A program made the position numbers and the translations under genes. The notes below the pieces were generated by a model. The model was not told the origin of the DNA, searched no databases, and saw only the letters and a program-made list of their open reading frames with translations. Below, one piece after another: positions 1-64,000 of a stretch of 64,000 nucleotides of DNA. Source of the stretch: an uncultured Cohaesibacter sp. (GTDB lineage: Bacteria; Pseudomonadota; Alphaproteobacteria; Rhizobiales; Cohaesibacteraceae); NCBI RefSeq assembly GCF_963678225.1, contig NZ_OY782764.1, forward strand, positions 2,113,001 to 2,177,000, written 5' to 3'. Position 1 is the stretch's first letter. Every line of letters begins with the position of its first letter.

Positions 1-2190
1 TCTGCCGCAAGGGCGGGTGACTTCGACACCATATTCCAGATGCTTGATGCACAGGGCGATTGTCTGCCTTTGCGTCTGCAAGTCTATTTCAGGGCCTTGG
101 CTCTTGTGCGTACGGGGCGTCCGGCCGAGGCGCTGGAGGTGTTGGAAAATGGGCCTGAAAATCAACAGAATTTGGGGTTGCTCATTGGAAGCCTGATCGA
201 CGCCGGACAAATTGGAGAAGCTGGCTTGCGGCTCTCTTCAGCAGAGCTAAAACCGCATCAGAAAAGAGGGTATCTTGCCCGACTGGCGCGGGCTGCATTC
301 GTTTGTGGTGACTATGGCGCGGCGGCCTATTGGGGCCTTAAATTCAGAGAGGCCGCGTCCCGGCCAATGCCCAGGTTCAATGCCGATTTATCCGGTTTAA
401 TTCTACTTGGCGATGTTGAGGCTGTTCGTGAGCGATTGCCTCTGAGTGGCTCAAATCAAGCCGCAATATTGGGGCATGCGCTCCGAGAGGCTGCAGTGGT
501 ATTTGATCGGCGGGCAGCCGAGGGCAAAAAAGTCCAGTACGCCCTTCTTCGGCCCTTTCTGGATCTCATGCCGGATCCTCAGTCTCTCAAGATCATGCAG
601 AATGTGGCACGGCGCGGCACGCCTATATCTCGTCGGCTTCTTTCGATGATCAGGCGGATGCCTGCCAAACAGGCGCGAAAGCCAGGCAAGGCAAAGGCAG
701 TTCGCGAGCAATTGGAAAAGGCGACAAAGGCGCAGGATTATGAGACTGTATTCGCTATCCTCGACAAGGATGGCGCGCAGATTCCGGCCCCTCTTCAAGC
801 TTACTTCAAAGCAAAAGCTCTTTTGAAAAGCGGGCGCCCTGATGAGGCCTTAGAGTTTTTGGAAAAGGCCCCTGCAACAAGGCGACTGCAAATGCTGCGC
901 CTTGGGGCATTGATTGGCGCAGGTAGGATTGCAGAAGCAGAACAGCTTTTTTCTGTCTTGCGAGACACCCTAAAGCCACACCATTTGCGAGACTTGTTAA
1001 GGCGTCTGTCGCTTGCGAGCTTCGTCGCTGGTGACTATCACGCAGCGGCGCAATGGGGGCTGGAACTGAGAAACTCTTCACCCCAGCCGATAAGCTATTT
1101 CAGAACAGATCTGTCAGCGCTGATCTTGCTTAACGATGGGGAGGCTGTGCGTGAACGGCTTAAGCTTTGCAAGCCGGTGCCTGTGCGTATTCTGGGTGTT
1201 GCGCTTAAAGAAGCGGCTCTTGTGCTTGATCACAGGGCAGAGCAGGGGGAAGCGGTCGACTATTCCTTTTTGGAAGCCTACTTTGCGTTCGCGTCCAATT
1301 TTTCCGAGCTTTGGGAAATTAAGCAGAGTATCGTCACAGGATTGCCGCAATCGCCAAAACTGAGCGCCATGATTTGGGATAGGCTGTGTAGTCAGCTCTC
1401 TCCAGACGAAATTGACCCCAATGCATTTCCATCTGGAGAAGGGCCCTCTCGCCCCATCGGTCCAAGCATTTCTCTGGTGGCTGATTGGCTGGGGGTGCCA
1501 GACAATGAACGCTCGGACTGGCTTGCGCGTGTCGCATCGGCACAGGAGGCCAACAACAAGCTTGCCACGGCCATCTTGGGCGTGCCTGCCTATCGGGAAC
1601 ATCTGGCCCGCAGCTTGCCGCCCGTGGACTGGAGAGCAGTGAAACAAAGCCTGTCTGATGGACATCCTGTAATCCTGGCCTCAAGCCATGCAAGCTTCAG
1701 ATTTGCCATGCCGTTGGAATTTCACCGCAGTGGTATTGATGTGCGCATCATCTCCTCCAAGCATGCTTTCGCAACCGTGCCGGAATATGTTGACATGCAT
1801 TATGCATCGCTGGATGGGCGTCCGGTCAACCTTATGGCGCGCAGGCTGATCGAAGTCCTCAAAAGGGGCGGGTGCACATTCGTTACCGCAGATGGTCAGT
1901 CTGGTGCACAAACAAAATCCTTCCCGGAATTCGGGGTTGACGCCAGATTGCCTGCGGGGGCTTTTGCCCTTGCCCTGCGCTATGATGCGCATGTCTACTG
2001 GATGGATACCAACTGGCAGGATGGTCAGCTGTCTACCCGTTTGGAACGCCTGATGCTCCCTGAAGGCATCACTGATAAAGGCGCTCTGAGCGATGCGTGG
2101 CAGCGAGAGACATTAAAGCGCGTGCGGGATGCATGGGCCAGCGATGTGCGCAATATCCATATGAACCGCGCCATTGTTCGGGTCTACTGA
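1..2190 (+). CDS. Repeat protein with acyltransferase-like C-terminus (5' end outside window)
   Basis: The frame is already open at base 1 and the 13 codons before the first ATG (base 40) resemble an internal repeat, so the real start lies upstream. Counting from that ATG, residues 1-215 and 216-430 are two copies of a helical, TPR-like unit; both carry a YF(R/K)A-ALx(R/K)(T/S)GRP-EALE segment followed by a GDY-AA-WGL segment. Residues about 530-716 resemble the lysophospholipid/lipid A acyltransferase fold: ILASSHASF stands where an HxxxxD-type motif would be, followed by a TADGQSG stretch. The exact catalytic motif is not preserved, so activity is uncertain. A role in making a cell-surface glycolipid or polysaccharide is an inference only. 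No partner gene follows; a terminator ends the unit. Confidence 0.7.
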   Translation, partial: SAARAGDFDTIFQMLDAQGDCLPLRLQVYFRALALVRTGRPAEALEVLENGPENQQNLGLLIGSLIDAGQIGEAGLRLSSAELKPHQKRGYLARLARAAFVCGDYGAAAYWGLKFREAASRPMPRFNADLSGLILLGDVEAVRERLPLSGSNQAAILGHALREAAVVFDRRAAEGKKVQYALLRPFLDLMPDPQSLKIMQNVARRGTPISRRLLSMIRRMPAKQARKPGKAKAVREQLEKATKAQDYETVFAILDKDGAQIPAPLQAYFKAKALLKSGRPDEALEFLEKAPATRRLQMLRLGALIGAGRIAEAEQLFSVLRDTLKPHHLRDLLRRLSLASFVAGDYHAAAQWGLELRNSSPQPISYFRTDLSALILLNDGEAVRERLKLCKPVPVRILGVALKEAALVLDHRAEQGEAVDYSFLEAYFAFASNFSELWEIKQSIVTGLPQSPKLSAMIWDRLCSQLSPDEIDPNAFPSGEGPSRPIGPSISLVADWLGVPDNERSDWLARVASAQEANNKLATAILGVPAYREHLARSLPPVDWRAVKQSLSDGHPVILASSHASFRFAMPLEFHRSGIDVRIISSKHAFATVPEYVDMHYASLDGRPVNLMARRLIEVLKRGGCTFVTADGQSGAQTKSFPEFGVDARLPAGAFALALRYDAHVYWMDTNWQDGQLSTRLERLMLPEGITDKGALSDAWQRETLKRVRDAWASDVRNIHMNRAIVRVY

Positions 2191-2225
2191 AGCTTTAGTC
2201 ATTAAGATCATTTAGAGCTTGAAAG

Positions 2226-2254
2226 CCTCGCAATTCTTATTGCGGGGCATTTTT
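2226..2254 (+). terminator. Rho-independent terminator after the repeat-protein gene
   Basis: A nine-pair stem CCTCGCAAT / ATTGCGGGG (one G-T pair) closes a TCTT loop and is followed by CATTTTTG. It lies 36 bases after the stop codon. The rest of the 334-base gap to the next gene (2191-2524) holds only the inverted repeat at 2401. Confidence 0.8.
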
Positions 2255-2400
2255 GTCGTTGTTCAATGTCTTCAATGTCGGCTTGTGTGCTGCTTTTCGC
2301 ACCGCTCTCACATTGTGCAAGTAAGTGAAGGTGTTGATCATCCGCAGAATTCTGCGCTTTCTTAATCGTTAGTTGCGTGAATCGGATAGCTTAAAATTTC

Positions 2401-2421
2401 GATATGCAATTAATGCATATC
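2401..2421. promoter_or_regulatory. Perfect inverted repeat, putative operator
   Basis: GATATGCA-ATTAA-TGCATATC is a perfect 8-5-8 inverted repeat about 104 bases before the 44-residue gene. There is no T run, so it is not a terminator; a dimeric-regulator site in the promoter region is the simplest reading. The regulator is unknown. Confidence 0.45.
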
Positions 2422-2524
2422 AAGCTTGAGCAATTGGATCTTTTCTAATCGGGTGAAAGGGATCATATTCATTCCCGTAAGAACAAGAAGAAATACACCG
2501 AACAGAAACAAAAAGGAAAATATC

Positions 2525-2659
2525 ATGAACTTCTTTAACCGTGCATTTGAAAAAGTTGTCGCAGCTCGTGAAGAACAGGCTCAGCGTTTTGTTGACGAAT
2601 TCATGTCTGACCGTGGTCTTGACGTAATGATCGACATGTCGAACGACCTTCGCGGCTAA
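2525..2659 (+). CDS. 44-residue protein of unknown function
   Basis: Begins MNFFNRAFEKVV and ends SNDLRG. The start at 2525 is chosen because AAGGA lies 8 bases upstream and the sequence in front has no coding character; a longer in-frame version from 2426 is less likely. The product is one charged amphipathic helix (RAFEKVVAAREEQAQRFV) followed by a short acidic tail. I recall small alphaproteobacterial proteins with a similar N-terminal AREE-A-R stretch but cannot name a family. Translation-friendly codons (CGT, GTT, GAC), a separate terminator on each side and an upstream inverted repeat suggest a well-expressed single-gene unit. Function not assigned. Confidence 0.7.
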   Translation: MNFFNRAFEKVVAAREEQAQRFVDEFMSDRGLDVMIDMSNDLRG

Positions 2660-2766
2660 TAGCTGCGAAGCTTCTCTTCTGATTATCTTGGCTTTTACTT
2701 GATGACAGAAAGAGAAGACCCGACGGGCGGAGCAGAACCGTCACAAATATAGCTCCACCAAAAACA

Positions 2767-2795
2767 AGCGGGTCTCAAGCCCGCTTTTTCGTTTT
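2767..2795 (+). terminator. Rho-independent terminator of the 44-residue gene
   Basis: Stem AGCGGG / CCCGCT with a seven-base loop, followed by TTTTCGTTTT. The convergent transporter ATPase gene ends 38 bases further on. Confidence 0.85.
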
Positions 2796-2833
2796 GTGCT
2801 TATGCTCGTTGCATTTGATGGGTGCTTGCAGTG

Positions 2834-3589
2834 CTAGTGCAGAATTTGAGCCAGAAACTCCTTGGCCCGCTCATGCTGCGGATTGGTGAAGAAATCGTCC
2901 GGCTTCGCGATCTCCAAAATGCTTCCTTGATCCATGAACACCACTTTGTTTGCCACCTTGCGGGCGAAGTTCATTTCGTGGGTCACGCAGATCATGGTGC
3001 TGCCTTCGCGAGCAAGCTCAACCATGGTTTCCAGAACCTCGCGCACCATTTCAGGGTCGAGCGCCGAGGTCGGCTCATCGAACAGCATCACTTCAGGGCT
3101 CATGCACAGAGCTCTGGCAATGGCCACGCGCTGCTGCTGTCCACCGGAGAGTTGCGCTGGATATTTGCCTGCCTGCTCTGGAATATGGACGCGGGCTAGA
3201 AAGCGCTCTGCGACCTTTCTGGCATCTTCCTTCGATGTCTTCTTGACGCGCATCTGTGCAATCATGCAATTCTCGAGTACCGTCATATGGGGGAACAGAT
3301 TGAAACTCTGGAAGACCATGCCGGTTTTCCGGCGCACCATGTCAATTTCCCGCCGCTTGCCGGTCAATTGAACGCCAGCCACTTCCAACTCGCCCTTCTG
3401 GTGATTTTCAAGGGCATTGAGACAGCGGATCAGCGTCGATTTTCCCGATCCGGACGGCCCGCAAAGCACCACCGTTTCCCCTCTTGCGACGGTCAGGTCG
3501 ATATCTTTCAGCGCATGAAAGACACCAAAAAACTTGTTCATCTTGTTGGCGCGGATGATCGGAGTTGCTTCTTGTTGTGAGCTCGTCAT
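2834..3589 (-). CDS. Polar-amino-acid-type ABC transporter, ATP-binding subunit
   Basis: ATPase of the GlnQ/HisP family (about 251 residues, the usual length). It has Walker A GPSGSGKSTLIR, signature LSGGQQQRVAIARAL, Walker B VMLFDEPTSALD and the H-loop in ICVTHEMNFA. The ATG at 3589 has AAGGTGG just upstream; a GTG at 3598 is also possible. It is the last gene of the operon kinase, aldolase, permease, permease, binding protein, ATPase. A 10-bp hairpin sits between it and the binding-protein gene, so it may be made in lower amount. The family imports polar amino acids, opines and some amino-acid conjugates; the substrate here is not known. Confidence 0.92.
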   Translation of the reverse strand: MTSSQQEATPIIRANKMNKFFGVFHALKDIDLTVARGETVVLCGPSGSGKSTLIRCLNALENHQKGELEVAGVQLTGKRREIDMVRRKTGMVFQSFNLFPHMTVLENCMIAQMRVKKTSKEDARKVAERFLARVHIPEQAGKYPAQLSGGQQQRVAIARALCMSPEVMLFDEPTSALDPEMVREVLETMVELAREGSTMICVTHEMNFARKVANKVVFMDQGSILEIAKPDDFFTNPQHERAKEFLAQILH

Positions 3590-3659
3590 TGTTTCCACCT
3601 TCGAGAAAAGGTCTTTAACACAGGAATGGTCTTGTTATATCCGGGTTCGTCTATCGATC

Positions 3660-3689
3660 CCGAAGGCCCTGACGATCCGGGGCCTTCGG
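3660..3689 (-). terminator. Intercistronic hairpin between binding-protein and ATPase genes
   Basis: CCGAAGGCCC / GGGCCTTCGG form a perfect 10-bp stem with a 10-base loop. No T run follows on the minus strand, so partial termination or protection of the upstream mRNA end is more likely than full stop. It fits the common need for more binding protein than ATPase. Confidence 0.5.
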
Positions 3690-3712
3690 CAGGTCTGCCG
3701 CTTAAAAGAGCC

Positions 3713-4507
3713 TTAGAAGCGTGGCAATTCTTCGTTTACAACGCCAAGCCATTCTTTCTGGGCGGCTTGCAATTCGCCCGAGTTCCACAGCATCAAGAGG
3801 TCGGTGTTGAGCCACTGGCGCAGATTGAACTCGCCATGACGCACCCCGATTGCCATTGGTGACTGGCGAACGGCAAATTTGCGGTCGAATTTATCGGTAT
3901 GCTTGCTGATGGCGATGGCAGCTGCAACGCCCGAAACAATGGCGTCCACTTTGCCCGTGAAGAGTGCCTGGTTGGTGGCGGCATCATCTTCAAAGCGCTG
4001 AATGATCGTGCCTTCTACAGCCCGTTCGGTGATCAGGGTATCATTCGTCGTAGAGCGGGTAACGCCAACGCGTTTGCCTACGAGATCCTTCAGGCTCCCC
4101 ATGTCAGACTGGGCCGGAGCCAGAACCATCTGTTCGTCAACATAGATGGAATTGGTATACATGACGGTCTTGGCGCGTTCGGCGGTCACTCCGAAGGACG
4201 AAATCAGAATGTCGACCTTGCCGCTTGTCAGGTTCGGAATGCGGGCCTGCGATACCTGATCAACGATCTCCAGCTCCACCCCCAGATCGCGTGAAATCAG
4301 TTTGGCCATGGCGACGTCAAAACCGGCTGGCTTCATGTTTGCGTCGGTCATGCCATAGGGGGGCGTCGAGAGCGAAATGCCGACAATCAGCTTGCCGCGC
4401 TGAATGATTTTTTGCAGGGATTCGTCGGTTGTTTGAGCCAACCCGGCGGTGCAAAGCAGCGCGGTGGCGACCACACTTGCCATTGCGGTTTTCAGTAATT
4501 TGATCAT
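3713..4507 (-). CDS. Periplasmic solute-binding protein, polar amino acid family
   Basis: Family 3 extracellular solute-binding protein, 264 residues, with a signal peptide ending near TAGLAQT. The family pattern follows: IIQRGKLIVGIS-STPPYG, then ITxxR-like ISSFGVTAERAKTVMYTNSIY, and KDLVGKRVGVTRSTTND in the second lobe. AGGAGG precedes the start. It delivers the ligand to the two permeases encoded just upstream. Binding proteins of this type take amino acids or amino-acid-like compounds, which is odd beside sugar-phosphate enzymes and suggests a sugar conjugate or other charged sugar derivative as ligand (inference). Confidence 0.9.
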   Translation of the reverse strand: MIKLLKTAMASVVATALLCTAGLAQTTDESLQKIIQRGKLIVGISLSTPPYGMTDANMKPAGFDVAMAKLISRDLGVELEIVDQVSQARIPNLTSGKVDILISSFGVTAERAKTVMYTNSIYVDEQMVLAPAQSDMGSLKDLVGKRVGVTRSTTNDTLITERAVEGTIIQRFEDDAATNQALFTGKVDAIVSGVAAAIAISKHTDKFDRKFAVRQSPMAIGVRHGEFNLRQWLNTDLLMLWNSGELQAAQKEWLGVVNEELPRF

Positions 4508-4529
4508 CTTTAAACTCCTCCTACGATAA

Positions 4530-5180
4530 TCAAGATTTATGAAGTCTTTTTTCGAGCCTGCGACTGACGATTGTCAGCGGAAAACACACGAGAAAATAAA
4601 ATAGGGCCGCCAGAAGATAGACTTGGAGCGGCTTGAAGGTCGCGTTGCTGACAATCTGGGACGTGCGCGTCAGTTCGGTGATGCTCACAACAGAAGCGAG
4701 CGATGTATTCTTGATGAGCATCACGAAAAAGCCGACCGTTGGCGGGGTCGCAATCTTCACCGCCTGCGGAATGATGATGAAGCGCATGGAATCAACGCGG
4801 CTGAGCCCGAGTGCGTGCGATCCTTCGCTTTGCCCCATGGGCACGGAATTGATAGAGCCACGCCAGATCTCTCCCAGAAAGGCCGCGGCATAAAAGGAAA
4901 AGGCTATTGAAATGGCCACCAGAGGCGGCACGTCAACGCCGACATAGTTGGCGCCGAAATAGGCGATGAACAGTGTGACCAGCAGGGGCGTGCCCTGCAC
5001 CACGAAGATGTAGAGCTTGGCGATGCGCCGCGCCAACTTGTTGCGCGAAACCGCCATCAGCGCCAGAATAGACCCGGCGATCGAGCCGCCGGTAAGGGCG
5101 ATTAGGGCAAGGCCAATCGTCCAGAGAAGGCCATTGAGCATGTAATAGACATGCGCCATGGTAAAGTCTTGAAACATCAT
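4530..5180 (-). CDS. Polar-amino-acid-type ABC transporter permease
   Basis: HisM/GlnP-family inner-membrane permease, 216 residues with about five hydrophobic segments. The ATPase-contact loop is visible as SEGSHALGLSRVDSMRFIIIPQA, and the C-terminus is short and basic as usual. The gene lies 10 bases after the second permease gene and 22 bases before the binding-protein gene, so all are co-transcribed. It probably forms a heterodimeric channel with the neighbouring permease. Confidence 0.9.
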   Translation of the reverse strand: MMFQDFTMAHVYYMLNGLLWTIGLALIALTGGSIAGSILALMAVSRNKLARRIAKLYIFVVQGTPLLVTLFIAYFGANYVGVDVPPLVAISIAFSFYAAAFLGEIWRGSINSVPMGQSEGSHALGLSRVDSMRFIIIPQAVKIATPPTVGFFVMLIKNTSLASVVSITELTRTSQIVSNATFKPLQVYLLAALFYFLVCFPLTIVSRRLEKRLHKS

Positions 5181-5190
5181 GACAGTGCCC

Positions 5191-5862
5191 TCATCCTCTT
5201 AGAAACTTGAAGGGAAAGACCTTGCGCTCCAGCAGGGTCAATCCGCCCTTGAGCAAGGCCACAAGCCCCACATACATGGCGGCAATCACCAGATAGACTT
5301 CCATGTTGCGCAGGGTCATGCCTTGAATGTCGTTGCCGATGCCCGTCAATTCGGGAACGGATATGGCAGAGACGACACTGGAAGACAGCAAAAGCAGAAT
5401 GAACTGGGACACCATCGACGGGAACACCGCAGCAAGCGCAGGCTTGATGATGATGTAGCGGAAGATATCAAGAGGTGACATCCCCAGAGACCGTCCTGCT
5501 TCCACCTGACCTCTGTCGATAGACTGGATACCCGCACGGATGATTTCGGACGTGTAGGCCCCGCCATAAAAGGTCATGGCCAACACCGCCGAAGGCAGGG
5601 GCTCCAAGCTCAACCCGATGGCGGGTAGGCCGAAATAGATAACGAAAAGCTGGACGATGAACGGCGTATTCCGAATGGCCTCGATATAGGCCACCGCAAT
5701 GAAACGCACCACGCGAAACGAACTGAGCTGCATGACTGCGACCAGCGTGGCCACGACCAGTGCAAAGAGCATTGCGACGAGCGAGATCTGCATCGTCAGG
5801 ATTGCGCCCGATATGAGCAGATCCATGCGAGAGAAGACGCCGCCAAAGTCCAGATAATTCAT
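5191..5862 (-). CDS. Polar-amino-acid-type ABC transporter permease
   Basis: Second HisM/GlnP-family permease, about 223 residues, with the contact loop QVEAGRSLGMSPLDIFRYII. The ATG at 5862 is preferred because TTGGAG lies 8-13 bases before it; a GTG at 5871 is the alternative. It follows the aldolase gene by about 20 bases and precedes the partner permease. Together with the other three subunits it makes a complete importer. Confidence 0.9.
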   Translation of the reverse strand: MNYLDFGGVFSRMDLLISGAILTMQISLVAMLFALVVATLVAVMQLSSFRVVRFIAVAYIEAIRNTPFIVQLFVIYFGLPAIGLSLEPLPSAVLAMTFYGGAYTSEIIRAGIQSIDRGQVEAGRSLGMSPLDIFRYIIIKPALAAVFPSMVSQFILLLLSSSVVSAISVPELTGIGNDIQGMTLRNMEVYLVIAAMYVGLVALLKGGLTLLERKVFPFKFLRG

Positions 5863-5883
5863 TCTATTCACTCCAAATCCATC

Positions 5884-6924
5884 TTAGAAACCGGCAGCCA
5901 GCTTCTTGGAGTAGTCAGGCGCAAAGCTTTCCCCTGTCGGGGCCATCTCCACCGAGCCATGCCATGGTGCGGCCTCTGTCCATGGGGTTGCCATGTCATC
6001 GGTCATGGCGTTGAGCTGATCCATCAGGGCAGGGGCGGTTTCCGACAATTCCTTTTCCATCGTGGCGATGTCGGGGAAATTGGAGAAAGGCTGAAGCCAG
6101 ATGGCCCGTCCTGCGAGATAGCCGCTGGCGCCGGCCCTGTAGGCATAGGTCAGCAGGCGGACAAAGTCTTCAGGCGTCGAGCCAGCGCTGAGCAGCACCC
6201 ATGGGCGACCGAGATCCTTGGCCATATCATCGAAACGGGCCTGAATGGCCGCCGCTTGCGGACCGTCCGGGTCTGGCACATTGGTGGTTTCGGTCGGCGG
6301 TTCAAGCTTGAACACATCGACACCATCAGGGTCCATAATGTCCTTGTCTGCCAGTGAGCCCCTGACCAGCTCCAGACGACGGGCCAGAAATTCTTCCTGT
6401 GTTTCGGACGGGAAGGGATAGACCAGATATTCCAGAATGAAGGGGATGTCATTTTCACGGCAGGCTTTCTTGATGCCGTTGAGATAATTGAGCTGGTGCA
6501 GCTTGACCCCTTCATCGGCATCGGGGCGATACCACAGATTGACCTTGACGCCATCGCCGCCAATGGTGCGGATAACATCTGGTCCCCAGCCGGGAACGCT
6601 GGATGATTTGCGGCCGGTTTCGGTGGTTTCCCATGTTGCCCATTCGGTGCCGATCAAAAGGCCCCGGTGGGCTGGTATCTGGGCAATCGTCGGGGCGTAA
6701 CCCAGTGGAGGATCTACCAGCACCGCCGAAGCCTTGGGGGCCAGATAGCGGCCAAGCATCGACTTGACAGCAGCGACATCCTTGAACGGCGCCTTGTCTG
6801 TCTTCCTGATTTCCTTGATCGGATTGACGATCGGACCGGTCTGGTCCATGGCCAGCATCTTGAAGCGGCCATTATCGTCCGCCAGACGGCGCATTCTCCA
6901 ATATTTACCAGGGGTAATGTTCAT
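5884..6924 (-). CDS. LacD/DeoC-family class I aldolase
   Basis: 346-residue aldolase of the tagatose-bisphosphate/sulfofructose-phosphate type. FKMLAMDQTGP near the N-terminus resembles MLAVDQ of E. coli YihT. The likely Schiff-base lysine is in VDVFKLEPP, and the C-terminal phosphate-binding stretch is AGASGYLAGRAIW. The start at 6924 overlaps the kinase stop as ATGA and has GGAGG 7 bases upstream; the 25 extra codons of the longer frame are rejected. Paired with a PfkB kinase it should split a ketose-1-phosphate or related phosphorylated sugar into two three-carbon pieces. It is longer than YihT or LacD (about 290-330), with an extra C-terminal tail. Exact substrate unknown. Confidence 0.8.
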   Translation of the reverse strand: MNITPGKYWRMRRLADDNGRFKMLAMDQTGPIVNPIKEIRKTDKAPFKDVAAVKSMLGRYLAPKASAVLVDPPLGYAPTIAQIPAHRGLLIGTEWATWETTETGRKSSSVPGWGPDVIRTIGGDGVKVNLWYRPDADEGVKLHQLNYLNGIKKACRENDIPFILEYLVYPFPSETQEEFLARRLELVRGSLADKDIMDPDGVDVFKLEPPTETTNVPDPDGPQAAAIQARFDDMAKDLGRPWVLLSAGSTPEDFVRLLTYAYRAGASGYLAGRAIWLQPFSNFPDIATMEKELSETAPALMDQLNAMTDDMATPWTEAAPWHGSVEMAPTGESFAPDYSKKLAAGF

Positions 6925-7871
6925 GCGTTTCCTCCATTTATCAAAGTCTCGACCTGCTTTCGGTCGGGAATGCTCTCCCAGCCGCTGCCACAAGCGCACT
7001 TGAGCGCTGCAGCGGCGCTTGCAAAGCGCGCGGCCTCCTCAATTGTCATTTTCTCGGAAAGTCCGAGGGTGAAGGCGCCATGGAAAATGTCGCCAGCCCC
7101 GTTGGTGTCTATCGGGTCTATCTTGAAGGCGGGCACATGGTGGATCTGCCCATCTTCACACCAGAAAAAGCCCCGCTCCCCATCGGTTACAGAAACGACG
7201 CCTCGGCACATGCCGTTCGCCTTCCTCAAGGCGTCGGACAGGTCGCTATGGTCGGTCAGGCGTCTCAGGCACGCAGCGGAAAAGACTAGATGCTCGGGCA
7301 AGGCCAGCAAATTATGCACGGCATTCATGTCGCCCACATCGGCATCCAGAACAGATACGATGCCTTGCCGGTTGGCCGCTTCAAAAAGAGCCGCCGCCCC
7401 CTGCCACCAGCTATAGTCTGCCAGTACGCCGGACAATCCGGTGACGTCCTCAAGCGGCAGCCAGTCTGCCTCATCACCCAGATTGCGGCCGATAAAACCA
7501 AGGGCGGTGCGTTCGCCTCCCTGATCGACCAATATGGTGCCCATCGGGCTGCGGCCGCCTTCGACCCGGGCCACGCCGTGGGTTTTGACTCCGCATTGGG
7601 ATAAGCGTTCGACGATCCGGTCGCCGACCTCATCCACGCCCAGCCTTCCCCAATAGGATACTTCCGCGCCCAGCTTGGAAGCCGCGCAGGCGGCTGTCGC
7701 TGCGATGCCGCCACCTGTCATCTTTACATCCATGACACGCATCTTGGTTGGCTTGTCAGGGATTTCAGGCAAATAGAGGATCGTATCCAAAAATGCGTTG
7801 CCGAGCGTCACAATGCGTGTCGACCCAGTCTTTTCAAATTCCATCAAAGGCGCAGATTCGTGAGCTTCCAT
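6921..7871 (-). CDS. PfkB-family sugar kinase, sulfofructose-kinase-like
   Basis: 316-residue ribokinase-fold kinase. Visible are the N-terminal GNAFLDTILYLP, the glycine motif TGGGIAATAACAASKLGA and the catalytic PfkB signature DTNGAGDIFHGAF. From memory the closest named enzyme is E. coli YihV (6-deoxy-6-sulfofructose kinase); the GVLADYSWW-GA and VSVLDADVGDM stretches match it well. It is first in the operon, with AAGGGAAG before the start, and is translationally coupled to the aldolase. No sulfoquinovosidase or isomerase is present, so a sulfosugar substrate is only one option; tagatose, fructose or an amino-sugar derivative are others. Confidence 0.82.
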   Translation of the reverse strand: MEAHESAPLMEFEKTGSTRIVTLGNAFLDTILYLPEIPDKPTKMRVMDVKMTGGGIAATAACAASKLGAEVSYWGRLGVDEVGDRIVERLSQCGVKTHGVARVEGGRSPMGTILVDQGGERTALGFIGRNLGDEADWLPLEDVTGLSGVLADYSWWQGAAALFEAANRQGIVSVLDADVGDMNAVHNLLALPEHLVFSAACLRRLTDHSDLSDALRKANGMCRGVVSVTDGERGFFWCEDGQIHHVPAFKIDPIDTNGAGDIFHGAFTLGLSEKMTIEEAARFASAAAALKCACGSGWESIPDRKQVETLINGGNA

Positions 7872-8482
7872 TGGTCTTCCCTTATTGAAAAGCTATGGAT
7901 CCACCACAGGTTCGCATGGGGTGGATGGCAACGCTTAACGGTGCTGGAAGCGTAGATTTGACCTTACTTGTTGTCAATAAAATTTACATGTAACATGTAA
8001 TTATATTTTACATGAAGAGAGTCTTGCGATTTTTTAGACAATTTGGTGCGCTAGGCGCATGAGACAACTGACGGTAACTGCAAAGGATTTTGCGACAGCC
8101 CCAATATGAGCGCAAGAAAAATAGGCCTGTGGACGAATGGCCCGTCGCTGATAAAACCAAAAAGAGGCGCAAAATTCTGCTCTTCATTGGTATTAAGTAG
8201 ATTGCTATAAGCGCCGTTGGAAAGTGACTAACAAGACTCTTTCCTGCCCGTCGGTTTGAGCGCTGTGGGCGGGAGTGCCGTCGCAAGACGCGTCTGGATT
8301 GAGGCGCCCGATGTCTGATTGCGAGGGGAGATAGGCTACTAAAAGGAGAGGAAATAAACAGACCTTGTAAAATAATTTATCAAGGTGGTGCCTTCGCTCT
8401 GGCTTGTTTGATTGTTTCCAACTACAAAGAGAGCGAGTTGTTATTGAGATTTTGAACCGAGTGGAAACCGCAAAGCTTGGAT
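7872..8482. other. Divergent control region between kinase operon and GntR gene
   Basis: About 600 bases without a convincing gene. It is AT-rich near 7965-8015, where the operator sits. Two short minus-strand frames (8008-8286 and 8205-8489) lack ribosome sites and family features and are not accepted. Confidence 0.6.
7984..8014. promoter_or_regulatory. Putative GntR operator: TTACATG-N3-CATGTAA plus extra half-site
   Basis: TTACATG (7984-7990) and CATGTAA (7994-8000) are a perfect inverted repeat around three bases, and a third TTACATG copy is at 8008-8014. The site lies 113 bases before the kinase start, between the divergent operon and its GntR gene, which is where a local repressor would bind. 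Confidence 0.65.
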
Positions 8483-9226
8483 ATGGCAAAAATACCGGTA
8501 ATGCCTGCGCGCAAACAGAAACTGTCCGATACGATCTATGCTCATATTCTCTCGCAGATTACTGCCGGGGAATATTCGTCGGGAGACAAGCTGCCTTCCG
8601 AAGCGGAGCTCTCTACGACCTTCCATGTCTCTCGCCCCATCGTGCGCGAGGCGCTATCGCGGCTGGGCACCGACGGCCTCATCTATTCCAAACGCGGCAT
8701 CGGTTCTTTTGTGGCGATCAAGCCCTCCAAGCGGCTGACAGACTTTGCCAATGCATTCGATTTGTCCCGCTTTATCCGTTCCTTTGAACCGCGCATCGTT
8801 CTGGAAGTGGAAGCTGTGCGGCTGGCTGCGACCCGGCGTACCCGGGCAGAAGTGGAAGAGATCGCAGAAAGCGTCGAGGCTCTCGACAAGGCGATCGCCA
8901 AGGGGGAGTTGGGTCAGAAGGAAGATATCGCTTTTCACGATGCCATAGCACGGGCAGCGCATAATGATTTCTTTGTCGATCTGCTCACAGATCTGCGCGC
9001 TCCAGTGATGGAAACCATGAATATCGGTCTGGAGCTGGCCCGCGAGGCCGCGCCGACCCGCCGCCTGCGCATCATTGAAGAGCATTCGCGCATTCGCGAT
9101 GCGATCGACACCAAGGACGGAGACACGGCAGCAGGCTACATGAAATATCACCTGCTACAGGCGCGCGCTGCCATGCTGGATGCCCATCACCTCGAAAGCC
9201 GCCTCAGCAGTGTTGAGGAAGAGTGA
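8483..9226 (+). CDS. GntR-family transcriptional regulator (FadR/FCD subgroup)
   Basis: About 247 residues. The N-terminal winged helix is clear: GDKLPSEAELSTTFHVSRPIVREALSRL followed by the wing LIYSKRGIGSFVA. The C-terminal FCD ligand domain shows the helical metal/ligand pattern LEVEAVRLAA, EDIAFHDAIARAAHN and EEHSRIRDAI. An ATG at 8483 or a TTG at 8477 can serve as start; neither has a strong ribosome site. It is divergent from the kinase/aldolase/ABC operon, so it is the likely repressor of that operon, released by a substrate or phosphorylated intermediate. Confidence 0.88.
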   Translation: MAKIPVMPARKQKLSDTIYAHILSQITAGEYSSGDKLPSEAELSTTFHVSRPIVREALSRLGTDGLIYSKRGIGSFVAIKPSKRLTDFANAFDLSRFIRSFEPRIVLEVEAVRLAATRRTRAEVEEIAESVEALDKAIAKGELGQKEDIAFHDAIARAAHNDFFVDLLTDLRAPVMETMNIGLELAREAAPTRRLRIIEEHSRIRDAIDTKDGDTAAGYMKYHLLQARAAMLDAHHLESRLSSVEEE

Positions 9227-9279
9227 TAAAGACGGAGCATTGTGGGGGGTAGTGCTGGGGCTCTGGCGCATGGCCGCCC

Positions 9280-10173
9280 TTAGCGCGTATGCTGCTTGAT
9301 GATGTCTTTGACCCGCTGAATGGCATCTTCGCTCTTCTTGCTGTTGTGCCACAGGTCTGATGTCACCTTCTGATGCATCTCCACGGATTCGTGGGCAGAG
9401 GTGATGGTGCCAACGCCCACCCGGATATTGGCATAGAGGCCCAGACGGAACGGGCTCATGGCGACCACGGAGCTGGGACCATTCTTCAGAATCTGGAAGC
9501 TGGCACCCGGCAGGGAATCTTCCACCAGTCCGATTTGCACGCCCATGGGCTGGTCAATCATCATGCGCAAGACATTCTCTGCTTCGATCATTGCCGCTTC
9601 TCTGCGCTGGGCCACCACATCCTCCGGCAGGCCATATTTGCCAACAAGGCCTGTAACCAGCATTTGCTCTAGCTCCAGGGCAGAGACGAGGCTCACAATG
9701 CTTGGTCTGCGATAGAGGTAGGCCTCTTTGCGCTGGTAGAGGATTTCCAGAATCTGGGCAATCTCTTCATCAAGGCTGTGTTGATTCGGTGCGGCTTCGG
9801 GAACGCTTTCATGCAATAGTTGCTTGAGCAGCGAGTCGAAATTCTCTGTTGTGAGCAGAAAGGCCACGGGGCCGAACAGAGCTGTGATCTGGTCCGCGAC
9901 CGCTTCGATCTGCCGCATCCGCTCGAAAAACTCTTTGGCCGAGCCAATGAACTCCGAGCCGACGCCGAAGAGAGAGGCAATAGACACATCAAAAAAGTCG
10001 GCAATCTTGCCCAACGCGTCAACCCGGATTGGGTTGCCGGCCTCATAGCGATAGATGGCGGCGCGAGACAAGCCTGTGGCGGATGCGACTTCTTCAGGTG
10101 TTAATCCCTTGCCAACACGAACCAATCTCAGCCGATCACCAATATCAAGAGCCGTTTCGTACTGCTTTGCCAT
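9280..10173 (-). CDS. XRE-family regulator, paralogue of the one at 20015-20905
   Basis: 297 residues. Residues about 10-65 form a Cro/CI helix-turn-helix (LTPEEVASATGLSRAAIYRYE). The C-terminal 200 residues are an unassigned domain, containing FERMRQIEAVADQI, SIVSLVSALELEQ and SPFRLGLYANIRVGV, that matches the second XRE protein along its whole length. It is divergent from the nucleoside transport operon, with a shared operator between them. A metabolite-sensing role is inferred from the long C-terminal domain. I do not recognise a characterised homologue. Confidence 0.85.
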   Translation of the reverse strand: MAKQYETALDIGDRLRLVRVGKGLTPEEVASATGLSRAAIYRYEAGNPIRVDALGKIADFFDVSIASLFGVGSEFIGSAKEFFERMRQIEAVADQITALFGPVAFLLTTENFDSLLKQLLHESVPEAAPNQHSLDEEIAQILEILYQRKEAYLYRRPSIVSLVSALELEQMLVTGLVGKYGLPEDVVAQRREAAMIEAENVLRMMIDQPMGVQIGLVEDSLPGASFQILKNGPSSVVAMSPFRLGLYANIRVGVGTITSAHESVEMHQKVTSDLWHNSKKSEDAIQRVKDIIKQHTR

Positions 10174-10277
10174 GCATCCGTCTTTCTAACTTACTGAATA
10201 GTCCGCAATAGCCTTACATTAAAGCCATTGCAATTTGAAGAGACCTCAAATCGGGTTCTTCATGCCCTTTATGTTGC

Positions 10278-10301
10278 GGCTGAGGCTGAGGCTGAGGCGG
10301 A
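10278..10301. repeat. Short tandem hexamer repeat
   Basis: GGCTGA occurs three times in tandem followed by GGCGGA, in the non-coding gap between the divergent XRE and transporter genes. No function seen. Confidence 0.6.
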
Positions 10302-10362
10302 AGGCACGTTAGCACGCAAGAGGTGGTCATGCAAAATATCGCACGTATCGCGAAGGAAGTGT

Positions 10363-10388
10363 GAATATTCTCAAATTTGAGAATATTC
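10363..10388. promoter_or_regulatory. 26-bp perfect palindrome, XRE operator
   Basis: Reads the same on both strands over 26 bases (GAATATTCTCAAA and its complement). The core TTCTCAA-AT-TTGAGAA (10368-10383) recurs before the pyrK operon and before the second XRE gene. It lies between the first XRE gene and the divergent transporter operon. The rest of this 329-base gap (10174-10502) holds only the hexamer repeat. Confidence 0.75.
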
Positions 10389-10502
10389 TTGACATGGAGA
10401 ATGGGGCATGGAAAACATAGCAAAAGCGACGCTCTTCATTTCTCACCAAGGCCCCCTTCCAGCTTGAGACCGTCGCGCCAAAGAGAACGCGGGAGAACTG
10501 CA

Positions 10503-11249
10503 TTGATTAAAATAGAACAGCTCAGCAAGATATATGGGCAAGGAGACGATCAGGTTGTGGCGCTGGAGCCCTTGGACCAGCAGATCAATGAAGGCGAATT
10601 CGTTTCCATCATCGGCCCGTCTGGCTGCGGAAAATCGACTCTCCTGCGCTTGATTGCCAGTCTGGAAGCGCCCACCTCGGGCAGCGTAACGCTGGAAACT
10701 GCCAATCTGAAACGGCCGGTCGGCTTTGTTTTTCAGGATGCGGTGTTGCTGCCCTGGAAAACCGTTGCTGAGAATATTCGTTTTCCGCTGGACACGACCG
10801 GTGTTTCGCGCATGCAGGCCAACGAAAAAGTAGCTGAGCTTGTGGAACTGGTTGGTCTCAAGGGCTTTGAGAAATCCCTGCCCAAGCAGCTATCCGGCGG
10901 TATGCGTCAGCGCGCGGCCATTGCTCGTGCTCTGGCCGATGATCCTCCGATCCTGCTGATGGATGAACCCTTCTCTGCAGTCGATCTGCTCACCCGTGAG
11001 ACGCTCAATGATGAGCTGAGCCGGATCTGGCAGAAAACCGGCAAGACCATTCTTCTGGTCACCCACTCGGTTGAGGAAGCCGCCTATCTGGGCAGTCGCG
11101 TCATGGTCATGAGCCCCCGTCCCGGACGCCTCAAGGCCACCTATGATGTAGACCTTGCCCAGCCGCGTGGCGAGCAGACAAAAAGAGATCCGAAGTTCCT
11201 CGATCTCGTCTCCGAATTGCGCACCCTGATGCGGGAGATGACGTCATGA
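10503..11249 (+). CDS. NitT/TauT-type ABC transporter ATP-binding subunit (nucleoside system)
   Basis: 248 residues from a TTG at 10503, preceded by CGGGAGAA; the longer frame from 10377 would run through the operator and carries a non-family N-terminus. Walker [16 protein letters not shown]-loop [14 protein letters not shown], signature [15 protein letters not shown] and Walker [13 protein letters not shown] place it in the SsuB/TauB group. It begins a six-gene operon with two permeases, a binding protein, a nucleoside phosphorylase and phosphopentomutase. The context points to import of a nucleoside or pyrimidine. Confidence 0.9.
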
Positions 11250-12013
11250 AGGGGCGCATCAAACCCGTTCTGGAATATAGTGCAGCGCTTCTGGTTCTGC
11301 TTGCCGCATGGTGGTATGTGAGCGGCCCGATGGGCATGCCCGCCTATCTGTTGCCGTCTCCGGCTTCGGTGGCAGAATTGCTCTGGTCCATGCTGATGAA
11401 TGGCAAGCTGCTGCCCCATCTTGCCTTTACGGTGCAGAATATCGTTATAGGTTTGGTGGTTGGCTCTGTGTTTGGTGTGTTGCTGGCCTATGCCTTTTTC
11501 AAGACGCCAGCTCTGAGTGACTATCTCGAAGGTCCGCTGGTGGTGATCCAGACCGCGCCCAAGATCGCGCTCGCCCCCCTTATCATCATCTGGTTCGGTC
11601 TGGGCCTTACCGCCAAGATCGTCCTTATCTTCAGTCTTGTCTTCTTCCCTGTTTTTGCCGGAGCCCTTGCGGGGTTCCGCTCGATAGACAGTCGCTTGCA
11701 TGACCTTGCTCAGTTGATGAATCTGTCACGCTTTCAGCGATTCCTGCGGATCGACTTGCCAGCCGCTCTGCCGGGTATTTTCGTCGGAGTCAAGATTGGC
11801 GCAATTCAGGCTCTCGTCGGGGCAATTCTGGCCGAATGGATGTCCGGCTCTGATGGTCTGGGCTATCTCATGACCTTCGCCACCGCCACCTACAAAACAC
11901 CCTTGCTCTTTGGCGCCGTTCTGCTGACTGCGTTTTTGGGGCTCGCGATGCATGCGATTTTAAACGAGATCGAAGCGCGCTTTCTTTCCTGGAGCACCCC
12001 GAATGAGCACTAG
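11246..12013 (+). CDS. NitT/TauT-type ABC permease 1
   Basis: SsuC-family inner-membrane permease, 255 residues. The ATPase-contact loop [22 protein letters not shown] is visible, as is [15 protein letters not shown]. It overlaps the ATPase gene as ATGA and the phosphorylase gene by 11 bases, so translation is coupled. A second related permease lies three genes on, suggesting a heterodimeric channel. Confidence 0.9.
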
Positions 12014-12797
12014 TTCAAAACCGACAGCGGAACATCCTTTTACCGATGGACGACCGCCGCATCTGCCATGTGGTCCGGGCGATATCTGCGAAGATGTGCT
12101 GCTGCCGGGCGATCCGGATCGGGTCGCACTTCTGGCCGCGCGTCTTGACGATGTGCGCGATTTTGGCCGCCGTCGTGAATTTGCGGTCATCTCCGGCACC
12201 TATAAGGGTCATCCGCTGACCATCTGCTCCACCGGCATTGGCGGCTCCTCCACCGAGATTGCCCTGATGGAATTGTCCCTGTTGGGTGCCAAGCGTGTGG
12301 TGCGTACGGGGGGGATGTCCTCGCTTGTGGCAGAAATTCCTACAGGTGCTTTCCTCTGCGTGGAAAAGGCGACAGGCTATTCCTCTCTCGCCAAGCTTTA
12401 TTCCGGCGATGAGAATGCCACGGCGTATGCGGACCGTGATTTGTATCTGGCTCTGCTGAATACCAATCTTGGCGACGACACACGGATCGTCTCCGGCATG
12501 GTAGGCAGCACGGACAGCTACTATTACGGACAAGACCGGACCCAGAAGCCATCAAGCGGCACGGCCCCCAAAATCAGCTATCTTAAAGACCTGCAAGAAC
12601 GCGGCGCTGTTGGCGTGGATATGGAATGCCAGACCGTGCTGTCCGTTGCGCCGAGCCTGGGGTTGAAGGCGGCTTGTCTTCTGGGAGTCCATGGCAACCG
12701 TGCAACAAATGATTGGCTCGTCGACTATGAGCCCACACAACGCAAACTTCTCGATATTGCTGGTATCGCGTTGGCCAGATCTAAAGACAATCACTAA
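12003..12797 (+). CDS. Uridine phosphorylase-like nucleoside phosphorylase
   Basis: 264-residue PNP/UDP-family enzyme. It shows LPGDPDRVALLA near residue 36, the phosphate-binding STGIGGSSTEIALMEL and RTGGM, and the ribose-binding VGVDMECQTVL. Such enzymes split a nucleoside with phosphate into base and (deoxy)ribose-1-phosphate in the cytoplasm. Phosphopentomutase, encoded in the same operon, would take the sugar phosphate. The family features favour a pyrimidine nucleoside (uridine type), but specificity cannot be read safely. Confidence 0.85.
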   Translation: MSTSSKPTAEHPFTDGRPPHLPCGPGDICEDVLLPGDPDRVALLAARLDDVRDFGRRREFAVISGTYKGHPLTICSTGIGGSSTEIALMELSLLGAKRVVRTGGMSSLVAEIPTGAFLCVEKATGYSSLAKLYSGDENATAYADRDLYLALLNTNLGDDTRIVSGMVGSTDSYYYGQDRTQKPSSGTAPKISYLKDLQERGAVGVDMECQTVLSVAPSLGLKAACLLGVHGNRATNDWLVDYEPTQRKLLDIAGIALARSKDNH

Positions 12798-12816
12798 ACC
12801 GAAAAGGGAAACCATC

Positions 12817-13812
12817 ATGTCTTTCACCCTCAAAGGACTTGCAGCCTCGCTTGCGCTTGTGGCTGCATCCGTTTTCACATCAGGTGCTTCGGCTGCTGAT
12901 AAAGTTGTTCTGCAGATCGACGGCAACGTCGTTCCTTTCTACGCTCCGCTTTATGCCGGCGTTGAAAATGGCTTCTTTGCCGATCAGGATATCGAAGTTG
13001 AATTCCTCTATGGTGGCGCTTCCGACATTCTGACCAACATCGCTGCAGGCAACGTGGATTTCGGCTTCCCCAATGGTGACGCTGTTGTTGCTGCTGCATC
13101 CAACGGCCTGCCGATCAAGGTCGTTCACACCACCTACCAGCGCGGCATTGGCGCTCTGCTTGCCAAGAGCGAAAGCGGCATCAAGACCTATGCAGATCTC
13201 AAGGGCAAAACCGTTGCAGTGACCTCTCTGGGCAGCCCGAACTATCTTCAGCTGCAGGTTGGTCTGGCAAAGGCCGGTCTTTCTGTTGACGACGTCAAGG
13301 TTGAAGTGGTTTCCTCCGGTGCGATCGTACAGACGCTGCAGTCTGACGATGTTGATGCCATCATCTTCTCCGAGCTGCGTAAATATGCACTGGAAGCCAA
13401 TGGCTTCGACGTTACCATGATCCTCTCCAACGACTTCCTGCCATCCTTCGGCAACGTGCTGGTAACCAGCGCAGAGAAGCTGGCTGACAATCCGGATCTC
13501 GTCAAACGCATGACCAATGCAGTCAGCGCTTCCTACCAGTGGGTGATCGATGGTCACATTGATGACGCTCTGAAGATCTCCATGGACAAATACACCCCGA
13601 CCTGGGTTGACCAGACTGCAATGCTGTCCACTGCCTTTAAAAATACCTTTGTTGCTTCCGTATGGCAGAGCGATCTGACCAAGGAAAAAGGCCTTGGCGC
13701 AGCCGATCTGGCCGCATGGCAGAACAACATTGATATTCTCTCTGAATATGGTGTTATCTCTGGCAGCGTAAAAGCCGCTGACTTCGTTGTCGATCCATCT
13801 GATATCAAGTAA
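12817..13812 (+). CDS. NMT1/THI5-like periplasmic binding protein of the nucleoside importer
   Basis: 331 residues with a signal peptide ending TSGASA. The start at 12817 has AAGGGAA just upstream; a longer frame from 12691 is inside the phosphorylase gene and rejected. The family pattern is FYAPLYAGVENGFFADQDIEVEF, then GNVDFGFPNGDAVV and LKGKTVAVTSLGSPNY. Relatives bind pyrimidines such as HMP-type thiamine precursors, nitrate/taurine or riboflavin. Next to nucleoside enzymes, a nucleoside or pyrimidine ligand is inferred. Confidence 0.88.
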   Translation: MSFTLKGLAASLALVAASVFTSGASAADKVVLQIDGNVVPFYAPLYAGVENGFFADQDIEVEFLYGGASDILTNIAAGNVDFGFPNGDAVVAAASNGLPIKVVHTTYQRGIGALLAKSESGIKTYADLKGKTVAVTSLGSPNYLQLQVGLAKAGLSVDDVKVEVVSSGAIVQTLQSDDVDAIIFSELRKYALEANGFDVTMILSNDFLPSFGNVLVTSAEKLADNPDLVKRMTNAVSASYQWVIDGHIDDALKISMDKYTPTWVDQTAMLSTAFKNTFVASVWQSDLTKEKGLGAADLAAWQNNIDILSEYGVISGSVKAADFVVDPSDIK

Positions 13813-13818
13813 TCGACC

Positions 13819-14556
13819 ATGTTTTTGAAAGCCATCCTTGGCCTCGTAGGAATCACCGCGCTTTGGGGCGCGGCGGTTCCGATTTTCGATGTGCCACACT
13901 ATCTGCTTCCCGGGCCGATTGACGTTGCCGAACGCCTCATCTTCCTCTTTCAGCGGGGTGATCTGGCATGGCATATTTATGTGACGCTCTCCGAAGTCTT
14001 CGGGGGATTTGTCCTCGGGGCCGTGGTGGGCATTGCAGCGGCGCTCGCCTTTGCGCGCTTCCCGTTGATCGAGCGCGTACTGACGCCGCTTATCCTGCTT
14101 CTGCAGACCATCCCGAAAATCGCAATCGCGCCGCTTCTGCTGTTGTGGCTTGGTTTGGGGGCCGCACCCAAGGTTGCCCTCGTTGCGGTGGTTACCTTCT
14201 TCCCTGTCATGACCGCGATGCTTTCCGGCATCCGTTACATGAATAAATCCTATGCCGATCTTGCGCATGTCTTGCGCCTGTCGCCATGGCAGCGCTTCTG
14301 GCATATCGAATTGCCTGCCGCCATTCCAACCCTGTTTGCCGGGGCCACCGTGGCCACAACTCTGGCCATGACTGCTGCGGTCATCGGCGAGCTGATGGGG
14401 GCCAACAAGGGCATGGGCTTCGTTCTGGCAACAGGTCAGGAAAATGCCGATACGGCGACGGTCATGGGCATGGTGATTCTGCTGTCCTTCGTTGGATGGG
14501 CTCTGTTTGCCATTCTTGATTTCGCACGCAGGCGCGTTGAGGACCGGTTCTTATGA
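13819..14556 (+). CDS. NitT/TauT-type ABC permease 2
   Basis: 245-residue SsuC-family permease with the contact loop YADLAHVLRLSPWQRFWHIELP and KIAIAPLLLLWLGLG. It follows the binding-protein gene by 6 bases and overlaps deoB as ATGA. It is clearly related to, but distinct from, the permease at 11246, so the importer probably has two different membrane subunits. Confidence 0.9.
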   Translation: MFLKAILGLVGITALWGAAVPIFDVPHYLLPGPIDVAERLIFLFQRGDLAWHIYVTLSEVFGGFVLGAVVGIAAALAFARFPLIERVLTPLILLLQTIPKIAIAPLLLLWLGLGAAPKVALVAVVTFFPVMTAMLSGIRYMNKSYADLAHVLRLSPWQRFWHIELPAAIPTLFAGATVATTLAMTAAVIGELMGANKGMGFVLATGQENADTATVMGMVILLSFVGWALFAILDFARRRVEDRFL

Positions 14557-15779
14557 CCAATACAGCATCTCTCCTTGAGCGCAGGGTGTTTCTCTGCGTC
14601 CTCGATTCTGTCGGATGTGGCGGCGCACCTGATGCCGCGGCTTTTGGTGATGAGGGCGCCAACACGCTTCTGCATATTGCTGAGGCTTGTAGCAGGGGGG
14701 AATGTGAAGATGGTCGGCATGGGCTGTTGCATCTACCCAATTTGGCCCACATGGGTCTTGGAAGCTGCATCAATCTCGCTTCGGGCTCTCGTGCGCCGGG
14801 CATTGCCGACGCGCCGCAAGAGGCCAACTGGGCCGTTTTGCAAGAGGTCTCCAAGGGCAAGGACACCCAGACCGGACATTGGGAACTGGCCGGGCTGCCT
14901 CTAGCCAAAGACTGGACCTATTTTCCCGATACCGATCCGGCCTTTCCGGAAGATCTGATGCAGGAATTCATGGCTCGTGCCGGGCTTGAAGGCACCCTTG
15001 CCAATATTCATGGCTCAGGCACAGAGATGATTGATCGCTTTGCCGAGGAACATCTGAAAACCGGCTATCCGATCACCTACACCTCGGCTGACAGTGTGTT
15101 CCAGATCGCTGCGCACGAAGAAAGCTTCGGGCTGGAAAGACTGTATGAGATTTGCAAAATCGCGGCGGATATTTTCCATCCGCTCGGTGTTGGACGTGTG
15201 ATTGCCAGACCCTTTGTCGGCACAGTGGAAACCGGTTTTGAGCGCACCAAGAACCGAAAGGATCTGGCCATCAAACCGGCAGAGCCAACCATCTGTGATC
15301 GCGTAATCGCCAAAGGGGGCGATGTGCGCAGCCTCGGCAAGATTGCCGACATCTTTGCCATGCGGGGTATTTCGGTTGTCGGCCCGAAAGCGGATGATAT
15401 GGGACTGGTTGATCAGCTACTGGATGCCTGCGACACGGCCAAGAGCGGCGATCTGGTCTTTGCCAATTTCGTCGAGTTTGACAGCCATTATGGACACCGC
15501 CGCGACATTTGCGGCTATGCCAAGGCGCTCGAGCGGTTTGACCGGCGTGTGCCCGAGATCCTTGCCAGACTGAAGGCGGGAGATCTTCTGTTATTCACGG
15601 CAGACCATGGCAATGATCCCACATGGCACGGCAACGACCACACGCGTGAACGTGTACCCCTGCTGATCCATGAGGTACCGCATGGCTCACAATCCCTGAG
15701 CATCAAGCCAGAGGGCACTCAAGTGATCAAGCCCTTCGGCTTTGTGGCCGATCTGGTTGCCGGGCATCTGGGCTGCTAG
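14553..15779 (+). CDS. deoB: Phosphopentomutase
   Basis: 408 residues, the usual length. Metal and phosphate sites of the family are visible: VLDSVGCGGAPDAAAFGDEGANT at the N-terminus, KGKDTQTGHWE, DSHYGHRRD and TADHGNDPTWHGNDHTRE. It converts (deoxy)ribose-1-phosphate to the 5-phosphate, feeding the pentose phosphate pathway. Coupled by ATGA overlap to the second permease, it completes nucleoside import and breakdown in one operon. Confidence 0.95.
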   Translation: MTNTASLLERRVFLCVLDSVGCGGAPDAAAFGDEGANTLLHIAEACSRGECEDGRHGLLHLPNLAHMGLGSCINLASGSRAPGIADAPQEANWAVLQEVSKGKDTQTGHWELAGLPLAKDWTYFPDTDPAFPEDLMQEFMARAGLEGTLANIHGSGTEMIDRFAEEHLKTGYPITYTSADSVFQIAAHEESFGLERLYEICKIAADIFHPLGVGRVIARPFVGTVETGFERTKNRKDLAIKPAEPTICDRVIAKGGDVRSLGKIADIFAMRGISVVGPKADDMGLVDQLLDACDTAKSGDLVFANFVEFDSHYGHRRDICGYAKALERFDRRVPEILARLKAGDLLLFTADHGNDPTWHGNDHTRERVPLLIHEVPHGSQSLSIKPEGTQVIKPFGFVADLVAGHLGC

Positions 15780-15827
15780 GCGCGTCACAACAAGCTGCGC
15801 GCCTCCTTGCTGCCAACTATCCGTTTG

Positions 15828-15853
15828 AGCGAAGGGCCTGATAGCCCTTCGCT
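15828..15853. terminator. Hairpin between convergent genes
   Basis: AGCGAAGGGC / GCCCTTCGCT is a perfect 10-bp stem with a CTGATA loop, 50 bases after deoB and 60 bases from the end of the facing gene. No T run, so it is probably an mRNA end or weak two-way terminator. Confidence 0.5.
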
Positions 15854-15915
15854 GACGCGATCTTCAAGGCTGGATTGCCCATAAGCGCAATGCCAAAGCC
15901 AAAGAGCAATCGGCC

Positions 15916-16245
15916 TTAAGAGGCCGAAGAGATCTCTTTGACAATTTCCTGAGAAATCGAGTTCAGCGCAGCAACCTGATCTTGCGCTGTACCAGTGGAA
16001 AAGGCTTCGTCAAGCAGTTTGGTGTAGCGTTCGATGCGGTCGATCTGGTCCTTTGCGACGCTGCTGCTAAGGGGTTCGCGGTCATAATTGTCGGCGAAAT
16101 CCTGCGTTATGATGCTGATGAGGAAATAGGGAGCAGCAAAGTCTGGATTTTCCAGAGCGCTTTCCCGTGCGACGCTGGCGCATTTCTTGTAGGCGCTGAC
16201 GCCCTTGCTGCCATCAATGAGGATGTCGTGGAATTTTTTGAACAT
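15916..16245 (-). CDS. 109-residue protein of unknown function
   Basis: Starts MFKKFHDILIDGSKG, chosen because AAAGG lies 9 bases before the ATG at 16245; a longer frame from 16362 overlaps the hydrolase gene and is rejected. The rest is mostly helical, with the central PDFAAPYFLISIITQDFADNYDRE and a C-terminal acidic/serine-rich tail. No signal peptide or known motif was recognised. It lies 103 bases after the amidohydrolase gene on the same strand and may be co-transcribed, but a link to pyrimidine breakdown is not supported by the sequence itself. Confidence 0.6.
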   Translation of the reverse strand: MFKKFHDILIDGSKGVSAYKKCASVARESALENPDFAAPYFLISIITQDFADNYDREPLSSSVAKDQIDRIERYTKLLDEAFSTGTAQDQVAALNSISQEIVKEISSAS

Positions 16246-16348
16246 GTGATTGCCTTTCATTAGGGTCTTATCTGGTTTGTTGGGTCTATGTGCCTGCCCG
16301 TTATTGGGGGCGGGAGGCACAGTCAGAGATGTTGTCTCTTGCTCTTCC

Positions 16349-17641
16349 TCATCCTTGCGCATCCATCAGATAGGCGTAGATGATCTCCGAGGCGATCATG
16401 AAGTCGGAAACGTCCATCGCTTCTGCCGGATTGTGAGAGCCATTTCTGTTGCGCACGAAAACCATGCCTGTCGGCACGCCCGCATTGGCAAAGACAGCCG
16501 CATCATGGCCACCGCCGGAAGGCATGATAAAAGGCTCTAGCCCCACCTGCTGCATGGCGCCAGACATGGCCTCGACAATGGCAGGGTCGCACAGGGCAGG
16601 GGCGGTGCTCAGTTTTTCACCAAGCTCGAAGCGCACCTTTCGCTCTCGCTCGATGGTGCGGATATCCTGTGCCAAAAGATCATGCATGCCATCGAGCACT
16701 GTGGCGTTCTGGCTGCGCACATCGAGGCTGAAGTCCACTTGATCGGGAATGCGCGAGAGGGCGTGGCGTTCCACATCCGTTGAAATCATGCCGCTGGTCA
16801 AAACAAGGTCATCGCCCAGTTGGACGACCGTCAGCCAGCTTTCATCGAGGCGGGTCAAGAGATCTGCCATCGCCAGAACCGGATCGCGGCGGAAAGCGCG
16901 CGGAACGGCACCGGAATGCCCCGCTTCGCCAACGCAACGAATGGTCTTGTAACGGAAGTTGCCCCGAATGCCCGAAACCACGGCGGCTGGGAGGTCTTTC
17001 TGGACCAGCAGCGGGCCTTGCTCGATATGCAGTTCGATATAGGCAAGAACCGAGCTGGCGTCCATAAGCGGCGTGCCATCGCGCACGGGTGCCATATCGA
17101 TGCCGATGCTTTCCATATGCGCATCCAGCGTCTGATTGTCGCCCTTGTGGCGTGTGCGCAGCTCAGCCTCGCTCAACCGGCCCAACAGGGCCTTGGAAGC
17201 AATGTAGCATGGCCCGAACCAGGCGCTTTCCTCGGCTCGCATAGCCAGAACCTTAACCGGCCGCGCAAAAGAGGTGCCTTCGCTCTGGGCGCGTACAAGG
17301 CACATCAAACCGGCAATGACACCGGCCAGTCCATCAAAGTTACCACCTTGCGGCACCGTATCCACATGAGAGCCGACCAATACAAACGCATCAGCCTCCG
17401 CATCGCAGGGAAGGGAGAAGACCGCGTTCTGGCCCGCATCATAGGTGACAGTCAGCCCGTGGCTCAGGCCGAACTGTTCCAGATAGGCGAGGGTCTTTGT
17501 CTCAAGATCGGAGAAGGCAGGGCGGCTGATGCCTTGCGTGTCTGCAGAAAAAGCGGCGATTTCGTCAAAGAGCTGAGCCGCCATTGCTTCATAGTCTGCC
17601 GCTGTGAGGGCAGGGCTCTGTGTCATGGAAACCATGGTCAT
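16349..17641 (-). CDS. M20-family N-carbamoyl-amino-acid amidohydrolase (candidate ureidosuccinase / beta-ureidopropionase)
   Basis: 430 residues of the hydantoinase/carbamoylase group. Metal and catalytic residues are seen in VGSHVDTVPQGGNFDGLAG, AEESAWFGPC and PSGGGHDAAVFA, with substrate-side residues in IELHIEQGPLL. The family removes the carbamoyl group from N-carbamoyl amino acids or allantoate. Being coupled (ATGA) to a class 1B dihydroorotate dehydrogenase, its likely substrate is N-carbamoyl-aspartate (orotate breakdown) or N-carbamoyl-beta-alanine (uracil breakdown). A separate cyclic amidohydrolase is needed between the two steps and is not in the window. Confidence 0.85.
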   Translation of the reverse strand: MTMVSMTQSPALTAADYEAMAAQLFDEIAAFSADTQGISRPAFSDLETKTLAYLEQFGLSHGLTVTYDAGQNAVFSLPCDAEADAFVLVGSHVDTVPQGGNFDGLAGVIAGLMCLVRAQSEGTSFARPVKVLAMRAEESAWFGPCYIASKALLGRLSEAELRTRHKGDNQTLDAHMESIGIDMAPVRDGTPLMDASSVLAYIELHIEQGPLLVQKDLPAAVVSGIRGNFRYKTIRCVGEAGHSGAVPRAFRRDPVLAMADLLTRLDESWLTVVQLGDDLVLTSGMISTDVERHALSRIPDQVDFSLDVRSQNATVLDGMHDLLAQDIRTIERERKVRFELGEKLSTAPALCDPAIVEAMSGAMQQVGLEPFIMPSGGGHDAAVFANAGVPTGMVFVRNRNGSHNPAEAMDVSDFMIASEIIYAYLMDAQG

Positions 17642-18582
17642 TCTGCTGCCTCCGCAAAGAACACACCGTCGCTGGCTTCTTCATCCCTAATGGAGCCAGT
17701 GAGCTCGGAGACGCTTGAAAGCCCCTCTGTGCGAAGAAATGCTTCCAGTTCGCTGATAAGCCGCACCATGACCGTCGGGCTGATAAAGGTTGCCGTGCCA
17801 ATCTGTACGGCACTTGCTCCGGCAATCAGATATTCGACAACATCCTCTACTGTGGCGATGCCGCCGCAGCCGATCACAGGAATGGAGACCGCTTTGGCGC
17901 ATTGATAGGTCATGCGCAGGGCAATCGGTTTGAGGGCCGGGCCGGAAAGGCCACCCATGAGATTGCCCAGCTTGGGCTTGCGTGTGTGGATGTCAATGGC
18001 CATGGACAGCATCGTATTTGCCACAACGAGAGCATCCGCTCCGGCGCTCTCTGCCGCTTGAGCCACTTCGGTTGTTTCGCCCGTGTTGGGCGTCAGCTTT
18101 GCCCAGAGTGGCAGATCTGTTGCTGCCCGCAGCTTGCGCATGACCGCTTCGGTGGTCGAGGGGCGCATGGCAAAGGCCTTGCCGTCTGCCTCGATATTCG
18201 GGCAGGAAATATTCACCTCGATGGCTGCCACGCCGGGCACGCTCACCTCTTCGCAGATCTGCGCGAATTCATCTGCGCTACCAGCCGAAATGCTAACCAC
18301 CAGCGGCGTCTGATATTGATCATAAAAGGGGATGACATTGGTCTTGAAATAGTCGACACCCTTGCTGGGAATGCCGATCGAATTCAGCATTGAGCCGCGC
18401 ACTTCACAGACACGCGGGGTCGGGTTGCCGCCTCTGATGTCACGGGTGATCGTCTTGGTCACATGCGCGCCCAGCGCATCGATATCAAACAGCTTTGCAC
18501 AGTCTTCCGAGAAGGTGCCCGAGGCAGGCATGATCGGGTTTTTCAAACGCAAAGCCCCGATATTGACTGAAAGATCTAACAT
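17638..18582 (-). CDS. pyrD: Dihydroorotate dehydrogenase, class 1B catalytic subunit (probably catabolic)
   Basis: 314 residues. The active-site motif is NISCPN, with cysteine as class 1 enzymes have, not the serine of the quinone-dependent class 2. FMN-binding stretches are PVIGCGGIATVEDVVEYLIAGASAVQIGTA. It overlaps pyrK upstream by 7 bases and the amidohydrolase downstream by 4. Class 1B enzymes use NAD through PyrK and can reduce orotate. Alphaproteobacteria usually carry a class 2 enzyme for biosynthesis, so an operon with a carbamoyl hydrolase suggests the reductive, degradative direction (inference). Confidence 0.85.
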   Translation of the reverse strand: MLDLSVNIGALRLKNPIMPASGTFSEDCAKLFDIDALGAHVTKTITRDIRGGNPTPRVCEVRGSMLNSIGIPSKGVDYFKTNVIPFYDQYQTPLVVSISAGSADEFAQICEEVSVPGVAAIEVNISCPNIEADGKAFAMRPSTTEAVMRKLRAATDLPLWAKLTPNTGETTEVAQAAESAGADALVVANTMLSMAIDIHTRKPKLGNLMGGLSGPALKPIALRMTYQCAKAVSIPVIGCGGIATVEDVVEYLIAGASAVQIGTATFISPTVMVRLISELEAFLRTEGLSSVSELTGSIRDEEASDGVFFAEAAE

Positions 18583-19391
18583 CCCATTGCCTCCTGAAGA
18601 TTGAATACGGGGCCTTCCTTGCAGACCCGCTCATGAATGATTTTATCCTTGCGCCGGAAGGACCGGACGCAGCACTGACACATGCCCACGCCGCAAGCCA
18701 TCTGTTGCTCAAGAGCGATCTGGCCGGGAATGCCATGACGGGCGCAAATGGTTTGCAGCATCGTCAGAAGCCGGTTGGAACCGCAGGTATAAAAGGCGTC
18801 TACGCCCTCCGCCTGGATATGCGCTTCGATCAACTGCTCAAGCGCCTCAACGCCCGATGTCGCTTCAGAATCTGTGACCGTGATGACCTCTGCCCCGAGC
18901 GCCTTGAAATGATCGATGGACATAAGCACATCAGGAGAACGTGCACTGCATACGGCGGTGAGTTTACGCCCCATCTGCTGGGCCTTTTGCGCCAACGGGG
19001 CCAAAGTCGCCAGACCAACACCGCGAGCCACGACCATCAGCTTTTGCCAGTCGTCCTGGATGTCGAACCCATGCCCCAAGGGGCCGACCACATTAAGGTC
19101 TTCGCCAGCGTCAAGGGCAGAGAGAGCAGCCGTGCCTTCGCCCGCAATCTTGTAGAGAAAATGCAGCTCGCCCGCTTCGGGATAGAAGCCGTAGATGCTC
19201 ATGGGGCGTCGCAGGTAAGGCTGCAAATCCCCTTTAGTCGGACACAAGAGATGGAAGAACTGTCCCGGCTCGCATTTGAGAATATGAGACGGTGCATCCA
19301 GTATGATGAGCCTGTATTCGCGATTGATCGGCTCATTGCTTTTGACTCTACAGATGGTCTCGAAAATGGGAGTCAGGGTCATATCGGTCAC
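18576..19391 (-). CDS. pyrK: Dihydroorotate dehydrogenase electron-transfer subunit
   Basis: 271 residues. FAD binding is shown by YLRRPMSIYGF, the NAD-binding region by MVVARGVGLATLAPL, and the [2Fe-2S] cluster by CGVGMCQCC with a fourth cysteine in RVCKEGPVF. It passes electrons between NAD(H) and the FMN of PyrD. First gene of the three-gene operon; the operator at 19827 lies 436 bases before the start, so either the leader is long or the transcription start is close to that site. Confidence 0.88.
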   Translation of the reverse strand: MTDMTLTPIFETICRVKSNEPINREYRLIILDAPSHILKCEPGQFFHLLCPTKGDLQPYLRRPMSIYGFYPEAGELHFLYKIAGEGTAALSALDAGEDLNVVGPLGHGFDIQDDWQKLMVVARGVGLATLAPLAQKAQQMGRKLTAVCSARSPDVLMSIDHFKALGAEVITVTDSEATSGVEALEQLIEAHIQAEGVDAFYTCGSNRLLTMLQTICARHGIPGQIALEQQMACGVGMCQCCVRSFRRKDKIIHERVCKEGPVFNLQEAMGC

Positions 19392-20014
19392 GGAACTGTT
19401 TGGGAAAAAGAAAAGACTCTCCCTTCACTCCAAAGGCATTTGGAATGAAGAAAGCGGTTGCAGGGAGATTTTGGGGAACGGTTGGGACCGAAAACCTATC
19501 TGAAGCTAAGTGTTAAGCTTCGGCGATGGTCTAGAAAGTGGCGCTTTCGCCAAATCGCGTCATGGGAAGCGCGATGTTTTACAACACCAGCTGTACGCAA
19601 TGTCGAGGTGACAGCATGGAAAAGGCGAGCCACTGGGACGGCGCTCTGGGCAGTGGCGTGATGCTTGAAAAACCGGATGTCTAAAACCCGCAATGTCTGC
19701 TTGGCAGATGCCGAAAAGTCGGCGGAGTGGCCAAAGCGCAAAAAGGGAAGATTCATCGCCTGTTCCTAGTTTCGCTGTTGCTTAAAAAAAGAGATTAAAC
19801 CCGTAGATCATGATTGGTCAAGAAATTTCTCAATTTTGAGAATTTATTATAGCGTATCTCGAATATGGAACAATTTGATGACAATTGCCTTGAAATTAGG
19901 CAAGAGATGCCGACTGCCGTAATCCGTGCATTGGAGAAAGATGAACGTTGGTTCGTCGGCCACTGGGCGTAATGCGCAGAGAAGGTGGAGGAAAAACTAC
20001 CGCCAGGCTGAAAA
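19392..20014. other. Control region before pyrK operon
   Basis: 623 bases with no accepted gene. It contains the XRE operator at 19827. A minus-strand frame at 19496-19756 shows no family features or ribosome site. Confidence 0.6.
19827..19842. promoter_or_regulatory. XRE operator copy before the pyrK operon
   Basis: TTCTCAA-TT-TTGAGAA, a perfect 7-2-7 inverted repeat identical in its arms to the site at 10368-10383. It is between the second XRE gene and pyrK, both on the minus strand. Confidence 0.75.
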
Positions 20015-20905
20015 TCAGGCGCGCAAAATGGTCTTTTCAATAAAGTCTGCAGCCTGATCCCCTTTGAGGCTTCGCCGCCAGAGTTTGTCTGTCATGGCGC
20101 CATAAAGGGTCGTGGCTTCCGGAGCCGCCGAAATGGTGGCAACGCCAAGACGGATATTGGCAAAGGCCCCCAATCGGAAGGGGCTGACGGCGACCTGTGA
20201 TCGGTCGGCCTGTTTGAAAATCTGGAAGCTGGCACTTGGCATGGAATCCACCACGAGACCAATTTGCGTGCCGATTGGTGGTTCGCGCAACATCTTGACG
20301 ATATTCTCGATTTCCGTTCTGGCTACCTCACGGCGCAGCTTCATGTCCGCCTCGGGCGGATCATAGGCGCCGATGAAGCCGTTACGGAAAAACTGCTCCA
20401 GCTCCGCTGCAGATACAAGGCTGATGATGCTCGGCCTTCGGGTCTGATAGCAGGCCTTACGCGCATGCAGGATGTCCAGAAGGGCATCAATATCCTGCAG
20501 TGCCTTGGCGCGGTCTTCGACATCAAGCGGGATGCTTTCCTTGAGAACCTCCGGGAGAATGGCATCGTAGGCGTCAGTGGTGAGCAGATAGGATACCGGG
20601 CCGAAAAGAACGAGAATCTGGTCTACCTTCTCTTCGATCTGGCGCATGCGTTCAAAGAAGCTGACAGCCGAGGCAATATACTCAACCCCGACGCCAAGCA
20701 GAGTGGGAAGAGAAATCCCCAACAGGGTCGCGATCTTGCCCAGCGTATCGACGCGGATCGGCTGCCCCAGTTCGTAGCGATAGATGGCTGCGCGTGAAAT
20801 GCCTGTCTTTTGAGCGACTTCCTCGGGGGAGAGCCCTGCTCCAACCCGAAATGCCTTGAGCCTCTGACCAACTTCCTCGATCGAGATGCCTTGCCCTATG
20901 TCCAT
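20015..20905 (-). CDS. XRE-family regulator, paralogue of the one at 9280-10173
   Basis: 296 residues. Helix-turn-helix LSPEEVAQKTGISRAAIYRYE near residue 25, then the same unassigned C-terminal domain as its paralogue: FFERMRQIEEKVDQI, SIISLVSAAELEQ, IGTQIGLVVDSMPSASFQI and SPFRLGAFANIRLGV. It is upstream of, and on the same strand as, the pyrK-pyrD-amidohydrolase operon. A one-mismatch copy of the operator sits about 100 bases before its start, suggesting self-control. The ligand is probably a pyrimidine intermediate, by context only. Confidence 0.85.
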   Translation of the reverse strand: MDIGQGISIEEVGQRLKAFRVGAGLSPEEVAQKTGISRAAIYRYELGQPIRVDTLGKIATLLGISLPTLLGVGVEYIASAVSFFERMRQIEEKVDQILVLFGPVSYLLTTDAYDAILPEVLKESIPLDVEDRAKALQDIDALLDILHARKACYQTRRPSIISLVSAAELEQFFRNGFIGAYDPPEADMKLRREVARTEIENIVKMLREPPIGTQIGLVVDSMPSASFQIFKQADRSQVAVSPFRLGAFANIRLGVATISAAPEATTLYGAMTDKLWRRSLKGDQAADFIEKTILRA

Positions 20906-21003
20906 GAAACAACCTCATTTTATGACCGGGCCAAGCGACAATGACTCGGAGCGAACAAATCACGCCTATGCTTGTGTATGCCATCTTGAAAGGTGGCAAT
21001 CAA

Positions 21004-21019
21004 TTCTAAATTTTGAGAA
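21004..21019. promoter_or_regulatory. XRE operator copy before the second XRE gene
   Basis: TTCTAAA-TT-TTGAGAA differs by one base from the 10368 and 19827 copies. It lies 99 bases before the start of the XRE gene (minus strand). The gap 20906-21344 otherwise holds the two polyamine-type sites listed next. Confidence 0.65.
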
Positions 21020-21121
21020 TATTCTTTATCGAGAGACAATGCAGTGGATTTGACTCTTATGGGAAACATGCCCGCGAGCGGAACCGGAATGGCACCCTTA
21101 ATAAGAAATGTCATACGATTG

Positions 21122-21135
21122 TTTCTGATCACAAA
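21122..21135. promoter_or_regulatory. Degenerate TTTGTGATCACAAA site
   Basis: TTTCTGATCACAAA, one mismatch from the palindrome at 21285. Second site before the amidotransferase/aldehyde dehydrogenase genes. Confidence 0.5.
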
Positions 21136-21284
21136 TTTTACCAAACAATGAGAGGTTTTCCCTGCTTTGCCTGAAATAGCAGAAAAGTGGCTTATGTTTG
21201 ATGGTTTTTTATGGCTTTTCAGTCTTTGTAGCCACGGAGAAAGAGTGCGTCAGGGCGATTGACGTAGGACGGCTGACACAGTAT

Positions 21285-21298
21285 TTTGTGATCACAAA
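21285..21298. promoter_or_regulatory. TTTGTGATCACAAA palindrome (polyamine GntR operator)
   Basis: Perfect 14-bp palindrome 47 bases before the amidotransferase start. The same sequence is found before the first glutamine-synthetase-like gene and a partial copy before the GntR/potF pair. Confidence 0.75.
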
Positions 21299-21344
21299 TT
21301 TATTTTCAAAGACCGCTCTGAGGCCAGAGCTATGGATAGCACCC

Positions 21345-22121
21345 ATGACTGAACCATTTACGCTCGGCATTTTGGAAACCGGGCGACCACCCGAGGCACT
21401 GGCAGGAAAATTCCCGTCCTATGCTGAAATGTTTGCCCAAATGGTCGGAGCGACCGCACCCGCGCACTGGAAATTTGACTATTATGTGGCTCTTGAAGGC
21501 GCGTTGCCGCCAAGTCCCGACACCTGCAATGCCTGGCTGATCACCGGATCAAAATTTGGTGCCTATGAAGACTATCCATGGATTCATGCGCTCAAGGCCT
21601 TTATCGTCAAGGCCTATGCAGCAGGGGTGCCAATGGTGGGTATTTGCTTTGGGCATCAGATATTGGCTGAGGCGCTTGGTGGTAAGGTGATCAAATCGGA
21701 AAAAGGCTGGGGCGTCGGTCATCAGGCCTATCAATGGAGCAAGACCAAACCCGATTGGCTGGCCTCAACGGATCTTGCCGGACAGGATGCCTTCTCCATA
21801 CTTGCCTTCCATCAGGATCAGGTGGTTGAAGTGCCACCGCAAGCGGAGGTGATCGCGTCGAGTGATTTCTGCCCGGCAGCAGCGCTCGTCTATGGCGATC
21901 AGGTGCTTTCCTTTCAGGGGCATCCCGAATTCAGTGCCGACTTCGTTGCAGATCTGATCGAAGAAAAGCGTGATGATGTTCTGGGGGCGACCGTCGCAGA
22001 AAAGGCAGCAACGTCGCTCGCACAACCAATCGACAGAGTGGCCATCGGTGCGGGGATCGTGGAATTTCTGAAAGCGCGAGAAGCCGAATGGATCAACAAA
22101 AAGGCGGCAAACGCCGGATAA
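21345..22121 (+). CDS. Class I glutamine amidotransferase-like hydrolase (possible gamma-glutamyl-GABA hydrolase)
   Basis: 258 residues from the ATG at 21345; a longer frame from 21198 would run through the operator. The nucleophile cysteine is in VGICFGHQILAEALGG and the His-Glu pair in FQGHPEF, giving the GMP-synthase-type GATase triad. It is 31 bases from an aldehyde dehydrogenase gene in a polyamine cluster. In the gamma-glutamyl-putrescine pathway the last hydrolysis needs such an enzyme (PuuD role); this protein is not a close PuuD relative, so the role is inferred. Confidence 0.72.
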   Translation: MTEPFTLGILETGRPPEALAGKFPSYAEMFAQMVGATAPAHWKFDYYVALEGALPPSPDTCNAWLITGSKFGAYEDYPWIHALKAFIVKAYAAGVPMVGICFGHQILAEALGGKVIKSEKGWGVGHQAYQWSKTKPDWLASTDLAGQDAFSILAFHQDQVVEVPPQAEVIASSDFCPAAALVYGDQVLSFQGHPEFSADFVADLIEEKRDDVLGATVAEKAATSLAQPIDRVAIGAGIVEFLKAREAEWINKKAANAG

Positions 22122-22152
22122 AATAAGATAAGCGCAGAGGGGCGCAGCAATC

Positions 22153-23577
22153 ATGTTGGACAAACGCAAATTCTTTATCGGTGGGGAATGGGTAGACCCG
22201 ATCTCTGCTACGGATCTGGATGTCATCAATCCGGCAACCGAGGAGGTGATTGCGGTCATTTCCATGGGAAGTGAAGCCGATGCCGATGCGGCCGTCAAGG
22301 CTGCAAACGCCGCTTTTCCGGGCTTTTCAAAAACAACCAAGGCCGAGCGTCTCGATTTGCTGGAAAGCATTTTGTCCGTTTACAAAACGCGTTACGATGA
22401 AATGGCCGAAACGATCACCGCCGAGATGGGGGCGCCTTGCAAGCTTTCTCATGCGGCTCAGGCCGGTGTCGGTGTCGGGCATCTGCAAGGCTTCATTGAT
22501 GCGCTGAAAGAGTATGAATTTGAAAGCACCTGTTGCGGCGATATCATTCTGCGCGAACCCATCGGTGTGTGCGGCCTGATTACGCCGTGGAACTGGCCGA
22601 TGAACCAGATGGTGCTGAAAATCGCTCCGGCGCTGGCCGCTGGCTGTACCATGGTGCTCAAACCATCCGAATTGACGCCGCTCTCGGCGATGCTCTATGC
22701 GGAAATCCTGCATGAGGCGGGCGTGCCAAAAGGCGTGTTCAACCTTGTGAATGGTGAAGGGCCTGTGGTCGGCTCGGCTCTCTCACGCCACAAGGATGTG
22801 CAGATGATGTCCTTTACCGGCTCGACCCGCGGCGGTGTGGCTGTGACAAAGGATGCGGCAGATACCGTCAAGCGCGTGGCTCTGGAATTGGGTGGCAAAA
22901 GCCCGAATGTGGTGTTTGCCGATGCGCCAGACCTGCAAAGCTCGGTTACCCGTGGCGCACGCGCCGTGTTCAACAATACCGGCCAGTCCTGCAACGCGCC
23001 AACCCGCATGTTGGTTGAGAAAAGCGTCTATGACGAGGCAATGCAGATTGCCAAGGCCGCAGCAGAAGCAACCGAGGTTGGCGATCCCACCAAGGATGGC
23101 GCTCATATCGGACCGCTGGTGAGCCAGATGCAATATGACAAGGTGCAGGCTCTCATTCAGAAAGGCATTGATGAAGGCGCCACCCTGCTGGCGGGCGGCA
23201 CAGGTAAACCGGAAGGACGCAATGTGGGCTATTTCTGCAAACCAACCGTTTTCGGCAATGCCACTAACGAGATGACCATCGCACGGGAAGAAATCTTCGG
23301 ACCGGTGCTGACCATGATCCCCTTCGAGGGCGAAGAAGAAGCCATCGCCATTGCCAACGATACGCCCTATGGTCTGGCTGCTTTCATTGAAACGGGAGAC
23401 GAAGCGCGCGGTATGCGCGTCGCCAAGGCCTTGAGGGCCGGCATGGTGCGCCTCAATGGCTCCGACATCAATTGGGGCAGCCCCTTCGGGGGCTACAAGA
23501 TGAGCGGCCTTGGGCGCGAAGGCGGCCATTTCGGCATGGATGATTTTCTTGAGATCAAGGCGGTCTCGCGCCCCTGA
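22153..23577 (+). CDS. Aldehyde dehydrogenase (PuuC-like role)
   Basis: 474-residue NAD(P)-dependent aldehyde dehydrogenase. TPWNWPMNQMVLKIAPALAAG and FTGSTRGG mark the cofactor site, LELGGKSPNVV the catalytic glutamate and FNNTGQSCNAPTR the catalytic cysteine. In this cluster it should oxidise gamma-glutamyl-aminobutyraldehyde or 4-aminobutyraldehyde to the acid. It follows the amidotransferase gene and ends in a strong two-way terminator. Confidence 0.88.
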   Translation: MLDKRKFFIGGEWVDPISATDLDVINPATEEVIAVISMGSEADADAAVKAANAAFPGFSKTTKAERLDLLESILSVYKTRYDEMAETITAEMGAPCKLSHAAQAGVGVGHLQGFIDALKEYEFESTCCGDIILREPIGVCGLITPWNWPMNQMVLKIAPALAAGCTMVLKPSELTPLSAMLYAEILHEAGVPKGVFNLVNGEGPVVGSALSRHKDVQMMSFTGSTRGGVAVTKDAADTVKRVALELGGKSPNVVFADAPDLQSSVTRGARAVFNNTGQSCNAPTRMLVEKSVYDEAMQIAKAAAEATEVGDPTKDGAHIGPLVSQMQYDKVQALIQKGIDEGATLLAGGTGKPEGRNVGYFCKPTVFGNATNEMTIAREEIFGPVLTMIPFEGEEEAIAIANDTPYGLAAFIETGDEARGMRVAKALRAGMVRLNGSDINWGSPFGGYKMSGLGREGGHFGMDDFLEIKAVSRP

Positions 23578-23602
23578 TCGGGAAGATCAATTCAAGACGA
23601 CA

Positions 23603-23627
23603 AAGGGGCCGAAAGGCCCCTTTTTTT
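23603..23627. terminator. Strong terminator between convergent genes
   Basis: AAGGGGCC-GAAA-GGCCCCTT followed by a run of T. The facing oxidase gene ends 23 bases further; on the other strand the A residues before the stem also give a T run, so it can serve both. Confidence 0.9.
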
Positions 23628-23649
23628 ACAAAGCAAATTTCAAGATGTT

Positions 23650-24990
23650 TTATGGTCGTGCTGGCGTGCCGATCCTGTCGCGCACCTTGTAATAGAGCAT
23701 CGCCATAACCAGAAGGGCATGGCGCAAGTGCCGTCCACCGGGGAAGGGGTAGGTCGGTACATGTTCCATGGCGTCAAACCGGCTTGCTTGTCCGTCAATC
23801 AGGTCGGCCACCAGCTTGCCGGCGATGGTGGCAATCGCCACTCCATGGCCGGAGAAGCCGCTGGCATTGATGATATTCTTGTCGAGCTTGGCGAAATAGG
23901 GCATGCGGTTGACCGTGATCCCCAGCGTACCGCCCCAGCCATAGTCGATCCGGGCATCCTTCAATTGCGGATAGATTTCCAGCATCGGCTGACGCACGAA
24001 TGACTTGATATCCTCGGGGAACTTGAAGCTATAGGTTTCTCCTCCCCCAAACAGCATACGCTTGTCTGCGGAAAGACGATAATAATTGATGACAAACTTG
24101 CTGTCTGCCACGCCGAGATCATTCCGGATCAGCTCCCGCGCCAGCCCTTCATCGAGCGGTTCGGTGGCGATGATATAATTATTCATCGGCATCACACGAG
24201 CGGCGACCTTCGGGACCAGACTTTCGATATAGCCATTGCAGGCAATGATCAGATGCTTGGCCTTGACGTGGCCTTTCGCGCATTTGATCGTGACGGTGTC
24301 TCCCTTTTCAATGGCCTGCACTTCGCTATTCTCGAAAAGGATCGCGCCTGCCTTACGCGCAGCAGCTCCAAGACCGAGGGCATAGTTGAGCGGATGCAGA
24401 TGGGCGGCAAACATATCCACCATGCCTCCATAATAGGCGGTCGAGCCAACCATCTCCTCGACCTCAGCCTTGTTGACATAGCGAATATGCTCATAGCCAT
24501 ATTCGCAATTGAGCTTGTCGACATAGGCTTTGGAGTCTTCGGCATAATGGGGCTTGTGGTCGGCGTGCAGCGTGCCGGGCTTTAGGTCGCAGGCGATGTC
24601 GTGATCCGCAATCAGATCCTTGACCATCTGGATGCCATCCACCGCGATATCCCACAAAAGGCGGGCATCGGCGGTTCCGACCATTTTCTCCAGCGTATCT
24701 TGCTCTAGGCGCTGCCCGGTGCAGACCTGACCACCATTACGCCCCGAAGCACCCCAACCCACACGATGGGCTTCCAGCAGAATGACTTTGTGCCCCTGTT
24801 GGGCAAGGTGCAGGGCCGATGAAAGCCCGGCATAGCCTCCACCAATCACGCAGACATCACATTGTTGCTCTCCCTTCAGAGAGGGCAGAGGATCGTGCGG
24901 GTTGGCTGTGGCGGCGTAATAACTGTCTGGATAGGTTCCCTGCTTGTCGTTGCCATGCAGAAAACCGCCCTTGGGGCTGCTAAGACTCAT
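23650..24990 (-). CDS. puuB: FAD-dependent oxidoreductase (gamma-glutamylputrescine oxidase-like)
   Basis: 446 residues from an ATG at 24990 with AGGTG before it; the extra 29 codons of the longer frame are rejected. The dinucleotide-binding motif VIGGGYAGLSSALHLA is near residue 50, followed by GWGASGRNGGQV, typical of the PuuB/OrdL group of DAO-family oxidases, and a C-terminal GFSGHGVAIATIAGKLVADL. It would oxidise the primary amine of gamma-glutamylputrescine to the aldehyde. It lies downstream of an aminotransferase gene on the same strand. Confidence 0.82.
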   Translation of the reverse strand: MSLSSPKGGFLHGNDKQGTYPDSYYAATANPHDPLPSLKGEQQCDVCVIGGGYAGLSSALHLAQQGHKVILLEAHRVGWGASGRNGGQVCTGQRLEQDTLEKMVGTADARLLWDIAVDGIQMVKDLIADHDIACDLKPGTLHADHKPHYAEDSKAYVDKLNCEYGYEHIRYVNKAEVEEMVGSTAYYGGMVDMFAAHLHPLNYALGLGAAARKAGAILFENSEVQAIEKGDTVTIKCAKGHVKAKHLIIACNGYIESLVPKVAARVMPMNNYIIATEPLDEGLARELIRNDLGVADSKFVINYYRLSADKRMLFGGGETYSFKFPEDIKSFVRQPMLEIYPQLKDARIDYGWGGTLGITVNRMPYFAKLDKNIINASGFSGHGVAIATIAGKLVADLIDGQASRFDAMEHVPTYPFPGGRHLRHALLVMAMLYYKVRDRIGTPARP

Positions 24991-25093
24991 GAAAGCACCT
25001 ATTGCAATGCGTGCTGTGTGGGAGAGGCTTTGCGCTTGGGCCTTTGGCCTTGACCCGATGCCTCTCCTCCAGTGCATGTTTGGTTGGGCAGAC

Positions 25094-26488
25094 TTATTTA
25101 TAAAGATCGCGGGCCTTGATGTCGGCCAGCGTCAGATCAAGACATTTGGCGGCTTTGCTGACCAGCTCATCAATTTCGCTGTTGGAGATGACCAGTGGCG
25201 GCGCGATAATCATCGTATCGCCCACATGGCGCATTACCAGCCCGTTATTGAAGCAATGTTCACGGCAAATGAGGCCGACAGTTCCCTTGCTGGCGGCAAA
25301 AGGTGCGCGGGCAGTTTTGTCTGGCGTTAGCTCAAGTGCGGCAACGAGCCCCTTGGAGCGGGCTTCTCCGATCAGTGGATGATCGCCCAGTGCGGCCCAT
25401 TTCTCTGCCAGATAAGGTGCTGCCCGGTCGCGCACGCCCTCAACGATATGTTCGCGCTCCATAATTTCGAGATTCGTCAAGGCTGCTGCGCAGGCCACCG
25501 GATGGCCTGAATAGGTGTAGCCATGGGCAAACTCGCCCCCATGGGCGATGAAGCCTTCGGCCACACGATCGGAGACCAGCACACCTGCTATCGGCAGATA
25601 GCCAGAGGAGAGCCCCTTGGCGATGGTCATCAGGTCGGGTTTGATCTGGTAGGTGTCCGAGCCAAACCAGTTGCCCGTACGCCCGAAGCCGCAGATTACT
25701 TCATCGGCAATCAGCAGAATGTCGCGTTCATCGCAAATGCGCTGGATTTCCGGCCAATAGCTGTCCGGTGGAATGACAACGCCTCCGGCTCCCTGAATGG
25801 GCTCAGCGATAAAGGCCGCAACCTTGTCTTCGCCGATCCGGTCAATTTCTTCCTCAAGTGCCCGGGCACGCATCAGGCCGAAGTCTGCCGGATCCATGTC
25901 CCCACCTTCGCCATACCAGTAGGGCTGGTCGATATGGGTGATATCTGGAATGGGCAATCCGCCTTGCGCATGCATGCCCTTCATGCCGCCCAGAGAGGCC
26001 GCGGCCACCGTAGAGCCATGATAGGCATTCTTGCGAGCGATGATGACCTTCTTGTCGGGCTTGCCCATGCTGGCCCAATAATGGCGCACCATGCGCACCA
26101 CCGTGTCATTGGATTCCGAGCCGGAATTGCCATAGAAGACATGATTGATATGAGGTGGTGCCAACGAGGCAAGCTTTTCCGAAAGGGCCACCACTGGCGG
26201 GTGGGAGGTCATGAAAAAGGTGTTGTAATAGGGCAGCTGCTCCATCTGCCGCATCGCAGCTTCCTGAATTTCCTTGCGCCCATAGCCGACATTGACACAC
26301 CAGAGCCCGGCCATGCCATCCAGCATCCGGTTGCCTTCACTGTCATAAAGATACACGCCCTCGGCACGGGTGATGATGCGCGCGCCTTTTTCGTTGAGTT
26401 CCTTAGTATCTGTAAAAGGATGCAGATGATGGGCGGCATCCTTTTGTTGCAACTCTTGGGTCGGTGGCAGGTTGGCCATGAAAGTCAT
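25094..26488 (-). CDS. Class III aminotransferase, putrescine:pyruvate type
   Basis: 464 residues. PLP-site features are YGNSGSESNDTVVRM, NAYHGSTVAAASLGGM, LIADEVICGFGRTG and the lysine in TIAKGLSSGYLPI. The pattern resembles SpuC and omega-aminotransferases acting on putrescine or related diamines, giving 4-aminobutyraldehyde. GGGAGA precedes the start. Between a glutamine-synthetase-like ligase gene and an oxidase gene, it offers a direct transamination route beside the gamma-glutamyl route. Beta-alanine or taurine as amino donor cannot be excluded. Confidence 0.82.
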   Translation of the reverse strand: MTFMANLPPTQELQQKDAAHHLHPFTDTKELNEKGARIITRAEGVYLYDSEGNRMLDGMAGLWCVNVGYGRKEIQEAAMRQMEQLPYYNTFFMTSHPPVVALSEKLASLAPPHINHVFYGNSGSESNDTVVRMVRHYWASMGKPDKKVIIARKNAYHGSTVAAASLGGMKGMHAQGGLPIPDITHIDQPYWYGEGGDMDPADFGLMRARALEEEIDRIGEDKVAAFIAEPIQGAGGVVIPPDSYWPEIQRICDERDILLIADEVICGFGRTGNWFGSDTYQIKPDLMTIAKGLSSGYLPIAGVLVSDRVAEGFIAHGGEFAHGYTYSGHPVACAAALTNLEIMEREHIVEGVRDRAAPYLAEKWAALGDHPLIGEARSKGLVAALELTPDKTARAPFAASKGTVGLICREHCFNNGLVMRHVGDTMIIAPPLVISNSEIDELVSKAAKCLDLTLADIKARDLYK

Positions 26489-26563
26489 GTTGGTCTCCCG
26501 TCTCTGGATGCCGCTCTTTGATGGCGGCTGGGCAGATAGCGATTGGCAAAGGCAAAGGGTGAA

Positions 26564-27994
26564 TTAGACAGTCAGCAGCAAGTGCTCGCGCTCCCATGGG
26601 CTGATGACCTGATTGAATTCTTCCGATTCATGCAGCTTGATCTGGCTGTAGATGGTGACGAAATCCGGCCCCAAAAGATCATGCAGCTGCTCGTTCTTCT
26701 CCAGCCGCCCAAGCGAATGATGCACCGAGCGCGGCAGCGAGAAGGGCATATGATGGGCATGATGCTGCAATTGCGGTTTCGGCTTGTCCTTGTTGATGAT
26801 GCCCAGAAGACCGCAGGCAAGGCTGGCGGCAATCGCCAGATACGGGTTCGTATCCGCGCCAACAAGGCGGTTTTCGATGCGCCGGTTCTTGGGCGAAGAG
26901 TTGGGAATGCGCAAGCCAACGGAGCGGTTGTCAATGGACCATTCCAGATTGATGGGCGCGGAATCGCCCGCCAGCAAACGGCGGTAGCTGTTCACATAAG
27001 GCGCAAGGATGCTCATCACGTCCGGCAGATATGTCTGCTGGCCTCCGAGAAAGTGGTAAAACAGCTCGCTCGGCTCGCCATCATCATCGGAGAAGACATT
27101 GGCGCCGGTCTTAGCATCCACCACGCTCTGATGGATGTGCATGGCGCTGCCCGGCTCGTTATCCATCGGCTTGGCCATAAAGGTGGCATAACAATCATGC
27201 CGGAAGGCCGCTTCACGAATAAGGCGTTTGAAGACGAAAATCTGGTCGGCGAGGTCAAGCGGATTGCCATGAATGAGGTTGATCTCAAGCTGCCCTGCGC
27301 CGCCTTCCTGAATGACCGTGTCGATCTCCAGACCCTGCGCTTCAGCGAAATCATAGATATCCTCTATAATGCGGTCATATTCGTCTACCGCAGCAATGGA
27401 ATAGGCCTGCCGCCCAACAGATTGCCGTCCGGAGCGCCCGATGGGGGGCTCTAGCGGATAATCAGGGTCGGAATTGCGCTTGGTCAGATAGAATTCCAAC
27501 TCCGGTGCAACAACCGCATTCCATCCCATGGCCTCAAAGCCCCCGATCACACGGCGCAAAACGTTGCGCGGGGCCAGCTCCACCGGTTCGCCTTCCAACG
27601 TGTACAGATCGTGGATGACTTGCACCGTCGGGTCATTGGCCCAGGGCACTGAGCGCACCGTGGAGAGATCCGGCACCAGCTGGATGTCCCGTTCCATCAT
27701 GAAATCCTGCCGGTCTTCCATTTCGATATAGGCGCCGGTGATGGTCTGGAAGAAAATGGATGTCGGTAGATAGGTTGGATTGAGGCCTGAAAATTTCGAG
27801 GCTGGCATGGCCTTGCCACGCGCGATGCCCACGATGTCGGGTACGACGCACTCCACTTCATCAATGTGGCGCGAGCGCATCCATTCGCGTACTTCTTCGG
27901 CCTTTTGCGGCAAGGGAATGCCGTCTCCCAGACTGCTATTGTCGGACGGGGTAGGGATAGGCGCTTTGGGTGTCTTGTCTTCTGAGCTGGTCAT
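26564..27994 (-). CDS. puuA: Glutamine-synthetase-like gamma-glutamylpolyamine synthetase 1
   Basis: 476 residues from an ATG at 27994 with AGG upstream; the longer frame starts at a TTG. Glutamine-synthetase features: VAPELEFYL, GAGQLEINL, FMAKPMDNEPGSAMHIHQS, NSYRRL and the C-terminal ENRLVGADTNPYLAIAASLA. It lacks the usual PII-type housekeeping context and sits with oxidase and aminotransferase genes, so ATP-dependent gamma-glutamylation of putrescine or another amine is likely. Two TGTGATCACA sites lie 62-97 bases before its start. Confidence 0.83.
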   Translation of the reverse strand: MTSSEDKTPKAPIPTPSDNSSLGDGIPLPQKAEEVREWMRSRHIDEVECVVPDIVGIARGKAMPASKFSGLNPTYLPTSIFFQTITGAYIEMEDRQDFMMERDIQLVPDLSTVRSVPWANDPTVQVIHDLYTLEGEPVELAPRNVLRRVIGGFEAMGWNAVVAPELEFYLTKRNSDPDYPLEPPIGRSGRQSVGRQAYSIAAVDEYDRIIEDIYDFAEAQGLEIDTVIQEGGAGQLEINLIHGNPLDLADQIFVFKRLIREAAFRHDCYATFMAKPMDNEPGSAMHIHQSVVDAKTGANVFSDDDGEPSELFYHFLGGQQTYLPDVMSILAPYVNSYRRLLAGDSAPINLEWSIDNRSVGLRIPNSSPKNRRIENRLVGADTNPYLAIAASLACGLLGIINKDKPKPQLQHHAHHMPFSLPRSVHHSLGRLEKNEQLHDLLGPDFVTIYSQIKLHESEEFNQVISPWEREHLLLTV

Positions 27995-28053
27995 GAAATT
28001 ACCTGTTGAAGTCAAATCGCAGCCAGTGCGATTGCATTTGTAACGTACCGCAG

Positions 28054-28091
28054 GATGTGATCACAAAGCAAGAAAAATTTGTGATCACAAA
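28054..28091. promoter_or_regulatory. Two GntR-type operator copies before puuA-like gene
   Basis: GATGTGATCACAAA (28054-28067) and TTTGTGATCACAAA (28078-28091), centres 24 bases apart, about 60-97 bases before the minus-strand ligase gene. The spacing of just over two helical turns fits two dimers on one DNA face. Confidence 0.75.
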
Positions 28092-28197
28092 ATGAAGGGA
28101 TTTGCGCTTTTGTTGCCCTGTTCCTTCCGCAAAAGCGCAAAGAAAGGCCGACAACGGTCAGTCTGCGGGTAATCGGGGGATTTGGAAAGAGGTTGTC

Positions 28198-28890
28198 TTA
28201 AAGATCGTCGCTCAGCAGCAAGGTGCCCTGATGCACATCTTCCGAGATGGCCGTGCGCAAGGCTGCGCTATCGCCCTGTTGCAGGGCTTCAATAGCCTGT
28301 TTGTGTTGATCAATCAGGTTTGCCGTGCCGTGTCGTCCGTAAACAAGGCGCATGAAGGGACCAAATTGCATCCAGACATTTTCCACCAGTTTGATGATGA
28401 CGTCGGACTGGGCCATTTCGTAAAGGGCAAAGTGAAAAGCGTGATTGCCCCGCATATAGCCTTCGACATCGCCATTTTCCAGACAGGCGTCGATCGCGTC
28501 ATCAATGGTGATCAAACGTTGGATATCGGCCGCTGTCACATTGGGGAGGGCCATCTCTGCCAGTTCAGGCTCTAGCAGGGATCGCGTAAGATTGATCTCG
28601 TGATATTTCTTCTCGGTCATGGCGGGAATGGAAACGCGTCGGTTGCCGTGGCTTTCAAGGGCGCCTTCTGCCGTCAGGCGACGCACGGCGTCGCGTACCG
28701 GCATGGGGGAAACTTCCAGGTTGTCCGCAAGGCCACGCAGGGTTACTGCCTTGCCCGGCAGGAAGCCGCCAAACAGCAGGCGCTCGCGCAGAGCTTGATA
28801 GATCCGCTCGTGCGCGGTCAGCGGTCTGGCCTCTGCCTCATCCGCGCTTTCTGGTGTCCTGTCAGGTGGTGCGATCTCGTCCTTGGTCAT
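28198..28890 (-). CDS. GntR-family regulator of the polyamine cluster
   Basis: 230 residues from an ATG at 28890 preceded by AAAGGAG; the upstream start at 28920 is weaker. Winged-helix signature: LRERLLFGGFLPGKAVTLRGLADNLEVSPMPVRDAVRRL. The C-terminal FCD domain has NHAFHFALYEMA. It is divergent from the potF-like gene and next to the palindromes TTTGTGATCACAAA, which makes it the likely repressor of all polyamine units here, lifted by a polyamine or breakdown product. Confidence 0.87.
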   Translation of the reverse strand: MTKDEIAPPDRTPESADEAEARPLTAHERIYQALRERLLFGGFLPGKAVTLRGLADNLEVSPMPVRDAVRRLTAEGALESHGNRRVSIPAMTEKKYHEINLTRSLLEPELAEMALPNVTAADIQRLITIDDAIDACLENGDVEGYMRGNHAFHFALYEMAQSDVIIKLVENVWMQFGPFMRLVYGRHGTANLIDQHKQAIEALQQGDSAALRTAISEDVHQGTLLLSDDL

Positions 28891-28961
28891 GGCTCCTTTA
28901 TACCGGCGGTTCTCAAACATGCAAAGACAATTTGATCGAAAAGGCTTGCGGCAGGGAAAAT

Positions 28962-28975
28962 TTTGTGATCAAATT
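28962..28975. promoter_or_regulatory. Partial GntR operator between regulator and potF
   Basis: TTTGTGATCAAATT keeps the left half and core of TTTGTGATCACAAA. It is 72 bases before the GntR start and 88 before potF, so it could control both. Confidence 0.6.
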
Positions 28976-29062
28976 TTGGAATAATGGCCAAAAAGGCCAA
29001 TCGGGCGACAACAGCCCATCGCAATCATCACAATTCCCGATAGAATCGAGGGGACTTACACG

Positions 29063-30172
29063 ATGGCAGACAAAGCAGGCAAGCTTTTCTCCAAAACCGC
29101 ACTCGCTGTAGCGGCGCTGCTTACCGCAACAGGCACAGGGATCGCGGCGGACAAAGAACTCCATATTTTCAACTGGTCGGATTATATCGACGAATCCATT
29201 ATTAGCGATTTTGAAGCGGAAACCGGAATCAAGGTCACCTATGACGTGTTTGATTCCAACGAGGTGCTCGAAACCAAATTGCTGGCAGGCTCCACCGGCT
29301 ATGATATTGTCGTTCCGACCGGCACATTCCTTCAGCGCCAGATTCAGGCAGGCGTCTTCCAGAAGCTGGACAAATCCAAGCTGCCCAATCTGAAGAATAT
29401 GTGGGACGCGGTCTCCGAACGCACCGCAGCCTATGATCCGGGCAATGACTATTCCATCAACTATATGTGGGGCACCACCGGCGTTGGCTTCAACGTAGCC
29501 GCTGCCAAGGAACGCATGGGCGATATGCCGCTCAACACATGGGACATGGTCTTCAAACCGGAAGTCGCGGCCAAATTCGCCGATTGCGGCATTTATATTC
29601 TGGATGCGCCTACCGAAGTCATTCCGCTGACCCTCATGTATATGGGGAAAGATCCCAACAGCCATGACAAGGATGATATCGCCGCCGCCGAAGAGCTGCT
29701 GCTTTCCATTCGCCCTTATGTTCAGAAATTCCATTCCTCTGAATATATCAACGCACTGGCCAATGGTGACATCTGTCTGGCTATCGGATGGTCTGGCGAT
29801 GTCTTCCAGGCCCGCGACCGCGCGGCAGAAGCGGATAATGGCGTCGAAGTCAATTACATCATCCCCAAGGAAGGGGCTCAGATGTGGTTCGACCAGATGG
29901 CCATTCCGGCCGATGCGGCAAATGTGGAAGAAGCCCACACCTTCCTCAACTACATCATGCGCCCGGACGTGATCGCCAAAGCCTCAAACTATGTCTATTA
30001 CGCCAATGGCAACAAGGCTTCTCAGGAGCTGCTTGAAGAAGATGTCATCGGCGATCCTGCGGTCTATCCCGATGAGGAAACCACAGCAAAGCTGTTTGTA
30101 CATATGCCTTACCCGCCAAAAATCCAGCGTGTGGTTACCCGCGCATGGACCAAGGTGAAATCAGGACAGTAA
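29063..30172 (+). CDS. potF: Putrescine/polyamine periplasmic binding protein
   Basis: 369 residues; signal peptide ending near GIAADKE. Family marks: LHIFNWSDYIDESIISDFEAETGIKVTYD, STGYDIVVPTG, and the C-terminal KASNYVYYANGNKAS. This is the PotF/PotD group that binds putrescine or spermidine. It leads a four-gene import unit; a GC-rich hairpin separates it from the rest, consistent with a higher level of binding protein. Confidence 0.9.
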   Translation: MADKAGKLFSKTALAVAALLTATGTGIAADKELHIFNWSDYIDESIISDFEAETGIKVTYDVFDSNEVLETKLLAGSTGYDIVVPTGTFLQRQIQAGVFQKLDKSKLPNLKNMWDAVSERTAAYDPGNDYSINYMWGTTGVGFNVAAAKERMGDMPLNTWDMVFKPEVAAKFADCGIYILDAPTEVIPLTLMYMGKDPNSHDKDDIAAAEELLLSIRPYVQKFHSSEYINALANGDICLAIGWSGDVFQARDRAAEADNGVEVNYIIPKEGAQMWFDQMAIPADAANVEEAHTFLNYIMRPDVIAKASNYVYYANGNKASQELLEEDVIGDPAVYPDEETTAKLFVHMPYPPKIQRVVTRAWTKVKSGQ

Positions 30173-30181
30173 GGAAGACGC

Positions 30182-30205
30182 GCCGGGCCTCTTTGGCCCG
30201 GCTTT
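30182..30205 (+). terminator. Intercistronic attenuator after potF
   Basis: GCCGGGCC-TCTTT-GGCCCGGC followed by TTTCCC. The stem is strong but the T tract is short, so partial read-through to potG is expected. Confidence 0.65.
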
Positions 30206-30413
30206 CCCATCTGAGCCTCCTTTGCGGTGAGGCAAACTGCTTGCCAATCGCAGGGCACGGTCAGACGGTTGGCAAGGCGCGCAGCGTGGTGGCCGCGTGC
30301 CAACCGCTGTTTGGGGCCAATGGCGCATGTTGGCATTGTATGTGGTTCGAGGGCATCGCCTAAAGCCTCCCCTTTGAGGTGATCCATCGAGCGTTTGGAT
30401 AGCGAGAGAGAGA

Positions 30414-31580
30414 ATGAACGGTTCCCCTAATTCCGGATCCGGCTGCAATTTTGCGCCCTGGAGTGATCCGAAAGAAAAACCGCTGATACGGTTTGACGCC
30501 GTCACCAAGAAATTCGGCGACTTCGTAGCTATCGACAATTTGAATTTGAAAATTTACGAGCGTGAATTTTTCGCGCTGCTTGGCCCCTCCGGCTGTGGCA
30601 AGACGACGCTGATGCGCATGCTTGCCGGTTTTGAACAACCGACCATGGGCTCCATCATGATGCGGCAAGAGCATCTGACAGACATCCCGCCTCATCGGCG
30701 CCCCGTCAACATGATGTTCCAGTCCTATGCGCTCTTCCCGCACATGAGTGTAGAGCAGAATATCGCCTTCGGTCTCAAGCAGGAAAAGCGCCCCAAGGCA
30801 GAGATTAAAGACCGGGTCGAGGAAATGATCGCGCTGGTGCAGCTGCAGGCTTTTGCCAAGCGCAAGCCGCACCAACTTTCGGGCGGTCAGAGGCAACGCG
30901 TGGCGCTGGCCCGTTCTCTCGCCAAGAAACCCAAGCTTCTATTGCTCGATGAACCCTTGGGGGCGCTTGACAGAAAGCTGCGTGAGCAGACCCAGTTCGA
31001 GCTGATGACAATTCAGGAGAAGCTCGGTACGACCTTTGTGATCGTCACTCATGATCAGGAAGAGGCAATGACGGTGGCGAGCCGCATTGCGCTGATGGAT
31101 CAGGGCAAGCTGGTGCAGGTCAGCACGCCACGGGAAATCTATGAAACGCCGAATAGTCGGTATGTGGCTGATTTTCTGGGCGACGTGAATATCATCGGAG
31201 GACACATTCTGGGGCCGGACGACAAGGAAGACGACATTGTGCAGCTCGCATGGCATGAAGATTATGCCCCCTTGCGCATTCGCCTGCCGCAGCCGGTCAG
31301 TTTCCCCGAGAAGGGAACGGAAATGTGGATGGCCGTGCGCCCTGAAAAAGTGCGCATCACCAAGGACTACCCCACCGACACCCACAATATCCTCAAGGGT
31401 AAAGTGCTTGATATCGCCTATACCGGCAACATCTCCACCTATCATGTGGAGACAGAAGACGGCCAGATCATCAAGTCGCAGGAAGCCAATCTGGAGCATC
31501 TGCATCGCCGCGCCATCACTTGGGACGATGAGGTCTATGTGCATTGGCGCGCAGGCGGCTGCGTGTTGCTGGAGCGATGA
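30414..31580 (+). CDS. potG: Polyamine ABC transporter ATP-binding subunit
   Basis: 388 residues, of normal PotG/PotA length. Walker A LLGPSGCGKTTLMR, signature LSGGQRQRVALARSL, Walker B LLLLDEPLGALD, and a C-terminal TOBE-type domain from about residue 270 (MWMAVRPEKVRI). GAGAGAGAG precedes the start. It energises import through the PotH/PotI-like permeases that follow with 4-base and 3-base gaps. Confidence 0.92.
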   Translation: MNGSPNSGSGCNFAPWSDPKEKPLIRFDAVTKKFGDFVAIDNLNLKIYEREFFALLGPSGCGKTTLMRMLAGFEQPTMGSIMMRQEHLTDIPPHRRPVNMMFQSYALFPHMSVEQNIAFGLKQEKRPKAEIKDRVEEMIALVQLQAFAKRKPHQLSGGQRQRVALARSLAKKPKLLLLDEPLGALDRKLREQTQFELMTIQEKLGTTFVIVTHDQEEAMTVASRIALMDQGKLVQVSTPREIYETPNSRYVADFLGDVNIIGGHILGPDDKEDDIVQLAWHEDYAPLRIRLPQPVSFPEKGTEMWMAVRPEKVRITKDYPTDTHNILKGKVLDIAYTGNISTYHVETEDGQIIKSQEANLEHLHRRAITWDDEVYVHWRAGGCVLLER

Positions 31581-31584
31581 GGCC

Positions 31585-32574
31585 ATGAGCGAATTGAGCA
31601 ACATCACCGAAGGGGCTGGCCTGATGACCAATGGTCAGCCGGACAGCCCGAAAACACAGCGCCGCATGAGCTTGCCAAAAAACTGGGGCCGTTGCCTGTT
31701 GATTCTGGTGCCTTATATCTGGCTGCTGGTTCTGTTTCTTGTGCCATTCATCATCGTCGTCAAGATATCCCTGTCTGACACTGCCATTGCCATGCCACCT
31801 TATATGCCGACCTTCACTTGGTCCGAGGGCTGGGCGGGATTCTGGGATATGATATCGGGCTGGGATCTGGAGAATTTCACATGGCTGATGGAGGATGATC
31901 TCTATTGGAAGAGTTATCTCTCCAGCCTCGAAATTGCGGTGGTGTCCAGCCTGCTGGCCTTGCTGATCGGCTACCCGATTGCTTATTCCATGGCGCGGGC
32001 TCCCAGCGAATGGCGGCCCACGCTGCTGATGCTGATCATCCTGCCCTTCTGGACGAGTTTCCTCATTCGCGTTTATGCCTGGATCGGTATTCTCAAGAAA
32101 GAGGGCCTACTCAACATGGCCCTGATGCATCTGGGCATCATCGACGATCCATTGACGATCCTCAACACGGACATCGCGGTCTATATCGGCATTGTCTATT
32201 CCTATCTGCCCTTTATGGTGTTGCCGCTCTATTCATCCCTGGAAAAGATGGACGATTCCCTGCTTGAGGCCGCAACCGATCTGGGCTGCTCGCCCTTCAA
32301 GGCTTTCTGGCTGATCACTGTGCCGCTCTCCATGCCCGGTATTTTGGCTGGTTGCTTCCTTGTCTTCATTCCGGCGGTGGGAGAGTTCGTCATCCCCGAT
32401 CTTCTGGGCGGCTCCAACACGTTGATGATCGGCAAGACCCTGTGGGTGGAATTCTTCTCCAACCGCGATTGGCCGGTGGCCTCTGCGGTTGCCGTTATCC
32501 TGCTCATCCTGCTGGTGGTGCCCATCGTGCTGTTCCAGCGGCAGCAGGAAAAGCAGCAGGAAAAGGGAGCGTAA
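31585..32574 (+). CDS. potH: Polyamine ABC transporter permease
   Basis: 329 residues from the ATG at 31585. A much longer frame begins inside potG and is not accepted. Six or so hydrophobic segments begin with LLILVPYIWLLVLFLVPFIIVVKIS. The ATPase-contact loop is LLEAATDLGCSPFKAFWLITVPLS, as in PotH/PotB. Confidence 0.92.
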   Translation: MSELSNITEGAGLMTNGQPDSPKTQRRMSLPKNWGRCLLILVPYIWLLVLFLVPFIIVVKISLSDTAIAMPPYMPTFTWSEGWAGFWDMISGWDLENFTWLMEDDLYWKSYLSSLEIAVVSSLLALLIGYPIAYSMARAPSEWRPTLLMLIILPFWTSFLIRVYAWIGILKKEGLLNMALMHLGIIDDPLTILNTDIAVYIGIVYSYLPFMVLPLYSSLEKMDDSLLEAATDLGCSPFKAFWLITVPLSMPGILAGCFLVFIPAVGEFVIPDLLGGSNTLMIGKTLWVEFFSNRDWPVASAVAVILLILLVVPIVLFQRQQEKQQEKGA

Positions 32575-32577
32575 CTC

Positions 32578-33396
32578 ATGAGACGGTTCAGCTTTTTCAA
32601 TGCCTCCGCGCTCACTCTGGGCTTTGCCTTCCTTTATCTGCCCATCGTGCTACTGATGATCTTCTCCTTCAATGAAAGCCGGCTGGTGACGGTCTGGGGG
32701 GGCTTTTCAACCAAATGGTACAGCGCCGTCTTTGCCAACAAGGGTTTCATGGACGCAGCATGGGTCACGGTTCGTGTTGGGCTGGTTTCGGCAACGCTCG
32801 CCACCATCCTTGGCACCATGGCGGCCCTGGTGCTGGTGCGGGCAGGGCGCTTCCCTGGCAAAACGCTTTTTTCAGGCATGGTCTATGCGCCGCTGGTGAT
32901 GCCTGAAGTGATCACCGGTCTGTCGCTGTTGCTGTTGTTCGTCTCGCTCGATTTCGATCGTGGCTTCTGGACGGTTATACTGGCTCATGTCACCTTCTCC
33001 ATGTGTTACTCCGCCGTGGTGATATCCTCGCGGCTGGTCACATTCGACATGTCTCTGGAAGAAGCGGCCATGGATTTGGGCGCAAGCCGCATGGCGACTT
33101 TCTTCCAGATCACCGTGCCGATCATTCTGCCATCTATCGTGTCTGCATGGCTCTTGAGCTTCACATTGTCGCTGGATGATCTGGTGATCGCCTCCTTTAC
33201 CTCCGGTCCGGGGGCGACGACCTTGCCCATGAAGATCTATTCTCAGGTGCGCCTCGGGGTGACCCCTGAAATCAACGCTCTCTCGACTATCCTCGTGGTG
33301 CTGGTTTCAACGGGGGTCATCGCCGCGTCGCTTCTGACCAAACGGCGCGAAGTGCAACGCCGTCGCGAGGAGAGGGCTGCCGTTGCCGGTGGCTAA
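32578..33396 (+). CDS. potI: Polyamine ABC transporter permease
   Basis: 272 residues; FLYLPIVLLMIFSFNESR at the N-terminus and the contact loop LEEAAMDLGASRMATFFQITVP identify a PotI/PotC permease. It pairs with the upstream permease. Three bases separate the two genes. Confidence 0.92.
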   Translation: MRRFSFFNASALTLGFAFLYLPIVLLMIFSFNESRLVTVWGGFSTKWYSAVFANKGFMDAAWVTVRVGLVSATLATILGTMAALVLVRAGRFPGKTLFSGMVYAPLVMPEVITGLSLLLLFVSLDFDRGFWTVILAHVTFSMCYSAVVISSRLVTFDMSLEEAAMDLGASRMATFFQITVPIILPSIVSAWLLSFTLSLDDLVIASFTSGPGATTLPMKIYSQVRLGVTPEINALSTILVVLVSTGVIAASLLTKRREVQRRREERAAVAGG

Positions 33397-33586
33397 AGGG
33401 GTGCCTTTAGGTTTATGGCTTGAGCTTAGGCTTATGGCGACTTGAGAAACACCTAAATGACAAACAAGGTAGAAGAGGACGCAACGGTCTCAGGCGCGAA
33501 ACCGTTGCTTGCAAGCGGCTAACCCTGTAAGCCTTTTTATCCAATCGATCCGGGCTGCTAAGGCCAATTGAACAAACGAGATACTC

Positions 33587-34987
33587 ATGCTGAAGACCGA
33601 AAAGACAAACCAGCAAACCATCAGCTTTAAGGCCGAGGCCGAGGCCTTCCTCAAGGCCCACCCGGATCTGGTCAAGGTGGAAATGCTGTTGCCCCGCTTC
33701 TGCGGCTCCTTGATGGGCAAATGGTTGCCTGCAAACATGCTGGCAAAGCTTGCCGATGGCGCAGTGCGTCTGCCCCGTTCCACTGCCGCGCTCGATATCT
33801 GGGGTGATGATGTACCCGCTGTCGGCATTGCGTTGGAGAAGGGAGACCCGGATGGGGTTTGCATGCCGGTGCCCGGCACTCTGTGCATGGTGCCATGGGC
33901 CAGCGAGCCCACCGCGCAGGTGCTGGTGACCATGAAGGATCTGGTGACGGGGGAAGACTGCGGCTATGACACCCGTGGCACTCTCGCCCGCATGCAGCAG
34001 CGTTTTTCTCAAAAAGGGCTGACGCCGGTCGTTGCCACAGAGCTGGAATTCTATCTCATTGATGGCGAAACAACCGCCACCGGTCATCCGCAAGGACCCA
34101 TGGTGCCCGGTCTTGGCGAACGCCTGACGGGCAGTCAGGTCTATAATATGGACATCATCGCCGCCTTCGAGCCGGTTCTGGCCGAAATCTATCAGGCCTG
34201 CCAGATCCAGAATATTCCCGCTGAGACGACCATTTCCGAATTCGGTCCGGGCCAGTTCGAGATGAACCTGTTGCATGTGCCAAGCGCTCTGGAAGCGGCG
34301 GACCACTGCATGCTGTTCAAGCGGGTCGTGCGCAATGTGGCGCGCAAGCATGGCTTGGATGCCACCTTCATGGCCAAACCCTATGCCCATTCGGCGGGGA
34401 ATGGCTTCCACATCCACATGTCTGTGCAGGATGAAGAGGGCACCAACATTTTTGGCGGCGACAGTGACGTTGAGGCCAATCTGCCCTTGCGCCATGCTAT
34501 CGGTGGCTTGCTCAAACATATGCGCGAATGCCAGATCCTTTATGCGCCTCATGCCAACAGCTATCGACGCTTTCAACCCGAAAGCTATGCGCCGACGACC
34601 CCATGCTGGGGCTATGACCATCGAGCCGTGGCCATCCGCGTGCCCACCGCCAAGGGCGCAGCGGCCCGCCTTGAACATCGGGTCGCGGGGGCGGATGCCA
34701 ATCCCTATCTGGTGATTGCATCCCTTCTGGCAGGCGCGCTGACCGGCCTTGACGAAGCCATCGATCCAGGTGAGCCGGTTGAAACGCTGGAGGATGTGGC
34801 AGCCAACAAGCCACTGACGCCCATCTGGCAGGAAGCCATTGCCAGTTTTGGAACTTCTGAGTGGGCCGAGGCGTTGTTCGGGAAGGATTTCCATGTCTGC
34901 TACACGCACTCGCGCGAAGCAGAGGAACGTATCGTATCGGCAGCCATCACCGATTTTGAATGCCGGACTTATCTCAGAATGGTTTGA
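33587..34987 (+). CDS. Glutamine-synthetase-like gamma-glutamylpolyamine synthetase 2
   Basis: 466 residues, a second, clearly different member of the family. Visible motifs are VATELEFYL, EFGPGQFEMNL, FMAKPYAHSAGNGFHIHMS and RLEHRVAGADANPYLVIASLLAG. It lies 190 bases after the transporter genes on the same strand and may be co-regulated with import. The amine it uses may differ from that of the first ligase (for example spermidine or monoamines), which the sequence does not reveal. Confidence 0.82.
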   Translation: MLKTEKTNQQTISFKAEAEAFLKAHPDLVKVEMLLPRFCGSLMGKWLPANMLAKLADGAVRLPRSTAALDIWGDDVPAVGIALEKGDPDGVCMPVPGTLCMVPWASEPTAQVLVTMKDLVTGEDCGYDTRGTLARMQQRFSQKGLTPVVATELEFYLIDGETTATGHPQGPMVPGLGERLTGSQVYNMDIIAAFEPVLAEIYQACQIQNIPAETTISEFGPGQFEMNLLHVPSALEAADHCMLFKRVVRNVARKHGLDATFMAKPYAHSAGNGFHIHMSVQDEEGTNIFGGDSDVEANLPLRHAIGGLLKHMRECQILYAPHANSYRRFQPESYAPTTPCWGYDHRAVAIRVPTAKGAAARLEHRVAGADANPYLVIASLLAGALTGLDEAIDPGEPVETLEDVAANKPLTPIWQEAIASFGTSEWAEALFGKDFHVCYTHSREAEERIVSAAITDFECRTYLRMV

Positions 34988-35123
34988 GCAAAGGGGGACG
35001 GTGCTGCGCGTAAAAGCAACCGTCATCACCAGAATATATTCATATATTTATAGGGTTGCACGGAAAGCCGAATATGCTTCAGGATTGCTGTGGTGTAGGC
35101 TTGCATTATAGGGGAGAAGAGAA

Positions 35124-35243
35124 ATGTTAGAAAATATCTATTGGATCATCTTTGGGGCGGTTATCGCTCTGGGCGCCTTCTGGCTGTTCATGATGTGGTT
35201 TCGATCGCCAAAGGATGGCCGCTGGTCTCGTGGTGAAAAATAG
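35124..35243 (+). CDS. 39-residue single-span membrane protein
   Basis: ATG at 35124 with GGGGAGAAGAG just before it. The product has one hydrophobic helix (IIFGAVIALGAFWLFMMWF, residues about 8-26) and a basic tail ending RWSRGEK. It is shorter than usual gene-finding limits but has a strong ribosome site and a typical helix-plus-positive-tail design with the tail probably in the cytoplasm. Function unknown; it stands alone between the ligase gene and hisD. Confidence 0.6.
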   Translation: MLENIYWIIFGAVIALGAFWLFMMWFRSPKDGRWSRGEK

Positions 35244-35567
35244 ACCGGAGCAGACCACATATGCCAAGGGGCGGTTGCCTGTAGAGGGAAAGGCTCCGCG
35301 CTTTTCACAAAGCGCAAGGATTGGTCCCTGCCGCAAGGCGTCTTTTAGCATGACCTGACTGCCACGTCTGGCATGTGAAAAAATCATCGGGTGACGGGGC
35401 TTGATCGGCCTGTCGTCCGGCTGCGCATGTCAAACTTGCCGCTCTTACAGATTTTCCCTTGCCTCTCACAAAAGAAACTCTCATAAATGCGCCGACGTCC
35501 GCACAGGCGATCTCTTGTGCTCCGAGGCGTCCGTCTGCAAGAAAAGCCGCACATGAGAGGACCCGCC
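35244..35567. other. Gap before hisD
   Basis: 324 bases in which no gene, hairpin with T run, or repeat could be supported. It should hold the promoter of the hisD block. Confidence 0.5.
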
Positions 35568-36863
35568 ATGGCCATTCGTCTTGACGCAACCGATAGCAAT
35601 TTCGATGCCGCATTTGCTGATTTGCTGGCAATGAAACGGGAAGTCTCCGATGATGTCGATGCCATCGTTCGCGATATTATCGATGAGGTCCGGGCGAGAG
35701 GCGATGACGCCCTTTACGATTATACTGCCAAGTTCGATCGCTTTGATGCGCGCTCAAAAGGCCTGCGCATTAGCGAGGCTGAAATAGAGGCTGCCGTCGC
35801 CAAGGTTGATCCTGAGGTGATGAAGGCGCTGGAGCTGGCCGCAGAGCGCATCCGCTCTCACCATGCACGCCAACTGCCGAAAGACGATTTCTATGAAGAC
35901 GCGCTCGGGGTCAAGCTCGGCTCGCGCTGGAACGCCATTGAGGCAGTGGGGCTCTATGTGCCCGGCGGGCTGGCGGCTTACCCCTCTTCGGTTCTGATGA
36001 ATGCGGTGCCTGCCAAAGTGGCCGGTGTCGAACGCCTCGTGATGGTGGTGCCAACCCCTGATGATGTGCTCAACCCGCTGGTGCTGGCCGCAGCCAAGCT
36101 GGCTGGCGTGGACGAGATCTACCGTATCGGTGGCGCACAGGCCGTGGCAGCGCTGGCCTATGGCACGCAAAGCATTGCGCCGGTCTACAAGATTGTTGGT
36201 CCCGGCAATGCCTTTGTGGCGGCTGCCAAACGCCGCGTCTTCGGGCTCGTGGGCATCGACATGATCGCCGGGCCATCCGAAGTGCTCATTCTGGCCGACA
36301 AGAATAACGACCCTGATTGGCTGGCTGTCGATCTGATGGCGCAGGCCGAGCATGACAAGGTGGCGCAAGCCATGTTGATCACCGACGATGCCTCCATGGC
36401 CGACGCCGTCGAGGAAGCCGTCAAGCGGCTGCTGACCACGTTGCCAAAGGCGGAGATCGCCGGAGCGAGTTGGGCCGATTATGGCGCCGTGATCACTGTG
36501 CCCGATTGGGAAGCCGGCATGGCGCTGGCCAACCGCATCGCACCCGAGCATCTGGAGCTGGCGATGGATAACGCCCCCGATTATCTGGACAAGGTACGCA
36601 ATGCGGGCGCAGTGTTTGTTGGTCATTATACACCGGAAGCGGTGGGCGATTATGTCGGCGGCTCCAACCATGTCTTGCCAACGGCGCGCTCGGCTCGGTT
36701 CTCATCCGGTCTTTCCACGCTCGATTTCGTCAAGCGCACATCCGTGCTTGAATGCAACGTGGAGAATCTGCGCCAGATCGGTCCTGCGGCCGTGACCCTT
36801 GCCCGTCAGGAAGGGCTGGAAGCGCATGCCCGCTCTGTTGCTAAACGACTGAACATGGAATAA
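35568..36863 (+). CDS. hisD: Histidinol dehydrogenase
   Basis: 431 residues from the ATG at 35568, which has GAGAGGA upstream and gives the standard length; 27 extra codons of the longer frame are rejected. Family stretches: [65 protein letters not shown] and the zinc-site [10 protein letters not shown]. It performs the last two steps of histidine synthesis (histidinol to histidine). It starts a gene order known in many alphaproteobacteria. Confidence 0.95.
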
Positions 36864-37006
36864 CTGGCCGGAAAGCTCGAATTTCGTGCTACCCCTTAAG
36901 CAGAAAGTTTGACTCCAGCAGCCAAGTTGGGCAAACATGCCTGCCGAATGCTCGGGAAAATAACGCATGGTGCAAAATGGCTGAACGGGAAGAGGAGGTT
37001 GATCAT

Positions 37007-37543
37007 ATGCAGACCTCCGATCAGCAGCAGGGCGTCAAGTCTTGCGAAATGAATGCTCAGGATACCGGTCAGGGACCGTTTTCCCTTTGCATGATCGTGC
37101 TGGACCCGACATCCATTCAACCGGCCACTCCCGATATCGAGCATGAGCGCTCGGTCGCCATTTACGATCTTGTCGAGGAAAATAATTTCCACCCCGTCGG
37201 TCATGACGAGGGCGGGCCCTACAGGCTTGATCTTTCCATGATCGAGCGGAAACTGGTGATGGACATCAAGCTTGAGAATGGCGACCAGATCGCCACGCAT
37301 ATTCTCTCCTTGACCCCATTTCGCCGCATCATCAAGGATTATTTCCTGATCTGCGATAGCTATTATGAAGCCATAAAAACCGCCACGCCGAGTAAGATCG
37401 AAGCCATAGATATGGGACGTCGTGGATTGCACAATGAGGGATCCCAGATCCTGCAGGCCCGTCTCGATGGGAAGATCGAAACGGACTTTGCCACCGCGCG
37501 GCGCCTATTTACGCTGATCTGCGCATTGCATTGGCGGGGGTAG
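37007..37543 (+). CDS. UPF0262 family protein
   Basis: 178 residues. ATG at 37007 is preceded by AGGAGG at the ideal distance; the in-frame ATG at 36977 is not. Family signatures: [52 protein letters not shown] and [13 protein letters not shown]. The family is conserved in alphaproteobacteria, usually just after hisD; its function is unknown. A single base separates it from the phosphatase gene. Confidence 0.9.
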
Positions 37544-37544
37544 C

Positions 37545-38009
37545 ATGGTTCTTGGTCTCATTGGGCCCGATCTTCGCCCCGACTCCATATTGTTTGCCTG
37601 CGGCATGAATGCCATTCGCTCGCCGATGGCGGCAGCCCTTGCCAAACATCTTTTCCCAGGCACCTTCTATGTGCAGTCGGTCGGTGTACGCTGTGGCAAG
37701 CCCGACCCTTTTGCTGCTGCTGTTATGGAAGAAATCGGTCTGGACATATCCGAGCATGAACCCAGCTGCTTTGATGATCTGGAAGACAGTTATTTCGACC
37801 TGATCGTCTCTCTGGCACCTGAAGCCCACCACAGGGCGCTTGAATGGAGCCGTGGCCATGCGGTTGAAACGGAATATTGGCCGACCATGGACCCAGCTCT
37901 GGTGACAGGCTCACGCGAGCAGATCATGGATTCCTATCGTGCGGTGCGCGATGGCCTCATCGTCAAGCTCAAGGATCGCTTTGAATGGATCACCGACATC
38001 AAGGCGTGA
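37545..38009 (+). CDS. Low-molecular-weight protein tyrosine phosphatase-like protein
   Basis: 154 residues. The P-loop is CGMNAIRSPMAAA (Cx5RS), close to the N-terminus, as in LMW phosphatases and arsenate reductases. The expected C-terminal aspartate could be in the WPTMDPALVTGS stretch (family form is DP). The conserved neighbours suggest a housekeeping role; substrate unknown. Arsenate reductase is less likely because no arsenic genes are nearby. Confidence 0.85.
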   Translation: MVLGLIGPDLRPDSILFACGMNAIRSPMAAALAKHLFPGTFYVQSVGVRCGKPDPFAAAVMEEIGLDISEHEPSCFDDLEDSYFDLIVSLAPEAHHRALEWSRGHAVETEYWPTMDPALVTGSREQIMDSYRAVRDGLIVKLKDRFEWITDIKA

Positions 38010-38091
38010 CATGCTAGGGTGAGGGAAGGGGCCCTGACGGCTCTGTTGGGCAAAGAATTCATGAAGATCTGCTGAAGAACAGATGAGACTT

Positions 38092-38114
38092 TCTGCCGCT
38101 CTAACGGCAGATTT
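38092..38114 (+). terminator. Weak hairpin terminator after the phosphatase gene
   Basis: TCTGCCG / CGGCAGA stem with a six-base loop, followed by TTTCG. The remaining gap up to infA (38010-38468, 459 bases) holds no gene I can support. Confidence 0.4.
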
Positions 38115-38468
38115 CGCGAAAAATGCGTGAAGCGATTGCACTCAAATCCGCTTTGGACTAGATTGCGCGCAATCTCATTGATAAGAACGGAATGCATCGG
38201 GTCGAATTCTTGCATGGATGCAAGCGGATTCATGCTAAAGTCAATTATCAAGCAAATCTGCGGGATGGATGGGGATTGTAGCCAATTCGGGCGCAAGGCG
38301 CTAACGCATTGGTGGCCTTACCGTCTCGCTCCTCTTGCCAGAAGCCACAAGGCATGTGCCGAATGTGGCCAAATCGGGCAAAGGTGAAACAAAGATGAGG
38401 ATTATGCGTTGTTGTTGCGCATAGTCTTTTCTAACAGAAAAACAACCTAAAAGGATTGAATTACGCTT

Positions 38469-38687
38469 ATGGCGAAAGAAGAAGTATTGGAATTTCCAGG
38501 TGTTGTAACCGAATTGCTGCCAAACGCCACTTTCCGCGTGAAACTGGAAAATGACCATGAAATCGTGGCTCATACGGCAGGGCGTATGCGTAAAAATCGT
38601 ATTCGCGTGCTGGCTGGCGATAAGGTTCAGGTGGAAATGACTCCATATGACCTGACCAAGGGTCGGATTACCTATCGCTTCAAATAG
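38469..38687 (+). CDS. infA: Translation initiation factor IF-1
   Basis: 72 residues, the standard size. [24 protein letters not shown], then [33 protein letters not shown]: the S1-like OB fold with its basic RNA-binding loop. It binds the ribosomal A site during initiation. AAAAGGA lies upstream of the start. Confidence 0.97.
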
Positions 38688-38693
38688 GAGCTC

Positions 38694-38735
38694 AGCGCAA
38701 GCGGGAAGCTGTCCGCTGCGCGCTCTTGTTCTGTT
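38694..38735 (+). terminator. Possible terminator after infA
   Basis: Interrupted stem AGCGC-A-AGCGG / CCGCT-GC-GCGCT followed by CTTGTTCTGTTT. Weak T tract, so uncertain. Confidence 0.35.
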
Positions 38736-38923
38736 TGGCCTATCATTCCCCCGCCAAGGGGCGGCCAACGAGTTCTTGAAGGCGGTGAAAATGGCGCAAA
38801 GGTCTTTTCCTTGCGTTCAGGCCGGCCCGTTGGGGCAGGTCCATCTGTCATTGTGTAAATGCCTGATGCGCATAGGAGCCGTGCTGCCCGTTGCGCTCAA
38901 GCCCTATGAATATCGATAGCGTT

Positions 38924-39547
38924 ATGACTGATTCTCATCGCCTTGTTCTGGCGTCTGCCTCACCACGCCGTTTGCAACTGTTGCAGCAGATCGGCATTGA
39001 GCCCTATGCGCTCAAACCAGCAGATCTGGACGAAACGCCGCAAAAGAACGAACAGCCCCGTGCATTGGCCAAACGTCTTGCTGAGGCAAAGGCCGAAGCG
39101 GTTTACAAGGCCTGCAAGGATGATCCGGATCTGGCTGGGTGCTATTACCTCGCTGCTGATACCGTCGTCGCCGTGGGGCGCCGCATTTTGCCAAAGACAG
39201 AGTTGGCAGAAGAGGCCTCCCAGTGTCTCACCCTGCTTTCAGGGCGGACCCATAAAGTCTTTTCGGGCATATCCCTCATCACTCCGAAGGGTAAGACGCG
39301 CACCAAGGTTGTCACCACCAAAGTGCGTTTCAAGCGTCTCAACCATGATATTGACCCCTATATCGCTTCAGGCGAATGGCGCGGCAAGGCGGGCGGCTAT
39401 GCCATTCAGGGCATCGCCGGAACCTTCGTGGTCAATCTTGTCGGATCTTACAGTTCGGTAGTCGGCCTGCCGCTGCATGAGACGGCGAATCTGCTGATCG
39501 GGGAGGGCTACCCCCTGCGGCTAAAATGGTTGGGCGGCGTTGAGTAA
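38924..39547 (+). CDS. maf: Maf-family nucleotide pyrophosphatase
   Basis: About 207 residues. The family N-terminal motif [19 protein letters not shown] and [13 protein letters not shown] are clear, along with [13 protein letters not shown]. Maf proteins hydrolyse non-canonical or house-cleaning nucleoside triphosphates. The start is uncertain: ATG at 38924 fits the family best, ATG at 38906 is also possible; neither has a good ribosome site. Position between infA and yacG is typical. Confidence 0.9.
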
Positions 39548-39601
39548 GGCGACCAGTCTGAAGGCGCACGCCTCCTGATGCGTATCGAGGATGAAGCAAG
39601 C

Positions 39602-39832
39602 ATGACAAAGAAACCGGAAGATGAAAAGGCGGCAGCAGGCGGCAAGGTGACCGGTATGCGTCGGTCTCGTCCTTGTCCGATCTGCTCCAAGCCCTCAACA
39701 AAAGAAAACTATCCCTTCTGCTCGGATCGCTGTAAGCAGGTCGATCTCAGCCGCTGGCTGACTGGTGTCTATGCCATTCCTGCAAGCGAAGAGGATGATC
39801 CTGACGAGAGCGATTTCGATCTGCAGGATTAA
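39602..39832 (+). CDS. yacG: DNA gyrase inhibitor / zinc protein YacG
   Basis: 76 residues from an ATG at 39602 with GAGG before it. Zinc ligands in CPICSKPS and FCSDRCKQVDLSRWL (C-x2-C, C-x3-C). The acidic tail follows YAIPAS. YacG binds gyrase in E. coli. Last gene of the conserved block. Confidence 0.92.
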   Translation: MTKKPEDEKAAAGGKVTGMRRSRPCPICSKPSTKENYPFCSDRCKQVDLSRWLTGVYAIPASEEDDPDESDFDLQD

Positions 39833-40108
39833 AGGCGCATCATTTTTTCTTTTTGAGCGACAAAACAAGGAGATAGTCATCTCCCTTGTTGGCGTGTACC
39901 CATTTCCTGGCGGGATTTCGGGGTCATTTTTGAAACTTTTCCTCACCAGATGAAAAAAAATGCGAAGCCCTGTAGAAAACATCAAAAGCGCACTGGACAG
40001 GGCTATATGAACCTTCTATAACGCCGAAACAAATTGCAGGGTTGCTCTGATAACCCAAGCAAGCGCTTCTGTCAGAAAGCTTTTTCAAAGCAAAATGATA
40101 GAGCAGAT

Positions 40109-40184
40109 GCCCGGATAGCTCAGTTGGTAGAGCAGCGGATTGAAAATCCGCGTGTCGGTGGTTCGAATCCGCCTCCGGGCACCA
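40109..40184 (+). tRNA. tRNA-Phe (anticodon GAA)
   Basis: 76 bases with a perfect acceptor stem GCCCGGA / TCCGGGC, D-arm AGCTCAGTTGGTAGAGC, anticodon loop TTGAAAA and TPsiC loop GGTTCGAATCC. The CCA end is encoded. Confidence 0.97.
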
Positions 40185-40307
40185 TCATTTTTTCCCAGCC
40201 TGCCCCGATCATGTCGACAAGTCATTGGAATTATGGGGTTTTTAGGTCTCAGATTTCTCGGAGTGTGTCGGGCGATTTCACCAGATCCGACCCGTCTGGG
40301 GCCATAT

Positions 40308-40347
40308 TTGGGGCCAAGATTTTTCATGAATTCATTGATGGCCCCAA
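40308..40347. repeat. Inverted repeat downstream of tRNA-Phe
   Basis: TTGGGGCCA (40308-40316) and TGGCCCCAA (40339-40347) are inverted across 22 bases, with another GGGGCCA at 40298. It lies in the 279-base gene-free stretch after the tRNA, the usual place for integration scars; no integrase is present. Confidence 0.5.
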
Positions 40348-40463
40348 TTTTAGGGTTTCATGCCACCTGACAACTCTCTTAGCCATGGTCCTGCTACAAT
40401 AATGCAAAAAGATTGAGAACCATCTTCTAGGCGCGGTACGCGAAGTGCTCTTGCAATGCTGGA

Positions 40464-41366
40464 CTAAGCGCTACATTGAGATGTCGTTAGACCTATTTCC
40501 TTTATCCAGCTTACGATCTGCTCACAAATCTGGCCGTCCATCCAATGCCCGAGCTCAGGATAGATCGTACAGCTGGACTGATGCATATAGCCTGCCATCT
40601 GTTGGGCCGATGTTGCCTTGATACAAGGGTCTTTGTCTCCGTGAAGAAAGAGAGTCGGAACCAATAGCTTTGCCAATCCGTCCCTCCAGTCAGGAGTGGC
40701 CGTCATAGCCCAGGCCTGTCGCAGATAGCCGCCTTCATCTTGAGCGCGGTCAACAAGCGAATGGGCCAGTCTGATACTCTGCGCGCTATCGCGGGGCAAG
40801 GCGCCGTGCGAAAAATAGTCGGTGCTCGATCGGATCACCTCCAACGCTTCCATCACCGTGACGAAAGGAAAGAAAAAGCTTTCCATCTGCCTCAAGGCTT
40901 CAGGCTCGGCGGAAATCACGCTTTCACCCCCCGTGCTGCTGATTGACACAAGAGACCGCACCCGATCGTCAGCCTTCGTTGCGACAATCTGCGCGATCAT
41001 GCCTCCCATGGAAAAGCCTATACAGCCAAATTGTTTCAGTTGCAGATGATTGGCTAATGCAATGACGTCATCCGCCATATCTGTCAGGTCATAGGGGGCC
41101 TGTTCTAATGCACTTCCTTTCCAGGAGAAGCCCGACGGAATCGCCGAAAATGGCCCGCCGCATCGGCTTGAAAGGCCGCAATCCCGATTGTCCAAGCGAA
41201 TGACTCTATGGTCTTGTGAAAGCGCCTCGACAAGGGCTGAAGGCCATTCGATCAACTGCATGCCGAGGCCAGGTATCAAGATGAGGGTGGGCGCATCCGA
41301 AGACCCGTCTTGCCTGTAGCATATTCGGATGTCACCCAACTCGACGTAAAGATCCTGGCTCGTCAT
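40464..41366 (-). CDS. Alpha/beta hydrolase
   Basis: 300 residues. Oxyanion region LILIPGLGMQLIEWP, nucleophile elbow GFSMGGMIAQIV (G-x-S-x-G), acidic residue in FLHGDKDPCI and the catalytic histidine in PELGHWMD. It overlaps the choline/betaine-binding-protein gene by 4 bases, so it may hydrolyse an ester that releases choline or a betaine-like compound, for example acetylcholine; that is inference. Confidence 0.85.
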   Translation of the reverse strand: MTSQDLYVELGDIRICYRQDGSSDAPTLILIPGLGMQLIEWPSALVEALSQDHRVIRLDNRDCGLSSRCGGPFSAIPSGFSWKGSALEQAPYDLTDMADDVIALANHLQLKQFGCIGFSMGGMIAQIVATKADDRVRSLVSISSTGGESVISAEPEALRQMESFFFPFVTVMEALEVIRSSTDYFSHGALPRDSAQSIRLAHSLVDRAQDEGGYLRQAWAMTATPDWRDGLAKLLVPTLFLHGDKDPCIKATSAQQMAGYMHQSSCTIYPELGHWMDGQICEQIVSWIKEIGLTTSQCSA

Positions 41367-42295
41367 GGTTTGGGAGCGAGTCCGAGATCTGCGTTGACTG
41401 CGGCGAGAGCCGGGCTACCATCCGTCGTGGAAATCCCTTCCAACCATGTATCAAGCATATCAGGGTGGTTGGCGATGACTTTGCGTGCGGCATCCATGGC
41501 GCTCATCTTGTCGTCCAGAATATAGCCCATGCCCTCGCTTTCCATGGACACAGTGAAGGTGAGCTGATCAAGCAGTTTGCCCACCTGTGGGCATTCTTTC
41601 TGATAGCCTTTACGCACTTGTGTATGGACGGTCGCCCCGCCAAAGTTCGGGCCGTAATAGGCATCGCCCCCTTCAAGATATTTCAAATCAAACGCCGTGT
41701 TCATGGGATGCGGCGCCCAGCCAAGGAAAGCGATCCACTTTTTGCGCTTTATCTCACGCTCAACCTGCGACAGCATGCCTTGTTCCGAGCTTTCGACAAC
41801 CTTCCAGTCTCCCAGCCCAAATTCGTTCTTGGCGACAATGTCGAGCATGATATCGTTCGAGCCCGGCTCGATGCCATAAACCTTCTCGTCGAACTTACCC
41901 GCGTGTTTGGCGAGATCTGCAAAAGAGTGAACCCCCGCGTCATATACGTAAGAGGGAACGGCCCATGTGAATTTGGCGCCTTCCAGATTGGTATGGATGG
42001 TTTCGATTTCTCCGCTATCACGATAGGCATTGAAATAGGTTTCCATCGCCGGGTCCCAATAACCCATGAAGACATCCAGATCCTTGCGCTTCATGGATTC
42101 ATAAATCACGGGAATGCCGAGGATCTTGCTTTCTGTCTTGTGCCCCATTCCTTCGATCAGAACCTGCGTGATTGCGGATGTGAGCGCCAGATCGGTCCAG
42201 CCCGGTTCGGCAAGACGCACCAGATTGCAATCGGCTTGAGCGGGAAGCGCTGCGGAAAAAAGGAGGGCACATGTGGTGGAAAGAAGCGATTTCAT
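41363..42295 (-). CDS. Choline/glycine-betaine-type periplasmic binding protein
   Basis: 310 residues; signal peptide ending ALPAQADC. OpuAC/ChoX family: ITQVLIEGMGH, DVFMGYWDPAMETYF, YGIEPGSND and WIAFLGWAPHPMN (aromatic ligand box). It is the first gene of a two-gene unit divergent from a BetI-like regulator. No permease or ATPase accompanies it, so it must share a transporter encoded elsewhere. Confidence 0.87.
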   Translation of the reverse strand: MKSLLSTTCALLFSAALPAQADCNLVRLAEPGWTDLALTSAITQVLIEGMGHKTESKILGIPVIYESMKRKDLDVFMGYWDPAMETYFNAYRDSGEIETIHTNLEGAKFTWAVPSYVYDAGVHSFADLAKHAGKFDEKVYGIEPGSNDIMLDIVAKNEFGLGDWKVVESSEQGMLSQVEREIKRKKWIAFLGWAPHPMNTAFDLKYLEGGDAYYGPNFGGATVHTQVRKGYQKECPQVGKLLDQLTFTVSMESEGMGYILDDKMSAMDAARKVIANHPDMLDTWLEGISTTDGSPALAAVNADLGLAPKP

Positions 42296-42331
42296 AATTT
42301 ATGATCCTCTTGGGTTATAAATAAACCATTT

Positions 42332-42366
42332 GGTCAATTTACCGCCTAAAATCTAATAGATTGACC
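42332..42366. promoter_or_regulatory. Putative BetI-type operator
   Basis: GGTCAAT (42332-42338) and ATTGACC (42360-42366) are a perfect 7-bp inverted repeat across 21 bases, with a further GTCAA at 42372. Located between the divergent binding-protein and TetR genes. Confidence 0.55.
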
Positions 42367-42425
42367 GCAGAGTCAACCTATTCTAGAAGAAAAGCCGTAT
42401 CAGGTCGGGCTGACTGGAGGGGGCA

Positions 42426-43082
42426 ATGGGGCGAAGAAACATTTCTCAGATAAGGCGGGCAGAATATGCAGCCGCCGCTTATCGCACCTTGATGAAGCAT
42501 GGCCTTCAGGGAACGTCGCTGTCGCGCGTGGCAGAAGAAGCTGGCGCTTCCAAAGCCAATGTTCTGCACTATTACCAAAGCAAGGAAGCTCTATTGTCCG
42601 CCGCGCTGCGCTATGCCAATGCGGTCTTGTGCAAGGAAGCGATCATTCTGCTGCGGGAAGCAAAAACGCCATGGGAGCGCATCTATGCGGTTCTGGAAAC
42701 CAATCTTTCCCCCACGTCCTTTCGAACCGATGTGGCCCATGCATGGATTTCGCTTTGCGCCGGTGTGCCTCACATAACATCGTACCAGCGCATCCAGACG
42801 GTGATCTATGCCAGAATGCGCTCGAACCTTATCGGTCCCTTGCGCAGCCTTCTGCCAGAGCAGGACGCAAATTTGATGTCGGATGTGCTAACGACTGCCG
42901 TCGACGGCCTATGGTTACGCTGTGGCCTGAGCCTCGATGGACTAAGTCAGGACGTCGCACGCGATCAGCTCGATGCGGTGCTCGACGCACGTCTGCCAGC
43001 GAGCGAGGATCGGCAGCGGGCACGTGAGCGCATGATAGACGTGTCGCGGATCATGGCAAGCATGAGCAACAACCGCTCCTGA
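42426..43082 (+). CDS. betI: TetR-family regulator, BetI-like
   Basis: 218 residues. N-terminal helix-turn-helix: GLQGTSLSRVAEEAGASKANVLHYYQSKEALL. The C-terminal part (AHAWISLCAGVPHITSYQRIQ, VDGLWLRCGLS) resembles BetI, the choline-responsive repressor. Divergent from the betaine/choline-binding gene, which it probably represses when choline is absent. Confidence 0.8.
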   Translation: MGRRNISQIRRAEYAAAAYRTLMKHGLQGTSLSRVAEEAGASKANVLHYYQSKEALLSAALRYANAVLCKEAIILLREAKTPWERIYAVLETNLSPTSFRTDVAHAWISLCAGVPHITSYQRIQTVIYARMRSNLIGPLRSLLPEQDANLMSDVLTTAVDGLWLRCGLSLDGLSQDVARDQLDAVLDARLPASEDRQRARERMIDVSRIMASMSNNRS

Positions 43083-43197
43083 TTCCGCAAGGACAGTGCA
43101 GATGCATCTTGCTGTCTTGGTTCGGCAACTCAGGAAGTGCGTGTCTGGCCAACGTTGCGGAGGCCAATGGCAACTCGGCGAGCCAAGTGGCTTGGCT

Positions 43198-43719
43198 TTA
43201 TTCTGTGGGTCTTATCTCGCCGGTATCCAACACTGGTGAGGCGTCCATATCTTCTGCATTCAACATAGCCGCCACTCTCTCAAGACTGGCCACAAGCATG
43301 GCTTGCTCCCAATTCTCCATGGCAGCAAATTTGCGTACAAATGTTTGCTGCAAGGGGTCAGGGGCATCGCGAAGCACAGCACGTCCCGCATCTGTGAGAA
43401 GGATGTTGGTCTGTCGGCGATCCTGAGTTGATTTCTCGCGCACAGCCACACCGTCACGAACCAGTTTGTCGACCAGAGAGGTAACCGTGCCTTGCGAAAC
43501 ACGCATCCGCACTGAAATGGCTTTGGCGGTGGCATATCCTTGCTCGGAGACAATTTGCAAAACGCGAAACTGGGTGGGAGTGACGCCGCTGGTCTGGCGG
43601 ATTTCGCGACCAAACAATTCAGTTGCGCGCACAATCCGTCTCAGGGCAATCAAGCTAGAGTCGATGCGGTCCAAGTGGCCTCCATTTGATGACTGGTGAA
43701 GAACACGATGGTGTTTCAA
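43198..43719 (-). CDS. ectR: MarR-family regulator of ectoine genes
   Basis: 173 residues. Winged helix: GYATAKAISVRMRVSQGTVTSLVDKLVRDG followed by the wing REKSTQDRRQTNILLTDAG. Divergent from ectA with about 210 bases between, the known position of EctR-type regulators in several ectoine producers. It presumably represses ectABC-ask at low salt. Confidence 0.83.
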   Translation of the reverse strand: MKHHRVLHQSSNGGHLDRIDSSLIALRRIVRATELFGREIRQTSGVTPTQFRVLQIVSEQGYATAKAISVRMRVSQGTVTSLVDKLVRDGVAVREKSTQDRRQTNILLTDAGRAVLRDAPDPLQQTFVRKFAAMENWEQAMLVASLERVAAMLNAEDMDASPVLDTGEIRPTE

Positions 43720-43817
43720 TGCGAGGATAATAGCCAGATTACTTCAATAAAGCAAAATTTTATTTAATTCGATTATCAAAGCTATAATTTGTAATTCTCA
43801 CATTAAAAAGCTAAGAT

Positions 43818-43837
43818 ATCGGCTGAATTCAGCCGAT
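43818..43837. promoter_or_regulatory. 20-bp perfect palindrome before ectA
   Basis: ATCGGCTGAATTCAGCCGAT, reading the same on both strands, 94 bases before ectA in an AT-rich region. A good candidate EctR operator; the TTTT after it also allows a terminator reading on the plus strand. Confidence 0.65.
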
Positions 43838-43931
43838 TTTAGCGACTTTTGAAATTAAATTGCTTTGATTATTGAAATTTATTGGCCGCTATGTTAGTTC
43901 GACATGCGAAGCGAAAAGGAGCTCACTACAC

Positions 43932-44462
43932 ATGCAATATACCGCTAAACAGATTCACCCCGCCCGTCCCCTGTTGCGCATTCCCTGTGCCGAGGATGGC
44001 GCCGAGATCTGGGAACTCGTTCGCAATTGCCGACCACTCGATGAAAACTCCATGTATTGCAACCTTCTGCAATGCGATCATTTCGCTGACACCTGTGTGT
44101 TGGCGGAAATGTCCGGTGAGGTTGTTGGCTGGATCTCGGCTTATATCTTACCCAATGAGCCGGACACGCTGTTTATCTGGCAGGTTGCCGTTGCAGAAAA
44201 GGCCCGCGGTCTTGGACTGGGGAGCAAGATGCTGCAGACGATCATCGGCAGGCCGCAATGCGAGGCTGTCACCAAACTGCAAACAACAATCACAAAAGAC
44301 AACGAAGCGTCTTGGGCTTTGTTTGGCAAATTCGCGAAAAACCAGAGCTGCAAGCTGGACTTCCAGCCCTATTACACCCAGTCGCAGCATTTTCAGGATC
44401 GCCACGATACCGAAAATCTGGTCACGATCCGGCTGGCGGAACGTGCGGCGCTGGCGGCTTGA
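43932..44462 (+). CDS. ectA: Diaminobutyrate acetyltransferase
   Basis: 176 residues from an ATG at 43932 preceded by AAAAGGAG; a longer frame from 43872 is rejected. GNAT fold: the acetyl-CoA loop is EKARGLGLGSKML, preceded by LFIWQVAV; the family N-terminal DGAEIWELVRNC and MYCNLLQCDHFADT are present. It acetylates L-2,4-diaminobutyrate at the gamma position, the second step of ectoine synthesis. Confidence 0.95.
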   Translation: MQYTAKQIHPARPLLRIPCAEDGAEIWELVRNCRPLDENSMYCNLLQCDHFADTCVLAEMSGEVVGWISAYILPNEPDTLFIWQVAVAEKARGLGLGSKMLQTIIGRPQCEAVTKLQTTITKDNEASWALFGKFAKNQSCKLDFQPYYTQSQHFQDRHDTENLVTIRLAERAALAA

Positions 44463-44536
44463 GCCTTCTGCTCGCCAAACCTGATCACCGCACCCTTTTC
44501 ATTTTTCGAACGCCAAGGAAATCCCAAGGAAACCTT

Positions 44537-45823
44537 ATGTCTACAACACCCGCTAACACGGACATTTTTACACGTCGCGAATCCGATGCGCGCAGTTATT
44601 GTCGTGGCTTTGACACCGTCTTCACCTCTGCAAACGGATCAGAGATGATCGATCAAGACGGGACACGCTATATCGACTTTCTTGCAGGCTGCTCTTCGCT
44701 GAACTACGGGCACAACGACCCCGATCTAAAACAGGCCCTTATTGACCATATTCAAGCTGATGGCATTGCTCATGGCTTGGACATGCATACGGACACCAAA
44801 GCCGCTTTCATCGAGTCGTTCGAGAAGCATATTTTCGCCCCGCGCAAGATGGCGCACAAAATCATGTTCACCGGGCCGACTGGCGCCAACACCGTGGAAG
44901 CTGCGATGAAGATTGCGCGCAAGGTCACGGGGCGCACTAACATTATCGCCTTTACCAACGGGTTCCACGGTGTAACGCAAGGCGCGCTGGCGGCAACCGG
45001 AAACGGCTATCACCGCGAGGGATCCGGTGTGCCGTTAAACAACGTTACCCGCATGCCCTTTGATGGTTTCGTTGGGGAGCATAATGATACAACGGCCTTC
45101 ATAGAAGCGATGCTTGCTGATCAGTCTTCGGGGATGGATGCTCCGGCGGCCATCATTCTTGAAACGGTGCAGGGAGAGGGCGGGTTAAATGCGGCCTCCG
45201 CTGAATGGCTACGCAGCATTGCGCAGATGGCCAAAAAGGCGGGCGCATTGTTGATCGTCGATGACGTGCAAGCCGGGTGCGGGCGCACCGGGCGCTTTTT
45301 CTCCTTTGAAGAAAGCGGCATTTCTCCAGACATCGTCACCTTGGCCAAGTCGATCTCTGGTTTTGGCCTGCCAATGGGGCTTGTCTTGGTAAAACCGGAG
45401 CATGATGTCATGGGGCCGGCGGAACATAACGGCACCTTCCGCGGCAACACTCACGCCTTTGTCACGGCGCGGGCCGCGATTGAAAAATTCTGGTGCGACA
45501 ATCGCTTTGAACAGGATATTGCGCGTCGGGCAAAACTGATCGAGCAGGGTTTGCAGGCCATTGCCGACATGATCCCAGGTGCTCGCCTCAAAGGACGCGG
45601 CATGATGCGCGGCGTTGATGTGGGCAGTGGCGCCTTGGCGGGTGAAATTTGTGCCCGCGCCTTCCAAAACGGGCTCATCATCGAAACTTCAGGGTCGGAG
45701 GATGAAGTGGTCAAGATCCTTGCTCCTCTGACAACGCCGGACGACATGCTTCAAACTGGTTTGGATATTCTCATCGACGCAGCACAGAGCGTGCTGGTCA
45801 CTTATAAATACGCAGCGGAGTAA
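44537..45823 (+). CDS. ectB: Diaminobutyrate-2-oxoglutarate transaminase
   Basis: 428 residues from the ATG at 44537 with AAGGAAAC before it; a longer frame overlaps ect[43 protein letters not shown] and the PLP lysine in [14 protein letters not shown]. It makes diaminobutyrate from aspartate-semialdehyde. Confidence 0.96.
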
Positions 45824-45827
45824 CAAC

Positions 45828-46232
45828 ATGATTGTGCGCGACCTCAACGAGATTTTGAAAAGCCAGCCAGATCGCGTGGTATCAGATGCCCAATGGAGCA
45901 GCATCCGCATGCTCTTGGCGAATGACGGAATGGGTTTTTCCTTCCATATCACGTTTCTGGAACCAGGCTCTGAGCACACGTTCGAATATAAGAACCATTT
46001 CGAGAGCGTTTTTTGCATGCAGGGGAGCGGCTCGATCACCGATCTTGCGACCGGCGAAACCCACCCGATCAAACCCGGTGTGATGTATGCGCTGGACCAG
46101 CATGACCGCCATATTCTGCGGGCAGAGGAACAACTGGTCATGGCCTGTTGCTTCAACCCGCCGGTGACCGGCAAGGAAGTGCATCGCGAAGATGGCTCCT
46201 ACGCCGCCGCAGAAGATTTAGAATCAGCTTGA
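45828..46232 (+). CDS. ectC: L-ectoine synthase
   Basis: 134 residues, cupin fold. [28 protein letters not shown] and [15 protein letters not shown]. It closes the ring of N-acetyl-diaminobutyrate to ectoine. It starts 4 bases after ectB. No ectD (hydroxylase) follows. Confidence 0.96.
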
Positions 46233-46262
46233 AAGGCTCCGACAACTGTCGGATGACATAGT

Positions 46263-47699
46263 GTGACTTTCCCAAAACACACCGTCGAGAAAATCGGCGG
46301 CACCTCTATGTCGCGTATCAATGAATTGCGCGATACACTGATAATAGGCGACCGAACAGCGGGTGAGCTGTTCCACCGGATCTTTGTCGTTTCCGCCTTT
46401 GGCGGGATCACAAACCTGTTGCTGGAGCACAAGAAAACAAGCGATCCGGGTGTTTACGCGCTCTTCGCCAATGACGACAATGATCACAGCTGGCTGGATG
46501 CCCTGACCCGCGTTGGCGCAGCCATGGCAGAACGGCACAATGCGGTCTTGCACAATTCCGCTGATCGCACACTGGCCGAGAATTTCGTACGCGACCGGAT
46601 TGAGGGAGCGCGCAATTGCCTGTTCGATTTAAGACGCCTTTGCTCTTACGGGCATTTCAGGCTTTCCAATCAGATGATGATCGTGCGAGAGCTGCTTTCC
46701 GGTCTGGGGGAAGCCCATTCCGCTTATGTGACAACGTTGATGCTCAAACGCGCCGGGGTCAATGCGCGTTTTGTCGACCTCAGCGGCTGGCGTGACGAAA
46801 CCGAATGCAGCTTGCAGGAGCGCATTGCCGGCGCTTTCAAGGATGTGGATCTGACGTCGGAACTGCCCATCGTGACAGGCTATGCGCAATGCCGCGAGGG
46901 CTTGATGCGCGAATATGATCGCGGCTATTCCGAAGTCACTTTTTCTAACATCGCCGCCTATACTGGCGCAGAAGAAGCGATCATTCACAAGGAATTCCAT
47001 CTCTCTTCTGCCGACCCCGCGTTGGTTGGAATAGATGCGGTTCGCAAGCTTGGCCACACAAATTACGATGTGGCAGATCAGCTTTCCAACATGGGGATGG
47101 AAGCCATTCACCCCAATGCGGCAAAGACATTGCGCCAATCGCAGGTCGCCCTGCGGGTTACAAATGCCTTCGATCCGTCCGATCCTGGCACGCTTATCGA
47201 CGACCAACCTGCGGATTCCTCTGCGGTGGAGATCATCACCGGCCTCAACGTCGCAGCTCTCGAACTGTTTGAACAGGACATGGTAGGGGTCAAAGGCTAT
47301 GACGCCGAGATTTTGGCATCCCTCAAGCGCCACAAGGTGCGCATTGCGTCGAAAACGTCGAATGCCAATGCCATTACCCACTATGTTGACGCCCCTTTGA
47401 AGACTGTGCGGCGGGTGGTGTCGGATCTGGAAACAATCTTCCCCTCTGCTCAGGTGAGCATCCGCAACGTTTCGATTGTCTCAGTGATCGGTCGCGACCT
47501 CTCAGGGCTGAATGCCTTCTCCAAAGGCTTGGTGGCATTGGAGAAAGCCGGCATCGATGTGCTGGCAGCACAACAGTCGCCGCGCAACGTGGACATTCAG
47601 TTCGTCGTTCCGCAAGATGCTGCTGACAGCGCCGTGGTTGCCCTTCATAAGGCCCTGATTGGAGCTGCCAAAGCGAGCCACCTAAAGAAAGCGGCATGA
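46263..47699 (+). CDS. ask: Ectoine-specific aspartate kinase
   Basis: 478 residues from a GTG at 46263. The kinase motif is KIGGTSMSR near residue 10 (KxGGTS), and ACT domains lie in the last third (QVSIRNVSIVSVIGRDLSG). The Ask_Ect subgroup occurs at the end of ectABC operons and is less feedback-sensitive than the housekeeping enzyme. It supplies aspartyl phosphate for the pathway. A small CCGACA-AC-TGTCGG hairpin (46239-46252) precedes the start and may lower its translation. Confidence 0.92.
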   Translation: MTFPKHTVEKIGGTSMSRINELRDTLIIGDRTAGELFHRIFVVSAFGGITNLLLEHKKTSDPGVYALFANDDNDHSWLDALTRVGAAMAERHNAVLHNSADRTLAENFVRDRIEGARNCLFDLRRLCSYGHFRLSNQMMIVRELLSGLGEAHSAYVTTLMLKRAGVNARFVDLSGWRDETECSLQERIAGAFKDVDLTSELPIVTGYAQCREGLMREYDRGYSEVTFSNIAAYTGAEEAIIHKEFHLSSADPALVGIDAVRKLGHTNYDVADQLSNMGMEAIHPNAAKTLRQSQVALRVTNAFDPSDPGTLIDDQPADSSAVEIITGLNVAALELFEQDMVGVKGYDAEILASLKRHKVRIASKTSNANAITHYVDAPLKTVRRVVSDLETIFPSAQVSIRNVSIVSVIGRDLSGLNAFSKGLVALEKAGIDVLAAQQSPRNVDIQFVVPQDAADSAVVALHKALIGAAKASHLKKAA

Positions 47700-47850
47700 G
47701 ACCACATTCTGATGGGCTCCTGGCACTTAAGGGAAGGGCGCCCATCTGGAGGATCGTTAAGGGCCATCACCCGAGATTTGGCGCCTAAGGCAGACGAACT
47801 GACGAAAAGCATTGCTTGTATAAGGTCGCTTTTCTAAGTAATTTCCCGTT

Positions 47851-48849
47851 ATGGGTCAGGTTACATCACTATTTGCTCGGAAAGTTGTTGCAGCGGCAGG
47901 GGACAGCATCGACGCCAAGGCGGTGTTGGGGGCGGTCGGCCTTGACGTTGATGGGCCATTTGACCCCAAGCTGATGCTGGACGAAGAAGACTATTACGGC
48001 ATGCTCGAGCTGATGGCCCGGCAGTTCGACATCACGGCCTTGCCGCTCATTGTGGGCGATGCAATGCGGCCGGATGAATATGGAGCGCTCGGACTTGCCT
48101 GGAAGGCCGCACCAACCTTGTTGGGCTCATTTGCACGTGTGGAGCGCTACGCTCGTCTTTGGACCAGTGTCGTGCGATACGAACTGAAGCAGGGTGAAGC
48201 CGGCCTATTGTTCATCGAGCACCGCGAGGGGGAAAGACGTTTGGGAATGCGTCTTTCCATCGAAGCCGATCTTGCCAGTGCTGTTTCGCTTGGGCGGCAG
48301 GCTACATCCGATGCCTTCGCTCCGCTTGCCGTTTATTTCAAGCATCCTGCTCCCAAGAGGGTTGCTCATCACGAAGCCTATTTTGGCTGTCCGGTGCATT
48401 TTGATGCTCAAATGGACGCATTGTTGATGAAGCCGGAGGCTCTGGCGGCGCCCAACCGTCTGGGAGATGAGGGCATCACGCGGTTTTTGGTATCGCATTT
48501 GGATGACGAGCTATCCAAGATTGACGATACACCCACTTTGGGCGCGCGGACAAAAGACGAAATCGCCCGCGCGCTTAGCAACGGATTACCAAAGATGGCG
48601 GACATTGCGCGCCAACTTGGATTAAGCGTTCGGTCCTTTCACCGCCGGCTCGCAGAGCAGGGCGTCAGCTTTCAGGCGCTAACGGAAGAAACTCGCAGGG
48701 ACATCGCGATCGGCATGTTGAAAGAGGAACGCTATGCGCTCTCAGAAATCGCCTTTCTGACAGGCTATTCCGAGCAGAGCGCATTCAACCGTGCCTTCAA
48801 AAGATGGACCGGCCACACGCCCGCGAGCTATCGCAAGTCTCAGCCATAG
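47851..48849 (+). CDS. AraC-family regulator
   Basis: 332 residues. The N-terminal 200 residues match the arabinose-binding-like domain of OruR/VirS-type AraC proteins (LGLAWKAAPTLLGSFARVERYARLW). The C-terminal double helix-turn-helix is MADIARQLGLSVRSFHRRL and LSEIAFLTGYSEQSAFNRAFKRWTGHTP. It precedes a reductase gene by 114 bases on the same strand and probably controls it. Confidence 0.9.
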   Translation: MGQVTSLFARKVVAAAGDSIDAKAVLGAVGLDVDGPFDPKLMLDEEDYYGMLELMARQFDITALPLIVGDAMRPDEYGALGLAWKAAPTLLGSFARVERYARLWTSVVRYELKQGEAGLLFIEHREGERRLGMRLSIEADLASAVSLGRQATSDAFAPLAVYFKHPAPKRVAHHEAYFGCPVHFDAQMDALLMKPEALAAPNRLGDEGITRFLVSHLDDELSKIDDTPTLGARTKDEIARALSNGLPKMADIARQLGLSVRSFHRRLAEQGVSFQALTEETRRDIAIGMLKEERYALSEIAFLTGYSEQSAFNRAFKRWTGHTPASYRKSQP

Positions 48850-48963
48850 TTTTGAATGGCGTTGTTGGCATCGACTGTCAAAAAGATGGCATTTCCGGTC
48901 AATATCTGGATCCACCTCCCACCTTAGTCTCCGGCCGTCAACAGATTGCAAAGGAGACTTCAC

Positions 48964-49791
48964 ATGTCCGATCACCCTATCCTCGTCATCGGCGCGTCCG
49001 GCAAGACCGGCTCCCGCGTTGCCAGTCGCCTCGAAAAGCTAGGAAAAACTGTTCGTTATGGCTCCCGCCGCGCGCCTTTCCCATTTGACTGGGAGGATAC
49101 GAATACATGGGCTGCAGCCTTGGATGGCATAGAGGCTGCCTATGTCACCTATTTCCCTGATCTGGCCTTTCCCGGTGCGGTCGAAAAGGTTGAGGCCCTG
49201 TGCGCTATGGCAAAGTCTTCTGGCCTTAAGCGTCTGGTGCTTTTGTCCGGTCGGGGAGAGCACCATGCACGAGAAGGCGAAAAGGTCGTCGAGGCATCGG
49301 GTTTGGACTATACGCTTGTTCGCTCATCATGGTTCGCACAGAATTTCAGCGAGGGCTACCTGCGCGATCCGATTCTTGCCGGACTGCTACCGATGCCTGG
49401 TGGCGATGTTCTGGAGCCTATCATCGATATCGACGATATCGCAGACGTAGCGGTCGCCGCGCTCACTGAAGAGGGCCATTCGCGCAAGCTCTATGAAGTA
49501 ACAGGCCCTGACCTCCTCGGCTTTGCAGACATGGCTCAGATCCTGTCCAGTGAGATTGGACTGCCCATTCAGCACATTCCCATCACCTTTGAGGACTTCC
49601 ACGCCCATGTGGCAGAAGCTGGTGGTGGATTTGTCGCAGATGTCTTCACTGCGATTGCTCGCGAGACGTTGGACGGACGCAATGCTAATGTTTGCAATGG
49701 CGTTGAGCGCGCCTTGGGACGCGCACCGACCAGCTTTGCCCAATTCGCCCATAAGACAGCGGTCAATGGGGCGTGGAGCGCCGCAGCCTAG
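48964..49791 (+). CDS. NmrA/atypical SDR-family NAD(P)-binding protein
   Basis: 275 residues from an ATG at 48964 with AAGGAGA before it. The Rossmann motif is ILVIGASGKTGSRVASRL. YTLVRSSWFAQNF fits NmrA-like proteins, related to NAD(P)H-quinone reductases or redox sensors. The 6-base GATATC repeats inside the gene are coding. Substrate unknown. Confidence 0.85.
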   Translation: MSDHPILVIGASGKTGSRVASRLEKLGKTVRYGSRRAPFPFDWEDTNTWAAALDGIEAAYVTYFPDLAFPGAVEKVEALCAMAKSSGLKRLVLLSGRGEHHAREGEKVVEASGLDYTLVRSSWFAQNFSEGYLRDPILAGLLPMPGGDVLEPIIDIDDIADVAVAALTEEGHSRKLYEVTGPDLLGFADMAQILSSEIGLPIQHIPITFEDFHAHVAEAGGGFVADVFTAIARETLDGRNANVCNGVERALGRAPTSFAQFAHKTAVNGAWSAAA

Positions 49792-49820
49792 GCAGCCGCT
49801 CTATATAGAAGGACAAAACC

Positions 49821-50237
49821 ATGACGCTTAATTTCTTTCAAAAACTTGTTCTTGGCATCGCTGGCCTCACCGCATTTGTGATCGGTGCCACCATCACCTC
49901 CATGCCGCACATGTTCTACGCCAGTTACGGCATCTTTCTTGGCTCTGAGGCAAGTCTTTTAAGCGAGCTTCGCGCTCCCGGTGCAGGGCTGGCCTCTTTG
50001 GGGGGCATCATGCTGATTGGCATCGTAAGACAAAGATTCGCGGCGGTTGCCATCCTTGCCTCTCTGATGGTCTTTCTGTCCTTTCCTGCCGGTCGTCTTG
50101 TCAGTCTGGTCTTGGATGGAATGCCCTCGACAGGCATCCTTATGGCTCTCATCTTTGAGTGTCTAATCGCAGCACTTTGTTTGCTTGCGTTTGTGCCGAA
50201 GCGTCGTGTGCAGCACAATAAAACCCAATCTGTTTGA
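49821..50237 (+). CDS. DUF4345-like integral membrane protein
   Basis: 138 residues with four hydrophobic segments (KLVLGIAGLTAFVIGATI; LGGIMLIGIV; FAAVAILASLMVFL; LMALIFECLIAALCLLAF). The LRAPGAGLASLGGIMLIG stretch is typical of DUF4345. It follows the reductase gene by 29 bases and may work with it; function unknown. Confidence 0.72.
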   Translation: MTLNFFQKLVLGIAGLTAFVIGATITSMPHMFYASYGIFLGSEASLLSELRAPGAGLASLGGIMLIGIVRQRFAAVAILASLMVFLSFPAGRLVSLVLDGMPSTGILMALIFECLIAALCLLAFVPKRRVQHNKTQSV

Positions 50238-50246
50238 AACAGTGAT

Positions 50247-50278
50247 TGGGAGGGACAACGCGCCCTCCCATACTTTTT
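50247..50278 (+). terminator. Terminator after the DUF4345-like gene
   Basis: TGGGAGGG / CCCTCCCA stem with an eight-base loop, then TACTTTTTG. It also marks the end of the facing haem-receptor gene. Confidence 0.8.
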
Positions 50279-50286
50279 GCAAGGCT

Positions 50287-52314
50287 TCAGCCACCAAAAC
50301 GCTGTTTGAAGGTAAACATGATGGCGCGGCCGCTTGAATTGTCTGTGAAGCCGTAGGGTTTGTAAGTTTCGTCAAACAGGTTTTCGACATTCACTGATAG
50401 GGTGGTCCCTTCTCTTGGCTCATAAGAAGCGAAGAGGTTCACAACATCAAAATCTTCGGCAGATGTATCTTCCTGCGCCTTGTAAGTCTCCCACTGAGCT
50501 CCGAAATTGGCTTTGTCGTCCAATGCTCTAAAACCAATATTCGTTACGAATTTGTTCGCAGGGACGGAATCCAGAAGGCCTCCATCTGTTTCATTGTAGC
50601 CCTTCTGGACAGAGCCGGATAAACCGGCATAAAACCAGCCGGCATCATATGTGGCTTCAAGTTCGAAGCCTTCAATCCGGGCGCTTTTGATATTCTGATA
50701 CTGATATTCAGGATACGTATAATAGGGCGCTGCAGGTATCCCTACACCGATCTGTTCGATATAGTCGGAAACGTTATTCTGGAATATTGCAGCTTTCAGG
50801 CGCAGACCATCGCTGTCAGTGAAGACGCTGTCCGCCGAATAGTTGATGCCAGCCTCATAGTTGCGCGAGGTTTCCGGTTTCAGATTCGCATTGGGTATCA
50901 TCTCGAACAGGCCCATATGCGACCAGCTTACGAGCGTCTCGGTGAGAGCCGGCGCTCTATAGGCCTCGGCATAAGACCCATAAACCTGCAATCCACCAAG
51001 GGCATTGCCAGAAAATGGTGAAACGCCAACCGTCACTTTTGGAGACAGGTGCGAGCCAGAATTGTCTACACCGTTGCCTTTCAGATTAAAGGCGTCATAC
51101 CGCAAGCCACCGTTTACTTCCAGCCAGTCTCCAAATCCGATTGAATCCTGAACAAATCCGCCGTAAACATTGCGCTGGCCTGATGGTGTTGCCCCATCTC
51201 CGCCAGAGTAGGCAGGGTCGCTATTATCGACCTTGTCCCGATAGCCATCAACTCCATATGTCAGTTTATGGTCAAATGCGCCGGTCGAAAACAGGCTGTT
51301 GTTGACGATGTCGGCACCGATTGTGTCAATTAGAAAAGTGCGCGTCTGCCCGTACCAACTGCTTGAGCTGCTCAGATATTCCTGATCCAGATCGGTGCTT
51401 GTCCAATAGCCATTGATCCGCAGATCCACCAAGTCATTATCCAGACTGACATAGCTATAGTCTGCGGTCAGATTGTTCGTGTCGACAACATTGCCATAGC
51501 TACCCGAAGAGGTGGTGGTTTCGTCATGGTTATGGATATAACCAAGCAGCAGTCTTTGTTCTTCACTCAGTTGAATGTCGGCCTTGGCCATGCCTCGCAC
51601 AACCTGACTATCAGAATTCGCAATCTTGTTTCCGTCGCCGTCTTGATAGTCGTCATTGTCTCGAAAGACCAAAGACCCAAGAACAGAGAATGCATCATTG
51701 ACTCGCACCGCCGCTGTCTCGCCAGCGGCCCATCCTTTGTTGGTGTTATAGCGTAGCATGGTTTCTGCAGCCCAGGTTTCATCCGCTTCGAGAAAATGGC
51801 TTGGACTTTTTGTTCTGAAGCCAACAACCCCGCCGATGGCGCCTGAGCCATAGGCATTGGCCGACGGGCCTTTGATAACCGTCACATCTTGCAGGAATTC
51901 CGGCTCGAAAATGAAGGATCCGCTTGTTAGGCCGTGACTGGATTGTTGATAGTTTTGGCGTGCACCATCGACAGTAACCACGACGCGGCCAAAGCCTTCC
52001 AGTCCGCGAAGGTTGATAGACGCGGCGGTGTCTCCTGGTGTCATCGCTACGCTGGCACCGGGAACCCCTCTAAGGAGTTCTCGAACCGTATTGGCCCCCG
52101 TTTCCTCCTTGGTCTGCTCTCCTACAACGCTGATGGAGGCCATCTCGTTGATCGCCGCACCTTCTCCCTTGGAGGCGGTTACCGTGATTTCATCAAGCGT
52201 GGTAACAATGGGCTTTTGTTGGGAAACCTGTGCGTGCGCAGCTGTAAACAGGCAAACTGCAGTCATTGCAGTTCCGGCACGGAACATCGCTAACCGGATG
52301 GCATGGGTGTTCAT
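50287..52314 (-). CDS. hmuR: TonB-dependent haem/haemoglobin receptor
   Basis: 675 residues from an ATG at 52314 with CCAGGAGAG before it. After the signal peptide (ending TAAHAQ), a TonB-box-like region LDEITVTASKGEG, a plug domain (VRELLRGVPGASV, INLRGLEGFGRVVVTVDGARQNY), and a beta-barrel ending in FTFKQRFGG with the terminal aromatic-type end. The haem-receptor YRAP and NxNL pattern is seen as AYRAPALTE and PNANLKPE. Divergent from hmuPSTUV, which supports haem uptake. Confidence 0.9.
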   Translation of the reverse strand: MNTHAIRLAMFRAGTAMTAVCLFTAAHAQVSQQKPIVTTLDEITVTASKGEGAAINEMASISVVGEQTKEETGANTVRELLRGVPGASVAMTPGDTAASINLRGLEGFGRVVVTVDGARQNYQQSSHGLTSGSFIFEPEFLQDVTVIKGPSANAYGSGAIGGVVGFRTKSPSHFLEADETWAAETMLRYNTNKGWAAGETAAVRVNDAFSVLGSLVFRDNDDYQDGDGNKIANSDSQVVRGMAKADIQLSEEQRLLLGYIHNHDETTTSSGSYGNVVDTNNLTADYSYVSLDNDLVDLRINGYWTSTDLDQEYLSSSSSWYGQTRTFLIDTIGADIVNNSLFSTGAFDHKLTYGVDGYRDKVDNSDPAYSGGDGATPSGQRNVYGGFVQDSIGFGDWLEVNGGLRYDAFNLKGNGVDNSGSHLSPKVTVGVSPFSGNALGGLQVYGSYAEAYRAPALTETLVSWSHMGLFEMIPNANLKPETSRNYEAGINYSADSVFTDSDGLRLKAAIFQNNVSDYIEQIGVGIPAAPYYTYPEYQYQNIKSARIEGFELEATYDAGWFYAGLSGSVQKGYNETDGGLLDSVPANKFVTNIGFRALDDKANFGAQWETYKAQEDTSAEDFDVVNLFASYEPREGTTLSVNVENLFDETYKPYGFTDNSSGRAIMFTFKQRFGG

Positions 52315-52804
52315 GATACTCTCCTGGATTTTCCAGCCCGGGACCACGTTTGCTCAAACGTCCCGAGCGAAAAATTGTTAACAAAATTTGTGGGAAGGGG
52401 CGCCCAAAACCTGATCGCAGATGGTTCGGTCTTGCCAGACAGACCTATCCGCTTCGGGAAGTGAAATTTTTCACACCCACGCTTTGGCGCAGTAAGCCAA
52501 GCAGTTAAACTGTAGGTGCCGCCAGAGCGGCAAACAGCTTCTCGCATGATAGCCTCTTGAATTTTATGATTTTTTGGCTGGCTGTCGCGAACTGCTCAAT
52601 AGGCAAACGAACGGGCTGGCTGTCGTTTTGCTTCTCAAATCTGAGCGAGAACAATGTGCACTATTTTGAGAAGGCTCTTGCGTTAGGTATTAAACCTGAG
52701 TAAATGAGTCAACAATTAATTCTTGAGTCCATGACTCATAATTACAAGACCATCACATCGGATTGGACCGTCCGAAATCGACGAAATCGACCGCTTTTTT
52801 CAAC
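52315..52804. other. Divergent control region of the haem genes
   Basis: 490 bases between receptor and hmuP. The only clear structure is the TGAGTC repeat cluster at 52704-52739. A long minus-strand frame in the left part is not accepted. Confidence 0.6.
52704..52739. promoter_or_regulatory. TGAGTC repeat cluster
   Basis: TGAGTC at 52705, then the perfect inverted repeat TGAGTC-CAT-GACTCA at 52724-52738, the first two in the same direction 19-20 bases apart. Located 66 bases before the hmuP start. A regulator site is likely; it is not a textbook Fur or Irr box. Confidence 0.5.
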
Positions 52805-53011
52805 ATGACAGAAAGAAAAAAGACGATGATGCCTGAAATGAACAAAGGTCCCCATACCATTCCTTCTTCCGAAGATCGGCAGCCCGCTTTGCCCGTAATC
52901 CTCGACACTGAAGAGCTGTTTGGCAATGCGCGCGAGATACATCTCTCCCATCGCGGAGAAATCTACCGTTTGCGCATTACCTCGCAGCAGAAACTCATCC
53001 TGACAAAATAA
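52805..53011 (+). CDS. hmuP: Hemin uptake protein
   Basis: Up to 68 residues. The conserved C-terminal HemP domain is REIHLSHRGEIYRLRITSQQKLILTK. HmuP/HemP is a small protein needed for full expression of haem uptake genes in rhizobia and relatives. Start is unclear: ATG at 52805 or 52826; the last 40 residues hold the domain. Confidence 0.87.
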   Translation: MTERKKTMMPEMNKGPHTIPSSEDRQPALPVILDTEELFGNAREIHLSHRGEIYRLRITSQQKLILTK

Positions 53012-53113
53012 TCCAATCCGCTTCCCGAGGCGTTGCCATTGGGAAGCAGTGATCCCCAAGCCGACACACAGGAAGTCTTCATTGTGGAGCCGGACAATTG
53101 AGGAAATGAAACT

Positions 53114-54211
53114 ATGGATCTTGATATGCAGCCACACCCTGATGCGGAGAAAATTGCCACGACCATTGAAGAGCTGTTGCCAGAAATGGATGGCAAGAGA
53201 GCGCGAGACGTTGCCGCTGCTATGGGCATTGCAGAAGGCCTGTTGCTGTCAGCGCGCGTTGGCAAGGATATCACTCGCCTCAAACCTGCAAGCAAACAAA
53301 TGCTCAAGGCCTTCATTGATCTGGGCGAAGTGATGGTTCTGACGCGCAATGAATCTTGTGTTCATGAAAAGATCGGCCACTTTGGGCATATCGGCGGTGG
53401 AGATGCTGTTGCGATCGTTCTGAACAAAGAAGTGGATTTGCGGGTTTTCCTCAATCATTGGATTCATGTCTTTGCTGTTGAGGAAGAGACAACAAAAGGG
53501 GTGAAGCGCTCCATTCAGATTTTTGATGCCGAAGGACAGGCTGTTCATAAAATCTACCTGCGCCCTGCTTCCAATCTTGATGGCTTTGAGAAACTGAAAA
53601 CTGATTTTGTTCATGACACCCAGCTTTCCCTGTTTCAAACGAAGCAGAGCGAGAAGGAAGAAGCTTTTTCGCTACGGGCAGATTCAACTGTTGATGTTGC
53701 GTCCCTTCGTGAAGACTGGAGCGGCATGACTGACGTGCATCAGTTTTTTGGATTGCTTAAAAAGCACAAACTTGATCGTCAGCAAGCGCTTCGTATGGCA
53801 GGCAATGCGTTTGCCAGCAAATTGGATACTGGCAGCGTTCGTGCCGCACTCACTGCGGCGGCCGACATGCAGCTCCCCATCATGGTCTTTGTTCACAACA
53901 GGGGTTGTGTCCAGATTCATTCCGGCCCCATTGCCCAACTCAAGACGGTTGGCCCATGGTTCAACATTCTCGATCCGGGCTTCAATCTGCATTTGCGCGA
54001 AGATCATATCCATGCGGTCTGGCTCGTGCGCAAACCCAACAGCTTTGGCCATGTGACGTCCGTTGAAGTGTATGACGGCCATGGAGACATGATTGTTCAA
54101 TTTTACGGGGTTCGGGACGAAAAGGAAGATGAGAATCCCCAGTGGCGCGCTCTGGCTGAGCAACTACCCAAAATAGAAGCAACCTCAGAATTGATAACGG
54201 AGACAGCCTGA
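53114..54211 (+). CDS. hmuS: Haem-degrading / haem-trafficking factor
   Basis: 365 residues with two related halves (HemS/ChuX repeats): RARDVAAAMGIAEGLLLSARVG in the first and KLDRQQALRMAGNAF in the second; haem-site regions are GHIGGGDAVAIVLN and NILDPGFNLHLREDHI. It takes imported haem and breaks it down or passes it on. Stop and hmuT start share one base (TGATG). Confidence 0.9.
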   Translation: MDLDMQPHPDAEKIATTIEELLPEMDGKRARDVAAAMGIAEGLLLSARVGKDITRLKPASKQMLKAFIDLGEVMVLTRNESCVHEKIGHFGHIGGGDAVAIVLNKEVDLRVFLNHWIHVFAVEEETTKGVKRSIQIFDAEGQAVHKIYLRPASNLDGFEKLKTDFVHDTQLSLFQTKQSEKEEAFSLRADSTVDVASLREDWSGMTDVHQFFGLLKKHKLDRQQALRMAGNAFASKLDTGSVRAALTAAADMQLPIMVFVHNRGCVQIHSGPIAQLKTVGPWFNILDPGFNLHLREDHIHAVWLVRKPNSFGHVTSVEVYDGHGDMIVQFYGVRDEKEDENPQWRALAEQLPKIEATSELITETA

Positions 54212-55140
54212 TGACCAAGAAGCTGTTTTTCTCTCTTTCACGAGGCGCATGCGCGCTCTCTCTGTTTGTCTCTGTCCTTTGCTCCGGTCATGCGACTTTG
54301 GCTCAGGCTATGGCGCCAGACAGTCTGCGCATTGTCTCGATTGGAGGCTCTGTTACCGAGATCTTGTATGCACTTGGCTTGCAGGATCAAATCGTGGCGG
54401 TGGATGATACCAGTACCTTCCCCCCTCAAGCCCTCAAGGAAAAACCCAGCATAGGCTATATTCGGCGTTTAAATGCTGAAGGTGTGCTCGCAGTAGAGCC
54501 CGGCATGATTATTTCAGAAGCGGGAGCTGGCCCCGTTGAGGCCGTTGATAGCCTGAAAGCGGCTGGCATTCCCATAACCTTCATTCCCACCTTATATAGC
54601 TCAGAGGGAATTGTTGAGAAGATTGAAGGCGTTGGTGCGGCAGTCAAGGCTGAAAGGGCCGCTGCCAGACTGGCCGCAACTGTAAAAGCGGAGCTTGACC
54701 TAACCGCCCATGCCATTTCCCGGATACCGGACAAGGACAGGATAAAAGTGCTGTTCCTCTTTTCTGTTCGCGATGGTCGGTTGATGGTGGGGGGCAAAAA
54801 CAGTCACGCGGCAGCCATCATAGAAATGGCTGGCGGCACCAATCTCATGCAATCCATTGAAGGCTACAAGATGGTTGATGATGAAGCGCTGCTCACCAAC
54901 CCTCCCGATGTGATCCTCATGATGAAGTCCCATGGGGGGGCCATCAGCAATGAAGATCTGGCAGCTCTTCCGGCTTTGTCGCATTCGCCAGCCATCAAGA
55001 ATAACCGGATTATTCGCATGGATGGCATGTATCTACTCGGTTTTGGCCCTCGCACTGCCCAAGCTGTCAAGGATTTGGCCAAGCAACTCTATCCCGACAG
55101 TGAATCTATTCGCGATTTGTCACTCGGTGAAAGACAATGA
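54211..55140 (+). CDS. hmuT: Haem ABC transporter periplasmic binding protein
   Basis: 309 residues; signal peptide ending around GHATLAQA. Cluster 8/BtuF-type binding fold: RIVSIGGSVTEILYALG, VDDTSTFP and SIGYIRRLNAEGVLAVEP. The tyrosine region that holds haem in this family is in the latter stretch. Overlaps hmuU by 4 bases. Confidence 0.9.
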   Translation: MTKKLFFSLSRGACALSLFVSVLCSGHATLAQAMAPDSLRIVSIGGSVTEILYALGLQDQIVAVDDTSTFPPQALKEKPSIGYIRRLNAEGVLAVEPGMIISEAGAGPVEAVDSLKAAGIPITFIPTLYSSEGIVEKIEGVGAAVKAERAAARLAATVKAELDLTAHAISRIPDKDRIKVLFLFSVRDGRLMVGGKNSHAAAIIEMAGGTNLMQSIEGYKMVDDEALLTNPPDVILMMKSHGGAISNEDLAALPALSHSPAIKNNRIIRMDGMYLLGFGPRTAQAVKDLAKQLYPDSESIRDLSLGERQ

Positions 55141-56246
55141 GCGTAGCAGGCCTATCCGAAGCAGCTGACACAGGCAAATTGAGCTTGTCAGACTATATCA
55201 AGGCTAAAGGTGGCGACCGCTCCGTCTTTGGCCGTCTGGCCTTTTTTGCGCTTGTGCTTTTGCTGACCGGAACCGCAGGGCTGTCCCTGACTGTGGGTGC
55301 CTCGGATTTGAATTTCGCACAATTGTGGAGCTACTGGCTGGGCGGAGAAGATATGCCTTTGCGTCACACTGTCATTTTGTGGGATATCCGAATGCCCAGA
55401 ATGATACTGGGCATAATGGTCGGCGCATCACTGGCATCGGCTGGAGCCAGTATGCAGGGGCTTTTTCGCAATCCTCTGGCAGATCCCGGTATCGTCGGCG
55501 TATCGGCTGGCGCCGCTCTCTTTGCAATCATCGCCATTATCCTTGGCGATACCCTCCTCTCTCCGCTTCAATCCCTGCTTGGCATCTATATGCTGCCCCT
55601 GTTCGCCTTCTTTGGCGGGGTTTTCAATACGCTCCTGCTTTATATCATTGCCACCAGACGTGGTCAGACATCGGTTGCCACCATGCTTCTCGCAGGCATA
55701 GCCATCGGGGCCTTGATGGGCGCTGTTTCTGGCTATCTTATCTTTATCTCCAATGATCAGCAGTTGCGAGATCTCACCTTCTGGAGCATGGGGTCGCTGG
55801 CAGGCGCAAACTGGCTGAAAATACAGGCTATCTTGCCATTTGTCTTTCTTGCACTGGCGGTCTTGCCCTTCACCGCGCATGGTCTCAATGCCCTCATGCT
55901 GGGCGATCATCAGGCCCGCCATATGGGCGTGCCGATACAAAAGCTCAAACGCATGACCATCGCGTCCATTGCCTTGGCTGTTGGCGCTTCGGTTGCCGTA
56001 ACGGGGGGCATCGGTTTTATCGGCCTTGTGGTTCCTCACTTGTTGCGCCTGCTTATTGGGCCGGATCATCGCTATCTGCTTCCTGCCTCTGCCTTGCTCG
56101 GGGCTGTTTTGCTCTTGTTGGCTGACATGGTTGCCCGGACGGTGGCGGCACCCGCTTCCTTGCCTATCGGTATCGTCATGTCGGCCATCGGCGGTCCCTT
56201 CTTCCTCTTTCTCTTGCTGCGGTCGAAAAGGGATATGATGCTGTGA
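55137..56246 (+). CDS. hmuU: Haem ABC transporter permease
   Basis: 369 residues, FecCD family: LRLPR-like WDIRMPRMILGIMVGASLASAGASMQG, then LADPGIVGVSAGAAL and GGIGFIGLVVPHLLRLLIGPDHR. Several transmembrane helices. Translationally coupled at both ends. Confidence 0.92.
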   Translation: MSVAGLSEAADTGKLSLSDYIKAKGGDRSVFGRLAFFALVLLLTGTAGLSLTVGASDLNFAQLWSYWLGGEDMPLRHTVILWDIRMPRMILGIMVGASLASAGASMQGLFRNPLADPGIVGVSAGAALFAIIAIILGDTLLSPLQSLLGIYMLPLFAFFGGVFNTLLLYIIATRRGQTSVATMLLAGIAIGALMGAVSGYLIFISNDQQLRDLTFWSMGSLAGANWLKIQAILPFVFLALAVLPFTAHGLNALMLGDHQARHMGVPIQKLKRMTIASIALAVGASVAVTGGIGFIGLVVPHLLRLLIGPDHRYLLPASALLGAVLLLLADMVARTVAAPASLPIGIVMSAIGGPFFLFLLLRSKRDMML

Positions 56247-57043
56247 GCTATGCGTTTGAAATGAAGGGCGCATCGGTGCAGGCCGGCACCAAAACCCTGC
56301 TGCATCCCACCGATCTCACAATCAAGGCTGGTGAACTGGTCGTCATTGTGGGGCCGAATGGTGCTGGTAAATCGACGCTCATGAAACTGCTGACGGGGGA
56401 TTACACGCCCGCATGCGGCCAGGTGTTATATGATGGCGAGACGCTCAGTTCCTGGTCTGCTGGAGAAATGGCAGCAAGACGCGCCGTGATGCCCCAATCA
56501 GATCAGCTTTCCTTCCCCTTCACGGTGTTTGAAGTTGTCCAACTTGGGGCCCGGTTATCCTCCGCGAGCCAAGAGGAAGCCAAGCAACGGGCGCTCAAGG
56601 CTTTGATGAAGGTAAATCTGGCCGGTTACGAGGGGCGATTTTATCAGGAGCTGTCTGGCGGCGAGCAGCAACGGGTGCAATTGGCCCGGATCTTGTGTCA
56701 GGTCTGGGAACCTGTGGCTGACAGAATTCCGCGCTACCTCTTTCTTGATGAACCGACCGCAAGCCTCGATATCCGACATCAATTGGATATCCTATCGCTG
56801 GCGCGCGATTTTGTGTCCAAAGGTGGAGGGTGTTTTGCCATTCTGCATGATCTCAACCTCGCCTCGATGTTTGCGGACCGCCTGCTGGTGGTTAGCCAAG
56901 GGCATATCGTTGCCGACGGTCTGCCCCGCGAGATTTTGACTGATCAGCTCATGAGTGAGGTCTTTTCTGTTCCCATCCGTGTCAGCCAAACGCCCCTTAC
57001 ACACCATCATCCCTTTATCCTGCCTCAGTCCTGCATGTTGTGA
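56243..57043 (+). CDS. hmuV: Haem ABC transporter ATP-binding subunit
   Basis: 266 residues from a GTG at 56243 overlapping the hmuU stop (GTGA). Walker A VGPNGAGKSTLMK, signature LSGGEQQRVQLARIL, Walker B YLFLDEPTASLD, H-loop AILHDLNLAS. Last gene of the haem operon. Confidence 0.93.
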   Translation: MSYAFEMKGASVQAGTKTLLHPTDLTIKAGELVVIVGPNGAGKSTLMKLLTGDYTPACGQVLYDGETLSSWSAGEMAARRAVMPQSDQLSFPFTVFEVVQLGARLSSASQEEAKQRALKALMKVNLAGYEGRFYQELSGGEQQRVQLARILCQVWEPVADRIPRYLFLDEPTASLDIRHQLDILSLARDFVSKGGGCFAILHDLNLASMFADRLLVVSQGHIVADGLPREILTDQLMSEVFSVPIRVSQTPLTHHHPFILPQSCML

Positions 57044-57194
57044 TCCTCTGATCGCAGAGTGTGGGAAGCTGGTGTGAAGAGCCGCTCTTGCGTCCGAATG
57101 TTTGCTGGTTCGAGCAATCCAATTGAAAGGGGGGGACTTCCCAAAAGTTGGAAAAGGGCATCGAACCAGCAATCCCGTCATTCGATTGAAGAAC

Positions 57195-58343
57195 CTACAT
57201 CAAGGAGCGATAGAGTTCCTTGACTTCTTCGAGCTTGGCTTCGCGCGGATTACCTCCCGTGCACACATCAGCCATGGCCGCATCTGCCAGCGCATCGATG
57301 TCTTCTGCCTTGGCCCCCACATCGGTAAGCTTGGTGGGGATTTTTACATCGATGGATAGCTGTTGGACGGCGTCGATAGCCGCTTTTCGAGCATCCTCAA
57401 GTGGCATGCTCTCTACGTCACTTACCCCCATGGCCGTTGCGATGGCGCGATATTTTTCGCCTGTATAATCTGCATTGTAGGCCATTAGGGTTGGCAGCAG
57501 AATGGCGTTTGCCACGCCATGGGGCGTGTCATAAAAAGCGCCTAGCGGGTGGGCCATGCCATGAACAAGCCCCAGACCGACATTCGAGAAGCCCATGCCT
57601 GCAACATATTGCCCAAGGGCCATGCCTTCCACGCCTTCGGGCTCGCCAGCACAAGAGGCCCGCAAGGATTTGGCGATGATTTCAATGGCTTTAAGGTGCA
57701 AGGCATCTGTCAATTCCCAGGCGCCGAGCGTGATATAGCCTTCGATCGCATGGGTAAGCGCATCCATACCTGTCGCCGCTTTCAGCGAGACCGGCATGCT
57801 TTCCATCAGCTCGCTATCGATGATTGCGACAATCGGAATGTCATGGGGATCAACGCAGACGAATTTGCGGCGATTTTCGACATCCGTGATGACATAATTG
57901 ATAGTCACTTCAGCTGCGGTTCCCGCCGTGGTGGCCAGTGCAATGATCGGAACGCAGGGCTTTTTGGTCGGGGCTACGCCTTCAAGACTGCGAATGTCTT
58001 CGAATTCAGGGTTATTGATGACAATGCCAATGGCCTTGCTGGTATCTTGCGGAGAGCCGCCGCCAATGGCGATGAGATAGTCGGCGCCACAGGCCTTGAA
58101 AGCCGCAATGCCATCCTTGACCACATCGATGGTTGGATTGGGCATCACCTTGTCGAATATCTCATAGGCCAGCCCGGCCTGATCGAGCATGTCGGTAACT
58201 TTGCTGACGACACCTGCCTTGCTCAGAACGCTGTCTGTAACGATCAGGGCTTTGGAAAAGCCGCGGCTTTTCACTTCGCCAACCAGCTCTGATCGGCAAC
58301 CCGCTCCGAAATAGGATGTTTCATTTAAAATCATGCGATGCAT
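57195..58343 (-). CDS. fucO: Iron-dependent lactaldehyde reductase
   Basis: 382 residues, same length as E. coli FucO and very alike along its length: NYVITDVENRRKFVCVDPHD, ATGMDALTHAIEGYITLGAWELTD and VHGMAHPLGAFYDTPHG, which hold the iron-binding aspartate and histidines. It reduces L-lactaldehyde, a rhamnulose-1-phosphate aldolase product, to 1,2-propanediol (or the reverse with oxygen). It lies 161 bases after rhaM on the same strand. Confidence 0.93.
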   Translation of the reverse strand: MHRMILNETSYFGAGCRSELVGEVKSRGFSKALIVTDSVLSKAGVVSKVTDMLDQAGLAYEIFDKVMPNPTIDVVKDGIAAFKACGADYLIAIGGGSPQDTSKAIGIVINNPEFEDIRSLEGVAPTKKPCVPIIALATTAGTAAEVTINYVITDVENRRKFVCVDPHDIPIVAIIDSELMESMPVSLKAATGMDALTHAIEGYITLGAWELTDALHLKAIEIIAKSLRASCAGEPEGVEGMALGQYVAGMGFSNVGLGLVHGMAHPLGAFYDTPHGVANAILLPTLMAYNADYTGEKYRAIATAMGVSDVESMPLEDARKAAIDAVQQLSIDVKIPTKLTDVGAKAEDIDALADAAMADVCTGGNPREAKLEEVKELYRSLM

Positions 58344-58504
58344 ATCAACTCGTCCTCCCGTGTTGAATGACTTGTGTGTCTTGGTTGCTTGAACCTTTTC
58401 TATCGTCTATTGCGACGAACATGTCGGAGGTCTGGAGGCTTTTTGAAGTCTGTTAGATCGGCGAAATGCAGTCACATAGATTCAAAGAGATTGGGGAATG
58501 GGGG

Positions 58505-58837
58505 CTATTCAAGATGGAACATCTCTTTTAACGGTATGCTCACCGGTTCATTGTCAGGCAGAACCTCCATGAGAGGCGCATTCCAGTCCCACCATTTTCT
58601 GACGATTGCCTTGTCCGGCAGTGCATCCATCAGATGCTTTTCCTCCCGGCGGAGAAAAGCAAAGAGCTGCCCTGTTTCTTCATCCAGAAAAATCGAGTAG
58701 TCCGAAACGCCCGCTTCCTTGAGAACCGAAATCATCTCGGGCCAGATTTCATCGTGGCGTTTCTTGTATTCATCCTCGACACCCGGCTTTAATTGCATCT
58801 TGAAGGCATAACGTTCCAAGGCCTTGATCTCCCCCAT
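58505..58837 (-). CDS. rhaM: L-rhamnose mutarotase
   Basis: 110 residues from the ATG at 58837. RYAFKMQLKPGVEDEYKKRHDEIWPEM and the C-terminal KWWDWNAPLME and DNEPVS fit RhaM, which interconverts the anomers of L-rhamnose. A longer frame begins at 58948 as ATGA overlap with the permease stop, but its extra 37 residues are not in the family and that DNA folds into two strong hairpins. I choose the short form; the long one remains possible. Confidence 0.85.
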   Translation of the reverse strand: MGEIKALERYAFKMQLKPGVEDEYKKRHDEIWPEMISVLKEAGVSDYSIFLDEETGQLFAFLRREEKHLMDALPDKAIVRKWWDWNAPLMEVLPDNEPVSIPLKEMFHLE

Positions 58838-58840
58838 ATT

Positions 58841-58867
58841 GGAAAGCTGTTCCAGGATCAGCTTTCC
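58841..58867 (-). other. Hairpin just before the rhaM start
   Basis: GGAAAGCTG / CAGCTTTCC, a perfect 9-bp stem with a 9-base loop, ending 3 bases before the chosen rhaM ATG. It could hide or expose the ribosome site. Confidence 0.6.
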
Positions 58868-58887
58868 GGATTTCTTTGTGCTTGCGG

Positions 58888-58938
58888 GTGATGGCGCGAA
58901 CCGCGACCATTGATTGGTCGAAGGAGCCGCGCCATCAC
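58888..58938 (-). other. Nested hairpin between permease and rhaM
   Basis: Outer arms GTGATGGCGCG (58888-58898) and CGCGCCATCAC (58928-58938) are perfect over 11 bp; inside, CGACCA / TGGTCG form a further 6-bp stem. It follows the permease stop, so it may guard the upstream mRNA end or set the level of rhaM and fucO. Confidence 0.6.
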
Positions 58939-58944
58939 AAGGCG

Positions 58945-59970
58945 TCATTCGCTTTTCTTCTTGCTAAGGCGTGGCAGATATTTCTGCCCAATGATCGGCA
59001 GAGCCACGGACACGACCAGCAGGGTACCCGTGAACACGATCAGGATGTTGCCCGGCACATTGTTGAGCGTGATGGCCAACCGCAGGAAGCCGATGACAAG
59101 AGCGGCGATGAAGACACCGGATATGGTACCTTTGCCGCCGTTGAGCGAAACTCCACCCAGAACAACAATGGTGATCACTTCCATCTCGAGGCCGTTGGCG
59201 ATATCGGGTCTCGTGCTGCCCAATCGGGAGGTCAGGAAAACCGCAGCCAGGCCTGCCATCAGACCGTTGAGCGTGAACAGGATGAAGCGCAGGCGGTCGG
59301 TGCGAATGCCCGAGAATAGCGCCCCTTCCGGATTGTTGCCCAGGGCAAATATCGAACGGCCAATCGTCGTGTAGTGAATGACAATGATGAAGACGACAGA
59401 GAGCAGAACGAAGGTGATGAAGGAATAGGGCACCATATCCATGAAGTAGGACTGGCCAATTGCCGTGAATGCATCCGGATAATGGGCAATCTTCTCATTG
59501 CCAAGCACACCGGCGGCAACGCCACGAAACAGCGACATGGTGCCGATTGTTACCACGATTGCCGGCATTTTCAGGCGGGTTACCAGAAAGCCGTTGAAGA
59601 AGCCACAGGCAGCCCCTGTCAGTAAACCAACCAGACACAGGGGCAGAGCTCCCAGCCCGAGGCTCTGGCTCGCCAGCCCCATCATCAAGGATGAAAGGGC
59701 CATCACCGAAGCCATCGAAATATCAATGTCCCGACAAATAATGACAAGGGCTGTCGACAGGGCCATCATCGCGATTTCAGAGAAAATGGCCGTTGAATCG
59801 AGCAGGTTGTAGATGTCGAGGAACCAAGGACTTGATAGGTCGCCGCCAACGAAAACCAGAATCAGCAGGCCGATGAGCACGATCTCCCTCGATTTCAGCA
59901 AAGAGCCTGCCGATATCGTTGAGGGGGCATCGAGTGAGGGACGGTTGTTTGAGGAAACTGTCATGGTCAT
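58945..59970 (-). CDS. rhaQ: Rhamnose ABC transporter permease
   Basis: 341 residues; RbsC-family inner-membrane permease. LISTALVIICRDIDISMASVMALSS and VLGGVSLNGGKGTISGVFIAALVIGFL are typical. It overlaps the upstream permease by 4 bases (ATGA). Naming of the two permeases (rhaP or rhaQ) is by position in rhizobial clusters and may be swapped. Confidence 0.87.
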   Translation of the reverse strand: MTMTVSSNNRPSLDAPSTISAGSLLKSREIVLIGLLILVFVGGDLSSPWFLDIYNLLDSTAIFSEIAMMALSTALVIICRDIDISMASVMALSSLMMGLASQSLGLGALPLCLVGLLTGAACGFFNGFLVTRLKMPAIVVTIGTMSLFRGVAAGVLGNEKIAHYPDAFTAIGQSYFMDMVPYSFITFVLLSVVFIIVIHYTTIGRSIFALGNNPEGALFSGIRTDRLRFILFTLNGLMAGLAAVFLTSRLGSTRPDIANGLEMEVITIVVLGGVSLNGGKGTISGVFIAALVIGFLRLAITLNNVPGNILIVFTGTLLVVSVALPIIGQKYLPRLSKKKSE

Positions 59971-60956
59971 TCCTGTACTCCCTGACTTGCAGCCTGCGGA
60001 AGAATCCGCCTGATCGGAGGTTTTCGGCTGATCATGTTGAAATAGACAGCAATCAGGATGATTGCCCCGGACAATGCCTGTTGCCAGAACTGGCTAACGC
60101 CGATAACGGGCAGAATATTGTAGAGCGTTCCAAGGAACAGTGCGCCAAAGACAGCCCCGATAATCGTTCCAGCACCGCCGGAAATGGCAACCCCGCCGAT
60201 GACGCAGGCGGCGACTGTTTGCAGCTCAAAGCCAAGGGCAACGTCGGTATTGGCCATTGCATAGCGGGAGGTCCATAGCCATCCGCACAGACCCGACAGG
60301 GCACCCGTGATGGTATAAACCCAGAATTCGTGATGCTTGACACGAACGCCTGCATATTCTGCAGCTCGGGGATTGCCGCCCATGCCATACAGCTCGCGGC
60401 CAAACCGGGTCTGGGTAGTCATGAGCCACATGCCGAATGTGACGATCAGACCGATCCAGAAAAACAGGGTCAAACCGAGAATGGGGGTGCGGGGGACCGA
60501 TAGATATCCTTCCGGGAACTGATGCTGCACAACCCACGCTCCGCCGGAGACGACAAAGATCATGCCGCGCCAGACACTCATGGTTCCGAGTGTCACGACA
60601 ATCGGGGGGATCTTGAGTTCAGCCACGAGCACGCCGTTGAACATGCCGATGAATGTGCCGATGATAATGCAGAGCACGGGCCAGACAATGGTTGGCAATC
60701 CCGGATTGGCGACCGCGATGAGGGCGACCATCATGCCCGTGAAGGCAAGGTTGGCCGCAACCGACAAATCGATGCCCCGGATCAGGATGACAATCATCTG
60801 TGCGAGTGCGAGCACCATCAAGATGGAAAGGTCCGTCAGCAGATCGCGCAAGGCCTGAACGGTGACGAAGTTGGGCGTGACAATGCCCGCGATGACGATC
60901 AGCGCTATCCAGCTGGCGGCCAGCAGCGCCTCACGGCTCTTGAGTGCCTTGACCAT
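59967..60956 (-). CDS. rhaP: Rhamnose ABC transporter permease
   Basis: 329 residues; second RbsC-family permease: ILIRGIDLSVAANLAFTGM and VIGGVAISGGAGTIIGAVFGALFLGTL. Its start shares one base with the ATPase stop (TAATG). It pairs with the other permease. Confidence 0.87.
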   Translation of the reverse strand: MVKALKSREALLAASWIALIVIAGIVTPNFVTVQALRDLLTDLSILMVLALAQMIVILIRGIDLSVAANLAFTGMMVALIAVANPGLPTIVWPVLCIIIGTFIGMFNGVLVAELKIPPIVVTLGTMSVWRGMIFVVSGGAWVVQHQFPEGYLSVPRTPILGLTLFFWIGLIVTFGMWLMTTQTRFGRELYGMGGNPRAAEYAGVRVKHHEFWVYTITGALSGLCGWLWTSRYAMANTDVALGFELQTVAACVIGGVAISGGAGTIIGAVFGALFLGTLYNILPVIGVSQFWQQALSGAIILIAVYFNMISRKPPIRRILPQAASQGVQE

Positions 60957-62500
60957 TATGCAACCTCCCGGTCATGAGACTGTGTTTGAGGCTTTTTCGC
61001 TCCTGTTGCGTAGGCGGCGATCATTTCTGCATCGAAATCCTCGCGGTCGAATTCAGCAACGATTTCGCCCAGCCGCATGACGATGATGCGGTCGGCCATA
61101 CCCATCAACTCGGGCAATTCAGATGAGACCAGCAGCACGGAGAGATCCTTCTCCACCATGCCGCCCAACGCATCGTGCACCGAAGACTTGGCGCCGACGT
61201 CGATGCCGCGCGTGGGTTCGTCGACAATCACGACATTGGGGTTGGTTGCCAGCCAGCGAGAAAGCACGACCTTTTGCTGATTGCCGCCCGATAGATCCTC
61301 AACTGGTTGTTCAATGTTGGCAGCACGGATGGCAAAGATCTGGCCATAGTCCTGAGCGAGCTTCTTTTCTGCATCCCGATTGGGCCAGATGCCATTTGAA
61401 AGCTTTTTGAGCGATGGCAGAGCAATATTATCCCGAATTGAGAGAGGCAGGATCGCCCCCTGATTGCGCCGGTCTTCCGGCACATAGACAACCCCGGCAT
61501 CAATGGCTTGCGAGCAGTCCGTCCAATGGATTGCCTTGCCATCAAGAGTGATCTCGCCGGTAAAGGCATAAGGGCTCAGCGCCATGATGGAGCGCATGAT
61601 CTCGGAACGCCCCGCGCCAACCAGCCCGTAAAAGCCCAGAATTTCGCGCTTGTGCAGCGAGAAAGAGATGTTCTTGAACTCGATATTGTTGCCCAGATTC
61701 TTGACCTCTAGCAACGGCTCTCCCACTTCGACTGTGCGTTTGGGAAAGACTGTCGCAACCTCGCGGCCGACCATCATCTTGACAAGATCATCCTCCCGCA
61801 CATCGGCAATATTGCCTTCTCCCACAAAAGAGCCGTCGCGGAAAACAACATAGCGATCAGCAATGTGAAAGATCTCGTCGAACTTGTGCGAGATGAACAG
61901 AATGCCTTTTCCAAGCTGCCGCAAGCGCTCGATAATCACATAGAGTTTTTCGATCTCGTTGGACGAAAGTGAGGATGTCGGTTCATCCATGATGACGACA
62001 TCAGCCTCTTCTGCGAGCGCTCTGGCAATGGCCACCATATGCTGCTGGCCGAGGCTGAGTTGTTTGAGCAGGATGGCCGGATCAATGTCGAGATCCACTT
62101 CCTTGAGCAATGCAGTTGCTTTTTCATGCATCTGCTTCCAGTCCAACAAGCCACCGTTTTTCAGGCACGGATGCCCCATGAAGATATTCTCGACAACGGA
62201 CAGTTCTTCAAACAGTGTCGTTTCCTGATGGATGGCAGTAATTCCCATCACAGCGGCAGCTTTGGCCGTTGCCAGTTTGACCGGAATTCCCTTGATTTTG
62301 ATTGATCCACTGTCAGGGTGATAAAGCCCCGTCATGGACTTCACGAGCGTTGATTTTCCAGCTCCATTTTCGCCAATCAGCGCAACGACTTCTCCGGGAT
62401 AGATCCGGCATTCGGCGTTCTTGAGAGCATGAATGCCACCAAATGTCTTGGTGATCCCCTTGAGCTCGACAAGGGGAGTGGTGTTCGCATGATCAGCCAT
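60956..62500 (-). CDS. rhaT: Rhamnose ABC transporter duplicated ATPase
   Basis: 514 residues with two ATPase halves, as in RbsA/AraG. First half: Walker A GENGAGKSTLVKSM, LSLGQQHMVAIARAL, VVIMDEPTSSLS. Second half from about 260: GLVGAGRSEIMRS (degenerate Walker A), DLSGGNQQKVVLSRWL, VVIVDEPTRGID. In rhizobial rhamnose systems this subunit is RhaT. Confidence 0.9.
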   Translation of the reverse strand: MADHANTTPLVELKGITKTFGGIHALKNAECRIYPGEVVALIGENGAGKSTLVKSMTGLYHPDSGSIKIKGIPVKLATAKAAAVMGITAIHQETTLFEELSVVENIFMGHPCLKNGGLLDWKQMHEKATALLKEVDLDIDPAILLKQLSLGQQHMVAIARALAEEADVVIMDEPTSSLSSNEIEKLYVIIERLRQLGKGILFISHKFDEIFHIADRYVVFRDGSFVGEGNIADVREDDLVKMMVGREVATVFPKRTVEVGEPLLEVKNLGNNIEFKNISFSLHKREILGFYGLVGAGRSEIMRSIMALSPYAFTGEITLDGKAIHWTDCSQAIDAGVVYVPEDRRNQGAILPLSIRDNIALPSLKKLSNGIWPNRDAEKKLAQDYGQIFAIRAANIEQPVEDLSGGNQQKVVLSRWLATNPNVVIVDEPTRGIDVGAKSSVHDALGGMVEKDLSVLLVSSELPELMGMADRIIVMRLGEIVAEFDREDFDAEMIAAYATGAKKPQTQSHDREVA

Positions 62501-62573
62501 AATTTCCTCCGTTGGGAGGCAGGTCGGAATGTCCGACCTGCCCGGTAGTGGCTCTACACATCAAGCAATTCAC

Positions 62574-63566
62574 TCAGAAAATTTTGGAGTATTTGTCGAC
62601 GTTGCTTGCGTCATAAACAAATGGCTGAGGCAGCGAGGTTTCCAGCTTGTCATCGAGCTTGAAGGTGCCCATTCGGCCCGCATCCAGCTCGTCACCAGCT
62701 TTCACTTCACCCTTCTGGATCAGGTCATAGGCGAGGTAGGTGGCTGAGTAACCCAGATCGATCGGGTTCCAGATGGCAAATGACTTGATAGAACCGGTAT
62801 GCACATAGCCAGCCAATTCAGAAGGCAGACCCAGACCGGTTACATAAACCTTGCCAACCATGCCCTGATCCTCAACCGCCTTGGCTGCGGCAGAAATCGC
62901 GACCGTTGACGGAGCGATAATGGCTTTGAGGTCTGGATAGCGACGCAGCAGGGCGATGGTTTCGCGATAGGACTTGTCAGACTGTCCCATGCCATAGGCG
63001 ACATCCACGAGATTCAGCTTGGAGAATTCGTCAGATGGAAGCAGCTTTTTCATTTCTTCAATCCACTCATTCTGGTTGGTGGATTGAGGGGTTTCGGACA
63101 GGATGGCGATTTCGCCTTCCGGACCGATTGCGTCAACTGCCATTTCCAGCTGTGCCTTGGCTGCTCCGGCCGCAGTTGCCGGATGCATATGCAGCATGCG
63201 GCCTTCCGGTGCGATTGCGGAATCGAAGGACAAGACCTTGATGCCGCGTTTCATCGCCTTTTTGGCAACCGGAACAAGAGCGTCGGGGTCGTTTGAGGAA
63301 ATTGCAATGGCATCGACGCGTTGTGCGATCAGGGCGTTGATCACCTCGATCTGGCCTTCAGCGGTAACGACGGCCGGAGCGTTGAAGATGAGTTCAACCC
63401 CACCAATTTCCTTGGCGGCTTCGTTGCCCCCGTCTCGTGCTGCTTCAAAGAAGGCATTGCCGAGGCTTTTGGGCACCATGGCGATGCGGACATCAGCAGC
63501 CATAGCCGCAGATGTTGCCATAAGGCCGGCAATCGCGGCCATTGATAGCAGGTGTTTCAGTTTCAT
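62574..63566 (-). CDS. rhaS: Rhamnose periplasmic binding protein
   Basis: 330 residues; signal peptide ending SAAMAADV. Family 1/RbsB-type: IAMVPKSLGNAFFEAARDGGNEAAKEIG, DAIAISSNDPDALVPVAKKAM and the last-lobe VYVTGLGLPSELAGYVHTG. First gene of the ABC set here; together with rhaM, fucO and rhaD it points to L-rhamnose as ligand. Symbol follows rhizobial usage (not the E. coli regulator RhaS). Confidence 0.88.
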   Translation of the reverse strand: MKLKHLLSMAAIAGLMATSAAMAADVRIAMVPKSLGNAFFEAARDGGNEAAKEIGGVELIFNAPAVVTAEGQIEVINALIAQRVDAIAISSNDPDALVPVAKKAMKRGIKVLSFDSAIAPEGRMLHMHPATAAGAAKAQLEMAVDAIGPEGEIAILSETPQSTNQNEWIEEMKKLLPSDEFSKLNLVDVAYGMGQSDKSYRETIALLRRYPDLKAIIAPSTVAISAAAKAVEDQGMVGKVYVTGLGLPSELAGYVHTGSIKSFAIWNPIDLGYSATYLAYDLIQKGEVKAGDELDAGRMGTFKLDDKLETSLPQPFVYDASNVDKYSKIF

Positions 63567-63604
63567 AGTCTCTCTCCCTATCTACTATGGATTTTCCAAT
63601 GCAT

Positions 63605-63644
63605 GAAAGAGGCCCTTGGTTTTCCTCCCGAGAGGGCCTCTTTC
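63605..63644 (-). terminator. Intercistronic hairpin between rhaD and rhaS
   Basis: GAAAGAGGCCCT / AGGGCCTCTTTC, a perfect 12-bp stem with a 16-base loop, 8 bases after the rhaD stop. The T run on the minus strand is absent, so it is probably a partial terminator or RNA-stability element; on the plus strand it is followed by GTTGCCTTTT. Confidence 0.6.
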
Positions 63645-63652
63645 GTTGCCTT

Positions 63653-64000
63653 TTAATCGTCCAGGAAGTCGGGTTTCTGGACGAGCAGTTTTTCGAAATA
63701 GTCGGTGAGTTGGCCGAGTAGTTCTTTCGAGATGGTTTGTCTTTCGCCACCGGCGGACAGCACCTTGCGGTGGATGCCTGCGGCCTTCTCGATGGTTTCA
63801 ATCAGTCCGAAGACGGAATCCGGGTTGGCTTCGGAAGCGAAAATGCCGTGGTGCGACCAGGAAATGATACGCCCCTTTTCCATTTCCTTGATGGAGGCAT
63901 CGGCGATCTGCGTGGTGCCGGGCAGCATGGGGGGAACGATGCGCACACCATCAGGGAAGATCACGATGCATTCGGGCATCTTGGTCCAGAGCGCCATCGT
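63653..64000 (-). CDS. rhaD: Rhamnulose-1-phosphate aldolase, C-terminal part (cut by window end)
   Basis: 115 residues are visible; the frame is open at base 64000, so the 5' part lies outside. ALWTKMPE, then RIVPPMLPGTTQIAD, WSHHGIFASEANPD (with the zinc-site histidine region), FGLIETIEKAA and ERQTISKE match the C-terminus of RhaD. It splits L-rhamnulose-1-phosphate into dihydroxyacetone phosphate and L-lactaldehyde; FucO then handles the latter. RhaA/RhaB equivalents would lie upstream. Confidence 0.88.
   Translation of the reverse strand, partial: TMALWTKMPECIVIFPDGVRIVPPMLPGTTQIADASIKEMEKGRIISWSHHGIFASEANPDSVFGLIETIEKAAGIHRKVLSAGGERQTISKELLGQLTDYFEKLLVQKPDFLDD

Follow-up and report, generated by a model that had tools for sequence, protein, structure and literature searches.

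A candidate orotate-catabolism regulon with two XRE-type regulators and a shared operator in an uncultured Cohaesibacter

Two genes for XRE-type regulators and three copies of one palindrome accompany an ABC-transporter operon that includes a nucleoside phosphorylase and an operon for PyrK, PyrD and an M20-family amidase, within a 64,000-nucleotide stretch of DNA (hereafter the window). The arrangement raises the question of whether both operons belong to one regulon and, if so, which compound it would consume. The original prediction, made from the window alone, proposed an undescribed regulon for pyrimidine catabolism with its own regulator family. The literature searched, in which subscription journals were thinly covered, yielded no description of such a system. 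Following the analysis below, we consider it probable that the locus (Table 1) is an orotate-catabolism regulon under the two regulators, referred to as XRE1 and XRE2.

Table 1. Features of the locus, in window coordinates.
Feature	Position	Strand	Basis
Regulator 1 (XRE1)	9280..10173	-	XRE helix-turn-helix + C-terminal domain; HTH_3 E 7.2e-11
Operator 1	10363..10388, core 10368-10383	.	perfect 26-bp palindrome; 16-mer with 0 mismatches in core
-35-like TTGACA 5' of ABC operon	10389..10394	+	in register with operator 1; register kept in relatives
ABC transporter ATPase	10503..11249	+	ABC_tran E 1.2e-34
ABC permease A	11246..12013	+	BPD_transp_1 E 1.2e-21
Divergent nucleoside phosphorylase, uridine-phosphorylase-like, candidate orotidine phosphorylase	12003..12797	+	PNP_UDP_1
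NMT1/THI5-like periplasmic substrate-binding protein	12691..13812	+	NMT1 E 1.7e-36
ABC permease B	13819..14556	+	BPD_transp_1 E 4.1e-33
Phosphopentomutase DeoB	14553..15779	+	PRK05362 470 bits vs cut-off 256
M20 hydantoinase/carbamoylase-family amidase, candidate ureidosuccinase	16349..17641	-	TIGR01879 263 bits vs cut-off 204
PyrD, class 1B dihydroorotate dehydrogenase catalytic subunit, candidate orotate reductase	17638..18582	-	PRK07259 353.3 bits vs cut-off 269
PyrK-like electron-transfer subunit	18576..19391	-	best PRK00054 (PRK00054.1-3) 133.4 bits, below cut-off 219
-35-like TTGACC 5' of pyrK	19816..19821	-	in register with operator 2
Operator 2	19827..19842	.	16-mer with 0 mismatches
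Regulator 2 (XRE2)	20015..20905	-	HTH_3 E 9.7e-13; C-terminal domain modelled
Operator 3, upstream of XRE2	21004..21019	.	16-mer with 1 mismatch

Operator copies and their register with promoters

The 16-mer TTCTCAANNTTGAGAA, which had been read at three places, was recovered at all of them, and the 26-bp palindrome around the first proved exact. With up to two mismatches, the window holds three matches against 0.20 expected, a number reached in 0 of 100 shuffles. The genome-wide search suggested with the original prediction returned six places with at most one mismatch, comprising the three window sites and three further copies inside open reading frames whose translations read as rplC, rpoC and a beta-glucosidase. 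These intragenic copies would fit chance palindromes devoid of a regulatory role, as would the 27 genomic places found with up to two mismatches against 13 for the reversed pattern, a ratio by which the weak, two-mismatch copies are mostly chance. However, in 1.28 Mb of related loci the same window-derived 16-mer was matched 62 times with up to two mismatches (three of these come from L030, which nearly duplicates the window) and its reversal once. This conservation at fixed places across families, together with the restriction of exact operator-promoter units to those of 20 family genomes that have the full-length regulator, renders chance an extremely improbable explanation.

Sites 1 and 2 sit at promoter-like sequences of the ABC operon and of pyrK, respectively. 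The centre of the operator is separated from the downstream -35 hexamer by 13.5 bp, a register that is nearly fixed across related loci, where an additional half-site-like TTGAnA overlaps the promoter spacer. At site 3, TCTTTATC (21023-21030) is found where sites 1 and 2 have the -35-like TCTTGACA and TCTTGACC, and of the three sites its predicted regulatory role is the least secure. When the 16-mer and the -35 box were searched as one unit, the exact genomic copies were window sites 1 and 2; allowing three mismatches added site 3 and one place on the other contig. Across the related loci, 56 such units were counted with up to three mismatches, using a consensus derived from these same loci, and 51 of them precede target genes, namely those for DctP (28), PyrK (16), the ABC ATPase (6) and M20 (1). 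At up to two mismatches, 41 of 67 loci have the 16-mer no more than 260 bp ahead of the regulator gene. In 22 of the 67, no target gene could be paired with a unit (up to three mismatches, -80 to 480 bp); these include L051, L054 and L066, whose site was missed by the distance rule, and the twelve loci L083-L094.

PyrK, PyrD and M20 are all encoded in the fetched stretch of 59 of the 67 full-length regulator relatives. TRAP genes for DctP and DctM are present in 48 loci, a uridine-phosphorylase-like protein with a substrate-binding protein in 20 and both transporter types in five; TRAP takes the place of ABC in 43. Among 20 genomes of the window's family, 12 exact units were found, two each in six genomes (G000, G003, G005, G010, G012 and G017) and none in the other 14; the same six have the full-length regulator and a PyrD of at least 84% identity. 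The co-occurrence in these genomes, the operator register and the shared enzyme set support the predicted pyrimidine-catabolism regulon well, with orotate now its more specific, probable substrate.

Regulator lineages and the C-terminal domain

As had been read from their translations, XRE1 and XRE2 match over their full length, aligning without gaps over 283 aa at 52% identity, and a genome-wide search (E up to 0.001) revealed no third protein of this type. Both are XRE (Cro/C1-type) proteins, with HTH_3 scores of 42.4 and 48.4 bits against a cut-off of 23; HTH_3 was found in 51 of 51 family members at E up to 0.1. The label "paralogous" needs care because the tree places them in separate lineages, XRE1 falling with L082, L080, L075, L095 and L096 into an ABC-linked clade of six (support 100/98).

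This separation would be expected if there were two independent regulons, XRE1 reading the ABC operon only and XRE2 only pyrK, with the shared sequence reflecting ancestry of the binding domains. Two family members are present in six of the 67 loci, and in 13 rhizobial loci where a single regulator gene separates PyrK from the ABC operon, the unit precedes PyrK in all 13 and the ABC ATPase in none (up to three mismatches); the 16-mer (up to two mismatches) occurs in the gap before the ABC ATPase in five of these. Control by this operator is therefore less widespread for the ABC operon than for PyrK or TRAP. Nevertheless, G003 and G012 each have a single regulator, 89% identical to XRE1, yet two exact units, and L082, whose fetched stretch encodes a single regulator, has exact units before both PyrK and the ABC ATPase. 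We thus regard separate regulons as rather unlikely, and single-regulator genomes make cross-regulation directly testable.

The profile search proposed for the C-terminal domain reached no Pfam cut-off, either for XRE2 or for 30 domains scanned singly, XRE1 included, and gave weak matches to DUF5753. Among 51 C-terminal domains, four matched this profile weakly at E up to 0.1. In the single scans (E up to 1), L072, L066, L079, L031 and L048 scored 19.3, 18.7, 13.9, 13.4 and 12.4 bits, all below the gathering cut-off of 23.4 bits; the best of these weak matches, L072, is colinear (residues 45-198 against profile positions 34-177 of 178). XRE1 and XRE2 gave no match, and none was found in the window's genome at E up to 1. 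The Streptomyces XRE-DUF5753 regulators (XRE/DUF397 pairs) are given as 258-303 aa in the excerpted text of PMC10364602, for example a protein of 286 aa in which the HTH spans 16-72 and the C-terminal domain 101-280. By that description they are like XRE1 and XRE2 in layout and size, but their pathway differs and the singly scanned members here all fall below the DUF5753 cut-off. A dedicated regulator family, as predicted, is supported, albeit one less isolated than "its own" implied because of these weak ties.

Structure prediction of the XRE2 domain, also proposed earlier, yielded models at pLDDT 86.0 and 88.4. Among the 50 Foldseek matches listed for the model, the first 11 were of phospholipase D (PLD) type, judging by their descriptions; three had E < 0.001, and TM values of 0.36-0.47 denote a weak fold match. 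The model suggests a phospholipase-D-like fold. The HxKxxxxD (HKD) motif of PLD enzymes was found in 0 of 51 family members. TrmB-type sugar regulators carry a phospholipase-D-like domain, so that a non-catalytic PLD-like fold as ligand sensor would be common to both if the suggested fold is right, whereas the DNA-binding domain differs. Membership of TrmB was rejected, as no TrmB family appeared in the full Pfam tables of XRE1 and XRE2 (for the remaining members, 25 of 37 Pfam families were listed).

BzdR of Azoarcus, as portrayed in the excerpts of PMC3602430, joins an N-terminal XRE domain to an enzyme-derived effector-sensor domain in about 300 aa and makes a catabolic operon respond to an intermediate of its pathway, as is proposed for XRE1 and XRE2. 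Its C-terminal domain is shikimate-kinase-like, whereas that of the XRE1/XRE2 family, by the weak fold match, resembles phospholipase D instead. The BzdR/BoxR subfamily was rejected: in XRE1 and XRE2 the NCBIfam model of an anaerobic benzoate catabolism regulator (PRK08154) covers the HTH alone, as does NF006015 (21.5 and 24 bits, cut-off 204), and the fold search placed PLD-like folds first.

Enzymes, transporters and the probable substrate

The window PyrD scores above the cut-off for class 1B DHOD, matches 1ep1 (PyrD subunit of DHOD B) at E 6.4e-73 and retains the Cys and Lys which, from the 1ep1 alignment, we take to be active-site residues. The PyrK-like protein is under its curated cut-off, though near full-length and adjoining PyrD. 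Elsewhere the same genome encodes another PyrD, of class 2 (356 bits against 200), and it also encodes a PyrC (372 bits against 279). The amidase belongs to the carbamoylase family (TIGR01879); its context and the gene row of L094, in which regulator, M20, PyrC (dihydroorotase, 449 bits against 293) and PyrE (394 bits against 245) succeed one another, make it a candidate N-carbamoyl-L-aspartate hydrolase (ureidosuccinase). PyrK/PyrD would accordingly act as an orotate reductase yielding dihydroorotate, a dihydroorotase encoded elsewhere would open the ring, and the M20 amidase would release aspartate, CO2 and ammonia from N-carbamoyl-L-aspartate. Clostridium oroticum degrades orotate through orotate reductase, dihydroorotase and ureidosuccinase, the same chemical route as proposed here. 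What sets the present loci apart from C. oroticum is an operon with a TRAP or ABC transporter, an amidase of the M20 family and an XRE regulator dedicated to the system.

The L039 DctP, which adjoins a regulator and was the one DctP compared directly, scored 446.8 bits against the TRAP binding protein 4NN3 of Maridesulfovibrio salexigens, the next structure scoring 172.9; the L039 protein shares 57-100% identity with the DctPs encoded in the 48 TRAP loci. According to excerpts of PMC11668362, 4NN3 is bound to orotic acid, which is also among the new TRAP ligands in the excerpted text of a review (PMC5812351). Unlike that TRAP system, the window transporter is an NMT1-type ABC importer, and its genome has no close 4NN3-type homologue (best of 30 DctP matches, 37% identical).

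The window phosphorylase is under the uridine phosphorylase cut-off (TIGR01718, 119 bits against 280). It shares with the E. coli enzyme (1k3f) its family, three arginines kept in the alignment that presumably bind phosphate, and Gln166 and Arg168, presumably base-binding and conserved as GQDR in 21 of 21 sequences. In place of RIGTTG and Ile220-Val221 of E. coli, all 21 have RxGGMS and His-Gly.

The retained Gln/Arg pair would suit catabolism of uridine and uracil, in which the ABC transporter would import uridine, the phosphorylase yield uracil, PyrK/PyrD serve as dihydropyrimidine dehydrogenase and M20 as beta-ureidopropionase; solved M20 relatives include N-carbamoyl-beta-alanine amidohydrolase and beta-alanine synthase. 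However, PyrD, over the class 1B cut-off, is far under that of PreA (PRK08318, 139.6 bits against 335), an identity that was rejected, and nothing in the genome exceeds the cut-off for PreA or uridine phosphorylase. Moreover, no dihydropyrimidinase was seen in the window operons, the phosphorylase is devoid of the RxGT motif, PyrC and PyrE follow M20 in L094, and the TRAP replacing ABC has L039-like DctPs, related to an orotate-bound protein. We therefore consider the uridine/uracil route quite unlikely and retain orotate.

The ABC transporter would import a nucleoside, the divergent phosphorylase would split it and DeoB would handle ribose-1-phosphate. If the base enters the orotate route, the nucleoside would be orotidine, which the ABC operon would most simply feed into it; context and active-site changes are consistent with orotidine phosphorylase activity. 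Orotidine is thus tentatively added to orotate as a substrate. The complete orotidine route, with ABC uptake, an orotidine phosphorylase (RxGGMS clade of the uridine phosphorylase family) that would be a new enzyme activity yielding orotate and ribose-1-phosphate, PyrK/PyrD as orotate reductase, M20 as ureidosuccinase with aspartate as end product and an orotate-binding regulator with a dead-PLD-like domain, is conceivable, though on balance we lean slightly against it.

Proposed regulation and its implications

XRE1 and XRE2 would be one-component regulators whose XRE helix-turn-helix may bind TCTCA-N4-TGAGA or a slightly longer palindrome, an operator adjoining the -35 box at promoters of the catabolic operons, and whose non-catalytic, probably phospholipase-D-like C-terminal domain would sense a pathway molecule, most likely orotate. 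Repression relieved by orotate is modestly favoured over activation, in which a regulator just upstream of the -35 box would recruit RNA polymerase when orotate is present. The latter, the less probable but a serious option, would fit an operator beside the core promoter, not over it, and -10 regions that look weak by eye, those at window sites 1 and 2 being poor matches. On the other hand, the -35 box comes close to the consensus, a feature less necessary in a promoter that is activated, the further half-site-like sequence overlaps the spacer, and repression is what the excerpted PMC3602430 describes for BzdR, an XRE protein whose sensor domain derives from an enzyme.

Orotate is normally regarded as a biosynthetic intermediate. 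A recurrent regulon consuming it, if confirmed, would assign a catabolic role to "biosynthetic" PyrD and PyrK and to genes annotated as uridine phosphorylase or allantoate amidohydrolase. It would also provide a sensor for orotate and hint at orotate, perhaps also orotidine, as nutrients exchanged between organisms. The regulator unites an XRE base with a predicted sensor domain that may equal DUF5753, still named a domain of unknown function; should the weak link hold, the many Streptomyces XRE-DUF5753 regulators would likewise sense small molecules through C-terminal domains sharing this fold. Similar regulators, operators and genes recur in other bacteria.

With regard to gene starts, the TTG at 10503 is preferred for the ABC ATPase, as a longer reading from 10377 would overlap operator 1, and the true start of the NMT1-type binding protein is probably downstream of 12691.

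Operator and gene neighbourhood

A pattern search of the window for the 16-mer TTCTCAANNTTGAGAA placed its three copies, and the 26-base palindrome surrounding the core of the first, where the original prediction had located them, including the single mismatch in the third (see the table of coordinates). These three matches, counted at up to two mismatches, compare with 0.20 expected. Across the genome (4.94 Mb in two contigs), the 16-mer with at most one mismatch occurred at six places, comprising the three window sites and three positions inside open reading frames interpreted as rplC, rpoC and a beta-glucosidase. At two mismatches, 27 places were recorded versus 13 for the reversed pattern; as these copies are mostly due to chance, they were left out of the evidence. 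The shared motif and the paired regulators are real.

Coordinates of the features discussed, in the window unless a locus is named
Feature	Position	Strand	Remark
XRE1	9280-10173	-	XRE regulator
XRE2	20015-20905	-	XRE regulator
Operator 1, core	10368-10383		exact; at promoter-like sequence of ABC operon
Operator 1, palindrome	10363-10388		exact
Operator 2	19827-19842		exact; ahead of pyrK
Operator 3	21004-21019		one mismatch; upstream of XRE2
Gap, operator 2 to pyrK ORF	19392-19815		~420 nt (427 in L030, 407 in L082)
ORF downstream of M20	15916-16362		148 aa
Stretch beside XRE1	5884-9226		tagatose-bisphosphate-aldolase-like gene, ribokinase-like PfkB, GntR-type regulator
L059, composite	8931		two mismatches
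L037, further regulator	19126-20028		
L040, further regulator	19441-20352		

Scanning of 84,980 species genomes yielded 68 loci around regulator homologues, of which L097, matching the helix-turn-helix (HTH) alone, was dropped. The remaining 67 relatives (L030-L096) belong to the Alphaproteobacteria and, in two cases, to the Desulfovibrionaceae; one of them, L030, nearly duplicates the window. Gene presence was scored by set BLAST thresholds within the fetched stretches. PyrK, PyrD and the M20 amidase were jointly present in 59 of the 67 loci, the TRAP components DctP and DctM in 48, the phosphorylase with the ABC binding protein in 20 (15 of them with DeoB too), and both transporter types in five. 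The full enzyme set was missing from eight loci: L057 and L080, which are short contigs, L063, L067, L073, L088, L090 and L094. In L063 and L067, from Desulfovibrionaceae, M20 passed the thresholds and PyrK and PyrD fell under them, and L094 carries in a row the regulator, M20, the dihydroorotase PyrC (449 bits, cut-off 293) and the orotate phosphoribosyltransferase PyrE (394 bits, cut-off 245).

Since the 16-mer was derived from the window, looking for it in the relatives tests it largely independently. With up to two mismatches allowed, it matched 62 times in 1,279,665 bases (three times in L030) against once for the reversed pattern, and in 41 of the 67 loci a copy lies no more than 260 bp upstream of the regulator. 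Toward the divergent catabolic operon, the operator is followed by three bases and then by TCTTGAC, the -35 box. The composite of operator and -35 box, a pattern built from the very loci in which it was counted, gave 83 matches at up to four mismatches versus three for its reversal. At up to three mismatches there were 56 sites, 51 of which precede DctP (28), PyrK (16), the ABC ATPase (6) or M20 (1), with five unassigned, and an assigned site was present in 45 of the 67 loci. Among 18 loci with regulators under 75% alike, most flanking columns varied and those of the operator and -35 box were kept; because these loci were picked by pattern match, the evidence lies in the contrast of the kept columns with the flanks. 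A de novo palindrome search settled on one operator half plus the -35 box instead of the whole palindrome (18.85 bits versus 9.75 and 9.95 in shuffled sequences) and revealed the fixed register between operator and -35. At up to three mismatches, the composite was absent from all 11 loci L083-L093, nine of which retain TRAP and PyrK-PyrD-M20; L084 and L091 have the 16-mer with two mismatches, and the operator of this group may differ from the window type.

Within the 20 genomes of the window's family, 12 copies of the exact composite were found, two each in G000, G003, G005, G010, G012 and G017 and none in the other 14. The same six genomes hold a full-length regulator and a PyrD at least 84% identical. 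Regulator matches were reported in nine of the 20, and partial ones were not counted: G002, G006 and G013, where the match covered just the HTH end or a brief segment (residues 12-129 in G006), were dropped, as was an extra partial match in each of G003 and G012. At three mismatches the composite also matches regulator-less genomes, with some match in 16 of 20, so exact copies alone were used.

Several minor features accompany these loci. In relatives, further half-site-like stretches lie at roughly fixed distances from the operator start: TCxCAA about 28 bp upstream, and TTGAnA at downstream positions 27-32, where it overlaps the promoter spacer. Many relatives have TRAP genes in the gap between operator 2 and pyrK. 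Rfam gave no match in window positions 5000-26000, including the stretch ahead of pyrK, and NCBIfam models did not match the 148-aa ORF at E up to 1e-20. The stretch beside XRE1 contains no composite at up to three mismatches. In L059, the composite precedes an ORF that starts, by eye, like a HAD-type phosphatase, a possible further member of the regulon.

Orotate as the probable substrate

The predicted pyrimidine-catabolism regulon with its own regulators was right in kind, with orotate as the best name for the substrate; a uridine or uracil route was rejected as the main reading. The DctP of L039 scored 446.8 bits against PDB 4nn3, reportedly a product of the survey of TRAP binding-protein structures by Vetting and co-workers, with the next chain at 172.9. 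This L039 protein shares 57-100% identity with the DctPs of the 48 TRAP loci. A 2024 paper (PMC11668362) gives 4NN3 as bound to orotic acid, which a review (PMC5812351) places among newly found ligands of TRAP proteins.

The window PyrD scored 353 as a class 1B dihydroorotate dehydrogenase (cut-off 269) and 140 against the PreA model (cut-off 335). Because the genome holds a separate class 2 PyrD (356 bits) and PyrC (372 bits), PyrK-PyrD looks surplus to synthesis. The simplest route would comprise orotate reduction by PyrK-PyrD, presumably operating in that direction, then ring opening and finally hydrolysis of N-carbamoyl-L-aspartate.

The ABC operon would import a nucleoside, most simply orotidine, whose base would pass to PyrK/PyrD. 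All 21 aligned phosphorylases (the window's and those of 20 loci) have RxGGMS replacing RIGTTG of the E. coli uridine phosphorylase and HG instead of I220-V221, and keep Gln166, Arg168 and Arg223, residues with functional roles in the E. coli enzyme. The window phosphorylase, the genome's sole match to the uridine phosphorylase model, reached 119 bits versus a cut-off of 280. No published description of the regulon or of an orotidine phosphorylase was among the matches listed, and the survey behind 4NN3 may mention the neighbourhood. The design is conventional, the regulator family is little known and the enzyme activity is possibly new.

Possible division of labour between the regulators

XRE1 and XRE2 align without a gap over 283 residues at 52% identity, bearing out their proposed full-length match, and no third homologue was found in the genome at E up to 0.001. 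XRE2 is 98% identical to a C. marisflavi protein and XRE1 89% to one from C. haloalkalitolerans, identities that place the window in Cohaesibacter or a close relative of it. Counterparts of XRE2 are 98-100% identical in G005, G010 and G017; the genomes G003 and G012 are more distant, and the XRE1-type match of G010 is split in two pieces. A tree of 57 proteins grouped XRE1 with L082, L080, L075, L095 and L096 in a six-member clade (support 100/98), whose loci carry the ABC operon except for L080, its contig not being long enough to judge. XRE2 lies outside this clade on an open fork, nearest the rhizobial regulators. The tree led us to reject a recent local duplication of the regulator, despite the open fork at XRE2.

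The only regulator of G003 and of G012 is 89% identical to XRE1, yet each genome has two exact composites, and L082, with one regulator in its fetched stretch, has one before PyrK and another before the ABC ATPase, which suggests that one regulator can probably serve both operons there. That this is a general rule is made doubtful by 13 rhizobial loci (L031, L033, L034, L036, L037, L038, L040, L042-L046 and L049). Their PyrK and ABC operons diverge from either side of one regulator, and the composite precedes PyrK in 13/13 at 0-1 mismatch and the ABC ATPase in 0/13 at up to three mismatches; the 16-mer, at up to two, is present in the gap ahead of the ABC ATPase in five. At operator 3, ahead of XRE2, TTTATC occupies the -35 position, and what is left here may be part of a former divergent promoter.

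C-terminal domain and sign of control

Pfam assigned the HTH alone in XRE1 and XRE2. When 51 C-terminal domains were scanned alone at E up to 0.1, DUF5753 was matched in four, DUF3597 in one and rve_3 in one. Singly scanned, 30 domains gave five weak DUF5753 matches, all below the cut-off of 23.4 bits: L072 (19.3 bits, residues 45-198 against profile positions 34-177 of 178), L066 (18.7), L079 (13.9), L031 (13.4) and L048 (12.4), those of L072 and L066 being colinear. The window's genome had no DUF5753 at E up to 1. Streptomyces XRE regulators that resemble the present family in size and layout carry DUF5753 as their C-terminal domain (PMC10364602). We read the weak matches as pointing to a distant shared family and not as membership, and the L072 and L066 domains possibly bridge the two groups.

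AlphaFold modelled XRE2 with a pLDDT of 86.0 and a pTM of 0.72 at full length, and of 88.4 and 0.86 for the C-terminal domain alone. The first 11 Foldseek rows for this domain (TM 0.36-0.47, three with E < 0.001) comprised the restriction enzymes SauUSI and NgoAVII, BJ-TSA-9 and FAM83-type proteins, phospholipase D, vaccinia F13 and polyphosphate kinase, all PLD-like. HxKxxxxD was found in none of 51 sequences of the regulator family. Our best guess is a non-catalytic PLD-like sensor. BzdR, in which an XRE domain is joined to a kinase-derived, inducer-binding domain, represses (PMC3602430), and with its enzyme-derived sensor provides a working analogue.

The operator centre lies 13.5 bp upstream of the -35 hexamer, and this position upstream of the core promoter would suit activation by the regulator. 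Repression is favoured by the near-consensus -35, by the further half-site-like stretch that covers the spacer and by the BzdR precedent, and we consider it somewhat the likelier of the two.

A further family member, 45-46% identical to XRE2, was seen in L037 and L040, 8-9 kb from the first. Both adjoin other ABC transporter genes, whose binding protein in L040 looked NMT1-like on inspection by eye, so further uptake systems may be under the control of this family.
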